Source of the DNA: Bacteroidales bacterium
GTDB lineage: Bacteria; Bacteroidota; Bacteroidia; Bacteroidales; UBA7960
DNA: 42,113 nucleotides
Assembly: GCA_019429055.1 (NCBI GenBank)
Contig: JAHYJP010000012.1
Coordinates: 1 to 42,113 of the forward strand
Direction of reading: 5' to 3'
In this document: one piece after another, positions 1-42,113 of the stretch
Position numbering within the stretch: the stretch's first letter is position 1
Layout of the letters: every line of letters starts with the position of its first letter
The notes under the pieces: generated by a model
The model's input: the letters and a program-made list of their open reading frames with translations, nothing else
Told to the model about the DNA's origin: nothing
Databases searched by the model: none
Position numbers and translations under genes: made by a program

Positions 1-581
1 AAAAGGAACTGAATAAACCTGAAATAATTGATGTCATCTTTAAGATGTTCGCGAAAATAATTCATGGAATCATCTTTCTTCATTTTGATATCGTGCTCCC
101 ATTCGGTCCAGGCAATCCCTTTAAAGTGCTTTTTCAATGCCATGAAAAAAGCGTAATCCTCGAGCCATCTTTGATTTTTGCGACAGAAATTTTCAAACCG
201 GATATTTCTGAACTTGTTTTTATGGCTTTTATGATTTTCATAAGCCTTATGCAACAGTGGATATTTAATTTCATGCACCTTGCCGTAATCCACACTTTCA
301 TCATCAAAATAAATATTATCAGGAAGGTCTGATTTTTTCAGCAGCCCTTCTTCAGTAAGTTTATCCAGGTTAATTAAAAGAGGATTCCCGGCAAAAGCTG
401 AATAACACTGGTAGGGCGAATCACCATAGCCGGTATGTCCCAGGGGCAAAATCTGCCAGATCTTCTGTCCTGATTTTACAAGAAAATCCACAAAATCGTA
501 AGCTTCCCTGCCCATAGTGCCAATGCCATATTTACCTGGAAGTGATGTTATATGTAATAAAATTCCGCTACTCCTTTTCAT
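1..581 (-). CDS. malQ: 4-alpha-glucanotransferase (GH77), N-terminal part, cut by window edge
   Basis: This open frame starts at ATG 581 on the minus strand and runs off the left edge, giving about 193 residues. The N-terminus reads MKRSSGILLHITSLPGKYGI, and KIWQILPLGHTGYGDSPYQ follows at about residues 40-60. Both are hallmarks of the start of the GH77 catalytic barrel; the family disproportionates maltodextrins by transferring alpha-1,4-glucan segments, and acts in the cytoplasm. The protein starts directly in the GH77 domain, so it is the short bacterial MalQ type and not the longer form with N-terminal starch-binding domains. The MFS sugar transporter gene lies 134 bp upstream on the same strand, so the pair probably imports and processes maltose or maltodextrin. 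The catalytic acids lie beyond the window and cannot be checked. Confidence 0.93.
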   Translation of the reverse strand, partial: MKRSSGILLHITSLPGKYGIGTMGREAYDFVDFLVKSGQKIWQILPLGHTGYGDSPYQCYSAFAGNPLLINLDKLTEEGLLKKSDLPDNIYFDDESVDYGKVHEIKYPLLHKAYENHKSHKNKFRNIRFENFCRKNQRWLEDYAFFMALKKHFKGIAWTEWEHDIKMKKDDSMNYFREHLKDDINYFRFIQFL

Positions 582-715
582 TCAGAAATTATTTTAATGA
601 GTTTATTGGTCAAATGGAGAATCCATAATCATAAATTACAATCATTTAATTGGCGCCAGGCCAATAACTGGTATTCCATTGCTCAGTATTTATTTGCTGG
701 AAAAAAATAATTGGA

Positions 716-2500
716 TCAAACGCCAGCATCCAACTCCTTATAACGTTTTTTAATCAATTCCTCATCGGGATCATGTACCACAAATATCATCATAATAGCA
801 CCGATGAACAATGAAACACCACCAAAAACCAACCCGTAAATAGGTTGCCCCTTGGCCACAATACTTATGAAAGATCCTAAAACACTGGCTGCAACAATCT
901 GAGGCATAACAATAAAAACATTGAACAACCCCATGTAAGTTCCCATTTTATGGGATGGCAACGAGCCTGTAAGGATGGCATAAGGCATGGCGAGGATGCT
1001 GGCCCATGCAATACCTACACCCACCATCGATGCAATGATCCATGTGGGATTGGGAACAATAAGTATGGATAAATAGCCCAGAGAACCCATGGTAAGTGCC
1101 ATGGCATGAGTATATCTGCGGTTGGTCCAGCGAGCAAGGAAAGGAATAAGAAACGCAAACAATGCAGCAATACCATTATAAATGGCAAAGGAGAACCCTA
1201 CCCAGTTGGCACCTCGGTTATACTCTTCTTCTACATGGAGCAATTGCTGCTGAACAGTTGCCGGAATAAACAGATCATCCCTGAACCTCTGGAAAAATCG
1301 TACAACACGCATAGAAATCACCACCTCGGATTTTCCTTCCTGGATTTGCTCGACATAAAAATCCAGATCTTTTTGAATGGATTCAGCTCTTTCCTGCACA
1401 TCATGATCAGTAATAAATTCAACCTGGTCCATTGATTGCACAAGAGTCATAATATCTGCCTGCGAAAGCTTCATGTCGTAATGGTGACTGGTAATACCGG
1501 GTGTGGCAAAAGTCCAGAGTGTAAAAAGACCCACCCAGGAAAAAAACTGTACAACGGCAAGCTGCCCCATGGTTTTAGGCATTCTGAAAAGGTCATTTAA
1601 TACAACTACAAAGCCATTGTCGGTTTTATTCCTGCGAATCAACTGGCCGGCAATAAACTGAATGACTCCAAAAGCCATAAATCCCACTCCGAGAATGTAA
1701 AGATCAGCACGCACAAAATCATACCGGGCAACAAGGAAAGTAAGAATTGCTCCCAGGATGATCCAGTAAACTGAAGGATTGCTGAATCTGTGATAGGGCA
1801 GAATTTCGCTTGATTTGTGGTCTTCCTTAACTCTGTCTGCGCCTTTTTCCAGTTCTTCGAATTCCTTAAGTTGCTCGGGGGTATATTCTTTGGTTCGGGT
1901 TACTGTTACCAGAATGGCACCCAGCAACACAGCACCACCAATAAGGAATGAGATCGTTACAGATGGTGGTACTTTACCATCGGGTGAGATATTGGCTACA
2001 CTGAGCACATTGGTAAGAAACCATGGCAAAATGGATGCAACAATTGAACCGGTGCCGATAAAAAAACTCTGCATAGCAAAACCCCTGTTTCGCTGTTCGG
2101 GGGGCAGCATGTCGCCCACAAAAGCCCTGAATGGCTCCATGCACATATCGATGCTGGCTCCCAGTATCCAGAAAATCCCTACTGCAATCCACAGCAAAGG
2201 AGCATTGGGTAGAAGCACCAGTGCGATGGATGCACCAATAGCTCCAAACAGAAAGAATGGCCTTCGGCGTCCGAGACGCGTCCATGTGTTATCGCTCATA
2301 TAACCCACAATGGGTTGTATGATTAGCCCGGTTACAGGCGCCGCAATCCATAGGATGGGAATAGCTTCTACCTGTGCACCGAGAGTTTCAAAAATTCTGC
2401 TGACATTGGCATTCTGAAGCGCAAATCCGAACTGAATTCCAAGGAAACCAAAACTCATGTTCCATATCTGCCAAAAGCTCAAACGGGGTCTGGTCTTCAT
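716..2500 (-). CDS. MFS transporter, SLC45/GPH-like, probable maltose/maltodextrin importer
   Basis: The 594-residue protein has about 12 hydrophobic segments. After TM2 it has the loop motif RLGRRRPFF (residues 75-83), typical of the glycoside-pentoside-hexuronide/SLC45 branch of MFS sugar symporters. The next part (MCMEPFRAFVGDMLP, residues 119-133) also fits that branch. The family imports sugars, often disaccharides, with protons. The malQ gene directly downstream suggests a maltose-type substrate; this is inference. Relatives are usually about 450-500 residues. The extra length is mainly a charged, helical stretch at about residues 341-430, between the segment ending FATPGITSHHYD and the one starting ANWVGFSFAIYN. 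Start is ATG 2500. A TTTG-N18-TAATTTTG promoter candidate lies about 100 bp upstream. Confidence 0.9.
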   Translation of the reverse strand: MKTRPRLSFWQIWNMSFGFLGIQFGFALQNANVSRIFETLGAQVEAIPILWIAAPVTGLIIQPIVGYMSDNTWTRLGRRRPFFLFGAIGASIALVLLPNAPLLWIAVGIFWILGASIDMCMEPFRAFVGDMLPPEQRNRGFAMQSFFIGTGSIVASILPWFLTNVLSVANISPDGKVPPSVTISFLIGGAVLLGAILVTVTRTKEYTPEQLKEFEELEKGADRVKEDHKSSEILPYHRFSNPSVYWIILGAILTFLVARYDFVRADLYILGVGFMAFGVIQFIAGQLIRRNKTDNGFVVVLNDLFRMPKTMGQLAVVQFFSWVGLFTLWTFATPGITSHHYDMKLSQADIMTLVQSMDQVEFITDHDVQERAESIQKDLDFYVEQIQEGKSEVVISMRVVRFFQRFRDDLFIPATVQQQLLHVEEEYNRGANWVGFSFAIYNGIAALFAFLIPFLARWTNRRYTHAMALTMGSLGYLSILIVPNPTWIIASMVGVGIAWASILAMPYAILTGSLPSHKMGTYMGLFNVFIVMPQIVAASVLGSFISIVAKGQPIYGLVFGGVSLFIGAIMMIFVVHDPDEELIKKRYKELDAGV

Positions 2501-2600
2501 TATCTTAAAATAAAAATTAATTAATCCTTTAATTCCAAAATTACCGGTAAAAAAACAACCGGATCATCTTTATAATGAATCGGGAAAAGAAAAAGAGTTT

Positions 2601-2630
2601 CAAAATTAATGGTTTTTTTCAGCGCCCAAA
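2601..2630 (-). promoter_or_regulatory. Candidate Bacteroidota promoter for the MFS-malQ unit
   Basis: Read on the minus strand, TTTG (2630-2627) is followed after 18 bases by TAATTTTG (2608-2601). This matches the Bacteroidota primary-sigma pattern, TTTG then TAnnTTTG about 19-21 bases later, with a slightly short spacer. The implied transcript leader is about 95 bases. Pattern match only. Confidence 0.4.
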
Positions 2631-2718
2631 AAAATATGTAAATTCTTTTGGTTTTTTTTCAAAAGAATGTCTGGCTTCTGAAAAAAAGATGTGGTAAAAA
2701 GGATTTTAGGCAGTCATA

Positions 2719-4197
2719 CTAAATTGGAGCAATCAAATGCAGGAAAACTCCCACATCCCCATGGCGATTTAGGGAAAACTCCGTACGGAAAACTTTATCG
2801 TAATAAGTTACCAGGTCAAGGCCTATGCCGCTTCCGCCCAGGAAAGTATTAGAGTAAGGATTTCCCTTGAAAAAGTAAGTGTCGCGAACATACCCGATAT
2901 CGGTAAAGAAGTTAACATACAGTGCATAATGAATCAGTGAAAACTTCTCATTATTGATAAAACCTATACGGGTTACAGTATTGGGTATCAATGCATATTT
3001 AAAATTAGATTTCAATACTCCAAAGTGTTGACCATCAATCACGTAATTCTCGTACCCACGCACAATATCACCCCTGAAACCTAAACCTTGCTGCAGGTAA
3101 TAGGGCTGAAAATCACCAAAAGAAACCTTGGCATTGATACCTGCTGCAAAAAACCATCTCGGATGCAACTCCCAGAACCTGCGGATGGAAGTTTCGGCAG
3201 TGGTCATATCCATTTTTTCATTCCGGAGCAAGCCTAGTCCCTGTCTTAAAAGTCTGATATCAAAATAATAACCTCGCAAAGGATAAGCCCTGATATCCCT
3301 ATGATCTTTCCTGAATTCATACCCCAGGGAGAAGAAAGGGGCACGGGTTTCTGAACCGGGAGAAAACTGGGGATTCAAAACCAGCAGTGAATCTGCAAAA
3401 CGGTATCGATTGTATCCTAAACTGAAATTATGGGTGTGATGAATTCCCTGACGATAAAACACCCTTGTATGGGCATAAAAATGATTCAAAGCATTTACTC
3501 CATCTTCCGAATAAAAAACCTGTGTATTACCCTGGGTCATATACTCCAGCTCATTTCGCAGATTTAACCCCACACTGAACCCCAGACCCAGTTTCTGAGC
3601 CTGATTGATGTAGGGTATAGTGTAATTAATGCTGTAATTTTGCCTGTAACCTGCCCGGGCAAGAATACTAACTCTTTCCATACGACCCCTGAAATTTTCC
3701 TTTACAATGTAGGCTCCGTAATTGGTTCTGTGGAATGAGGGGCTGCTGATCCAGTCATTCAGATTTCGTTCTGCAATTTCAAAAATCGGGAAGGGCCATA
3801 TGTACCAACGTTCAACAAAAGTAAATTTTACATTAGCCGCGGGCAGAAAGTCATGCACAAAAAGGGAAACATCAACAAAATTGAACAGGGATGTATTGAG
3901 CAGATTTTCACGGCTTTGCTGAAGCAACCGGGCCAGTTCGTCCTTCCTTATAGTATCGCCCGGCGAAAAAACCAACTCGCGCTGAAGAATATGGTGCCGT
4001 GTAGATTCATTGCCCTCAAACTCAACCTGCTTTATTACAAGATAATCTGCAGCTACAAGATCGTCAGGAATGGTTTCCTTAAACTCATGACGTTTCATAA
4101 AAGATCCATGCTCAAGGGCTGCAATATGCACCTGAGAATAAAGACCGGTTATACTTAACCCGACCCATAAAAATAAAAAGATGGCCCGGTTGATCAT
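2719..4197 (-). CDS. BamA/TamA-like outer-membrane protein with one POTRA domain
   Basis: From ATG 4197 the product is 492 residues with a signal peptide (MINRAIFLFLWVGLSITG, then YSQ). An in-frame TTG at 4221 would add eight residues (KKTKN) and overlap the upstream stop codon as TTGA, so the start is uncertain. A single POTRA-like unit follows (VIKQVEFEGNESTRHHILQR ... GDTIRKDELARLLQQSRENL). The rest is rich in alternating aromatic beta strands and resembles the bacterial surface antigen (D15) barrel. The family inserts or translocates outer-membrane proteins. True BamA has five POTRAs and is longer, so this is an accessory homologue of unknown client. It follows the CBS-domain gene closely and is probably cotranscribed with it. 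Confidence 0.82.
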   Translation of the reverse strand: MINRAIFLFLWVGLSITGLYSQVHIAALEHGSFMKRHEFKETIPDDLVAADYLVIKQVEFEGNESTRHHILQRELVFSPGDTIRKDELARLLQQSRENLLNTSLFNFVDVSLFVHDFLPAANVKFTFVERWYIWPFPIFEIAERNLNDWISSPSFHRTNYGAYIVKENFRGRMERVSILARAGYRQNYSINYTIPYINQAQKLGLGFSVGLNLRNELEYMTQGNTQVFYSEDGVNALNHFYAHTRVFYRQGIHHTHNFSLGYNRYRFADSLLVLNPQFSPGSETRAPFFSLGYEFRKDHRDIRAYPLRGYYFDIRLLRQGLGLLRNEKMDMTTAETSIRRFWELHPRWFFAAGINAKVSFGDFQPYYLQQGLGFRGDIVRGYENYVIDGQHFGVLKSNFKYALIPNTVTRIGFINNEKFSLIHYALYVNFFTDIGYVRDTYFFKGNPYSNTFLGGSGIGLDLVTYYDKVFRTEFSLNRHGDVGVFLHLIAPI

Positions 4198-4217
4198 GAG
4201 GGTGTTTTTGGTTTTTT

Positions 4218-4883
4218 TCAAATGTTCAGATAATTCATAAGCGAGCCAAACCGCTCCTTCAATAAATCATCATAATTGTTTTCTTCAGAAAAAGAAGCCA
4301 TTATCTGGTAATCATAACGGTTGAATGTCTGCAGAACAGGCGAAACATCTATTTTGTTAAGCTTAAGAGTTACTTCAATCATATTACTTTCATTGAAGGT
4401 ACGCAAGTTACTGCTGAGAATTTTAGCATCGTTCGACTCAACGATCCGCGATATTTCATGCAATGAATAATCAGCAATATTCATCTGAAGTACTATAATA
4501 CCTCCAGGTTGGTCAATCGAACCTACTTGCGAAAACTCTTTAAGTAAACGCGATTGGGTTATACAACCCAGATAGTTTTCATGTTCATCAAGCACAGGCA
4601 CCAATGTCAACTCCAAGGTTGCCATAATGCGAATTACTTCAAAAAGGTGCTGGTCAAAATACGCGTAGGGCCTTACCAGAGAAAGCTGATAACCGCCCAG
4701 TGGTTCATCAGGGTTATTTAATTCGTAAATATCCTTCTCAGAAACCAGGCCCAGAAAATTCTCATTGTTCACTATAGGCAAATGAGATACACGCAATTCG
4801 TCCATCCAGCTCAGAGCTGTATTGCCTGTATCGGATGTACGTAAGGGCATAATTAATTCACTAATAAGTTCATTTGCCAGCAT
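4218..4883 (-). CDS. CBS-pair protein with C-terminal ACT-like domain
   Basis: The 221-residue protein lacks a signal peptide and should be cytoplasmic. Residues about 1-125 hold two CBS motifs: the first contains VSHLPIVNNENFLGLVSEKD, the second LTLVPVLDEHENYLGCIT. CBS pairs bind adenosine nucleotides and act as energy or ligand sensors. Residues about 135-215 (GIIVLQMNIADYSLHEISRI onward) resemble an ACT-like fold, so a ligand-regulated role is likely. No catalytic domain is visible. It is divergent from pdxJ and upstream of the POTRA/barrel gene, with which it nearly or actually overlaps. In some Bacteroidota, as I recall, such a gene sits beside NAD kinase; none is visible here. Confidence 0.85.
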   Translation of the reverse strand: MLANELISELIMPLRTSDTGNTALSWMDELRVSHLPIVNNENFLGLVSEKDIYELNNPDEPLGGYQLSLVRPYAYFDQHLFEVIRIMATLELTLVPVLDEHENYLGCITQSRLLKEFSQVGSIDQPGGIIVLQMNIADYSLHEISRIVESNDAKILSSNLRTFNESNMIEVTLKLNKIDVSPVLQTFNRYDYQIMASFSEENNYDDLLKERFGSLMNYLNI

Positions 4884-4901
4884 AGCACTATGTTTTGTCT
4901 A

Positions 4902-4909
4902 CAAATTTA
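4902..4909 (-). promoter_or_regulatory. Candidate -7 box upstream of the CBS-domain gene
   Basis: Minus-strand TAAATTTG, a full match to TAnnTTTG, lies 18 bases upstream of ATG 4883. No TTG/TTTG is seen at the expected distance for the -33 box, so this is a half-supported promoter. Confidence 0.3.
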
Positions 4910-5115
4910 ATTATTTTGTTTGTACTTTTAAGATTCTGCGCGCTTTTTTGTGTTAAAATTCGTTTACTTCAAATCCTTTAATACAAAACTATTTCTTTTT
5001 GTTCAGATAATTATTACGAATTTTGTAATTGTAAAAGTTAAAAATTGCTGTGATAATAAAATTGAAATCAGCATTTTAACATTTCAGTTTCATTGTATTT
5101 TTAAATAACGTTGAT

Positions 5116-5835
5116 ATGACCCGCTTAAGTGTAAATATAAACAAAATTGCAACCATTCGCAATGCCCGGGGAGGCAATATTCCTGATGTTGTAAAAGCAG
5201 CCATTGACTGCGAAAGGTTTGGGGCACAAGGAATTACCGTACACCCTCGCCCCGATGAGCGACACATCCGCCGTAAGGACGTTTACGACCTGAAACCATT
5301 GATCACAACTGAGTTCAATATTGAAGGTTATCCCACCCGAAAATTTATCAACATGGTTATTGAAGTGCAGCCTGACCAGGTAACTCTTGTACCCGATCCA
5401 CCCAATGCCTTGACATCAAGTGCGGGTTGGGATACTATAAGGCATTTTGATTTCCTGAAGGATGTGATTGCAGAATTTCATGCCGGCAATATAAGAACTT
5501 CCATCTTTATTGAAACAGATCCTGACCTCATTTTTAAAGCCGCCGAACTGGGTACCGACCGGGTAGAGCTTTACACCGAACCTTATGCCAGTCAATTCCT
5601 GAAAAACAAGGAAAAAGCCATTGAACCCTTTATCTTAGCTGCAAAGGCTGCCGTTGAAGCCGGACTGGGTCTGAATGCAGGACACGACCTTAACCTCGAT
5701 AATCTGAAATACTTCGCTCAAAATATTCCCGGGTTACTGGAAGTTTCCATCGGCCATGCACTTATTTCCGATGCATTGTATTTTGGGCTGGAAAATACCA
5801 TTCAGATGTATCTGAGGGAATTGAAAGTAAAATAA
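5116..5835 (+). CDS. pdxJ: Pyridoxine 5'-phosphate synthase
   Basis: The product is 239 residues, the normal PdxJ length. PdxJ condenses 1-deoxyxylulose 5-phosphate with 3-amino-2-oxopropyl phosphate to make pyridoxine 5'-phosphate, in the DXP-dependent vitamin B6 pathway in the cytoplasm. Family signatures include the N-terminal [16 protein letters not shown], the loop [13 protein letters not shown] at about residues 40-52, VTLVPDPP at about 95-102, and the phosphate-loop region [15 protein letters not shown] near residue 190. Start ATG 5116 is chosen because it gives the canonical N-terminus. The gene is divergent from the CBS-domain gene with about 230 bp between them. No other vitamin B6 gene is visible. 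Confidence 0.97.
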
Positions 5836-5850
5836 GGATGCTGGTTTAGG

Positions 5851-5877
5851 GGTTGAGAAGTTGAGAAGTTGGGAGAA
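5851..5877 (+). repeat. Short direct repeat after pdxJ
   Basis: The octamer GTTGAGAA occurs twice back to back and is followed by a third degenerate unit, GTTGGGAGAAG, in the pdxJ-esterase gap. It is too short and imperfect to assign a role. Such tracts occur in Bacteroidota intergenic DNA. Confidence 0.4.
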
Positions 5878-5955
5878 GACTGATCTTTATTGCCGAGATT
5901 AAACTTCATTCTTTTTCGGTTGTTAATTCAGCATGTTTCAATTTAATTTTTCGTC

Positions 5956-6723
5956 ATGGAATTAAACTATCAGCATGAGGGCTCAGGCCATCCGCTTATT
6001 ATTTTACATGGACTTTTCGGGATGCTTGACAACTGGATCAGTCTATCGCGCAAACTGGCTGAAAATTTTTCAGTTTATACCGTTGACCAGCGAAATCATG
6101 GTCGCTCACAAAAGCACATTGTTTTTAACTATCATGCCATGGTTGACGATCTGCTGGAATTCATGGAAACCCATGAATTAGAGAGTGCCTTTCTGCTGGG
6201 CCACAGCATGGGAGGCAAAACAGTCATGCAGTTCAGCTTTGATTACCCCGAAAAGGTTGATAAACTTATCGTGGCTGATATAAGCCCCGAAGAATACAAT
6301 CACAATCACGACCGACTTATAGAGGCTATGCTGTCGGTTGACCTTTCAAAATATAGCTCACGTTCGGAAGTTGACAAAGACCTGAAAGAAAAGATTGACA
6401 ATCCACGTATCCGGCAGTTCCTTCTTAAAAATCTTTACTGGAAAGACCGCTCCTCCCTGGGCTGGAAAACCAATCTTGAAGTGATACAGGAAAACCTTCC
6501 TGAGATTTTCAGAGCACTGGATTCTGAGCATCCCTTTAAAAAACCCACTCTCTTCATAAGGGGCGCTGAAAGCAACTACATTACCGATTTACACATACCA
6601 CGGATTAAAGAACTTTTTCCCAATTCAGAAATCGGAACCATCGATGATGCTTCACATTGGTTGCATGCCGAAAAACCCGATGAGTTTTTAAAGATCACCG
6701 AAAGGTTCCTTAAAAACAAATAA
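5956..6723 (+). CDS. Alpha/beta-hydrolase, YbfF-type esterase
   Basis: The 255-residue cytoplasmic protein has the order expected of a compact alpha/beta-hydrolase. An oxyanion-hole HGLFG and then DNW lie at about residues 18-27. DQRNHGRS lies at about 44-51. The nucleophile elbow GHSMGG has Ser84, and the catalytic His234 lies in DDASHWLH. DNW plus DQRNHGRS is characteristic of the YbfF branch, whose members hydrolyse short acyl esters, including acyl-CoA thioesters and palmitoyl substrates in E. coli. The true substrate here is unknown. It lies 120 bp after pdxJ, so readthrough is possible, but no functional link is apparent. Confidence 0.92.
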   Translation: MELNYQHEGSGHPLIILHGLFGMLDNWISLSRKLAENFSVYTVDQRNHGRSQKHIVFNYHAMVDDLLEFMETHELESAFLLGHSMGGKTVMQFSFDYPEKVDKLIVADISPEEYNHNHDRLIEAMLSVDLSKYSSRSEVDKDLKEKIDNPRIRQFLLKNLYWKDRSSLGWKTNLEVIQENLPEIFRALDSEHPFKKPTLFIRGAESNYITDLHIPRIKELFPNSEIGTIDDASHWLHAEKPDEFLKITERFLKNK

Positions 6724-6943
6724 TCAGAACATTAAAAAAATCAGGTGCTGGTTATTCCTGCATAGAAACAATTTCATAAAAAAATCAAAATCGCTGCTTT
6801 TTCTTGCAAATCAGTGAGTATTGGTTTTTCTTTGCTATTCAACAATCATTTAAAATCATTTTATTAACTGCATCAACGCTTTTGCCAATTAGTCCGACGA
6901 ATCAGTAGTCCAATAATATTCTAATCCCTAACAACTTAAAATT

Positions 6944-8974
6944 ATGAACAAGTTAAAAAGTTTGGTTACGCTTTTCTTTTTATTTGCTGCATTATTCTCC
7001 TTTGCGCAGAAAGAAATTTTTACTGCCGAAAAAATGTGGCAAATGGAAAGAGTGGGCGGCTTTGATGTTTCGCCCGACGGAACAAAAGCCGTTTTTCCGG
7101 TTACAAAATACGATATTGAGAAAAACTCGTCTACCACTGATCTTTACCTGCTTCATATTGAAGAGGGAACAACACGCCAGCTCACATTTTCAGGAAAGGA
7201 AGGTTCGCCGGTGTGGAGCCCCAATGGTGAAAAAATTGCTTTTGTTTCACGCAGACATGACGGCCCCGGACAGATTTACATTCTTAATCTGAAGGGTGGC
7301 GAAGCCCAAAAAATAACCGATCTGCCTGTGGGTGTATTTTCTATAAAGTGGTTCACCACCGGCGACCGCATTGCTTTTGGCGCCAATATCCTGCCCGAAT
7401 ATGAAGGTGATTTTGACAAGCTCAAAAAGCTGATGGAAGAAAAAAGAAACAGCAAGGTAACAGCCAAAGTAACTGAAAACACTATGTATCGTTTCTGGGA
7501 CCGGTGGCTTACCGATGGTTATTACCCCAGGCTTTTCAGTGTGGATGTTAACAGCAAAGAGGTTATTGATCTTATGCCCAACACTGCCAATTATTTCAAT
7601 ATGATGGGCGGGGTTTCCTATAGTATCTCTCCTGATGGCAGAGAAATAGCAGTCAGCATGAATTCAACAGAACCACCTTACGACAATACCAACAATGCAA
7701 TCTTTCTGCTTCCCACCGATGGCAGTGGCCGAATGACCAACATAACTGCCGACAATCCGGCCAATGATGTAAATCCTGTTTACAGTCCTGACGGAAATTA
7801 TATCCTTTACGGGAAACAAAATATTTATCACTTCTATGCTGATAAGGTTGAAATGGTAAAATACAATCGTAATAATCAGAACTTTACCAATCTTACTTCT
7901 GACATTGACCTTTCCTGCTCCAACTGGATCTGGTCGCCCGATGGCCGTACCATATACTTCCATGCTGGGCACAATGCAAGGAATGCTATTTTCAGTATTT
8001 CGGCCAATGGTGGCCAGCATACCCAAATTTTCGGGGAAGGCACCAACGGAAACGTTAGTATTGCCGGAAGTCGTGGGAGAGATCTTCTTTTCACTCATCA
8101 CAACCTTAACCAACCTGCCGAAATTTACAAAATTGACAATCGCGGTCGCAATCTTACACAGCTTACCCGATTTAACGAAGAACGCCTGACTGATGTTAAA
8201 TTCGGACGCGTTGAGGATGTAACATACAAAGGTGCTGATGGTGCCGATGTGCAAATGTTTATTGTTTACCCGCCTGATTTCGACCCTAATAAGAAATATC
8301 CGCTTGTTCTTATGATCCATGGCGGACCCCACGGTACATTTGGTGACTTTTGGCACTATCGCTGGAATGCACACCTTTTTGCGGCTCCCGGTTATGTTGT
8401 GGCTATGCCCAACTTCCATGGTTCCACAAGCTTCGGACAAGATTTTGCCATCTCTATTCACGGCGAGCACGCCAATAAACCCTTTCGTGATATCATGAAA
8501 GGAACCGACTTCATGATTGAACGTGGTTATATTGATGAAACCCGTATGGCTGCCACCGGTGGCAGCTACGGTGGTTATATGGTAAGCTGGATCGCCGGAC
8601 ACACCGACAGGTATGCCGCACTGGTAAATCATGCAGGTGTTTACGATCTGCACCTGCAGTTTGCTTCTGACTATGCCGGAAACAGGGGTTATCAGTATGG
8701 AGGTACTCCATGGGAGAATTTCGATATACTCAACTCACAAAACCCATCTCAATTTGCCCACAATTTCAAAACACCCATGCTGGTAATTCATGGTGAAGGA
8801 GATTACAGGGTACCTGTTGCGCATGGATTTCTGGTTTACGGTATTTACAAATCCATGGGACTGGAGGCCCGCCTGGTTTATTACCCCGATGAAAACCACT
8901 GGATCCTCACACCGCAGAACTCCATTTACTGGTATGAAGAGCTTCATAACTGGCTGGAGAGGTATCTGAAATAG
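6944..8974 (+). CDS. Secreted S9-family oligopeptidase (acylaminoacyl-peptidase/DPP-like)
   Basis: The 676-residue protein starts with a signal peptide (MNKLKSLVTLFFLFAALFSF, then AQ). Residues about 35-410 are a beta-propeller of PD40/TolB-like repeats, seen as recurring SPDG, SPNGEKIAF and YSPDGNYILY motifs. The C-terminal third is the prolyl-oligopeptidase catalytic domain. It contains PLVLMIHGGPHG, the nucleophile in GGSYGGY (Ser541), Asp620 in GEGDYRVP and His652 in DENHWI, a complete triad in the usual order. S9 enzymes cleave short peptides or remove N-terminal di- or acyl-aminoacyl residues; here the site is presumably the periplasm. Exact specificity cannot be read. It has about 220 bp of upstream DNA and appears monocistronic. 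Confidence 0.94.
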   Translation: MNKLKSLVTLFFLFAALFSFAQKEIFTAEKMWQMERVGGFDVSPDGTKAVFPVTKYDIEKNSSTTDLYLLHIEEGTTRQLTFSGKEGSPVWSPNGEKIAFVSRRHDGPGQIYILNLKGGEAQKITDLPVGVFSIKWFTTGDRIAFGANILPEYEGDFDKLKKLMEEKRNSKVTAKVTENTMYRFWDRWLTDGYYPRLFSVDVNSKEVIDLMPNTANYFNMMGGVSYSISPDGREIAVSMNSTEPPYDNTNNAIFLLPTDGSGRMTNITADNPANDVNPVYSPDGNYILYGKQNIYHFYADKVEMVKYNRNNQNFTNLTSDIDLSCSNWIWSPDGRTIYFHAGHNARNAIFSISANGGQHTQIFGEGTNGNVSIAGSRGRDLLFTHHNLNQPAEIYKIDNRGRNLTQLTRFNEERLTDVKFGRVEDVTYKGADGADVQMFIVYPPDFDPNKKYPLVLMIHGGPHGTFGDFWHYRWNAHLFAAPGYVVAMPNFHGSTSFGQDFAISIHGEHANKPFRDIMKGTDFMIERGYIDETRMAATGGSYGGYMVSWIAGHTDRYAALVNHAGVYDLHLQFASDYAGNRGYQYGGTPWENFDILNSQNPSQFAHNFKTPMLVIHGEGDYRVPVAHGFLVYGIYKSMGLEARLVYYPDENHWILTPQNSIYWYEELHNWLERYLK

Positions 8975-8990
8975 AGAAATGATTTAATGA

Positions 8991-9047
8991 AACTTACATG
9001 AGTACCGCGCTCACAAAAGATAAAGGATAAGGTCATTCATGTAAGTT
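8991..9047. repeat. Inverted repeat downstream of the S9 peptidase gene
   Basis: AACTTACATGA (8991-9001) is perfectly inverted as TCATGTAAGTT (9037-9047), and a few further imperfect pairs extend inward. The 35-base spacer is followed by a second cluster of nested GAGCT/AGCTC palindromes at about 9060-9091. It could be an mRNA hairpin or the remnant of a small palindromic element. No T-tract follows, so it is not a classical terminator. Confidence 0.5.
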
Positions 9048-9123
9048 CCATCTGACCAACCGAGCTTGAAAAGCGAGCTCAGCGAAGCTAATAACTTAAA
9101 CTAATTTTATCCAGATGAAATAC

Positions 9124-9160
9124 AGAAAGGCTGCATTCACTAAAAATTGCAGCCTTTCTT
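9124..9160. terminator. Bidirectional intrinsic terminator between the S9 peptidase and TonB genes
   Basis: AGAAAGGCTGCA (9124-9135) pairs perfectly with TGCAGCCTTTCT (9148-9159) around a 12-base loop. The 12-bp stem sits between converging genes, and short T/A-rich stretches flank it on both sides, so it may stop transcription from both. Confidence 0.7.
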
Positions 9161-9184
9161 AATTTAAACTATGAAGAACTTAAA

Positions 9185-9868
9185 TTACCTGTTCAATTTG
9201 AAATTCACCGGCACAGTGAACCTGACTCTTACGGGCTGGGTACCCATTCGTCCGGGAGTCCAGTTAGGCATGTTTGCAATTGCCTTCATGGCTTCTTCAT
9301 CACACCCTGCACCTATACCCCTCTGAATGTGGACATTTGTTACAGATCCGTCTCTCTCAATCACAAATCCAACGTAAACGGTTCCTTCAATTCCCAGTTG
9401 CTGCGCTTCACGCGGGTAGCGAATTACGCTGCCCAAATACCTGTATAGTGCCTCTACCCCGCCGGGAAACTCAGGCCAGAATTCAGGACGGAGAATAATA
9501 TCATCACCCGGATCAGGCACCTCATCTTTTCCGCCAATATCTATGGGAGGATAATCCGGCACAGCAACATCAGGGTAAGCGTCAATATCTATCTCAGGAA
9601 AAAAATCATCATTTATCAGCTCATCGGGAGCCGGGGTGATTTCATGGGACTTGGGTGGCGGTGGCGGGGGTGGCTTGGGTATATTGGGTGGTATGTAGTC
9701 ACGATCAACCCAGTCATGTCCATCGTCAGGAGTTATAAAATCGGGTCTCTCGGTTATGCGATACTGGAAAGCAAGCAATACGAATGCAAGTACCAGCACA
9801 AAACCGATTTCCAGAAACAAGGTTTTCTTGTTTTCCAGGTTCTTACGGGGAGATTTTTTTGTGTCCAT
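9185..9868 (-). CDS. TonB-family energy transducer
   Basis: From ATG 9868 the product is 227 residues. An upstream in-frame TTG at 9895 is rejected because Bacteroidota TonB proteins begin much like the MDTKKSPRKNLENKK seen here. One membrane segment (LFLEIGFVLVLAFVLLAFQY, about residues 18-37) anchors it in the inner membrane. A periplasmic linker rich in Pro (IPKPPPPPPPKS) and acidic residues follows. The TonB C-terminal domain has the diagnostic FPGGVEALYRYLGSVIRYP and GTVYVGFVIERDG, then NMPNWTPGRMGTQPVRVRF. TonB couples proton-motive force through ExbB/ExbD to outer-membrane receptors. No exbB, exbD or receptor gene is adjacent, so its partner is encoded elsewhere. Confidence 0.94.
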   Translation of the reverse strand: MDTKKSPRKNLENKKTLFLEIGFVLVLAFVLLAFQYRITERPDFITPDDGHDWVDRDYIPPNIPKPPPPPPPKSHEITPAPDELINDDFFPEIDIDAYPDVAVPDYPPIDIGGKDEVPDPGDDIILRPEFWPEFPGGVEALYRYLGSVIRYPREAQQLGIEGTVYVGFVIERDGSVTNVHIQRGIGAGCDEEAMKAIANMPNWTPGRMGTQPVRVRFTVPVNFKLNR

Positions 9869-10111
9869 AGCATCAGATTTTGGTTTATAAATCAATTATG
9901 AATGCTTATCAACACTTTGCGCGCAAAGAGCGAAATAAACCGGCCTTTTATATAATAACGGGATTGTCTTCTTAAATATTGTTAATCCATTATAACATAA
10001 TATTATTTTTTGTTGCATACTTCTCGTAAGCACCTGATTAAACCATATGCATACGAAAGTTGTTGGCTTACCAGATAATCAAAATAAATTTCATTAAACC
10101 CCCTGATAGCC

Positions 10112-10726
10112 ATGCATAATTATAATGTTGTTGAACGAGGAACTAAACTGCAAGAAGCAGAAAAGGCTATAATTCTTATACACGGAAGGGGTGCTCCCCC
10201 GGATGATATTCTTTCGCTGGCCGATTTTTTTGAAACTGAAAATACCTATGTTGTGGCCCCGGAGGCCAATCAATATGTTTGGTACCCATTGAGTTTTCTG
10301 GCTCCCCGTGCTCAAAACCAACCCTGGCTTGACAGTGCACTGGAAAATATTAACAGGCTGATCAGCGAGATTGAAAAATACATCCCAACCGAAAAAATTT
10401 TTGTGATGGGTTTTTCGCAGGGAGCATGCCTTACGGCAGAAGTTACATCACGCAATGCAAGGAAATTTGCCGGAACAGGCATTTTTACCGGTGGCTTGAT
10501 TGGCGACAAACCCGACCCAAACAACTATTCCGGAAACTTTGACGGAACACCCGTATATCTTAGTAACGGCGATAATGACCCGCACATACCATTGCAACGT
10601 ACTGAAGAAACCCATAAAATTTTGGAGGGTTTGGGGGCAGAAGTTACTAAGGAAATTTTTCCCGGGCGGCCCCACACCATTATGATGGAAGAAATTAATA
10701 AAGCCAAAACTCTTTTTAATCTCTGA
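10112..10726 (+). CDS. Phospholipase/carboxylesterase-family alpha/beta-hydrolase
   Basis: The 204-residue cytoplasmic protein matches the small carboxylesterase/dienelactone-hydrolase-like group. ILIHGRGAPPDDIL near residue 25 provides the oxyanion region, GFSQGA holds the nucleophile Ser102, Asp156 lies in NGDNDPHIP and His188 in GRPHTI. The family cleaves short acyl esters or lysophospholipids; no specific substrate can be assigned. Start ATG 10112 gives a full-length N-terminus. It is divergent from the TonB gene, with 243 bp between their start codons. In some Bacteroidota such esterases sit beside a ring-cleaving dioxygenase gene, which is not present here. Confidence 0.9.
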   Translation: MHNYNVVERGTKLQEAEKAIILIHGRGAPPDDILSLADFFETENTYVVAPEANQYVWYPLSFLAPRAQNQPWLDSALENINRLISEIEKYIPTEKIFVMGFSQGACLTAEVTSRNARKFAGTGIFTGGLIGDKPDPNNYSGNFDGTPVYLSNGDNDPHIPLQRTEETHKILEGLGAEVTKEIFPGRPHTIMMEEINKAKTLFNL

Positions 10727-10802
10727 CAAGATTTTTCATCATCAGGTTTGCATTTTACTACAGTGTTCACATATTTTGACTTTTCAGACTATATATAATT
10801 GT

Positions 10803-10810
10803 TAACTTTG
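10803..10810 (+). promoter_or_regulatory. Candidate -7 box upstream of the TPR lipoprotein gene
   Basis: TAACTTTG followed by CA matches the Bacteroidota TAnnTTTG consensus. A TTG at 10776-10778 is 24 bases upstream, slightly farther than usual for a -33 box. A strong hairpin lies between this site and the start codon. Confidence 0.4.
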
Positions 10811-10831
10811 CAACAATTACTGAAAGTTGTT

Positions 10832-10864
10832 CAGGGAAACTTTTCACAAGTGTTTCCCTGTTTT
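10832..10864 (+). terminator. Intrinsic-terminator-like hairpin in the leader of the TPR lipoprotein gene
   Basis: CAGGGAAAC (10832-10840) pairs with GTTTCCCTG (10852-10860) around an 11-base loop and is followed at once by TTTT. It may end transcription of the esterase gene. Because it lies after a promoter-like box and 13 bases before the next start codon, it could instead act as an attenuator. Confidence 0.6.
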
Positions 10865-10877
10865 ATTTTGATGTTTT

Positions 10878-11765
10878 ATGAAAGTTCATCTGCGTTTTAC
10901 CCTGATTTTATTGATTGTCTTTGCAGCATGTTCTACACAGAGGCAGTATACCGGTATTGATCCCGATGCTCCGCATGCACTGCGAACCGGCGACTACCAG
11001 ACTGCTCTTACGCTTTACGAAGATTTCATTACCCGGCATCAGCATGATGTGCTCAGCATACCCGACAGTATTTATCGGGGAGCCGGACTTTCGGCCTTTC
11101 ATCTCCAAAAGGAAGAAAAAGCCCTGAACTACCTGAACCTGATCCGGCACAGTGAAACCGCCGGTGCGGATGTACATTATACACTTGCCTTGCTGAATCG
11201 TAGAATCGATAATCTGTCGCGCGAAATTACAGCCCTGGAAATGTACCTGGCATCTGAACCGAAGGGCGAAAAAGTGCAGGCTATGAAGGAAAGACTTTTT
11301 GAAACCTATGCCGAAAGCCGAAATTATGAAGATGCGGTTGAGATTTGGAATGAAATTGAAAGAGATGCCAGCCGAAAAGAGCCCCTTTTGAATACCTATT
11401 TCAAGATGCAGAAAGCCCTTGAAAATGAAGACCTTTTAGACGATATCGCTGAAGATCTTCTCTTGCTGAATCCCGATAATACCGATGCCCTTTATCATAT
11501 GGCCCAGAAATATTTCTGGCAGGCTGAAAATCTTTATCAGTCGGAGATGGAAGCCTACGAAAGAAACCGCACACACAGGCAATATGCACAGCTATTAAGT
11601 GCTTTTGAAGTTCTTAATAAAGATTTCCACAAATCATTGAACTACTTTCTGCGGCTTTACGAAATTGATCCCAAACCCACCTATGCCCGTTTTATAGGGA
11701 ATATTTACCTGCGTTTCGATGACAAAAGCAAAGCCAGGTATTATCATGGCAGGGCTGAGGGGTAA
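10878..11765 (+). CDS. TPR-repeat lipoprotein
   Basis: The 295-residue protein has a lipoprotein signal ending in the lipobox LIVFAAC, with Cys18 as the predicted lipidated residue. The mature part is helical with repeated TPR-like units: ALRTGDYQTALTLYEDFI near residues 35-52, YAESRNYEDAVEIWNEI near 150, DALYHMAQKYFWQAENLYQ near 205, and SLNYFLRLYEIDPKPTYARF near the end. TPR lipoproteins in this phylum are usually scaffolds in envelope complexes. I cannot name this one; it does not look like a SusD/RagB protein, which is about twice as long. It converges on the oxidoreductase gene with only about 60 bp between the two stop codons. Confidence 0.85.
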   Translation: MKVHLRFTLILLIVFAACSTQRQYTGIDPDAPHALRTGDYQTALTLYEDFITRHQHDVLSIPDSIYRGAGLSAFHLQKEEKALNYLNLIRHSETAGADVHYTLALLNRRIDNLSREITALEMYLASEPKGEKVQAMKERLFETYAESRNYEDAVEIWNEIERDASRKEPLLNTYFKMQKALENEDLLDDIAEDLLLLNPDNTDALYHMAQKYFWQAENLYQSEMEAYERNRTHRQYAQLLSAFEVLNKDFHKSLNYFLRLYEIDPKPTYARFIGNIYLRFDDKSKARYYHGRAEG

Positions 11766-11824
11766 AAGATAGGTTAAGGTTAGGATGAGATTAAGAAAAG
11801 GGTGTTTGGGTTTTACCTGCTCTT

Positions 11825-12478
11825 TTATGGATTCTTCCTTACCGGCCATTCATGCATCTGATCTGATTCAATAATCTGCAGCCCCGGTTTCGCTTCTTTT
11901 ATTTTGCTGATCATACAACCGGCAACCTGCGAAACATGTATGCCGCGATAACGCTTTGGGAAAAGAAACCACAACATGCGGGCAAATATTTTTCCGATCT
12001 CCTCTCCTGTCCGGAATTCCTTCCTTGGCCCCAGCAGCATAGATGGTCTGAAAATTTGAAGCGAATGGAAAGGAATTTCCTGAAGCTTTTCTTCTACTTC
12101 CCCTTTTACCCGGGAATAAAATATTTTTGATTTGCTGCTGGCACCAATGGCTGTTATAATACTGAAATTCCTGGCCCCGGCCTTTTGTGTTGCCTGTGCA
12201 ACCTGAAGCGGATATTCATAGTCCACTTTTATGAAAGCTTCCTTTGAACCTGCTTTTTTTATGGTTGTACCCAGACAGCAGAATACATCATCCGCTTCAA
12301 ACTTTTCAGGCTCAGGATTTTCATAATCATAAATGATCTGCTCGAGGCTGGGATGATTCAGATCGACCGGCTTTCTTACTATGATTTTCACCTTATCATA
12401 ATACCCATCTTCCAGAAGCATTTTTACAAGAAAGGAGCCAACCAGTCCGGTGGCTCCTGAAACCAGTGCTGTTTTCAT
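11825..12478 (-). CDS. NAD(P)-binding Rossmann oxidoreductase, atypical SDR family (HTATIP2-like)
   Basis: From ATG 12478 the protein has 217 residues; an in-frame TTG two codons upstream is less likely. The N-terminal VSGATGLVGSFLVKMLLEDG is the TGxxGxxG dinucleotide-binding turn of atypical short-chain dehydrogenases. FCCLGTTIKKAGSKEAFIKV at about residues 70-90 and the later FYSRVKGEVEEKL (YxxxK-like) and IFRPSMLLGPRKE match the HTATIP2/nucleoside-diphosphate-sugar-epimerase-like group. It is cytoplasmic. Substrate and reaction are unknown. It lies 69 bp after the Omp28 lipoprotein gene on the same strand, so it may be the last gene of that transcript, though it has no evident role there. 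Confidence 0.88.
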   Translation of the reverse strand: MKTALVSGATGLVGSFLVKMLLEDGYYDKVKIIVRKPVDLNHPSLEQIIYDYENPEPEKFEADDVFCCLGTTIKKAGSKEAFIKVDYEYPLQVAQATQKAGARNFSIITAIGASSKSKIFYSRVKGEVEEKLQEIPFHSLQIFRPSMLLGPRKEFRTGEEIGKIFARMLWFLFPKRYRGIHVSQVAGCMISKIKEAKPGLQIIESDQMHEWPVRKNP

Positions 12479-12547
12479 ATTCAAAAATCACTTTTTATAA
12501 CTTAACTATTATGAAAACAAACGAAGTACCCAATATGTTTTTTATGG

Positions 12548-13390
12548 TTAATTGGAAGGGATTTTCTTTTCTTCAACCTGCAAAATTTCCATATTCGGAT
12601 TCATCAGGTAAACCACTACAGAACAATTGGAAGCAACCCAGCTATTATCCAATTCAAACGTATAGCTGTTTTCCATAATGATACCCTGAGGAAATAAATC
12701 TTCAATAATTTTATCGCCCCATATACCGGTAATACCTTTTCTAAGTACATGGTTATGCTCATAATCAAGAATCTCACCATCAGGATAATCCGGATGATTG
12801 ATTTTTTGAGGTTTAATGATCCCATCTTCCAGGATAAGAGCAACCAGGTATAACTCTCCTTCATGATCAGAAAGAGCGGTAATATCTGCATCTACCCTGT
12901 AAATGTTGCCGGAAACACTTGTGATACTCACATCAAGTTTAAAACCGGGTTCAATATCTTCCATTGCCTGCATTGCAGAACCCCAGGAGGCGGGAGTGAG
13001 CAGCAACGCCCCTTCATACTCAGTACGATTAACCATTCCAGTGGGGTTTTGCGTAATGCCGAAATGATTATTCAGTGCCGTTCCTTCGGGTGTTCGGAAA
13101 TCATAATTAAACGGAGCACTCATAGGGTTGGCAAAGAAACCTGCATGAACGGACACAATCACCAACCTGTCGCCATAAAGATTCTTCAGGATTTTGGCCA
13201 TTTCGGTTCCTGCCGGGCAATTGGGGCAGCGATGACCCGTGAATTCTTCAAGAAGAAATTTTCTTACGACTTCGTCATTTCCACCACCCTGTTGTGTATC
13301 TGTCATGTATGGCGGTTCTATTTTATCACAACCCAAAATCATTATTGTGAAAAACAGAGTTACCGGAATAATCAATTTAAAGAGTTTCAT
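12548..13390 (-). CDS. Omp28-family lipoprotein with thioredoxin-like CPNC motif
   Basis: From ATG 13390 the product has 280 residues, with a lipoprotein signal ending TIMILGC (Cys21 lipidated). An upstream in-frame ATG at 13402 (MTLS) would lengthen the signal and is less likely. The domain starts FLLEEFTGHRCPNCPAGTEM with a CxxC pair at Cys55/Cys58. VIVSVHAGFFANP and then a TQNPTGMVNR stretch follow, as in Omp28-type proteins, which share a thioredoxin-like fold. Omp28 was described as an outer-membrane protein of Porphyromonas gingivalis; its biochemical role is unsettled. The gene sits 19 bp after the DUF6029 gene and downstream of tlpA-like DNA, forming an exported thiol-protein cluster. 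Confidence 0.9.
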   Translation of the reverse strand: MKLFKLIIPVTLFFTIMILGCDKIEPPYMTDTQQGGGNDEVVRKFLLEEFTGHRCPNCPAGTEMAKILKNLYGDRLVIVSVHAGFFANPMSAPFNYDFRTPEGTALNNHFGITQNPTGMVNRTEYEGALLLTPASWGSAMQAMEDIEPGFKLDVSITSVSGNIYRVDADITALSDHEGELYLVALILEDGIIKPQKINHPDYPDGEILDYEHNHVLRKGITGIWGDKIIEDLFPQGIIMENSYTFELDNSWVASNCSVVVYLMNPNMEILQVEEKKIPSN

Positions 13391-13409
13391 ACTAAGAGTC
13401 ATTTAATCA

Positions 13410-15071
13410 TTAAAAACTGCTGGTTACGCTCAGTGTAAATCCTGATGAGGCCGGCACCACCCTGCACACCCCGCCAATGCAAATGATTCCTTCTCGCTGG
13501 CGGCCCCAGCCCAGGGCAAACCGATTGGCGTTTTTGTTGTACCCCATATTAAGGGTATAATAGTGCAACTGCTTTTCCGGGTCATCATTGCCGTAGTTAT
13601 ACTGGTCAGAAACAGCAAAAAACCAGTTGGGGGAAATATTGTACTCAACCAGCAACATGGCCCAGTTGCCATTATCCTGGGCTGTGGAAAGGTGCTGCGC
13701 TTCCCACCTTATTGAACGCCGGCGCTCGAGTCGGAGTGTCATATCGGCAACAAAAATATGGGCCTTTACATTTTCTTTATCCTGGTAACCTTCAATTACA
13801 TTCTGGTTGTAAAACAAATTCATATAGGTAAAGGTACCCCTGAGATTCCTGTTGAATCGCCGGCTGACTTCAATGTTAAGATCCTGGAAATACTTTTCAT
13901 CTCCCACAGCAAAAAAGCTCGATTTGTAACCATCGGTTCCCGTTTGCCCTATGGCTGTTGTATCATTTAAAGGCTGTTTGTCAATGGCATTGGCAATGCT
14001 GGAATTGATAGTAACGGTAGTACCAAAAGGACCTCCCAGGAAAGATTCACGGGGCAACCGGAATGTCAGCTCTGCCAGGGCGCCCATTTCGCCGGTTGGC
14101 TGGGTGGCGTAAGGGTACATACCCGTGAGGCTGTAAAGATGCTGACGTGTCATGGCCGGGAGGTAATTGATGTGCAGATCGTTTCCGGTGGCTCCCCGGT
14201 TCGACCTGAAACCCATATTGTCAATTCTTTTGGCAGAAAGCAACAGCCCGAATCCGCTGAAAGAGTAAGAACTGCTGACCATAAAAGCTTCTCCATGCCG
14301 GTATATGAAATTATTCTCAGCCGACGGATCATTGGCCTTGTAAGCATACTCGGAATTAATATTAAGTCCGCCACGTGAAAAATTTACCCGCCCTGCAAAT
14401 GCAGCAACATTTTCGGGTAAGATGTAAATGGGATCCTGATCGCGCTGAAATTTACTCACACCGCTTAGCCCCAGTATCCATTGGCTCTGCGCTTCTGAAA
14501 ATCTGCTGAAAGCCTGGTTCAGATGAATTTCCGCATCACCCCCCCTAACAATACCCGGGCCTTTATCCCAGTAAAATCTTTGCTGACCAACCAACGTCCG
14601 CAGGGTTACACCACCGGTGGGCCGGTAAAGCAATCTTATACCATCAAAAGAGTTATCAAGCCCGAGATTGGGTTCCACATAACTTCTTAAAACCATTCCG
14701 TTGCCATATTGCTCATAAAAATTACCCAGTGTAACCTCAAGATTATCCTGAGTATAACTGGCAAAGCGATAGGGAATTCCGCTGCCACGATAACGGTTAT
14801 CAAATCCCAGTAAAGGATTCTGGTAGCTTTCATACCTTAATCCAACGGTAAAACCCCTGTACTCGGCATTCAGGTTGGCAAAGGCGTTCATTAATATCTT
14901 TTCGGGTACTTCGGGTGCCCCAATGATGGTATCATTCTGGTAATACTGTGCATCCATCTGAAAATTTCCCCAAACCCTTGCTCCTGGCAGTAATTCCTGT
15001 GCTGAAACGGAAAAATGGAGCAACATGTTGACCAGTACGGTCAGTAAAACAAACTTCCCTTTTTTTATCAT
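13410..15071 (-). CDS. DUF6029-family outer-membrane protein
   Basis: The 553-residue protein has a cleavable signal (MIKKGKFVLLTVLVNMLLHF then SVSAQ). The mature part is dominated by alternating polar/aromatic strands and ends in Phe (TLSVTSSF), as outer-membrane beta-barrels do. The N-terminal region with LRYESYQNPLLGFDNRY and VTLGNFYEQYGNGMVLRSY is typical of DUF6029 proteins of Bacteroidota. Function is not established. Its start lies 4 bp after the TlpA-like gene's stop codon and its end 19 bp before the Omp28 lipoprotein start, so the three are almost certainly one transcript. A role as an outer-membrane channel or anchor for the thiol proteins is my inference. Confidence 0.85.
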   Translation of the reverse strand: MIKKGKFVLLTVLVNMLLHFSVSAQELLPGARVWGNFQMDAQYYQNDTIIGAPEVPEKILMNAFANLNAEYRGFTVGLRYESYQNPLLGFDNRYRGSGIPYRFASYTQDNLEVTLGNFYEQYGNGMVLRSYVEPNLGLDNSFDGIRLLYRPTGGVTLRTLVGQQRFYWDKGPGIVRGGDAEIHLNQAFSRFSEAQSQWILGLSGVSKFQRDQDPIYILPENVAAFAGRVNFSRGGLNINSEYAYKANDPSAENNFIYRHGEAFMVSSSYSFSGFGLLLSAKRIDNMGFRSNRGATGNDLHINYLPAMTRQHLYSLTGMYPYATQPTGEMGALAELTFRLPRESFLGGPFGTTVTINSSIANAIDKQPLNDTTAIGQTGTDGYKSSFFAVGDEKYFQDLNIEVSRRFNRNLRGTFTYMNLFYNQNVIEGYQDKENVKAHIFVADMTLRLERRRSIRWEAQHLSTAQDNGNWAMLLVEYNISPNWFFAVSDQYNYGNDDPEKQLHYYTLNMGYNKNANRFALGWGRQREGIICIGGVCRVVPASSGFTLSVTSSF

Positions 15072-15075
15072 GTTA

Positions 15076-15591
15076 TTATTCTTTTTCGAGAAGCTCCATC
15101 AGTTTGTCAAACATTTCCCATTCCATGCCATCAGCAAAGGAAGTATGCTGATAGGCAATTTCGCCCTTACCATTAATAATGAAGGTGTGAGGTACCATAT
15201 TTACACCCATGGTACGACGGAAATCGCCGTTTTCGTCATGGTAGAATTCATATTCCCATCCACGCCCGTTTACCATAGGAAGGATATTGGCACGGGTACG
15301 GGCATCATCGGTACTTACTGCAATTACTTTAAAGCCCATGTCTTCCCATTCGTCGTATATCTCGGCTATGGCATTGAGCTCTTTCAGGCACGGACGACAC
15401 CAGGTAGCCCAGAAACTCAAAACATAAGGCTTGCCGTCATTCTCAAAGCCTGCTGTCTGAAAATCACGCCCATCAAGGGTTTTAACTGTATGATCAGGTA
15501 TGGTGCGGCCACTTGTTCCCTGGGAAAAACCATTGCCGGTCATCAGCAACAGAACCATCCCGATGATGATAATTCCTAATTTTGCATTCAT
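15076..15591 (-). CDS. TlpA/ResA-like thioredoxin-fold thiol-disulfide protein
   Basis: The 171-residue protein has a hydrophobic N-terminus (IIIIGMVLLLMTGNGFSQ) serving as signal peptide or anchor, followed by an AhpC-TSA/Redoxin-type fold. The active site is SFWATWCRPCLKEL with Cys65 and Cys68. The cis-proline-side strand MVPHTFIINGKGEIAYQH near residue 136 is as in TlpA proteins. Such proteins reduce or oxidise disulfides of exported substrates in the periplasm, often taking electrons from a DsbD-like membrane protein; none is encoded in the window. It is the second gene of the 17005-12548 transcript, 40 bp after the 457-aa Omp28-like gene. Confidence 0.93.
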   Translation of the reverse strand: MNAKLGIIIIGMVLLLMTGNGFSQGTSGRTIPDHTVKTLDGRDFQTAGFENDGKPYVLSFWATWCRPCLKELNAIAEIYDEWEDMGFKVIAVSTDDARTRANILPMVNGRGWEYEFYHDENGDFRRTMGVNMVPHTFIINGKGEIAYQHTSFADGMEWEMFDKLMELLEKE

Positions 15592-15631
15592 GCTTTTTTT
15601 GAATTAAATGGATTAGTTAAGGTTTTTTGAT

Positions 15632-17005
15632 TTATCTGATAATGGAAATCTTTTCCCTGTAAACAGAGCTTCCTGATTGAATTAATAGATAATAGATCCC
15701 GGATGAAATGTCGCCAAGATCAATGTAATCTGTATTTTGCCGGGTTTTGATATGTCTTCCCTGCAAATCAAATACCATAATCTGCTCCGGCAGTATTCCG
15801 TTCATATCGCCCTTAAGCCTGATGAACTGGTTTGCGGGATTGGGGAAGATAAGAAAAGGATTACGATTTTCTGAAAATTCAGCTATATTAGTGGTATCAT
15901 CTTCATCTTCAGGCGACTGATGATCAAGTTGCACAACCTGTGAGATCTCAGTGGAACTCATTTCCTGGACAAAAGCAATCAGTTTCATATTCTCCGGTTC
16001 AAGGGTTTCGAACCACGGCATCTCAATGGTTTGGAGAAAAGTATTTTTGCTATCCCCTGCTGTTAATTTGGTTCCCTGTGCATCGGGTGCAAAAAACCGC
16101 ATTACATGATAAAAATCTTTCTCCTGATTGGAACCCGGTGGTTCATCAAAGTGCACACTCTCTTCAATCCCTGCAATTAACAGCCTGTAATCTTTGCCGT
16201 AGGTATTTACAAATATTTCACCCTCCACAACAATATATAATGAATCATTTTCTGCATGCCAGCTACCATCCAGTGAAAAACCTGACCATTTTTGCAACTC
16301 CAGTTGCATAAGCATATCTTCCACACCTTCGCTTCCGCCGGTATAAAGATTTCCTATGGCAGACCACGGAGTATAAAAGACATCATAATAATCGCGCCGG
16401 ATGTTCTGGTCTTTAGGGTTAAAGAGATACAAAGGGCTGCTTTCATAGTGCATCGGATGATAGTAGATCATGGCATAGTTGTCAGGATTCTCATCCACGA
16501 TTTTTCTGAGTGCCGGGGTTACAAGTGCACAGCTCCCGCAATTGATACTTGAGAAACTCTCCAGCAAAGCCATTTGTCTTTCAGCCAGTTGATCATATAC
16601 TTCAACGTACACACTTACGGTATCGCTCACACCCTCATCAATGTTACCACCATTGAGTTCCGAGAACCAGATTTTAATCTCATATTCTCCTTCAACTTCC
16701 GGAATCCATTTTTCACTCACCGCATACCTGAATGGGACATAAGGATAAACACCGATATTATCGAAAAACTCGGTGCCGGCTTCCTGGTCATCTATCTGGT
16801 AATGGATCCTGATGGATTCAAGCGGGCTGTTTCCAAGATAGGCTATCTCGCCACGAAGTTCATATTCGTTGTGGGTTTTGTGAACAGGCCCGCCAAAGAA
16901 ATTATCAATTCTGACTACATAGGATTTATCTGCGGCTAAAGCGTGGGTTAAAATGAAAAGCAGTGCAAGGAAAGTGATCGGAATACGTAAGAAAAGATTT
17001 TTCAT
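15632..17005 (-). CDS. Omp28-like thioredoxin-fold protein with T9SS sorting domain
   Basis: The 457-residue protein starts with a signal peptide (MKNLFLRIPITFLALLFILT then HALA). Residues about 25-140 are a beta-rich domain that resembles an Ig-like or CARDB-like unit. ALLESFSSINCGSCALVTPA follows, with CxxC at Cys156/Cys159, and the Omp28-type fold continues to about residue 360. The last 80 residues are a type A T9SS C-terminal domain: FLIFPNPANQFIRL, then VFDLQGRHIKT, then SSGIYYLLIQSG and a basic end KISIIR. It should cross the outer membrane by type IX secretion and stay on the surface or be released. It heads a four-gene transcript with the TlpA-like, DUF6029 and Omp28 lipoprotein genes. 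Confidence 0.88.
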   Translation of the reverse strand: MKNLFLRIPITFLALLFILTHALAADKSYVVRIDNFFGGPVHKTHNEYELRGEIAYLGNSPLESIRIHYQIDDQEAGTEFFDNIGVYPYVPFRYAVSEKWIPEVEGEYEIKIWFSELNGGNIDEGVSDTVSVYVEVYDQLAERQMALLESFSSINCGSCALVTPALRKIVDENPDNYAMIYYHPMHYESSPLYLFNPKDQNIRRDYYDVFYTPWSAIGNLYTGGSEGVEDMLMQLELQKWSGFSLDGSWHAENDSLYIVVEGEIFVNTYGKDYRLLIAGIEESVHFDEPPGSNQEKDFYHVMRFFAPDAQGTKLTAGDSKNTFLQTIEMPWFETLEPENMKLIAFVQEMSSTEISQVVQLDHQSPEDEDDTTNIAEFSENRNPFLIFPNPANQFIRLKGDMNGILPEQIMVFDLQGRHIKTRQNTDYIDLGDISSGIYYLLIQSGSSVYREKISIIR

Positions 17006-17086
17006 GATAAAGGTTGCATTGATAAAGATGACAGGGAATGAAAAGTCTTATTTGACCGCCACTCCTCTGTCATCCTGATTACGGGT

Positions 17087-17140
17087 ATATTTGACTTTAA
17101 TACATTAAAGTTATTAATTAATTCTCTTTTAGTCAAATAT
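17087..17140. promoter_or_regulatory. Inverted repeats upstream of the 457-aa Omp28-like gene
   Basis: ATATTTGACT (17087-17096) is perfectly inverted as AGTCAAATAT (17131-17140). Inside it, CTTTAA/TTAAAG forms a second 6-bp palindrome at 17095-17110. The pair lies 82-135 bp upstream of the start at 17005 and just after the end of the 821-aa gene. It could be an operator for a dimeric regulator, or a weak stem ending the upstream transcript. Confidence 0.35.
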
Positions 17141-17169
17141 CTGCATTATTGCATAACTGCCTGTATCTT

Positions 17170-19635
17170 CTAATGTGCAACGGTAACCTTTCTGCGTGCA
17201 ATCTTTCCATCGGCAATGATTTCAACAAAATAGATGCCTGCTGAAAACTGAGAAGAATCAATTTTCACAGTTGATCCCTGGGTGCGGGCATCGTAAACCA
17301 GCTGTCCATTGATATGGAAAAGTCTTACGTTAACATCACCGTGCACCTGGGGCAGTTCAATGAAAATATTGGCATGGGCAGGATTTGGGTAAATGTTTAT
17401 GGATGCAGGATCAAATTCATTTACAAACAACGCTTCCTGGGTTGTAAATGAAATATGAACCGGGTCACTAACTTCATTGTCGATACCCATCAAGGCACCT
17501 ACTCCCAGCACAAATAACTGATTACCTGCAAGATTTGCAAGCGGATCCACAGTAATCGCTGTTTTTTCAGTATTGATGGTGGCTGTAAAAGCAACCGCAT
17601 CGCCCTGAAGGTCATTTTCACGGAAGGTGATCAGTTGCCCGATATTCAGGAAAGTGATCTCGGATCCATCAGCATGACGCACAGGCTGGTTAAACTCAAT
17701 TGTAAAAACATGATCCACAGGCACATCAACGCCATCGTCAATTACATCAAATGTGGTTACGGGGGCACCGTAGGTTGTGCGGGTTGTAAAGACTATGCTT
17801 ACGGGCTCGGTTATAAAACCACCGGGTCCCATAACTGAAGCAATTTCAACGAAATACTGGGTATTATAATCCAGGAGTTCGTCAGGTGCAATGGTTATTG
17901 ACTTTTTGTCTTCAGAAATGCTGGCAGTAAATGGAACAGGGCTACCTTCTTTATCAAAACTGGTATAGGTGATCAGTTCGTGAACATTGGTATTGGTAAT
18001 TTCAGATCCATCAGTAAAAGTAACCGGTCCGCTGAAACTCACATTCACAACACCATCGAGTTCTATTCCTTCAGAAAGATTGTCAATATCAAAATCAATA
18101 GTGAAAACTTCATCATGCGCTGTAAATGCAGACTGGAATACCATTCTGGATGGATGATCCTGAATAAATAGTACCACCGCAAGATCATCAAATTCCTCTA
18201 TATTGGTACCGGAAAGATCCATGGAAAAGCTGTTATTGTATGCTTCGCCATCTGTAAGATTTATAGTTGTGCCTTCTGCATCGGGAATCATTTTCATCAT
18301 TACATAATGAAATTCGGTTTCACCGTTGGATGTAGCGTTATCGTAAGTAGTTTTCTCAACCACAACCACATGCAGGCGGAGATCAGAAAGGGTAAGGTAG
18401 GGAAGGATTTCCACATCAACATTTATGATTGTACCATCCATGCTGCTGGTTCCGCTTAATTCCATAAAAGCCTGCCGGCTCAGACCTGCCTGAAAGGCAT
18501 TATCTACAGCACCCTGGTTGGTTGCAACAAAGCTTCCGTCAACAACCAGAGAAGGCACAGCGTTTACGCCATAATAGACTCTTCTTATTCCACCTTCAGG
18601 AGTATAATAAGGATCACCAGGTGCTGGCCAGGACATTTGATATTTTATAATAGACATATTGCCAATATTATTAGCCACAAATGGATTCATAACACCGGTG
18701 TTGAAAGGAGCACAGGGCGGGCAGGTCGATGATGAGAAGGATTCGAACAAAGGCCTGTAGGCAACGGATCCAGATGGAACAGAGAAAGTCTTCTGGAGCA
18801 TATCATTATCAGCATTATCATCGGATTCCTGTCCATTCACATTCGAGACATAAACAGATATTGTATAGGAACCGGGAACACTTTCAATAAGACCTTCGGT
18901 TTCAAAATTGTAAGAGGATCCAAATGGGATGGAAAGTCCTGAAAAGTTCTCTGTGTATACAGTTCCGTCATTGATTTGCCAGTTTAGGTCAAAGGAGAAG
19001 ATCTCCTCCATCCCCATGTTTTCAACAACACCGGTCACAGGTACATCATCGACAAAGAAATCAGGAACAAGTAATTCGCTCATTGCAAGGTCGAGGCCCA
19101 GTGGTAATACAATTTTTACATCATCAATATACCAGTAATTGATGTTATAACTTGATCCCGAAAAGAAAAGTCCGATTTTCACATTATCAGAATTAACAGG
19201 AAAATCGTCTGCATCCAGTTGAAATGCCATAACCTGTGCAGGAATGTTAGCTGTTGGGCTTACATTCCAGATGGTTTGCCAATCCCCGCCATTATTGCTG
19301 TAGGCAAGTCCAATCTGATAGGGTCCTCCATAGTGGTCAACCATATGACGGAAACTGATGGATACAAGCCCTGATTCATTGCCTGATAAGTCCAGTGCAG
19401 GACTTTCAAGACGGCTGGTGGCATTAAACTGTGGCGCCCAGTTCAAACGCACCTCAGGCGCCTGACCGCCTGCATTGGCAGTAGCCACTGCCGACCAGTT
19501 GGCTGCATGGTCTGAGATACTCCAGCCTGATGGAGGAAATGTGCCACTGCTGAAATCTTCATCAAGCAACACTTGTGCCTGGCTTAAAAAGCCGGCAAAA
19601 ACCAGCATAATTGCTAAAAGTAAAGTTCTCTTCAT
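17170..19635 (-). CDS. Multidomain Omp28-like thioredoxin-fold protein with T9SS sorting domain
   Basis: The 821-residue protein has a signal peptide (MKRTLLLAIMLVFAGFLSQA). Residues about 22-178 are a jelly-roll of the choice-of-anchor-J/MAM type (DEDFSSGTFPPSGWSI ... NYWYIDDVKI). Residues about 182-285 look like a CARDB-type domain. The Omp28 thioredoxin-like part has SFSSSTCPPCAPFNTGVMNP with Cys305/Cys308, then continues to about 525. Two bacterial Ig-like (SbsA/Big_5) units follow at about 530-645 and 650-735, each with DGSEIT and a closing ISFTT/IVFTT strand. The C-terminus is a type A T9SS domain (INIYPNPAHANIFIELP ... SAGIYFVEI). It should be a secreted, surface-exposed adhesive or matrix protein with a redox-capable module. 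There is 164 bp to the next gene of the cluster. Confidence 0.87.
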   Translation of the reverse strand: MKRTLLLAIMLVFAGFLSQAQVLLDEDFSSGTFPPSGWSISDHAANWSAVATANAGGQAPEVRLNWAPQFNATSRLESPALDLSGNESGLVSISFRHMVDHYGGPYQIGLAYSNNGGDWQTIWNVSPTANIPAQVMAFQLDADDFPVNSDNVKIGLFFSGSSYNINYWYIDDVKIVLPLGLDLAMSELLVPDFFVDDVPVTGVVENMGMEEIFSFDLNWQINDGTVYTENFSGLSIPFGSSYNFETEGLIESVPGSYTISVYVSNVNGQESDDNADNDMLQKTFSVPSGSVAYRPLFESFSSSTCPPCAPFNTGVMNPFVANNIGNMSIIKYQMSWPAPGDPYYTPEGGIRRVYYGVNAVPSLVVDGSFVATNQGAVDNAFQAGLSRQAFMELSGTSSMDGTIINVDVEILPYLTLSDLRLHVVVVEKTTYDNATSNGETEFHYVMMKMIPDAEGTTINLTDGEAYNNSFSMDLSGTNIEEFDDLAVVLFIQDHPSRMVFQSAFTAHDEVFTIDFDIDNLSEGIELDGVVNVSFSGPVTFTDGSEITNTNVHELITYTSFDKEGSPVPFTASISEDKKSITIAPDELLDYNTQYFVEIASVMGPGGFITEPVSIVFTTRTTYGAPVTTFDVIDDGVDVPVDHVFTIEFNQPVRHADGSEITFLNIGQLITFRENDLQGDAVAFTATINTEKTAITVDPLANLAGNQLFVLGVGALMGIDNEVSDPVHISFTTQEALFVNEFDPASINIYPNPAHANIFIELPQVHGDVNVRLFHINGQLVYDARTQGSTVKIDSSQFSAGIYFVEIIADGKIARRKVTVAH

Positions 19636-19941
19636 AATAATGTAAGTTTTGATTAGGTTTGGTTAAATTTCAGACAATCGTCTGTTTAAGTCGATACAAA
19701 ATTAAGCATATTTATTTTTCGATGCCGAAAAACTTTTAATTGATTTTTTTCAAAGAAACATATGCTTTTTAAAATTATTTCATATTCAAACAGCCTGTCT
19801 CTGTCGAAAAATAGCACTAACATATGTTGATTTCTGAATTTTTGATAAAATCCTTCGCCTTTGGTTCAATTTTTGCCTAAATTTGCAATGTTAAAACATT
19901 CTTAATGCAATCTCTTAGCTCATCGCATTATTTTAATAAAC
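19636..19941. other. Divergent intergenic region, 306 bp, no gene seen
   Basis: AT-rich DNA between two divergently transcribed T9SS-cargo genes. It contains a short palindrome CAGAC-aatc-GTCTG at 19671-19684, 36 bp before the minus-strand start, a minus-strand TAATTTTG at 19704-19697, and a plus-strand TAAATTTG at 19878-19885. I find no coding frame or RNA gene. Confidence 0.6.
19878..19885 (+). promoter_or_regulatory. Candidate -7 box for the 249-aa T9SS cargo gene
   Basis: TAAATTTG followed by CA matches TAnnTTTG, 57 bp upstream of ATG 19942. The nearest upstream TTTG (19860-19863) is only 14 bases away, shorter than usual for the -33 box, so support is partial. Confidence 0.35.
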
Positions 19942-20691
19942 ATGGTTATGAAGAAACTAATACTAAGCATAGCAGTTCTGATTTCATTTTCAATGATCAC
20001 AGGCGCGCAAATTCTACTTTCCGACGATTCCGGAAATGATATTACCAATGACACGCTCGTTGTCAATGGTTTTTCTCATGAGGATTACATAAAAGTACAT
20101 GTATATTTCACCAATGATTCCGACGAAGCACAAGAAGTGCTTGTAAGAAAAATTGAGCATGACATTGTTGATGGCAGTGAGTGCGTTTTTTGCTGGTATG
20201 ATTATTGTTTTTCTCCCCAGGTGTTTGAAGTTGACAATCCTATTATTCTGGAACCTGGCGAAACATCAGCATCAACTGATTTTTATTCAGATTTTTACCC
20301 TATGGGGGTAAACGGTATTTCTTATGTTGAATTTGAGTTCTTCAATGATCGTGAATCCTTTGAACCCGTTAGTGTAGTAATAAAATTTGTTATTACGGCA
20401 GACGAAACTTCAGTATTTCATCATGAACTAGCCCGCTGGTCATTGTCCGATCCCCAGCCCAACCCTGCACGAGGCCATACCTGGATCAATTATTCATTAC
20501 CCGCCGGCAGTTCCAATGCTCAGATTGTTATCAGAAACCTTTTAGGGAAAAGTGTTCATACTGAAAATATCAGCATCGGCAGCGATCGTGTTCGCATCAA
20601 CACCCAAAGCCTGAATAACGGAATTTATATTTATTCGCTTATTATAGACAATCAAATTGTTGAAAGTAAAAGGCTGATTGTTACCAACTAA
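19942..20691 (+). CDS. Small T9SS cargo protein of unknown function with CxxC
   Basis: The 249-residue protein starts at ATG 19942, or at the ATG two codons later (MKKLILSIAV), and has a signal peptide ending about GAQ. Residues about 25-155 are a single beta-rich domain I do not recognise by name. It contains three close cysteines, ECVFCWYDYCF (Cys81, Cys84, Cys89), which could be structural disulfides or a redox pair. The last 80 residues are a type A T9SS C-terminal domain: LSDPQPNPARGHTWINYSLP, IRNLLGKSVHT, LNNGIYIYSLI and a basic tail. It is divergent from the 821-aa Omp28-like cargo gene and is followed by a strong terminator. Confidence 0.85.
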   Translation: MVMKKLILSIAVLISFSMITGAQILLSDDSGNDITNDTLVVNGFSHEDYIKVHVYFTNDSDEAQEVLVRKIEHDIVDGSECVFCWYDYCFSPQVFEVDNPIILEPGETSASTDFYSDFYPMGVNGISYVEFEFFNDRESFEPVSVVIKFVITADETSVFHHELARWSLSDPQPNPARGHTWINYSLPAGSSNAQIVIRNLLGKSVHTENISIGSDRVRINTQSLNNGIYIYSLIIDNQIVESKRLIVTN

Positions 20692-20710
20692 TATTCAATA
20701 AATAAACTGC

Positions 20711-20736
20711 AGGCCGGAACAATCCGGCCTTTTTTT
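20711..20736 (+). terminator. Intrinsic terminator after the small T9SS cargo gene
   Basis: AGGCCGGA (20711-20718) pairs perfectly with TCCGGCCT (20723-20730) around an ACAA loop, followed by a run of T to 20736. A textbook rho-independent terminator. Confidence 0.92.
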
Positions 20737-20783
20737 GTGTTACCTTTCTTAATCATTTTACACATAAACCAAACGCTAATATC

Positions 20784-23700
20784 ATGAAGTCAAAGTTTAC
20801 CTATCTTTTTACATTTTTTTTACTCATTCTTACATCCATAAGTTTTGTAACTGCACAGATTTCTCAGCCCGCAACCCCGCCAAGTTTTTCAAAAACCAGT
20901 CTTACAGATCAGGTGCCGTTGATATCCATGGAAAAAGTTGATGTGGAAAGCCTGTTACAGGAGGATATGATATTCGATACCATCAAGAATATTCCCTGGC
21001 GATTCGGAGAAAATCTTTTTGTAAACATTAATCCTGAAAACTCGGGTATTTGGGATTTTCTTCCCGATGGAGATAAAATCTGGAGGGTGTCCATTGAGTC
21101 AGAGGGTGCCTATACCATCAATCTCACCTTTGATAGATACAAACTGGCCCCCGGAGCACAGCTTTTTGTTTACAATAAAGGAAAAAGCAGAATTCTGGGT
21201 GCATTTACCGACTACAATAACCAGGATGACGGCTATTTTGCGACTACTCTGGTTGAAGGCGATCATATAACCATAGAGTATTTCGAACCCCACAATGCTG
21301 CATTTGAAGGAGAATTAAACCTGGAAATGGTTACCCATGCCTACCGCGATCCTTTTGCCTTTGCCAAAGGTTTTGGAGATAGTGGTTCCTGTAACCTCAA
21401 TGTGGCCTGCCCCGAAGCCGAGGGATGGGAACAACAAATTAGATCAACCGGGATGCTGGTTACCGGTGGTAACGGGTTTTGCACAGGTGCATTGATCAAT
21501 AATACTGCAAACGATCAGCGCCCGTTTTTCCTGTCAGCAAATCATTGCTACACAAACCCCTCAACTGTTGTTTTCTGGTTTAACTGGCAAAGTGAAACGT
21601 GCAGTAATCCGCCTTCATTCCCCCCTTATAATTCCATGTCGGGTGCAACACAAATTGCCCGGCATTCAACATCCGATTTCTGGCTGATGGAACTTAACCA
21701 GCCCATCCCCGACGAATACAACCCTTACTATGCAGGCTGGAACCGAAGCCTCGAAAGTGTTTTGAATGAAACCATCATAGGGGTGCACCACCCCAGGGGT
21801 GATATTAAAAAATTCAGCTATGCAACCGGTGGGGTGCAGGCAGCCAGTTATCTTCAGGGGCCCGGATCGGGAACCTCTCACTGGCGGATCGTTTGGAGCG
21901 GGGGAACTACAACCGAACCCGGCTCAAGCGGATCTCCCATTTTTGATTCCCAGGGCCGCATCCTTGGTCAGTTGCATGGTGGTTATGCCGCATGCGGCAA
22001 TACCCAACCCGACTGGTACGGACGATTGGGAATTTCATGGAACGGAGGGGGCAGCCCGGCTACCCGACTCAGCGATTGGCTGGATCCCCTGGGAACAGGT
22101 GTAGCTGCTCTCAATGGGTTTGATCCATTTGGCACAGCAGTAAATAATCCCATAAGTTTTGATGCACAAACCCTTTCAGAAAATGAAATCTTACTGCAAT
22201 GGGAGCTCAATGAAGATGAAAATTTTGTAATGATAGCTGTAGATGACTCTGAAACTTTTGGTGAGCCTGCAGGCCCTTACACTCTCGGAGATGAAATAGA
22301 AGACGGTGGAACCATTATTTATATGGGCAATGATGAAGAATATCTTTACTCCGGACTTGAACCCTCTGCTGAATATCATTTCAAAATATGGTCATTTGCA
22401 GCTCCGGGACCGGAATATTCAGCAGGTCTTACTGCATCAGCCCAGACTCTATGCAATAATGTAACTGATTTTCCATTTTTCGAAGGGTTCAACGACGAAG
22501 AAATATCATTATGCTGGCAGCAGGAATACATTGTAAATGAAGTTGACTGGCTGGCAGGTGTTGGCAATAATGATGGCTATCCCTTTTCGGCTTATGAAGG
22601 AAGCAGTAATGTGTTTTTCAGGGTAGAAACATTACCGCTGAATGGAAGCACCACACGACTTATCAGCCCGGTTATGGATCTTCAGAACTATGGCAGCGCA
22701 CAACTTTCATTTTTCTACGCTAATCCGGCCCAGTCGGGCAACCAGGATATACTCAGGGTGAAATATCGCACCCAGCCCACCGGGGAATGGATTTTGCTGG
22801 AAACATTTGATTTTAACCAGTTCTCCTGGACCAATGTTACTCTCGATATTCCTGAGTTAAGCAACCAGATACAGATAGCATTTGAAGGTGAAGCACGCCG
22901 CGGCCGCGGAATTTCAATTGACCAGGTGGAAATATTTGCACAGTTCGGGCAGGAAATGCCCAACCCGGTGAATCTTTCCTATACTATTATCGATGACAAT
23001 TTTGTAAGTCTTAGCTGGGAAAATGTTTTTGAAGATGATGGTGTAGATTTAAAGGAACTTGCTTCGGCAGGCATTGATGTATACCGAAATGATCAAATGA
23101 TCTTTTCGGGCAATGATCCCGACCAGGTAAATCATATTGACGGCCCACTGCCCGTTGGAAGTTTTACATATTATGTGCAGGGCAGACAGGCCGATGGCAC
23201 ACTATCAGAACCATCCAATGAGGTAACAGCAACCATTAATGCCACAGGCAATGAATATACACTATCGCTTGGTAAAACCGGACAGGGTTCGCTGAATTTT
23301 GCAGAAGGCGAATACCTTTACAAGCCCGAAAGTCAGGTAAGCATTCAAGCGTATCCTGAAGAAAACTGGTCATTGGATCACTGGCTTGTAAATGGCATCG
23401 AATCCGGAAATCAGGTTGATATCGAAGTAACCATGCAGGAGGATAAGGTTGTTGAAGCTGTGTTTACCGTTGATACATGGGAGGTTCTTCTTTCTGTTGA
23501 ACCGTCTGATGCCTATGAAAACCTGGAAGGTGCAGGAGTTTATGAACATGGCGATACCATTACCATTTCCGTTTTGCCTCAAGTGGGATATCTGTTCATG
23601 CACTGGCTTGAAAACGGCAGTATATACTCCACGATCTCAGAAGCGCAGGTAGTTGTCAAATCTGATAAGAACTTCATTGCAATTCTTGAACCCTTTGAGT

Positions 23701-24413
23701 TTACAGTTGAAGTTGATATAACACCCGAAGGTGCAGGGTCCGTAACAGGTGCCGGTACATTTGGTGCAGGATCGCAAATTACGCTGACGGCTATTCCCGA
23801 ACCGGGCTGGATTTTTGAACACTGGTCAACAGGAGAAGGAAATGATGAAACCATTATTTCGCAAGACCCTGTTTATGAGTTTGTTTTGAATAATAATTTT
23901 CATTTCAATGCCAGCTTTGAAGCGTTTTTCCCATCATTGCTAATAGAAGTTGAAGGACAGGGAACAACCAACCCGCAACCGGGTGAATACAGTTTTGAAT
24001 ATGGTGAAGAGGTTACACTTAATGCCACTCCAACCGAACCCTGGGAATTTGAAAAATGGGTTGTTAACGGAATTGACATTGATCAGCAGCAGGTTATTAT
24101 TACAATGGAAGAAAATACCCAGGCCAAGGCTGTATTTATGGAACCTACCACTGTTAGCGAACTTTCTGATCAGGATGGATTCTCAGTGTATCCTGTCCCG
24201 GCAAATCAGGAGTTATTTGTGCTGTTACCCGAAGCCGGCGGCTGGCAGATCCAGATCATAGCTGTTACCGGCCAGATCATAGAAAGCCGATCCTTTGAGT
24301 CAATGGCAGGAACACCTGTTTCGTTGAATTTATCAAACTTTAAGAGTGGTATTTATTTTGTGAAAGCTCAAAATAATGATCAGGTATTTTTTGCCAGAAT
24401 TATAGTTGAATAA
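20784..24413 (+). CDS. T9SS-secreted lysyl-endopeptidase-like serine protease with InlB-B-like repeats
   Basis: The 1209-residue protein has a signal peptide (MKSKFTYLFTFFLLILTSIS then FVTAQ). Residues about 60-185 form a beta-rich N-terminal domain. The S1 (chymotrypsin-fold) protease spans about 200-447 with the triad His254 (SANHCY), Asp298 (STSDFWLMEL) and Ser382 (EPGSSGSP); its layout and cysteines resemble lysyl endopeptidase. Then come a fibronectin III unit (about 453-555), a choice-of-anchor/MAM-like jelly roll (556-722), a second fibronectin III unit (727-818), four InlB-B-like repeats (about 824-895, 898-970, 973-1047, 1051-1118) and a T9SS type A domain (about 1130-1209, VYPVPANQELFVLLP). 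It should be exported to the surface or medium. Lys specificity is inferred from family likeness only. Confidence 0.93.
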   Translation: MKSKFTYLFTFFLLILTSISFVTAQISQPATPPSFSKTSLTDQVPLISMEKVDVESLLQEDMIFDTIKNIPWRFGENLFVNINPENSGIWDFLPDGDKIWRVSIESEGAYTINLTFDRYKLAPGAQLFVYNKGKSRILGAFTDYNNQDDGYFATTLVEGDHITIEYFEPHNAAFEGELNLEMVTHAYRDPFAFAKGFGDSGSCNLNVACPEAEGWEQQIRSTGMLVTGGNGFCTGALINNTANDQRPFFLSANHCYTNPSTVVFWFNWQSETCSNPPSFPPYNSMSGATQIARHSTSDFWLMELNQPIPDEYNPYYAGWNRSLESVLNETIIGVHHPRGDIKKFSYATGGVQAASYLQGPGSGTSHWRIVWSGGTTTEPGSSGSPIFDSQGRILGQLHGGYAACGNTQPDWYGRLGISWNGGGSPATRLSDWLDPLGTGVAALNGFDPFGTAVNNPISFDAQTLSENEILLQWELNEDENFVMIAVDDSETFGEPAGPYTLGDEIEDGGTIIYMGNDEEYLYSGLEPSAEYHFKIWSFAAPGPEYSAGLTASAQTLCNNVTDFPFFEGFNDEEISLCWQQEYIVNEVDWLAGVGNNDGYPFSAYEGSSNVFFRVETLPLNGSTTRLISPVMDLQNYGSAQLSFFYANPAQSGNQDILRVKYRTQPTGEWILLETFDFNQFSWTNVTLDIPELSNQIQIAFEGEARRGRGISIDQVEIFAQFGQEMPNPVNLSYTIIDDNFVSLSWENVFEDDGVDLKELASAGIDVYRNDQMIFSGNDPDQVNHIDGPLPVGSFTYYVQGRQADGTLSEPSNEVTATINATGNEYTLSLGKTGQGSLNFAEGEYLYKPESQVSIQAYPEENWSLDHWLVNGIESGNQVDIEVTMQEDKVVEAVFTVDTWEVLLSVEPSDAYENLEGAGVYEHGDTITISVLPQVGYLFMHWLENGSIYSTISEAQVVVKSDKNFIAILEPFEFTVEVDITPEGAGSVTGAGTFGAGSQITLTAIPEPGWIFEHWSTGEGNDETIISQDPVYEFVLNNNFHFNASFEAFFPSLLIEVEGQGTTNPQPGEYSFEYGEEVTLNATPTEPWEFEKWVVNGIDIDQQQVIITMEENTQAKAVFMEPTTVSELSDQDGFSVYPVPANQELFVLLPEAGGWQIQIIAVTGQIIESRSFESMAGTPVSLNLSNFKSGIYFVKAQNNDQVFFARIIVE

Positions 24414-24432
24414 TCCTGTTAATTACAAACTG

Positions 24433-24559
24433 AAAGAGGCTGACTCAAAAGTCAGTTTTGATTTGGACACTGAGCTTGTCGAAGTGAGTATCTAACTGAT
24501 AATCAGATGTCGTTTCGACAGACTCAACGACCAACTGTCAGTTTTGAGACAGCCTCTTT
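24433..24559. repeat. Dispersed palindromic element, copy 1
   Basis: The ends are near-perfect inverted repeats: AAAGAGGCTGACTCAAAAG on the left against GTTTTGAGACAGCCTCTTT on the right. The interior holds TGAGCTTGTCGAAG and TGTCGTTTCGACA. The same interior and ends recur at 35703-35847. The element fills almost all the space between the protease gene and the convergent permease gene, and T-runs at the ends let it act as a terminator. It carries no ORF, so it would have to be mobilised in trans if mobile at all. Confidence 0.85.
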
Positions 24560-24583
24560 TCATTTTCCATTATACCGAAACCA

Positions 24584-26983
24584 TTATTCGCTTTTCAGGG
24601 TATCTACAGGATTACTTCGGGCTGCCTGTAAGGTTTGGCCAGAAATGGTTATTACAGCAATCAGGAGCGAAATAAATCCTGCAATCAAAAGATAAAAAAA
24701 CGACATATTGATGCGATAGGGAAACTCTTGCAGCCATATCTGCATTAAATACCATGCAACAGGCCATGCTATTAAGTTTGCCAGAATTACCCATCGAATG
24801 ATATCGCGAAGCAACACCCATGAAACCTGCAGGCCCGATGCACCCATGATCTTCCTGATACTAATTTCCCTTTTCCGGGCCATTACCATGTAGGATGATA
24901 ACCCAAGAACTCCAAGCATGGCAATAATTATAGCAAGAATGGATGCATAATTCAGAATTTTATTATTGCTTTCTTCCTGCCGGTAAAGGCTATGGAAATA
25001 AGTTTCAAGGTAAAAATCTTCGGGATTATAATTGGGGTCAAATCCCCTGAAAACTTCATGAATATGCGAAAATACATCCTGCTGATAATCATCGCTCAGT
25101 TTTACGGATATATAATAAAACTGGGTTGCATAAGCTGTAAGAACCAGGGGGGTTATCTTGTTGACCAGCGAACTGATGTGAAAATCTTCAACTACTCCGA
25201 TAATTTTTCCACTCCTTTGCCACATTACCGCATCCTGCCCGATAGGATCATCCAGGCCCAGCGCTGCGGCAGCAGTTTCATTGATTACAAAATTCTGCCG
25301 GTCTGTCTGACTTTCAAAATCAAACCATCGGCCTTGTTTGATATTCAACCCGAAGGTTTTATGGAAATCTTCATATACTCTGTATTCAGCAACAGAAATA
25401 TCAACTCCTAAATCATCATCAGCTTTTCTGAGCGACATACCGCTGCCCGATGCACCGGGGTATGCCTGAGATGCTGTAACACTCCCGACCGACGGGTGCT
25501 GAAGCAGTTCTGCTTTGACTGCATCAAATGAGCTGATCAGGCGATTGCTTAAACCGGAGTAGACCAAAACGTTGCTGGGAGAAAACCCCAGGTCAGATGC
25601 TTTCATATATTGGATCTGCCTGTTAAAGACCATAATCGACACAATCAGAATGACAGAAATAGAAAATTGAACAACCACAAGAATTATCCTCAACAAAGGA
25701 TTTCTGCGCCCGCCACGACCTTTACCTCTGAGAATTTCAGCCGGGCGATAACCGGAAAACATAAAGGATGGATAAGCTCCGGCCAGCAAACCTACCAATG
25801 GAGCAAGCAGTATCAGTACAATGAGATTCATTAGGTCAAGCTGATTCAAAAGGCTGAGTTCCCGATTCAACAGGCTTGAAAAAGGCCCCAATAACAATTC
25901 TGCCAAAACCAGAGAAATCATAAGAGCCAGTCCACTTACAAGAATTGCCTCTCCCATAAACTGAAAAATGATATCGGACCGGCGTGCACCGGCAACTTTT
26001 CTGATTGCTGCTTCTACAGCTCTTCTCTCGGAGCGGGCCGTTACAAGGTTAATGAAATTGATGATAGCAATAAATAAAATGAAAAAAGCTACAGCCGAAA
26101 ATACATAAATGATTTCAAGATTTCCCCTGGTGCCTGTATCATACCCATAGCGCTGCCCAAAATGAATATCATGCAAGGGTTGTAGTGAGTAACTCATAAT
26201 ATCTCTGAATTCCTCACCATATAAACCCAAAGCGTATTCTTTGATCAATTCTGACAGGTTTTCCATTTCAGATGCAGAAAGCACATTATGTGTTTTAAAA
26301 TACACAAAAACATCATTGGCAAAACCACTGGCAAGTAATGGGTCATAGGATTCATAGGAGTGTAATACTGAAAATTGCAAATGGGTATTCAGGGGTATAG
26401 GATCAAACACTGCTCCTACCCTTACAGGGATGTACCTGGATGTTAATCTTCCCGATTCATGTTCAATATAAAATTGTTCTGCCTCAATAATTTCATTGAT
26501 GGCATTCTGATCCCCGAATAGCTTTTTGGCTAGTTCATAAGATAAGGCTACTGCTGAAGGATCGGATAACGTTTGTTCCAGGTCTCCGGCATATAAGGGA
26601 AAATCAAATAGATCTTTAAAGGAAGGATCTGTCATTAAAAACCTTTCACTCTCAAATATCTGATCCCCGCTTTTAACGCTATACCTTTCGGGCTTAATTC
26701 TTACAGCATTCGCTACCAGGGGCGATTGTTCCGGCAAAAGTTCTGCAACACCCGGCAGGGTTCGGGGTAAAACGTCGGCCACATCGCCACCGAAACTGGA
26801 AATAACTCTGTATATTCTTTCACCATTACTATGAAACCGGTCGTAACTCTTTTCATGTTTAATAAAAAGAAACAGCATAATAGATGCTGCCATAGCTACT
26901 GCCAGACCAAAAATATTGATGAAACTGAATCCTTTTTGCCTAATTATATTTCTCCAGGCTATTTTGAGGTAGTTAAACAGCAT
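24584..26983 (-). CDS. FtsX/MacB-type ABC transporter permease
   Basis: The 799-residue protein has the two-module layout common in Bacteroidota. TM1 (about residues 20-42) is followed by a large periplasmic MacB core. An FtsX block of about three TM segments starts near residue 280 (FSAVAFFILFIAIINFINLV) and contains the EAAIRKVAGA coupling helix. TM5 (LLRIILVVVQFSISVILIV) leads a second periplasmic part, and the final FtsX block has ISIRKIMGAS and ends NPVDTLKSE. MacB-like systems do not pump through the membrane themselves but use ATP in the cytoplasm to drive periplasmic movement, for export or envelope tasks. It is the last gene of the minus-strand operon, 118 bp after its paralogue. Confidence 0.93.
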   Translation of the reverse strand: MLFNYLKIAWRNIIRQKGFSFINIFGLAVAMAASIMLFLFIKHEKSYDRFHSNGERIYRVISSFGGDVADVLPRTLPGVAELLPEQSPLVANAVRIKPERYSVKSGDQIFESERFLMTDPSFKDLFDFPLYAGDLEQTLSDPSAVALSYELAKKLFGDQNAINEIIEAEQFYIEHESGRLTSRYIPVRVGAVFDPIPLNTHLQFSVLHSYESYDPLLASGFANDVFVYFKTHNVLSASEMENLSELIKEYALGLYGEEFRDIMSYSLQPLHDIHFGQRYGYDTGTRGNLEIIYVFSAVAFFILFIAIINFINLVTARSERRAVEAAIRKVAGARRSDIIFQFMGEAILVSGLALMISLVLAELLLGPFSSLLNRELSLLNQLDLMNLIVLILLAPLVGLLAGAYPSFMFSGYRPAEILRGKGRGGRRNPLLRIILVVVQFSISVILIVSIMVFNRQIQYMKASDLGFSPSNVLVYSGLSNRLISSFDAVKAELLQHPSVGSVTASQAYPGASGSGMSLRKADDDLGVDISVAEYRVYEDFHKTFGLNIKQGRWFDFESQTDRQNFVINETAAAALGLDDPIGQDAVMWQRSGKIIGVVEDFHISSLVNKITPLVLTAYATQFYYISVKLSDDYQQDVFSHIHEVFRGFDPNYNPEDFYLETYFHSLYRQEESNNKILNYASILAIIIAMLGVLGLSSYMVMARKREISIRKIMGASGLQVSWVLLRDIIRWVILANLIAWPVAWYLMQIWLQEFPYRINMSFFYLLIAGFISLLIAVITISGQTLQAARSNPVDTLKSE

Positions 26984-27101
26984 AAAAATGTTTCAAGATA
27001 GTTAGTTAAAACGAAAGATAAGGTTAATCAAATATGATTATTATATTGTGATTGAAACATTCCCGATAGTGAATGGATAAGGGATTTCTGAAAAGAAGTA
27101 T

Positions 27102-29516
27102 TCATTCTGCCCTTAAAGCATCAACCGGGTTCAGCGAAGCGGACCTGTATATATGGTAACTCACAGTAAATACAGCAACCGCAAGAGCGAGAACTGAAGA
27201 AAACAAAAAAGGCTCTGCTGAAATATCAGCGCGGTATACAAACTCTTTCAACCATCTATCCAGAAAATACCAGCTTACCGGAAGCGCTATGAGTGATGCA
27301 ATGATTACCAGCCATAAAAACTCTTTGAAAAACATGAAAAGAATACTCGTTATGGATGATCCCAGAACTTTCCTGACGCCGATCTCACGTCTGCGTTGCT
27401 CGGTAAGATAAGATGATAGGCCAAAAAGACCCATAAATGATATAATGATACATACCATGGCAAAAACTCCAAAAATGGTTCCCAGCCTTTCCTCAGCTGC
27501 AAACTGTTCCTGGTATCCTTTATTCACAAAACTTATTATTGGATAGTTATCAGGGTCAAATTCGTGCAAAGCTGATTCCAGAAAACTTAATATCTCACTT
27601 TCTTTACCTTCCCGGTAATGAATGATTAGGTGATGATACATCTGGGCATTTTCAGGCAGAATATACATTATAGGCTCAATGGGATGATGGAGGTCAAGAA
27701 GATTGTGATCTTCAACTACGCCAATCACTCTTGCCGACAGCTGGGGATTTCCGTCTGCATCAAAATGCCATTGTACCAGTCTGCCCAGGGGATCGTCATG
27801 CCAGCCGAAATAGTTTACGGCTGTTCTGTTCAGAATTACAGATGAATTGACATCGGAGCGCATATCTTCGCTGAAATTTCTTCCCTCTTCTATTGCAATC
27901 TCAAAAAATTCCAGAAACTGATGATCAATATGATTGGCCGTTACGGTAGCTTCAACCATTTCGTTTCCCGATTGAATCAGAATTGCATACTTGCTGAATC
28001 CTCTGCCCGGAACTGACATGGATTTTGTTGTACCCATAATATCAGGGTTTTGTCTCAACGCATTTTCAAGGGTTTGAATCCGGCTTCTCACCTCCTGATC
28101 CTGTAATCTCACTACTGCGCGGTCATCAGTTTCAAGCCCCAGATCTTTATTTTGAAGAAAACCAAGCTGCCTGCTCACCATCAGTGTTCCGGTAATCAGC
28201 ATGATTGAGATTACAAACTGGAAAACAACCAATGCCTTTCGCAGCAATCCTGATCCGCCTCCGGCATATCCTTTACTACCCTTTAATATCTCTGCAGGCC
28301 TCATACTACTTATGAAAACAGCAGGGTAAGCCCCCGCCATGACCCCCGTGAGGAATACTATAAATGGAACATAAAACACAAGAGGCCAGTTTAACAGATC
28401 ATATAAACTAAAAGATTTGTCAGCCAGATGATTGAATGCCGGCATCATGATTTCAATAAAAAGCATAGAAATAACCAGTGAAATTAACGCAAGGAATATG
28501 GATTCAGACAAAAACTGAGAAAATATCTGTTTGCGGGTAGCACCTGATGCTTTCCTTACTCCGATCTCAACAGCGCGAACAGTAGCTCTGGCTGTAGAAA
28601 GATTTGTATAATTTACTGATGCAATGATCACAAGAAAAACAGCAACTATGATTAATACCATAAGCGTAGTTGATGATGCCGATTCAGGAGAAAACAAGAT
28701 GGTACTGAATCTTACATCTTTCAACGGGGTATAGGTAAACTCTGCGGTGGCTCCAATTAACCGGCCCATGGGCAAAGTGTATTTTTCATGAAACTCATCC
28801 ATATTGGCGAATATTCCATCAATATTGGCTGAGTTGTGCATCAGAATATAGGTGTAATTTTGGTTGATGTTCCAGAATAAGGAAGAAGACAGTGTATATA
28901 CAATTTCACTGTCAAGAGAGCTCATCGACATCAGGGCTTTCAACTGCAGGTGTGTATTGGAGGGCATATCTTCAATTACCCCGGTTACCATGAAATTTTC
29001 CTGTTGAATCTTCAGGGTTTGCCCTACAGGATTTTCTTCACCAAAATATTTCTCGCTAAGGCTTTTTGTTAATACAACCGTGTTGGGTTCACTTAATGCA
29101 CCTTGTGGATTGCCGGAAATAAAGGGAAAGGAAAAAACATCGAAGACAGTTGAGTCAGCAAATGCCATTAAATCTTCAAGAAACTTCCTGTCATTAACAT
29201 TTACAAGCACATCATCCTGAAAGAAGAACCTGACATATTCCTGAACTCCGCTATACTCTTCCTTCAGTGCCGGGCCCAGCGGAAATGCTGTTATGGCAAG
29301 GTGATTAACCCCACCGGCAATATCATACTTGCCCTCAATACGGTAAATATTTTTGTGATTTTCATGAAAAGTATCATAGGACAACTCATGGTTAACAAAA
29401 AGGGTAATAAAAATGGCTCCAGTAATTCCTACCGATAGACAAAAGATGTTAATAAGGGTATACACCTTACTTCGCATCATATTGCGCCAGGCCGAAATTA
29501 TGTAGTTTTTTATCAT
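27102..29516 (-). CDS. FtsX/MacB-type ABC transporter permease
   Basis: From ATG 29516 the protein has 804 residues; an in-frame TTG three codons upstream is not needed. The arrangement matches its downstream paralogue: TM1 near residues 20-42, a MacB periplasmic core, an FtsX block (LIIVAVFLVIIASVNYTNLS, then EIGVRKASGA), a second single TM leading a second core, and a final FtsX block with EIGVRKVLGS and the terminal NPVDALRAE. The two permeases are diverged, so they are old paralogues and not a recent duplication. The ATPase gene lies 62 bp upstream. The pair may form a heterodimeric permease or two alternative ones sharing one ATPase; the sequence does not decide. Confidence 0.93.
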   Translation of the reverse strand: MIKNYIISAWRNMMRSKVYTLINIFCLSVGITGAIFITLFVNHELSYDTFHENHKNIYRIEGKYDIAGGVNHLAITAFPLGPALKEEYSGVQEYVRFFFQDDVLVNVNDRKFLEDLMAFADSTVFDVFSFPFISGNPQGALSEPNTVVLTKSLSEKYFGEENPVGQTLKIQQENFMVTGVIEDMPSNTHLQLKALMSMSSLDSEIVYTLSSSLFWNINQNYTYILMHNSANIDGIFANMDEFHEKYTLPMGRLIGATAEFTYTPLKDVRFSTILFSPESASSTTLMVLIIVAVFLVIIASVNYTNLSTARATVRAVEIGVRKASGATRKQIFSQFLSESIFLALISLVISMLFIEIMMPAFNHLADKSFSLYDLLNWPLVFYVPFIVFLTGVMAGAYPAVFISSMRPAEILKGSKGYAGGGSGLLRKALVVFQFVISIMLITGTLMVSRQLGFLQNKDLGLETDDRAVVRLQDQEVRSRIQTLENALRQNPDIMGTTKSMSVPGRGFSKYAILIQSGNEMVEATVTANHIDHQFLEFFEIAIEEGRNFSEDMRSDVNSSVILNRTAVNYFGWHDDPLGRLVQWHFDADGNPQLSARVIGVVEDHNLLDLHHPIEPIMYILPENAQMYHHLIIHYREGKESEILSFLESALHEFDPDNYPIISFVNKGYQEQFAAEERLGTIFGVFAMVCIIISFMGLFGLSSYLTEQRRREIGVRKVLGSSITSILFMFFKEFLWLVIIASLIALPVSWYFLDRWLKEFVYRADISAEPFLFSSVLALAVAVFTVSYHIYRSASLNPVDALRAE

Positions 29517-29578
29517 GGTTAACAAATGATTGTTAAGCCTAATCAGCTTTTCTACAGCCTAAAAAAAAGATTGGAAAA

Positions 29579-30283
29579 TTACTTTGCTACGGAAGTAAGC
29601 ACAAATTCTGTGGTTTTATCTTCAGTAACGATCTGCCCGTCAAACAGGCGAACAATTCGCTGTGCATAAGATGCATCGCGCTGTGAGTGGGTTACCATAA
29701 TGATGGTTGTGCCATTCTTATTAAGTTCTTCCAGCAGGTTCATTACTTCATCACCGTGAGTTGAATCAAGGTTTCCGGTGGGCTCATCGGCAAGTATAAT
29801 ATGCGGACGGGCAACCACTGCACGACAAACAGCAACCCTTTGTTGCTGACCCCCTGACAATTGAAGCGGGAAGTGATTCTTACGATGCATGATCTGCATC
29901 TGGCTGAGTACTTCCTCTACTCTCTTTTTACGTTCAGAAGCACTGTATCCAAGATATATAAGTGGCAATTCAATGTTTTCATAAACACTCAGTTCATCAA
30001 TCAGGTTAAAATTCTGGAATACAAACCCGATATTTTTCTTTCTGAGATTGGCTCTTTGTTTCTCGGAAAACCCTGAAACCTCATTGTTTAAAAAATGATA
30101 CTCCCCACCGGAGGGGTTGTCAAGTAACCCGAGTATATTAAGCAAGGTTGATTTACCACAGCCCGAAGGACCCATAATGGCAACAAATTCGCCTTCATTG
30201 ATTTCGAAAGATACTTTGTTAAGGGCAGTGGTTTCAACCTCTTCGGTACGGAAAACCTTGGTTAAATTCGATGTTCTGATCAT
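29579..30283 (-). CDS. ABC transporter ATP-binding protein, MacB/LolD type
   Basis: The 234-residue ATPase has Walker A GPSGCGKST, the Q-loop FVFQNFNLIDELSVYENIELP, the signature LSGGQQQRVA, Walker B IILADEPTGNLDS and the switch TIIMVTHSQRDA. The DSTHGDEVMNLLEELN stretch after Walker B is typical of the LolD/MacB (type VII) class. It powers the FtsX-type permeases encoded immediately downstream. The start at ATG 30283 yields the usual MIRTSNLTKVF N-terminus. It follows the adaptor gene by 55 bp on the same strand. Confidence 0.96.
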   Translation of the reverse strand: MIRTSNLTKVFRTEEVETTALNKVSFEINEGEFVAIMGPSGCGKSTLLNILGLLDNPSGGEYHFLNNEVSGFSEKQRANLRKKNIGFVFQNFNLIDELSVYENIELPLIYLGYSASERKKRVEEVLSQMQIMHRKNHFPLQLSGGQQQRVAVCRAVVARPHIILADEPTGNLDSTHGDEVMNLLEELNKNGTTIIMVTHSQRDASYAQRIVRLFDGQIVTEDKTTEFVLTSVAK

Positions 30284-30338
30284 GGTTGTGTTTTTTATAA
30301 TGAATTTACTAATTAATGTTGAAATGTTATAGTATTTC

Positions 30339-31589
30339 TTATCTGAAAATCAATCGGTCTTTTCCTCCGAAAGCATCGTATGACGAGGTAATTACCTGTT
30401 CTCCCTGTTCAAGACCTTCCAGAACTTCATAATGATGAATATTTTGTCTTCCGATTCTTATCCTTCTTTTAGTAGCCTGGTTACCTGCGGGATCGAGCAC
30501 GTAGATCCAGTTTCCACCGGTTTCCTGGTAAAATCCTCCACGGGGTATGATAATGGCATCTGCAACACCGCTGAATTGCAGGCGTAATTGAATGGTTTGT
30601 CCTCTTCTTATTCCCTCGGGCATTTCATCATTAAAATGCAGATCAACCTCAAAGGCACCGGCGGTAATATTGCTGTATATTTTCTGGATTTCAAGCTGGT
30701 AGTTTTGTCCGCCGTAGTCAAACTGAGCCTGCTGCCCCACAAAAGTTCGGTTAACATAGCGCTCATCGATGCGGGCACGAAGCTTAAAACCGTCCAGAAC
30801 ATCAATCTGACCGAGATTCTCTCCTGAAAGCTTGGTTTCGCCGCGCTCGGCATCAAAGGATGATAACTGCCCGCTGATAGGAGCTGTTATGGTTAAATTT
30901 TCAAGATTCCGGTTGAGCATACTCAGGTTATCCTCCATTCGATCTATAGATTCTTTGATCTGGATCATCTGGGTTTCGGTATAAACGGAATCATGCTGCA
31001 TTGCACGGTATGCTATATCATATCTTCTGCGTGCAATATTATATTCTCTTTCTGCATTCTCAAATTCTTCTTCCGAAATATGCCCCGACTGGTTATATAC
31101 TCTTTTACGGTTAAAATCTTTTGTGGCTATGTCTTTCTGGTATTCAAGGTCGGCCATTTGCCTTTCCAGCGCAAATTTATTGCGTTCAAGGCTCAGCCGG
31201 GTATTCTGATAATTATTTAAAACTTCAAGCAAATTATTTTCGCGATACATATAATCCATTTCTATGGCTGCATTGGAAAGCCTGAGTATCGGATCGCCTT
31301 CTTCAACAAAAGCTCCGTCGCGTACAAATATCTCTTCCACCCTTCCGCCGAATACTGCATCAACGTAAATGGTAACAATGGGTTGAACCGTTCCGTCAAC
31401 AGGAATAAATTCCTGGAAACTACCCTGTTGTACAGTGGCAATGGTCATCCTGTCTCTGTCAACATAAAGCCTGCTGGCATTGTCACGAAAAAACAACAGA
31501 TAAATGATGAAAAATGCCAGAAGCGAACCCAAAGCCAGCATAGTAATTCTGGCAGGTGTCCATTTCTTCTTTTTTATGATACGGTCCAT
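30339..31589 (-). CDS. Membrane-fusion (HlyD/MacA-type) periplasmic adaptor
   Basis: From ATG 31589 the product is 416 residues (MDRIIKKKKWTPARITMLAL). The open frame extends 35 codons farther upstream, but those run through the promoter region and lack an adaptor-like N-terminus. One N-terminal TM (about residues 14-34) anchors it. A lipoyl half-motif (VFGGRVEEIFVRDGAFVEEG) is followed by a long coiled-coil hairpin (about residues 110-230), the second lipoyl half (ITAPISGQLSSFDAERGE) and beta-barrel/MP domains. Such adaptors link an inner-membrane pump to an outer-membrane TolC-like channel, which is not encoded in the window. It is the first gene of the four-gene operon. Confidence 0.94.
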   Translation of the reverse strand: MDRIIKKKKWTPARITMLALGSLLAFFIIYLLFFRDNASRLYVDRDRMTIATVQQGSFQEFIPVDGTVQPIVTIYVDAVFGGRVEEIFVRDGAFVEEGDPILRLSNAAIEMDYMYRENNLLEVLNNYQNTRLSLERNKFALERQMADLEYQKDIATKDFNRKRVYNQSGHISEEEFENAEREYNIARRRYDIAYRAMQHDSVYTETQMIQIKESIDRMEDNLSMLNRNLENLTITAPISGQLSSFDAERGETKLSGENLGQIDVLDGFKLRARIDERYVNRTFVGQQAQFDYGGQNYQLEIQKIYSNITAGAFEVDLHFNDEMPEGIRRGQTIQLRLQFSGVADAIIIPRGGFYQETGGNWIYVLDPAGNQATKRRIRIGRQNIHHYEVLEGLEQGEQVITSSYDAFGGKDRLIFR

Positions 31590-31625
31590 ATTACGTAAAC
31601 TTAGGGTTTTCCGGCGAATTATTAA

Positions 31626-31642
31626 ACCAACTTTGTGCCAAC
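31626..31642 (-). promoter_or_regulatory. Candidate sigma54 (-24/-12) promoter of the efflux operon
   Basis: On the minus strand TTGGCAC (31641-31635) matches the -24 element of the consensus TTGGCACG-N4-TTGC. It is followed by AAAG and TTGG (31630-31627), an imperfect -12 element. The predicted transcript start is about 25-30 bp before the ATG at 31589. TTGGCAC also occurs by chance inside some genes in this window, so the palindrome upstream is what strengthens this call. Confidence 0.45.
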
Positions 31643-31702
31643 AACTGTAAATCAATATTATTGAGCACATTAAGAATGTCATATATAAATACAATTACAT
31701 AT

Positions 31703-31722
31703 AGTGTCCGCAGACGGGCACT
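31703..31722. promoter_or_regulatory. Palindromic enhancer-like site upstream of the efflux operon
   Basis: AGTGTCCG-caga-CGGGCACT is a 20-bp near-perfect palindrome (7 of 8 pairs), about 95 bp upstream of the predicted start of transcription. That distance suits the binding site of a sigma54 activator (Fis-type HTH). No such activator gene is in the window. Confidence 0.5.
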
Positions 31723-31812
31723 TTATGTATCATATCGAACAGATTCATTTTAGGTGGTTTTACCTTATACAAAATTGGTAAAAACCCCAACCCCCAACCT
31801 ATGCTAAATTCC

Positions 31813-31820
31813 TATATTTG
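31813..31820 (+). promoter_or_regulatory. Candidate -7 box for the histidine kinase gene
   Basis: TATATTTG matches TAnnTTTG about 100 bp before the kinase start. The nearest TTG (31775-31777) is 35 bases upstream, too far for a standard -33 box, so support is weak. Confidence 0.25.
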
Positions 31821-31919
31821 AAATGTTGAAATCAAAACAATCTGCACAAGGAAGGTTGCCTCTGGTTTGCGAATATAGTTAAACGATCAGACAAATTAGA
31901 AAATTACAATACAGAACAA

Positions 31920-34916
31920 TTGGAAAATGTAAAACAAAGTCTGAGAGACCGGCTAATTCTGGACATCTCTGCCCATCTTACTTCCACCGACAGCCTTTCA
32001 ATCCGGAAATTCATTCCGGAGTTGCTTGAGAAGCTTTGCATTGTGTTTGATGCTGACAGGGCAATTCTGTATTTAACCCACCCGGATGAAACAGGTTTTT
32101 CTGCTGCCTTTGAATGGCAGGGGGAAGGTATTGCACCGGTAAAGGATGAATTACAGAATCTGCAATACAGCAAGTATCCCTTATGGGAAAAGTTTGCCAT
32201 TCAAAAACGTGTTTTTCGCATTGCAGATATTTCCAATATTCCCGATATCTATATGCCATGCAAGGAAATGCTTCTTAATATAGGAGCAAAAGCCTTTTTG
32301 CAGGTTCCGCTTATGCGTGGTAGCCAGCTTGAAGGATTTATTTCAATATACAGTTCCAGGGTAACCAACTGGAATAAGGATGATGTTAATTTTTTCGAAA
32401 CCATTGCCCGTATTACTCAAAACATAACCGACCGGTTAGAAATCAGTGACAGTGAAAAAAAAGGAAGTAGAATTTTCCCGTGGGATAAAAACAGTTTACA
32501 GAACAAAATTCTTGAAAGCCTTGATTTTGGCTTATTAATTTATGATTGCAAAGTGGGAGATTTCATTTTCAGCAATTCCAGATGTATAGAAACACTGGGA
32601 ATGAAGAATGCATCAACATTGAACAAAGAGAGTGTATTCAGGCTATTTAGGGAAAACGGATTAATGCCAGAAAAGCTATTTGTTTCGGATTCCCGGCAAA
32701 ATACCAGGAATTTCTCGCTCATATATGATCAAAAAAACATAAGTGGCGCCCTTGTGCCAATAACAGGTACAAGCTGGTTAACCGTTAGTTTTTATGACAT
32801 TACTCCCATTGTGCAATTTGACAAGAATGAACAAGCCCTGAATGAGCAGTTAAAGATTCTCTCTGAATCTGCCATAAAACTACTCTCAACCAAAAATGAT
32901 GATATTTACAAGTTTATTGGCGAAACTGCCTTTGCACTGCAAAGCGATGCCATTGTTATCGTAAACAGTTATAATGAAGCTGAAGGTTTTCTGAAACCGC
33001 AAATCATAAAAGGAATAAACTCATCAACCGATATTATCATAAAATTACTGGGAAAACATCCTATCAATAAAAAATTCCCTGTCAGTAAGAACAGCCCATA
33101 CTTTTCAGAGTTATTATCTTCAAGGTTGAAAGAAATAAAAGGAGGCATTTCAGAACTTTCTATGGGTACCATTTCGGAACCTGTTGCCGAAAAAATTGAA
33201 ACTATTCTGGGTACAGGAAAATATTACGGATGCGGATTATTCGCCAATGGCAAACTCTATGGCACTATAATTCTGCTGTTGCCCCCCGATAGTTTTGTGC
33301 ATCCTTATATATTTGAAACCTTTTCACAACTGGCATCCAAAACCATTCACGGCATAAAAATGAGCCGGAAGCTTCAAAATACAAAAACTGCTTTGTGGAA
33401 CGCAGCCGCTATTGCAAAACTCGGATACTGGCAATACGATGTCTGTAGTCAGAATTTAATTATTGATAAAGGTATTTTGAAGGATTTTAATAAAACCGGA
33501 AGCGATGAAAAGATTCTTATCCCTATCGATCGCTTTTTGAACAGATATGCATCAGAGCAGGACCGGAGGCTGATCAAAGAGAAGTTTGAGAATGTTGGAA
33601 AAAATATCAAAAACACCCAATATACCGTTGACCTGGAATGGAAATTCCTGCGAAAAAATAAACCCCCACTGCACCTGTACACAAGGGGTGTGGTACAACC
33701 CGACGGCCGGATCATGGGAATTGCCCAGGATATTACCCGGATACGAGAAGCTGAGCAAAACCTGAAGGAAAGTGAAGTCAAATTTAAAAATCTTATCCGT
33801 CAGTCTCTCGATCCCATAGTAATTATTCAGGATGATGGAAGAATAACTGAATGGAATTCAAGCTCTGAAAGTATATCCGGAATTTCTGCAGAGAGCGCCA
33901 TCGGACAATACATCTGGGATATTGAGTCAGAAATAACCTTCAAGCCCATTGAAAAAGAAGATTTTACCGAATATCCTAAAGACAAATTCAAAGAACATTT
34001 TTTCCGGTTCTTTGATGCCGATAAAAGTAAGAAACCCACTGCAAGAGATATTTCCATAAAAACCAGGGAAGGAGAACTGAAATATCTTACAGTTACAAGC
34101 TTTGTATTTAACGATAATAACCGCAAATATTTGTGCAGGATATTCAAGGATATAACATTAGAAAAAGAAAAGCAGAATCGGGAGAAAGAGCAGGAAATCA
34201 GAACACAGGCCAATAAGGCGAAGGAACTTTTCCTTGATAACATGAACCATGAAATGAGAACCCCTCTTAGCGGGATTATTGGAATGACTGATCTTTTGAT
34301 GCGATCGGGACTTACTCCTAAGCAGACAGACCTTTTAAAAGTAGTTAAAGAATCTTCCGATAATCTGCTGGAGCTCATCAGCAATATTCACCAGCTTTCA
34401 GCAATAGAAGCTCACGGTATTGTAATTCAGAGAAAACCTTTCAGGCCGGCCGATTTACTGGATAAAACACTGGGGATCTTCAAAGCAGCTGCACTGCAAA
34501 AACAAATTTCACTTTTTTCCGACATTAGTAATATTGCTCACCTTCAACTTGTGGGAGATGAGTTCAGGTTACAGCAAATACTTACCAACCTGATTGCCAA
34601 TGCCATAAAATTTACCTCATCCAATGGAAAAGTAACAGTAGTAGCCACTGCTAATCCACTGCAGGGAAATTCAACAGATCTTAAGATCAGCATAAAAGAC
34701 ACAGGAATTGGAATTCCACGGGAAAAAATTCCCATTTTATTTGATAAATTTACCCAGGCCGACAGCTCCTATACACGCGAACATGAAGGTGCAGGCATAG
34801 GCCTGGCCATCAGCAAGGAGCTTATCGAACTTATGGGCGGCACCATTGGGGTAAACAGCGAATACATGAGGGGAGCCGAATTCTGGATCAGACTTACCCT
34901 GCCAAATGTAACGTGA
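31920..34916 (+). CDS. Soluble multi-GAF/PAS sensor histidine kinase
   Basis: The 998-residue protein has no signal peptide or TM segment and should be cytoplasmic. By residue: GAF (about 10-172), PAS-like (195-300), GAF (310-480), PAS (490-612, ending IMGIAQDITRIREAEQNL), PAS (620-748), HisKA (about 765-835) with the phosphorylated His777 in NMNHEMRTPLSGIIGM, and HATPase_c (875-995) with N894 (NLIANAIKFTS), DTGIGIP and GAGIGLAIS. No receiver domain follows; the protein ends soon after the G2 box. The start is uncertain: the frame has no ATG near its 5' end, and TTG 31920 is the first standard start; the upstream stop is at 31827. It is divergent from the efflux operon. No response-regulator gene is adjacent. 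Confidence 0.93.
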   Translation: MENVKQSLRDRLILDISAHLTSTDSLSIRKFIPELLEKLCIVFDADRAILYLTHPDETGFSAAFEWQGEGIAPVKDELQNLQYSKYPLWEKFAIQKRVFRIADISNIPDIYMPCKEMLLNIGAKAFLQVPLMRGSQLEGFISIYSSRVTNWNKDDVNFFETIARITQNITDRLEISDSEKKGSRIFPWDKNSLQNKILESLDFGLLIYDCKVGDFIFSNSRCIETLGMKNASTLNKESVFRLFRENGLMPEKLFVSDSRQNTRNFSLIYDQKNISGALVPITGTSWLTVSFYDITPIVQFDKNEQALNEQLKILSESAIKLLSTKNDDIYKFIGETAFALQSDAIVIVNSYNEAEGFLKPQIIKGINSSTDIIIKLLGKHPINKKFPVSKNSPYFSELLSSRLKEIKGGISELSMGTISEPVAEKIETILGTGKYYGCGLFANGKLYGTIILLLPPDSFVHPYIFETFSQLASKTIHGIKMSRKLQNTKTALWNAAAIAKLGYWQYDVCSQNLIIDKGILKDFNKTGSDEKILIPIDRFLNRYASEQDRRLIKEKFENVGKNIKNTQYTVDLEWKFLRKNKPPLHLYTRGVVQPDGRIMGIAQDITRIREAEQNLKESEVKFKNLIRQSLDPIVIIQDDGRITEWNSSSESISGISAESAIGQYIWDIESEITFKPIEKEDFTEYPKDKFKEHFFRFFDADKSKKPTARDISIKTREGELKYLTVTSFVFNDNNRKYLCRIFKDITLEKEKQNREKEQEIRTQANKAKELFLDNMNHEMRTPLSGIIGMTDLLMRSGLTPKQTDLLKVVKESSDNLLELISNIHQLSAIEAHGIVIQRKPFRPADLLDKTLGIFKAAALQKQISLFSDISNIAHLQLVGDEFRLQQILTNLIANAIKFTSSNGKVTVVATANPLQGNSTDLKISIKDTGIGIPREKIPILFDKFTQADSSYTREHEGAGIGLAISKELIELMGGTIGVNSEYMRGAEFWIRLTLPNVT

Positions 34917-35103
34917 TAAAACAGGTTGCACTTCCCCTGAAAATTTCTGTACGGCATATTTTTTGTTATTTCCCGATTCAATGGAATTTCGTGCCAAATG
35001 ATTATTTTTACACTTGAATTACAAGTAAAGTTTTTCATTCGAAAATTCCAATAATGCCTGATTATCCATACATAAATATTTCAATAACCCAAAAATCAGA
35101 TCT

Positions 35104-35688
35104 ATGAAAAAAGTTTCGATTATTCTATTGCTGGCCGCGGTGGTGGCCCTTAGCAGTTGCCAGAGAAGAACAGTAACCCGCGTTGACACTGAATCAACCA
35201 TTGACCTGAGTGGCCGCTGGAATGATTCCGACTCGCGGATGGTAGCCCAGGAAATGATCAATGATGTTTTGAACAGGCCCTGGCTTTCCCGTTTCGAAAA
35301 TCGTAATAATCGTGTACCCGTTCTTATTGTTGCCGATGTAAAAAACCGCACCCACGAACATATTGATGCTGAAACTTTTATGCGCAACATGGAAAGGGAA
35401 TTGCTCAACAGTGGCATGGTGCGGCTGGTGCAGGGAAGAGAATTCCGTGAGAGCGTGCGTGAGGAAAGGGCTGACCAGCAGGAATTTGCATCGCCCGAAA
35501 CCATGGCCCGCTGGCAACGCGAGCTGGGTGCCGACTATATGTTTACCGGAACCATTAACTCCATTGTTGATGAGCACCGCCGACAAAGAGTTATTTTCTA
35601 CCAGGTAAACCTTGAACTTACCGACATGGAAACCAACGAAAAGGTCTGGATCGGGGAAAAACAGATCCGCAAGGTTGTTACCAACTAA
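35104..35688 (+). CDS. lpoB: LpoB-like penicillin-binding-protein activator lipoprotein
   Basis: The 194-residue protein has a lipoprotein signal ending VALSSC with Cys19 lipidated. It continues through a short linker into the LpoB-type globular domain: IDLSGRWNDSDSRMVAQEMI, PVLIVADVKNRTHEHIDAE, then FRESVREERADQQEFASPET, GADYMFTGTINS and the closing EKVWIGEKQIRK. In E. coli LpoB reaches from the outer membrane through peptidoglycan to stimulate PBP1b. The E. coli protein has a long disordered linker, and this one is short. Equivalent function in Bacteroidota is inferred by homology. A COG3014 lipoprotein gene follows; the two families also occur side by side in some Gammaproteobacteria. Confidence 0.9.
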   Translation: MKKVSIILLLAAVVALSSCQRRTVTRVDTESTIDLSGRWNDSDSRMVAQEMINDVLNRPWLSRFENRNNRVPVLIVADVKNRTHEHIDAETFMRNMERELLNSGMVRLVQGREFRESVREERADQQEFASPETMARWQRELGADYMFTGTINSIVDEHRRQRVIFYQVNLELTDMETNEKVWIGEKQIRKVVTN

Positions 35689-35702
35689 AATATTATAAAT
35701 CC

Positions 35703-35847
35703 GGGGTTGTATCAAAAGCCAGATTTTACCAGGACGCTGAGCTTGTCGAAGCGGGTATCTGGCTGGTAATCAGATGTCGTTTCGACAGGTTTTACAGTGA
35801 GTTTATCGAACTGCTCAACGACCAACTCGCACTTTTGAGACAGCCCC
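35703..35847. repeat. Dispersed palindromic element, copy 2
   Basis: Ends GGGGTTGTATCAAAAG and CTTTTGAGACAGCCCC are inverted repeats (14 of 16). The interior shares TGAGCTTGTCGAAG, TATCTGG, AATCAGATGTCGTTTCGACA and CTCAACGACCAACT with copy 1 at 24433-24559. It is longer by about 20 bases because of an extra segment with GTGAGTTTATCGAACTG, a second degenerate version of the TGAGCTTGTCGAA motif. It separates lpoB from the COG3014 lipoprotein gene and ends 27 bp before that start codon. Confidence 0.85.
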
Positions 35848-35874
35848 ATTTTTGGTTTAAACCCATTGCTTAAA

Positions 35875-37275
35875 ATGATCCGGAAAATTACAATTCCAAT
35901 AATATTGCTCTCTTTTCTGTTGACCGGCTGCAGGACTTATTACCAGCGTCAACAGGAGTTTAACCAGTTTTTCCGGACCGGGCAAATTGAACAGGCAGCC
36001 GATGTTCTGGCCCGCGATCGCAGGGCAGACAAAAGACATACCCGCCTGCTTCATCTGATGAATATGGGGGTTGTACATCATATGCTGGGTAATTATGCCC
36101 AAAGCAATACGTTTTTTGAAGAAGCTTATATTCTGAGCGAGGATCAGTTGAACAACCCCCTTGATCAGGCGCTTGCCCTCTTTTCCAACCCCAACATGAT
36201 CGAATACCGGGGCGAAGATTTTGAACTTCTTATGATTCACTACTACAAGGCGATGAATTTTATCCAGCTGGGAAATTTCGAAGCCGCCCTGGTTGAATGC
36301 CGCAGACTGAATATAAGACTCAATGCACTGGCCGATAAATTTCCGTCAGACAACCGCTATAAAAGGGATGCCTTTATCCAGAACCTGATGGGTATTATTT
36401 ACGAAGCCTCCGGCGATCATAACAACGCTTTCATTGCCTACCGCAATGCATATAACGTTTACAATGAAGATTACTCCAGATTATTCGGGTTGGAAGCTCC
36501 CATGCAACTGAAAAAGGACCTGCTCAGGAGTGCACACAGAATGGGTTTCAGGGACCAGGTGGAATTTTATGAAAGAGAATTTGGGTTTTCCTACGAACAT
36601 GATGCAAGGCCCGGACACGGCGACCTGGTATTTTTCCTGCAAAACGGGCTGGGCCCTGTAAAGGACGAATGGAGCATCAATTTTACGGTGGTGCGTGGTA
36701 GTGGCGGAAGGGTTGATTTTGTGAATGAACAGCTTGGTTTATCCTTTCCGTTTTACCTGGGAAGCTCCGGACAAAGCAGCGGAGATCTTGGCGACCTGAG
36801 AATTGTTCGTGTAGCTTTCCCTAAATATGTTGAACGTGCCCCTGTTTTTACCGGTGCCAGGTTAAGGGTGCAAGGCCGGCAAACCCAGCTGGAAAAAGCA
36901 CAGGACATCAATGCCATTGCTTTCCGATCGCTGGAAGACCGGATGTTGAGAGAAATGGGATCTGCATTGCTAAGGCTGGCCATAAAACAGGCCGCTGAGC
37001 AGGCAGTTCGCAGAGAAAACCAGAACATTGGTGCCGTACTGGGCATTCTGGGTGCAGTTACCGAAAAAGCCGATACACGCAACTGGCAAACCCTGCCCCA
37101 TAGTATTCATTATACCAGGCTTTCGCTACCCGCAGGAACCCATAATCTTACACTGGAACTGCTCCTTCCCAATAATAATACAGGAAGAAGTGTAAATCTG
37201 CAAACTTTAGTAACAACGGGAAGAACATCTTTTATGAATTTCCAGGTGGTTGACAGCAGGCAACCGGGCCGATAA
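35875..37275 (+). CDS. COG3014-family TPR lipoprotein
   Basis: From ATG 35875 the product is 466 residues, with a lipoprotein signal ending LLTGC (Cys19). A TTG three codons upstream is not needed. The N-terminal half is helical with TPR-like units (FRTGQIEQAADVLARD, NMGVVHHMLGNYAQSNTFFE, AMNFIQLGNFEAALVECRRL, LMGIIYEASGDHNNAFIAYR). The second half is beta-rich, with LVFFLQNGLGPVKDEWSINF and LPHSIHYTRLSLPAGTHNLT. This bipartite layout is that of COG3014 proteins, whose function is unknown but which occur with LpoB-type genes. A role in envelope assembly is my inference. It may share a transcript with lpoB unless the repeat between them stops transcription. Confidence 0.86.
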   Translation: MIRKITIPIILLSFLLTGCRTYYQRQQEFNQFFRTGQIEQAADVLARDRRADKRHTRLLHLMNMGVVHHMLGNYAQSNTFFEEAYILSEDQLNNPLDQALALFSNPNMIEYRGEDFELLMIHYYKAMNFIQLGNFEAALVECRRLNIRLNALADKFPSDNRYKRDAFIQNLMGIIYEASGDHNNAFIAYRNAYNVYNEDYSRLFGLEAPMQLKKDLLRSAHRMGFRDQVEFYEREFGFSYEHDARPGHGDLVFFLQNGLGPVKDEWSINFTVVRGSGGRVDFVNEQLGLSFPFYLGSSGQSSGDLGDLRIVRVAFPKYVERAPVFTGARLRVQGRQTQLEKAQDINAIAFRSLEDRMLREMGSALLRLAIKQAAEQAVRRENQNIGAVLGILGAVTEKADTRNWQTLPHSIHYTRLSLPAGTHNLTLELLLPNNNTGRSVNLQTLVTTGRTSFMNFQVVDSRQPGR

Positions 37276-37321
37276 AAAGTCAGATATTTTGCACATGGTA
37301 ACCAAAAACTTATTAGTTTCT

Positions 37322-37329
37322 TACCTTTG
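37322..37329 (+). promoter_or_regulatory. Candidate -7 box upstream of mazG
   Basis: TACCTTTG followed by CA matches TAnnTTTG and lies 15 bases before ATG 37345, a short leader of the sort common in this phylum. The nearest TTTG (37288-37291) is 30 bases upstream, longer than usual for a -33 box, so support is partial. Confidence 0.35.
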
Positions 37330-37344
37330 CAAAAAATAATTCTG

Positions 37345-38124
37345 ATGGAAAATTCTACACTACAAGCCTTTCAGCAATTGCTAGATATAATGGATGAACT
37401 CAGGGCCAAATGCCCCTGGGATAAGAAGCAAACCCTCGAAAGCCTCCGGCATCTTACTATTGAAGAAACCTACGAACTGGCCGATGCCATCCTGGAAAAC
37501 GACCTTAACGAAATCCGGAATGAGCTGGGTGATCTGATGCTGCATATTGTTTTTTACGCCAAAATTGGTCAGGAAAAAGGAGCTTTTGACATCAAAGATG
37601 TGCTTGAAAGTATCAATGAGAAGCTTATTCGAAGACACCCTCACATTTATGGTGATACCATTGCTGAAAATGATGAACAGGTTAAGGAAAACTGGGAAAA
37701 GATCAAATTGCGCGAAGGCAGAAAGAAAGTGCTGTCAGGTGTACCTGCTTCATTGCCTGCTATGGTAAAAGCTTACCGTATCCAGGACAAGGCCCGTGGT
37801 GTAGGTTTTGACTGGGAAAAACCCCACCAGGTATGGGATAAGGTGCAGGAAGAGCTCAACGAACTTAAATACGAAGTTGATAATAACGCACCTCATGAAA
37901 AAATTGAACAGGAATTCGGCGATCTGCTTTTTGCCCTCATCAATTACTCCCGTTTCATTGATGTAAACCCCGAAAGTGCCCTCGAACGCACCAACAAGAA
38001 ATTCATCCGCCGCTTTGAATACCTCGAAGCCCAAACCAATGCCGCAAAAAAAGACATGAAAAAGATGTCGCTCGACGAAATGGACGTGTTCTGGAATGAG
38101 GCAAAAAAGCTGGAAGGGAAATAG
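37345..38124 (+). CDS. mazG: MazG nucleoside triphosphate pyrophosphohydrolase
   Basis: From ATG 37345 the protein has 259 residues, the usual two-domain MazG length. An in-frame TTG six codons upstream is rejected because it falls within the promoter-like box. The first domain has CPWDKKQTLESLRHLTIEE, then ETYELADAI and NELGDLMLHIVFYAKI; the second has RGVGFDWEKPHQVWDKVQEE and EQEFGDLLFALINYSRFI. The acidic EExxE...ExxD residues bind Mg2+. MazG hydrolyses NTPs to NMP plus pyrophosphate and is a house-cleaning enzyme in the cytoplasm. It is followed by the ABC-2 cassettes after about 160 bp and has no clear functional link to them. Confidence 0.96.
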   Translation: MENSTLQAFQQLLDIMDELRAKCPWDKKQTLESLRHLTIEETYELADAILENDLNEIRNELGDLMLHIVFYAKIGQEKGAFDIKDVLESINEKLIRRHPHIYGDTIAENDEQVKENWEKIKLREGRKKVLSGVPASLPAMVKAYRIQDKARGVGFDWEKPHQVWDKVQEELNELKYEVDNNAPHEKIEQEFGDLLFALINYSRFIDVNPESALERTNKKFIRRFEYLEAQTNAAKKDMKKMSLDEMDVFWNEAKKLEGK

Positions 38125-38166
38125 TGATGATGTTTGATCTTAAATGTTGAGAAACAAAGTTTCGAA

Positions 38167-38184
38167 ATCCCGCATATACGGGAT
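38167..38184. repeat. Short palindrome in the mazG-ABC gap
   Basis: ATCCCG-catata-CGGGAT forms a small hairpin 104 bp upstream of the ATPase start. There is no T-tract, so it is not a clear terminator; it might be a regulatory site. Confidence 0.3.
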
Positions 38185-38287
38185 CATATATCACATACAA
38201 AATCTTCCTTTAAATTGTAACAAAGCCATATTTGCTGCGACTAACTTCGGAGTTATAAAATTTTATCTCATCCATAAAACTGATAAA

Positions 38288-39058
38288 ATGATTGAAGTTA
38301 GCAACCTTAACAAGGAATTTCCACTCAATAAGAAACAGAGGCAGGAGATCGGTGTCAATGAAAAAACACTGAAGGTACTGCATGATGTAAGTTTCACCTG
38401 TAAGCCGGGCAGGGTTTACAGTCTGCTGGGGCCCAACGGGGCAGGCAAAACCACCACCCTGCGTGTCATTGCAACTATTTTGCGGGCTACATCGGGCACA
38501 GTAAAGGTTTGCGGTATCGACCTTAATGAGGACCCGTCAGCAGCAAGGGCTAAAATGGGCTTCCTAACCGGAACCACAGGGCTGTACGAAAGACTCACCC
38601 CCAACGAAATGATAAAGTACTTCGGAAAGCTCAATGGTATGGACGATAAACTTATCGAAGAGCGCAAAGACCGACTTTATACACTACTGGGTATGCACGA
38701 TTTTGCCAACAAGCGTATTGGTAAACTATCTACCGGTATGAAGCAAAAGGTAAGCATTACCCGCACCATGATCCACGACCCGGAAGTGGTGGTATTCGAC
38801 GAGCCCACATCGGGGCTGGATGTCATAACTGCCAAAAATATCATTGAACTCATCCGCGACTGTAAAGACCAGGGAAAGACCGTTATCTTCTCATCACACA
38901 TCATGAGCGAAGTTGACCTGCTTTGCGATGATCTGGGTATTATCCATGACGGCCGCATCCTTTTCAATGACACCATGGAAAACTTCCGCAAGCAGATGCA
39001 TACCGAAAACCTTACGGAAGAATTTATCCACATCGTTACCCGGAACGAACCGGTATAA
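38288..39058 (+). CDS. ABC-2 exporter ATP-binding protein, NatA-like
   Basis: From ATG 38288 the product has 256 residues (MIEVSNLNKEFPLNKKQRQE). The frame is open for another 48 codons upstream, but those residues look non-coding and are rejected. It has Walker A GPNGAGKTTTLRV, the Q-loop MGFLTGTTGLYERLTPNEM, signature LSTGMKQKV, Walker B VVVFDEPTSGLD and the His-switch FSSHIMSEVD. LTGTTGLYERLT and the short post-switch tail resemble NatA, the ATPase of a sodium-type exporter. The next gene encodes its permease, 37 bp downstream, so they form a pair. Confidence 0.92.
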   Translation: MIEVSNLNKEFPLNKKQRQEIGVNEKTLKVLHDVSFTCKPGRVYSLLGPNGAGKTTTLRVIATILRATSGTVKVCGIDLNEDPSAARAKMGFLTGTTGLYERLTPNEMIKYFGKLNGMDDKLIEERKDRLYTLLGMHDFANKRIGKLSTGMKQKVSITRTMIHDPEVVVFDEPTSGLDVITAKNIIELIRDCKDQGKTVIFSSHIMSEVDLLCDDLGIIHDGRILFNDTMENFRKQMHTENLTEEFIHIVTRNEPV

Positions 39059-39095
39059 TTCCATCATCTTAAAAACCCACGAAACCGAAATTATT

Positions 39096-40283
39096 ATGTT
39101 CAGAAATATTCTCACCATCATCAAAAAAGAAACCCTTGATACACTAAGGGATAAACGAACCATCATTGTAATGGTACTGGTGCCGGTACTTGTTTTCCCG
39201 GTTATTTTCATCGCTACAAGCCGCCTTCAGATGTCGGTAATGGAGCGTGAGCAGGTAAGGTCTTTAAAGATCGGATATGTAAGTGAAGATAACGATACGC
39301 GACTTGAAGATTTCCTGAATACCCAGGAAAGAGTAGAACTGGTATATATGGATGATGCCGGCGAACTGGAATCGCTGATACGCTCCGATAGTTTGCAATA
39401 CGGGCTCTTCGTCCCTGCCGGTTTTGCTGCTGCTCTCGATAACATGACAGAAACTTCTCTGAGTATCTATTTTTCGGGTACACGTTTAACTGGGAAAGAC
39501 CGCATTGACAGACTCCTTGCTCAATACGAAAACAACATCGTTAGCCAAAGGCTGCAGGAAAAAGAGCTTACCCGGTCGTTTATCAAACCCTTCCGCACCG
39601 AATCCTTTAATATTGCCACAGATCAGGAGATGATCGGCAAGCTGGCCGGTGGTTTTCTCCCCTACCTGTTCATCATATTCTGCTTTACAGGTGCCATGTA
39701 TCCGGCCATTGACCTTTTTACCGGCGAAAAGGAACGCCGTACCATGGAAACCCTTCTTACTGCCCCGGTTTCGCGCATCGAAATACTGGTGGGAAAAATG
39801 GTTGTGATCGCCCTTACCGGACTGATTTCTGCCATGCTGGCCATCCTGGGGTTGTTCATCGGCTTGCAGATCTCTGCCGGACTGCCCGATTTTATCATGT
39901 CGGTGGTAATGGGGATTCTCACCTTCAGCTTTGTAATGTATCTGCTGCTGATGCTGATCCCGCTCACCATCTTCTTTGCAGGGTTGCTGGTTCCGCTCAC
40001 CATATATGCCAAAACATTTAAGGAGGCACAAAGCATTGTTACACCACTCACTTTCATTGTAATTATTCCGGCTGCCCTAGGGCTTATTCCCGGGATGGAA
40101 TACAATGCGGTTACAGCTCTCATTCCCATCGTAAATATCACGCTGGCTACCAAGGAAATCATTGCAGGAACCATTCATCTGCCCCATTATCTTCTTACTG
40201 TTGTTTCTCTTGTAGGTCTGGCAGCTATTTCAGTGGTGTTCTGTGCCAACTGGTTTGGGAAGGAAAGTAATGTTTTAAGATGA
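39096..40283 (+). CDS. ABC-2 exporter permease, NatB-like
   Basis: From ATG 39096 the product has 395 residues (MFRNILTIIKKETLDTLRDK). Upstream in-frame codons overlap the ATPase gene and are not translated. It has TM1 at about residues 22-42, a large extracytoplasmic domain (about 50-190), and five further TM segments from about residue 187 (GGFLPYLFIIFCFTGAMYPA), including TGEKERRTMETLLTAPVSRI, the hallmark cytoplasmic loop of ABC-2/NatB permeases. The NatAB family extrudes Na+ in Bacillus; here the substrate is unknown. It is separated from the second ATPase gene by 19 bp. Confidence 0.92.
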   Translation: MFRNILTIIKKETLDTLRDKRTIIVMVLVPVLVFPVIFIATSRLQMSVMEREQVRSLKIGYVSEDNDTRLEDFLNTQERVELVYMDDAGELESLIRSDSLQYGLFVPAGFAAALDNMTETSLSIYFSGTRLTGKDRIDRLLAQYENNIVSQRLQEKELTRSFIKPFRTESFNIATDQEMIGKLAGGFLPYLFIIFCFTGAMYPAIDLFTGEKERRTMETLLTAPVSRIEILVGKMVVIALTGLISAMLAILGLFIGLQISAGLPDFIMSVVMGILTFSFVMYLLLMLIPLTIFFAGLLVPLTIYAKTFKEAQSIVTPLTFIVIIPAALGLIPGMEYNAVTALIPIVNITLATKEIIAGTIHLPHYLLTVVSLVGLAAISVVFCANWFGKESNVLR

Positions 40284-40302
40284 GCAATAATCAAATTATT
40301 TT

Positions 40303-41232
40303 ATGATGTCAGCAGAAAAAGTAATTGAGGTAAAATCACTGCATAAACGTTTTAAAACCGTTCATGCAGTAAATAACATTTCTTTTGAACTTGAGCGTGG
40401 AGATATTTTTGCATTTTTAGGACCCAACGGAGCCGGTAAAACCACCACTTTGCGCATACTCCTTGATATTATCAAAGCCGACCAGGGAGAAATCCTCTGG
40501 AATTTAAACGGCAATCAAAATAATTTGCCCGACTCATCTCTTATAGGTTATTTACCAGAAGAGAGAGGTCTCTATACAGACTTGCCCGTTTTGAGAAGCT
40601 TGGTTTACCTGGCATCTATAAGAGGCATGGAATCTGCAAAAGCACACGCTGCCGCCATGGAGTGGCTTGATCGCATGGGCCTGGCAGACCGAGCCAAAGA
40701 GAAACTGCAAACACTTTCAAAAGGAAATCAGCAGAAAGTGCAGTTTATAGCATCCATAGTGCATAAACCTGCCTTTGCAATTCTTGACGAACCTTTCTCA
40801 GGTCTTGACCCTTTGAATCAGGAACTATTTATTGAATACATCCGTGAACTTAATGCCCAGGGGTGTACTGTTTTACTAAGCTCCCACCAGATGCAATTGG
40901 TAGAAAAAATTGCCCGGAAGATTTTTCTTATCAATCATGGTAAGGAACTGTATAAAGGGAGTCTTTCGGGAATTTACAATGCATTTGGACTGCAACATAC
41001 GCTGGAGCTTAGTTTTGAAGGCGAAGTTCCTATGGAGCAAATTAAAAAAATCAAAGGTACAGAATTGGTATCCGGAACTGATTCTTCCGGAGTCAGAGTC
41101 GTTTTCAATGCAGAAAAAAAACTTCCGGAAATTATGAAAGACTTCTCGACACTGGATGGTATCACAAATATCAAAAGTCAGAATTCCAGTCTCCATGATA
41201 TTTTTCTGGAACTGGTTAAAAATAAAAGCTAA
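40303..41232 (+). CDS. ABC-2 exporter ATP-binding protein, second cassette
   Basis: The 309-residue protein starts at ATG 40303, or at the next codon, also ATG. It contains Walker A GPNGAGKTTTLRIL, the Q-loop IGYLPEERGLYTDLPV, signature LSKGNQQKVQFI, Walker B AFAILDEPFSGLD and the switch SSHQMQLVEKI. The PEERGLY motif and the ~80-residue C-terminal extension (LSFEGEVPMEQIKKIKGTEL...) resemble the YhaQ/EcsA-like group of ABC-2 exporter ATPases. The substrate is unknown. It directly precedes a permease gene at 41251 and follows the NatAB-like pair, making two consecutive ATPase-permease units in one direction. Confidence 0.92.
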   Translation: MMSAEKVIEVKSLHKRFKTVHAVNNISFELERGDIFAFLGPNGAGKTTTLRILLDIIKADQGEILWNLNGNQNNLPDSSLIGYLPEERGLYTDLPVLRSLVYLASIRGMESAKAHAAAMEWLDRMGLADRAKEKLQTLSKGNQQKVQFIASIVHKPAFAILDEPFSGLDPLNQELFIEYIRELNAQGCTVLLSSHQMQLVEKIARKIFLINHGKELYKGSLSGIYNAFGLQHTLELSFEGEVPMEQIKKIKGTELVSGTDSSGVRVVFNAEKKLPEIMKDFSTLDGITNIKSQNSSLHDIFLELVKNKS

Positions 41233-41250
41233 ATACCAAAAAAGTTTATT

Positions 41251-42113
41251 ATGAATTACAAATATTTGAGGCAGGTTCTCACTGTAACACTTTGGGAGTA
41301 TAAACGTTTTTTTAAACTTCGCAATGAATTATTGGGTATCCTTATTTTGTTGTTATTTGGTTTTGCAGGTGGCAGTATCGCAAGCTTTTTTGGCAGGGAA
41401 TCAAATAAAAAAACCGAGATAACAATATTTGAAAATGCATCTGAGAAATTGCGAAATTCTCTTGCCGGTTCTTTTAATATTATTGAAATATCTCCTGATG
41501 AAAAGAATCGTTTTACAGAAACCATGAAAGCTGAAAAAGAAGGGATGCTCTTGTGGGAAACAAATGATGGTTTTGTTCTTCTGGCCTACAAAAAGCCACG
41601 AAATATGAACATCCTGCAAAATAGTCTGAATGAATACACAATGTTTAATGCGCTGATAGAGAAAAACATTTCAGCAGAAGATTTCGGCTTTGTAATGCAG
41701 CCTGCAACTATTGAAAGTCAATACATATTTGAACCTCAAAGCAGGGACAGACGAATTCTGGCAGGTTTTTTTGCCGGACTTATGATCATGGCAGTTTTTC
41801 TGGGTTTTGCCTATCAGTTTACAGCCATAACCGGAGAAAAACAGTTGAAAATAACTGAGCAAATCGTATCTGCAATCAAGCCGCAAGTATGGATGGACGG
41901 CAAAATACTTGGCATTACACTTACCGGTTTGTCATCCATGCTAACCTATCTGGTGCTTGGTTCACTGGTAACAGCCATTTACTTTCAATATACCGGAGCC
42001 ACTGCAGCGCGTGTAATTTCTATTTTGCATTTGCCCTCCATAATCCTGTTCTTTGCTTTTACCATGATGGGAATTCTGATGTGGAATTCAATTATGGCGG
42101 CCCTGGCTTCTGC
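41251..42113 (+). CDS. ABC-2 exporter permease, second cassette, cut by window edge
   Basis: The frame opens at ATG 41251 and runs off the right edge after 287 codons. Its N-terminus (MNYKYLRQVLTVTLWEYKRF) leads into a TM segment (about residues 31-50, ELLGILILLLFGFAGGSIAS). A soluble extracytoplasmic domain spans about 50-165, and then TM segments begin with ILAGFFAGLMIMAVFLGFAY. The loop ITGEKQLKITEQIVSAIKPQ corresponds to the TGEKE...E motif of ABC-2/NatB-type permeases. It is the partner of the ATPase gene 18 bp upstream. The C-terminus, with the remaining TM segments, is not in the window. Confidence 0.9.
   Translation, partial: MNYKYLRQVLTVTLWEYKRFFKLRNELLGILILLLFGFAGGSIASFFGRESNKKTEITIFENASEKLRNSLAGSFNIIEISPDEKNRFTETMKAEKEGMLLWETNDGFVLLAYKKPRNMNILQNSLNEYTMFNALIEKNISAEDFGFVMQPATIESQYIFEPQSRDRRILAGFFAGLMIMAVFLGFAYQFTAITGEKQLKITEQIVSAIKPQVWMDGKILGITLTGLSSMLTYLVLGSLVTAIYFQYTGATAARVISILHLPSIILFFAFTMMGILMWNSIMAALAS

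Follow-up and report, generated by a model that had tools for sequence, protein, structure and literature searches.

Six adjoining genes with close cysteine pairs

In the window (the whole 42,113-nucleotide stretch that was analysed), six adjoining genes encode exported proteins, each with a close cysteine pair. Five lie on the minus strand, at the coordinates assigned to them in the initial annotation: a type IX-secreted Omp28/HBP35-type protein (17170..19635, 821 aa, CPPC at aa 305-308), a second type IX-secreted Omp28-like protein (15632..17005, 457 aa, CGSC at aa 156-159), a TlpA/ResA-like thiol-disulfide oxidoreductase (15076..15591, 171 aa, CRPC at aa 65-68), a DUF6029 (PF19494) outer-membrane beta-barrel (13410..15071, 553 aa, pair C531/C536) and an Omp28 outer-membrane lipoprotein (12548..13402, 284 aa, lipobox Cys25, CPNC at aa 59-62). 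The sixth gene, divergent from this cluster on the plus strand (19942..20691, 249 aa, pair C84/C89), encodes a PorA-like type IX cargo. The initial annotation described a five-gene cluster in which four proteins carry a CxxC pair; the genes and the four motifs were confirmed, but the pair of the barrel and the sixth gene had been missed. The 306-bp intergenic region between the divergent genes (19636..19941, no strand assigned) is where the promoters of both sides would lie; the window has 3 matches to TTTG/TAnnTTTG, which we take to be the Bacteroidota-type promoter pattern, where 2.7 would be expected, and this region contains none of them.

The four CxxC pairs are more than chance would give, because in 5000 shuffles of each of these proteins the motif arose in 0.2%, 0.6%, 1.1% and 4.2% of cases. 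Elsewhere in the window (23 other ORFs tested) CxxC was found in the PorA-like neighbour only. The 821-, 457- and 171-aa proteins have no cysteines outside CxxC, and C531 and C536 (CxxxxC) are the sole cysteines of the barrel.

Two type IX cargo proteins had been claimed among the minus-strand genes, and both the 821- and the 457-aa protein indeed carry a sorting domain above cut-off. In the 821-aa protein, an N-terminal choice-of-anchor-J-like domain (sub-threshold) is accompanied by CPPC directly N-terminal of the Pfam Omp28 match (37.8 vs 34.9 bits), Big_5 Ig domains in two stretches and a type A sorting domain at aa 748-819 (PF18962, 48.9 vs 27 bits). The sorting domain of the 457-aa protein occupies aa 386-455. 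Of the three Omp28-like proteins proposed, two exceed the Pfam cut-off, but the 457-aa protein stays below it (23.8 vs 34.9 bits), as it does for the NCBIfam model Omp28_seleno (E 3e-9, also under cut-off); a Pfam Omp28 scan of the bacterium's own genome recovered 2 of the 3 copies. The assignment of the 284-aa protein as an outer-membrane lipoprotein agrees with its Omp28 domain (Pfam 96.9 vs 34.9 bits) and its lipobox; for NCBIfam NF033782 it falls just under the cut-off (140.5 vs 150). It contains a thioredoxin-like domain with CPNC and an invariant Pro120. The lipobox cysteine is kept in 60 of 63 aligned Omp28 lipoproteins and is followed by D/E at +2 in 57/60 and at +5 in 43/60, a pattern that presumably differs from the published surface-export motif. 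The profile of these lipoproteins matches HBP35 (5y1a, E 7.9e-11) and Omp28 (2r2c, E 1.6e-34), and single-sequence searches with the window's secreted Omp28-type proteins gave no HBP35 match.

The 171-aa protein matches PF00578 (76.1 bits vs a cut-off of 26), and W64, C65, P67, C68 and P134 (the cis-Pro position) are invariant among 55 aligned sequences. Since it remains under the NCBIfam cut-offs of ResA (75.6 vs 170), DsbE (61.2 vs 123) and rhizobial TlpA (49.5 vs 230), we call it TlpA-like and assign it to no named subfamily. From a signal peptide judged by eye, it is presumed to be periplasmic.

The DUF6029 barrel and its neighbours

The barrel protein is a strong match to PF19494 (E 1.6e-182, 608.3 bits vs a cut-off of 27), and the single protein found no match among the sequences of solved structures. 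Its predicted model (pLDDT 94) has 24 strands, counted from the DSSP string, which occupy residues 32-552, strands 6 and 7 being linked by 5 residues. In the model the C531/C536 pair sits in the loop joining strands 23 and 24, the last loop of the long-loop side, and this loop is probably extracellular, the outer face being assigned from strand count and loop lengths. Among aligned homologues C531 is found in 80/80 and C536 in 79/80, and no other loop is as conserved as the cysteine loop (3.42 bits; second loop 3.34). Conservation is also higher in loops of the long-loop side than in turns (2.43 vs 1.88 bits), and at residues facing the lumen than at those facing lipid (2.55 vs 2.15 bits, p 5e-4).

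The best structural match of the model is the FimD usher barrel (Z 18.5, 372 residues, rmsd 4.3), with PapC (Z 17.5, 373 residues, rmsd 4.8) and the OprD-family porin OccK3 (Z 17.7, 312 residues, rmsd 6.3) close to it; AlgE and OprD-type barrels are also among the matches. These last two, together with a suggestion drawn from profile similarity of Wzi-like barrels in the available part of PMC9603273, would fit a polysaccharide export barrel, a reading that we hold to be highly improbable given that the constant neighbours of DUF6029 are thiol proteins.

These neighbours were compared in two sets of loci. Set A comprises the best 80 of 140 relatives less one partial barrel (L110), thus 79 loci, including the near-identical barrels L072, L073 and L074. 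Set B comprises 40 stretches (20 strong and 20 weaker matches) from 39 genomes out of the 80 that are positive for DUF6029, and none of its barrels closely resembles a set A barrel; 20 of its genomes are also represented in the alignments by short-flank loci, which lie among L004-L032. Many of the 41 DUF6029 genomes outside set B belong to one family (f24) with split weak matches, from which L152 was examined. L001-L003, L029 and L110 were excluded from one neighbourhood comparison. Against solved structures, the DUF6029 profile matched nothing but a short stretch of RecA fusion constructs, a match that we regard as meaningless.

The order tlpA-DUF6029-omp28, proposed by the initial annotation as a test of its reading, recurs among the loci examined. 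The distance between TlpA and DUF6029 is at most 1 kb in 68/79 loci of set A (from the best 80 of 140 relatives) and 32/40 of set B, i.e., in 100 of 119, and an Omp28 protein that lacks a sorting domain is no more than 1.5 kb from DUF6029 in 73/79 and 25/40, respectively. The cysteine motif of the barrel is present in 78/79 and 40/40 (the sole exception is L099, where a base is ambiguous and the C-terminus broken). The CxxC pairs proved equally stable: 110/110 Omp28 proteins without and 45/46 with a sorting domain have one, and WCxxC occurs in 101/102 TlpA proteins, the exception (L103) reading CCKPC. L152, the locus that diverges most among those examined (E 2.8e-10), still has TlpA beside DUF6029 and no recognised Omp28, and in L120 TlpA and DUF6029 are fused in a single open frame with no second signal peptide. 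From the recurrence of thiol-protein neighbours beside DUF6029 we reject a chance neighbourhood. Five recurring neighbour clusters, a minority of all clusters, were identified (DsbD, MatE, RNase HII, DHDPS and serine dehydratase). A DsbD gene lies within 7 kb of DUF6029 in 12 of 119 loci only (11/79 in set A, from the best 80 of 140, and 1/40 in set B), always downstream and on the same strand as the barrel (in L108 identified by Pfam as DsbD_N+DsbD_TM+Trx, in the others by match to the profile of that cluster). The bacterium's own genome encodes a DsbD-like protein and a CcdA-size DsbD_TM protein.

Two further readings bear on these data. The thiol proteins may do no more than fold or repair disulfides: TlpA and Omp28 would then be isomerase or reductase helpers for the maturation of structural disulfides in the barrel, in PorA and in the cargo, either in the periplasm or at the surface, and nothing would cross via DUF6029. 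The barrel cysteines may form a disulfide that is purely structural, for their pair and the PorA pair are close, strongly conserved and placed in or beside loops like structural disulfides; TlpA and Omp28 have the thioredoxin-type CxxC and conserved Pro, and HBP35 reportedly complements an E. coli dsbA mutant (PMC2907840, available part). However, nothing would require a helper to be fused to, or to remain phylum-wide beside, a single protein with two cysteines, and several of the thioredoxin-like proteins have sorting domains, which would carry them past the outer membrane, where periplasmic folding is over; we thus regard folding alone as an unlikely explanation of the set. The other reading, in which DUF6029 is an uptake channel for heme, a metal or a small thiol compound that the thiol proteins capture or reduce, is decidedly improbable in our view. 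The more conserved lumen-facing residues and long-loop-side loops would suit it, and hemin is bound by HBP35, but this binding is independent of CxxC (both in the available part of PMC2907840), and no metal or heme gene is among the five identified neighbour clusters (most clusters lie beyond those five).

The PorA-like gene

The gene at 19942..20691 is the sixth member of the cluster and a homologue of Porphyromonas gingivalis PorA. Searched against solved structures, its protein profile matched 6kjk (E 1.7e-5) and nothing else up to E 0.1, and the model of its N-domain ranks 6kjk first (Z 14.2, 125 of 134 residues, rmsd 2.6, 16% identity). A type A sorting domain follows (PF18962, 40.9 vs 27 bits; TIGR04183, 36 vs 23). 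C84 and C89 are conserved in a FCW-x2/3-CY-like motif, and the solved PorA protein sequence has two cysteines at the aligned place.

DUF6029 was found in 40 of 46 PorA-positive and 40 of 250 PorA-negative genomes (Fisher 7e-21, ignoring phylogeny), and at family level 16/17 families with PorA have it vs 9/34 (Fisher 3.9e-6, likewise ignoring phylogeny). A PorA-like gene lies within 7 kb of DUF6029 in 30/79 loci of set A (from the best 80 of 140) and 19/40 of set B. The set is modular and PorA is not obligatory, because 49/79 set A loci have none within 7 kb (some of these at contig ends) and 40 of the 80 DUF6029 genomes have no detectable PorA; conversely, 6 PorA-like genomes have no DUF6029. 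In 5 genomes without TlpA beside DUF6029, a TlpA-like gene is divergently paired with PorA elsewhere, and in one sampled locus (L147) TlpA adjoins neither DUF6029 nor the PorA-like gene. Among six regions around PorA-like matches, TlpA-DUF6029-Omp28 adjoins PorA in two (L178, L181) and occurs with no PorA recognised in L182; in L179 PorA stands beside two Omp28-sorting-domain genes without DUF6029, in L177 it is alone, and L180 gave no match. The window's own genome encodes a PorX-like REC+PglZ protein.

DUF6029 might also be an usher-sized 24-strand export pore for PorA that bypasses the type IX translocon, TlpA and Omp28 handling the PorA cysteines. FimD as top structural match with PapC close, and the FimH likeness of the PorA N-domain (Dali Z 8.4 published, PMC7712824; Z 9.9 for the window protein in this analysis), point in this direction. 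However, ushers tie by Z with OprD-family porins, which may reflect barrel size, and 553 aa leave no room for an usher plug or extra domains. PorA has a type IX sorting domain and was found together with Sov-PorV (PMC8754138), and it is undetected in half of the DUF6029 genomes; we consider an export pore improbable.

A proposed envelope thiol-redox system and its known relatives

There is good support for these genes belonging to one system. On balance we favour reading the cluster as a single envelope thiol-redox system, conserved in Bacteroidota, fed by DsbD/TlpA and reaching the outer membrane and the surface. Inner-membrane DsbD/CcdA-type proteins would pass reducing power to periplasmic TlpA, whose partners at the outer membrane would be DUF6029 and the Omp28 lipoprotein; in this way the cysteine pairs of surface proteins would be set or reset, namely those of the PorA-like protein, of the Omp28/HBP35-type cargo and of the hairpin on the outer side of the barrel. 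The output, by homology with PorA, would probably be that type IX secretion is controlled or maintained from the surface. The reductive direction, the contact between TlpA and the barrel where the two are not fused, the passage of electrons through the barrel and across the outer membrane, and a signalling output are what we infer for such a system. The relay from cell to surface that the initial annotation had supposed is strengthened by the TlpA-DUF6029 fusion and by the downstream DsbD genes. A bolder form, in which DUF6029 itself is a trans-outer-membrane thiol conduit from TlpA to outside cysteine pairs, with the redox state of surface PorA informing type IX regulators, seems to us rather doubtful.

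For the uncharacterised, phylum-wide DUF6029 family, which one paper of the open-licence literature names, this provides a constant partner, a fixed Cys motif and a role open to experiment, and three protein kinds of P. gingivalis studied apart (PorA, HBP35 and Omp28) are linked in one gene system. The system had been suggested to be undescribed: the open-licence literature yielded no paper describing all six genes as a set, but PorA and HBP35 have been studied singly in P. gingivalis (PMC7712824; available part of PMC2907840). There, PorA is reported to signal to the inner-membrane kinase PorY and to reach the surface without type IX machinery, the mediating factors being a stated gap (PMC7712824, PMC8754138); the cluster genes are candidates for both the PorA-PorY mediator and this surface arrival. 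The texts of these two papers do not contain the terms TlpA, DUF6029, PG2173 or disulfide.

P. gingivalis PorA (PGN_0123/PG2172) resembles the window protein in N-domain fold, sorting domain and two aligned cysteines, but shares 16% identity in structural alignment, and PorXY-SigP signalling is reported in P. gingivalis only. In the available parts of the sources, the Omp28 lipoprotein of this species is PG2173, numbered next to PorA (PMC9722745), PG_2174 is an uncharacterised vesicle protein (PMC4335976), and the list of thioredoxin proteins names none near porA/PG2172 (PMC2907840), which disfavours a TlpA at that spot. No near-identical match of the P. gingivalis PorA fragment was found in overlapping sets of 346, 374, 6 and 190 genomes, the matches having 26-40% identity, and P. 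gingivalis itself did not turn up among these genomes. HBP35 and Omp28 of P. gingivalis share with the window set a thioredoxin-type CxxC, which is required for the reported thioredoxin activity of HBP35 (PMC2907840, available part), and secreted forms with a sorting domain, although those of the window are larger than HBP35.

In the Neisseria DsbD-TlpA-MsrAB pathway, a DsbD-fed thioredoxin-like protein is similarly proposed to supply an outer-membrane redox protein, but neither a dedicated barrel nor type IX cargo is described there (PMC3526765, available part), and the window genes include no methionine sulfoxide reductase. SprF/PorG-GldK likewise ties outer-membrane protein disulfides to type IX secretion in Bacteroidota, but the proteins there are different ones and are attached to an internal track that moves; TlpA, thioredoxin, reductase, Omp28 and DUF do not occur as terms in the available part of that text (PMC12635249). 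With the FimD/PapC ushers DUF6029 shares the 24-strand barrel of its predicted model; it differs in 10-12% identity, in a conserved cysteine hairpin probably on the outer side, and in the lack of extra domains and of a plug, which in ushers is positioned within the barrel. If the conduit reading were true, it would supply the factors missing in the PorA papers and be a thiol counterpart of the Mtr-type porin-cytochrome conduits, from which the window pairs (CPPCA, CGSCA, CRPCL and CPNCP, with no c-heme CxxCH) set it apart.

The five-gene run and the divergent PorA-like gene

An ORF check of the window confirmed that the five minus-strand genes of the initial annotation are genuine and correctly placed: two type IX-sorted Omp28/HBP35-type proteins (17170-19635, 821 aa; 15632-17005, 457 aa), a TlpA-like protein (15076-15591, 171 aa), a DUF6029 barrel (13410-15071, 553 aa) and an Omp28 lipoprotein (12548-13402, 284 aa). 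The gaps between them, computed from coordinates, are 164, 40, 4 and 7 bp, so short that at least tlpA, DUF6029 and omp28 look co-transcribed. The accompanying inventory of cysteine pairs held for the four CxxC proteins and was otherwise incomplete, having overlooked the DUF6029 pair and the divergent gene at 19942-20691 (+). One close pair provides the only cysteines of each of the 821-, 457-, 171- and 553-aa proteins, and the lipoprotein carries its lipid cysteine, a CPNC pair and one further cysteine. Only one of the 23 other window ORFs tested contains CxxC, namely the divergent neighbour.

This 249-aa divergent gene belongs to the set. Its PorA-like family, which occurs at 43 of 107 loci and numbers 44 members, has two cysteine columns invariant across 37 aligned members; the pair is spaced as C-x3/4-C in 28/31 and 19/20 members. 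Compared with solved structures, the N-domain profile had one match up to E 0.1, the Porphyromonas gingivalis PorA N-domain, which was also the best match of the predicted model (pLDDT 91; structural match score Z 14.2, rmsd 2.6, 125 residues); the P. gingivalis sequence has two cysteines at the aligned position. No Pfam or NCBIfam family covered the N-domain in the 16 members scanned (three weak matches, one member each).

Several PorA-like proteins show other arrangements. In genomes without DUF6029 (L154, L155, L156) the pair appears as CPDGNC, CPGGNC or CLGATC, and no TlpA or Omp28 match lies within five genes. Two short proteins (L157, 178 aa; L159, 142 aa) carry three close cysteines (CSMCQHGAC) and no recognised sorting domain. 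One ORF of ~500 aa (L136 / G066:C105) has two N-domain matches, a possible tandem PorA. The cysteines are more widely spaced in L101 and L103, and the L103 TlpA has CCKPC instead of WCxPC; these deviations may represent a variant or early decay. In the window, the PorA-like gene adjoins a 1209-aa type IX-sorted trypsin-like protease (20784-24413, +) in which four divergent InlB-type repeats accompany a MAM/choice-of-anchor-J domain. Farther on are a tandem pair of ADOP/MacB-like permease genes (24584-29525, -), below the NCBIfam cut-off, and an adjoining 234-aa ORF (29579-30283) whose start is ABC ATPase-like by eye.

Conservation of the neighbourhood

Loci were sampled as the 79 closest to the window barrel, from genomes one per species (set A), and as 40 stretches from genomes drawn from across the phylum (set B). 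The tlpA-DUF6029-Omp28 neighbourhood is kept in other Bacteroidota, with TlpA within 1 kb of DUF6029 in 68/79 and 32/40 loci (sets A and B, respectively) and Omp28 without a sorting domain within 1.5 kb in 73/79 and 25/40. Omp28 with a sorting domain (within 6 kb) was found in 25/79 and 10/40, a PorA-like gene (within 7 kb) in 30/79 and 19/40, and DsbD (within 7 kb) in 11/79 and 1/40. Among the 11 set A loci lacking TlpA, six (L043, L045, L057, L087, L088, L095) have the barrel gene no more than 440 bp from the start of the contig. Set B has eight such loci, and in L136 and L140 TlpA is one gene farther away. For set B loci L116, L119, L122, L124 and L128, a divergent TlpA-PorA pair occurs elsewhere in the genome (L162, L160, L161, L163, L168), and in L147 TlpA is absent both beside the barrel and beside the same genome's PorA-like gene (L166).

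In Bacteroidaceae- or Barnesiella-labelled MAGs (e.g., L100, L105, L106), omp28 is followed by PorA-like, Omp28 and DsbD genes on the same strand; that the same set of genes recurs in a rearranged order points to function rather than inertia. The order in L178 is TlpA, DUF6029, Omp28 lipoprotein, PorA, and in P. gingivalis PorA is PG2172 and Omp28 PG2173 (as listed in a section of PMC9722745). After the DUF6029 gene of L129 lies a 689-aa Omp28 protein with two CxxC pairs (CINC, CGYC), and L025 has two Omp28 stretches.

Of 296 genomes sampled, 80 contain DUF6029, whereas all 14 control genomes lack it. SprA, which encodes the type IX translocon, was found in 78/80 DUF6029 genomes vs 148/216 DUF6029-negative genomes (phylogeny ignored). 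One exception is the window's own MAG, where a 203-aa C-terminal piece of SprA near the end of a contig scores below the family cut-off; in the other, G230, SprA was not found. PorA-like N-domains occurred in 46/296 genomes, and DUF6029 in 40/46 PorA-positive vs 40/250 PorA-negative genomes, or in 16/17 PorA-positive vs 9/34 other families (phylogeny ignored in both comparisons). Taken together, the genes very probably form a single system.

The DUF6029 barrel

C531 is present in 80/80 and C536 in 79/80 aligned homologues, and C-x2-[GS]-x-C near the C-terminus in 78/79 database loci and 40/40 sampled-genome loci, including the most divergent locus examined (in the sole exception, L099, an ambiguous base disrupts the motif). 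The predicted model (mean pLDDT 94.1, pTM 0.87) has 24 strands by our count, connected by short turns at one side of the barrel and by loops that are mostly longer at the opposite side. Taking both barrel ends to be periplasmic, we infer that the hairpin joining strands 23 and 24, which bears the cysteine pair, points outward. Conservation is higher in the loops of the long-loop side than in the turns (2.43 vs 1.88 bits) and peaks in the cysteine loop (3.42 bits); it is also higher for lumen-facing than for lipid-facing residues (facing set by hydrophobicity).

The top structural match was the FimD usher pore (Z 18.5, 372 residues, rmsd 4.3), with PapC at Z 17.5. Since the OprD-family porin OccK3 (Z 17.7, 312 residues, rmsd 6.3), less than one Z below FimD, is tied with the ushers by Z, and they are ahead solely in length and rmsd, the likeness of the model to ushers is one of barrel size, not of family membership. 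One set B locus of 40 (L120) encodes TlpA and almost the entire DUF6029 profile in a single 667-aa frame with one signal peptide, which sets the thioredoxin at the barrel's N-terminal and presumably periplasmic end.

Proposed thiol exchange and PorA

The Omp28 profile matched HBP35 and thioredoxins among solved structures; the reported thioredoxin activity of HBP35 depends on its CxxC, its physiological role being described as not known (in the portion of PMC2907840 concerned). Two window proteins matched, below cut-off, the NCBIfam Omp28-related selenoprotein family, and the existence of such relatives fits a catalytic cysteine pair. Many Omp28 lipoproteins (alignment A3) keep a C-[DE]-x-[IV]-[DE]-x-P-[YF] tail from the lipid cysteine, odd for a plain linker, which may bind a partner.

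In the likeliest reading, DsbD or CcdA would reduce TlpA, which in turn would work upon the outer-membrane DUF6029/Omp28 pair, or by way of it, and so fix the redox state of cysteine pairs in surface proteins, including PorA. Direct action of TlpA on the barrel complex is slightly favoured, and passage of thiol exchange across the outer membrane via the barrel appears unlikely.

According to the PorA paper (PMC7712824), PorA is surface-located, PorY is an inner-membrane protein, mediating factors are expected between them, and PorA is still displayed on type IX mutants; a passage of the Sov interactome paper (PMC8754138) likewise mentions a possible alternative route. The genes travelling with PorA-like genes bear on these questions: they encode a barrel predicted to lie in the outer membrane, a thiol enzyme, and a thiol lipoprotein of the outer membrane. 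No paper among those we found connects these genes. DsbD is a plausible source of reducing power because the window's own MAG encodes a 694-aa DsbD-like protein and a 238-aa DsbD_TM protein. The nearest precedent we found for bringing reducing power to the outer membrane is the DsbD-TlpA-MsrAB route of Neisseria, which is in part a proposal (in the relevant part of PMC3526765).
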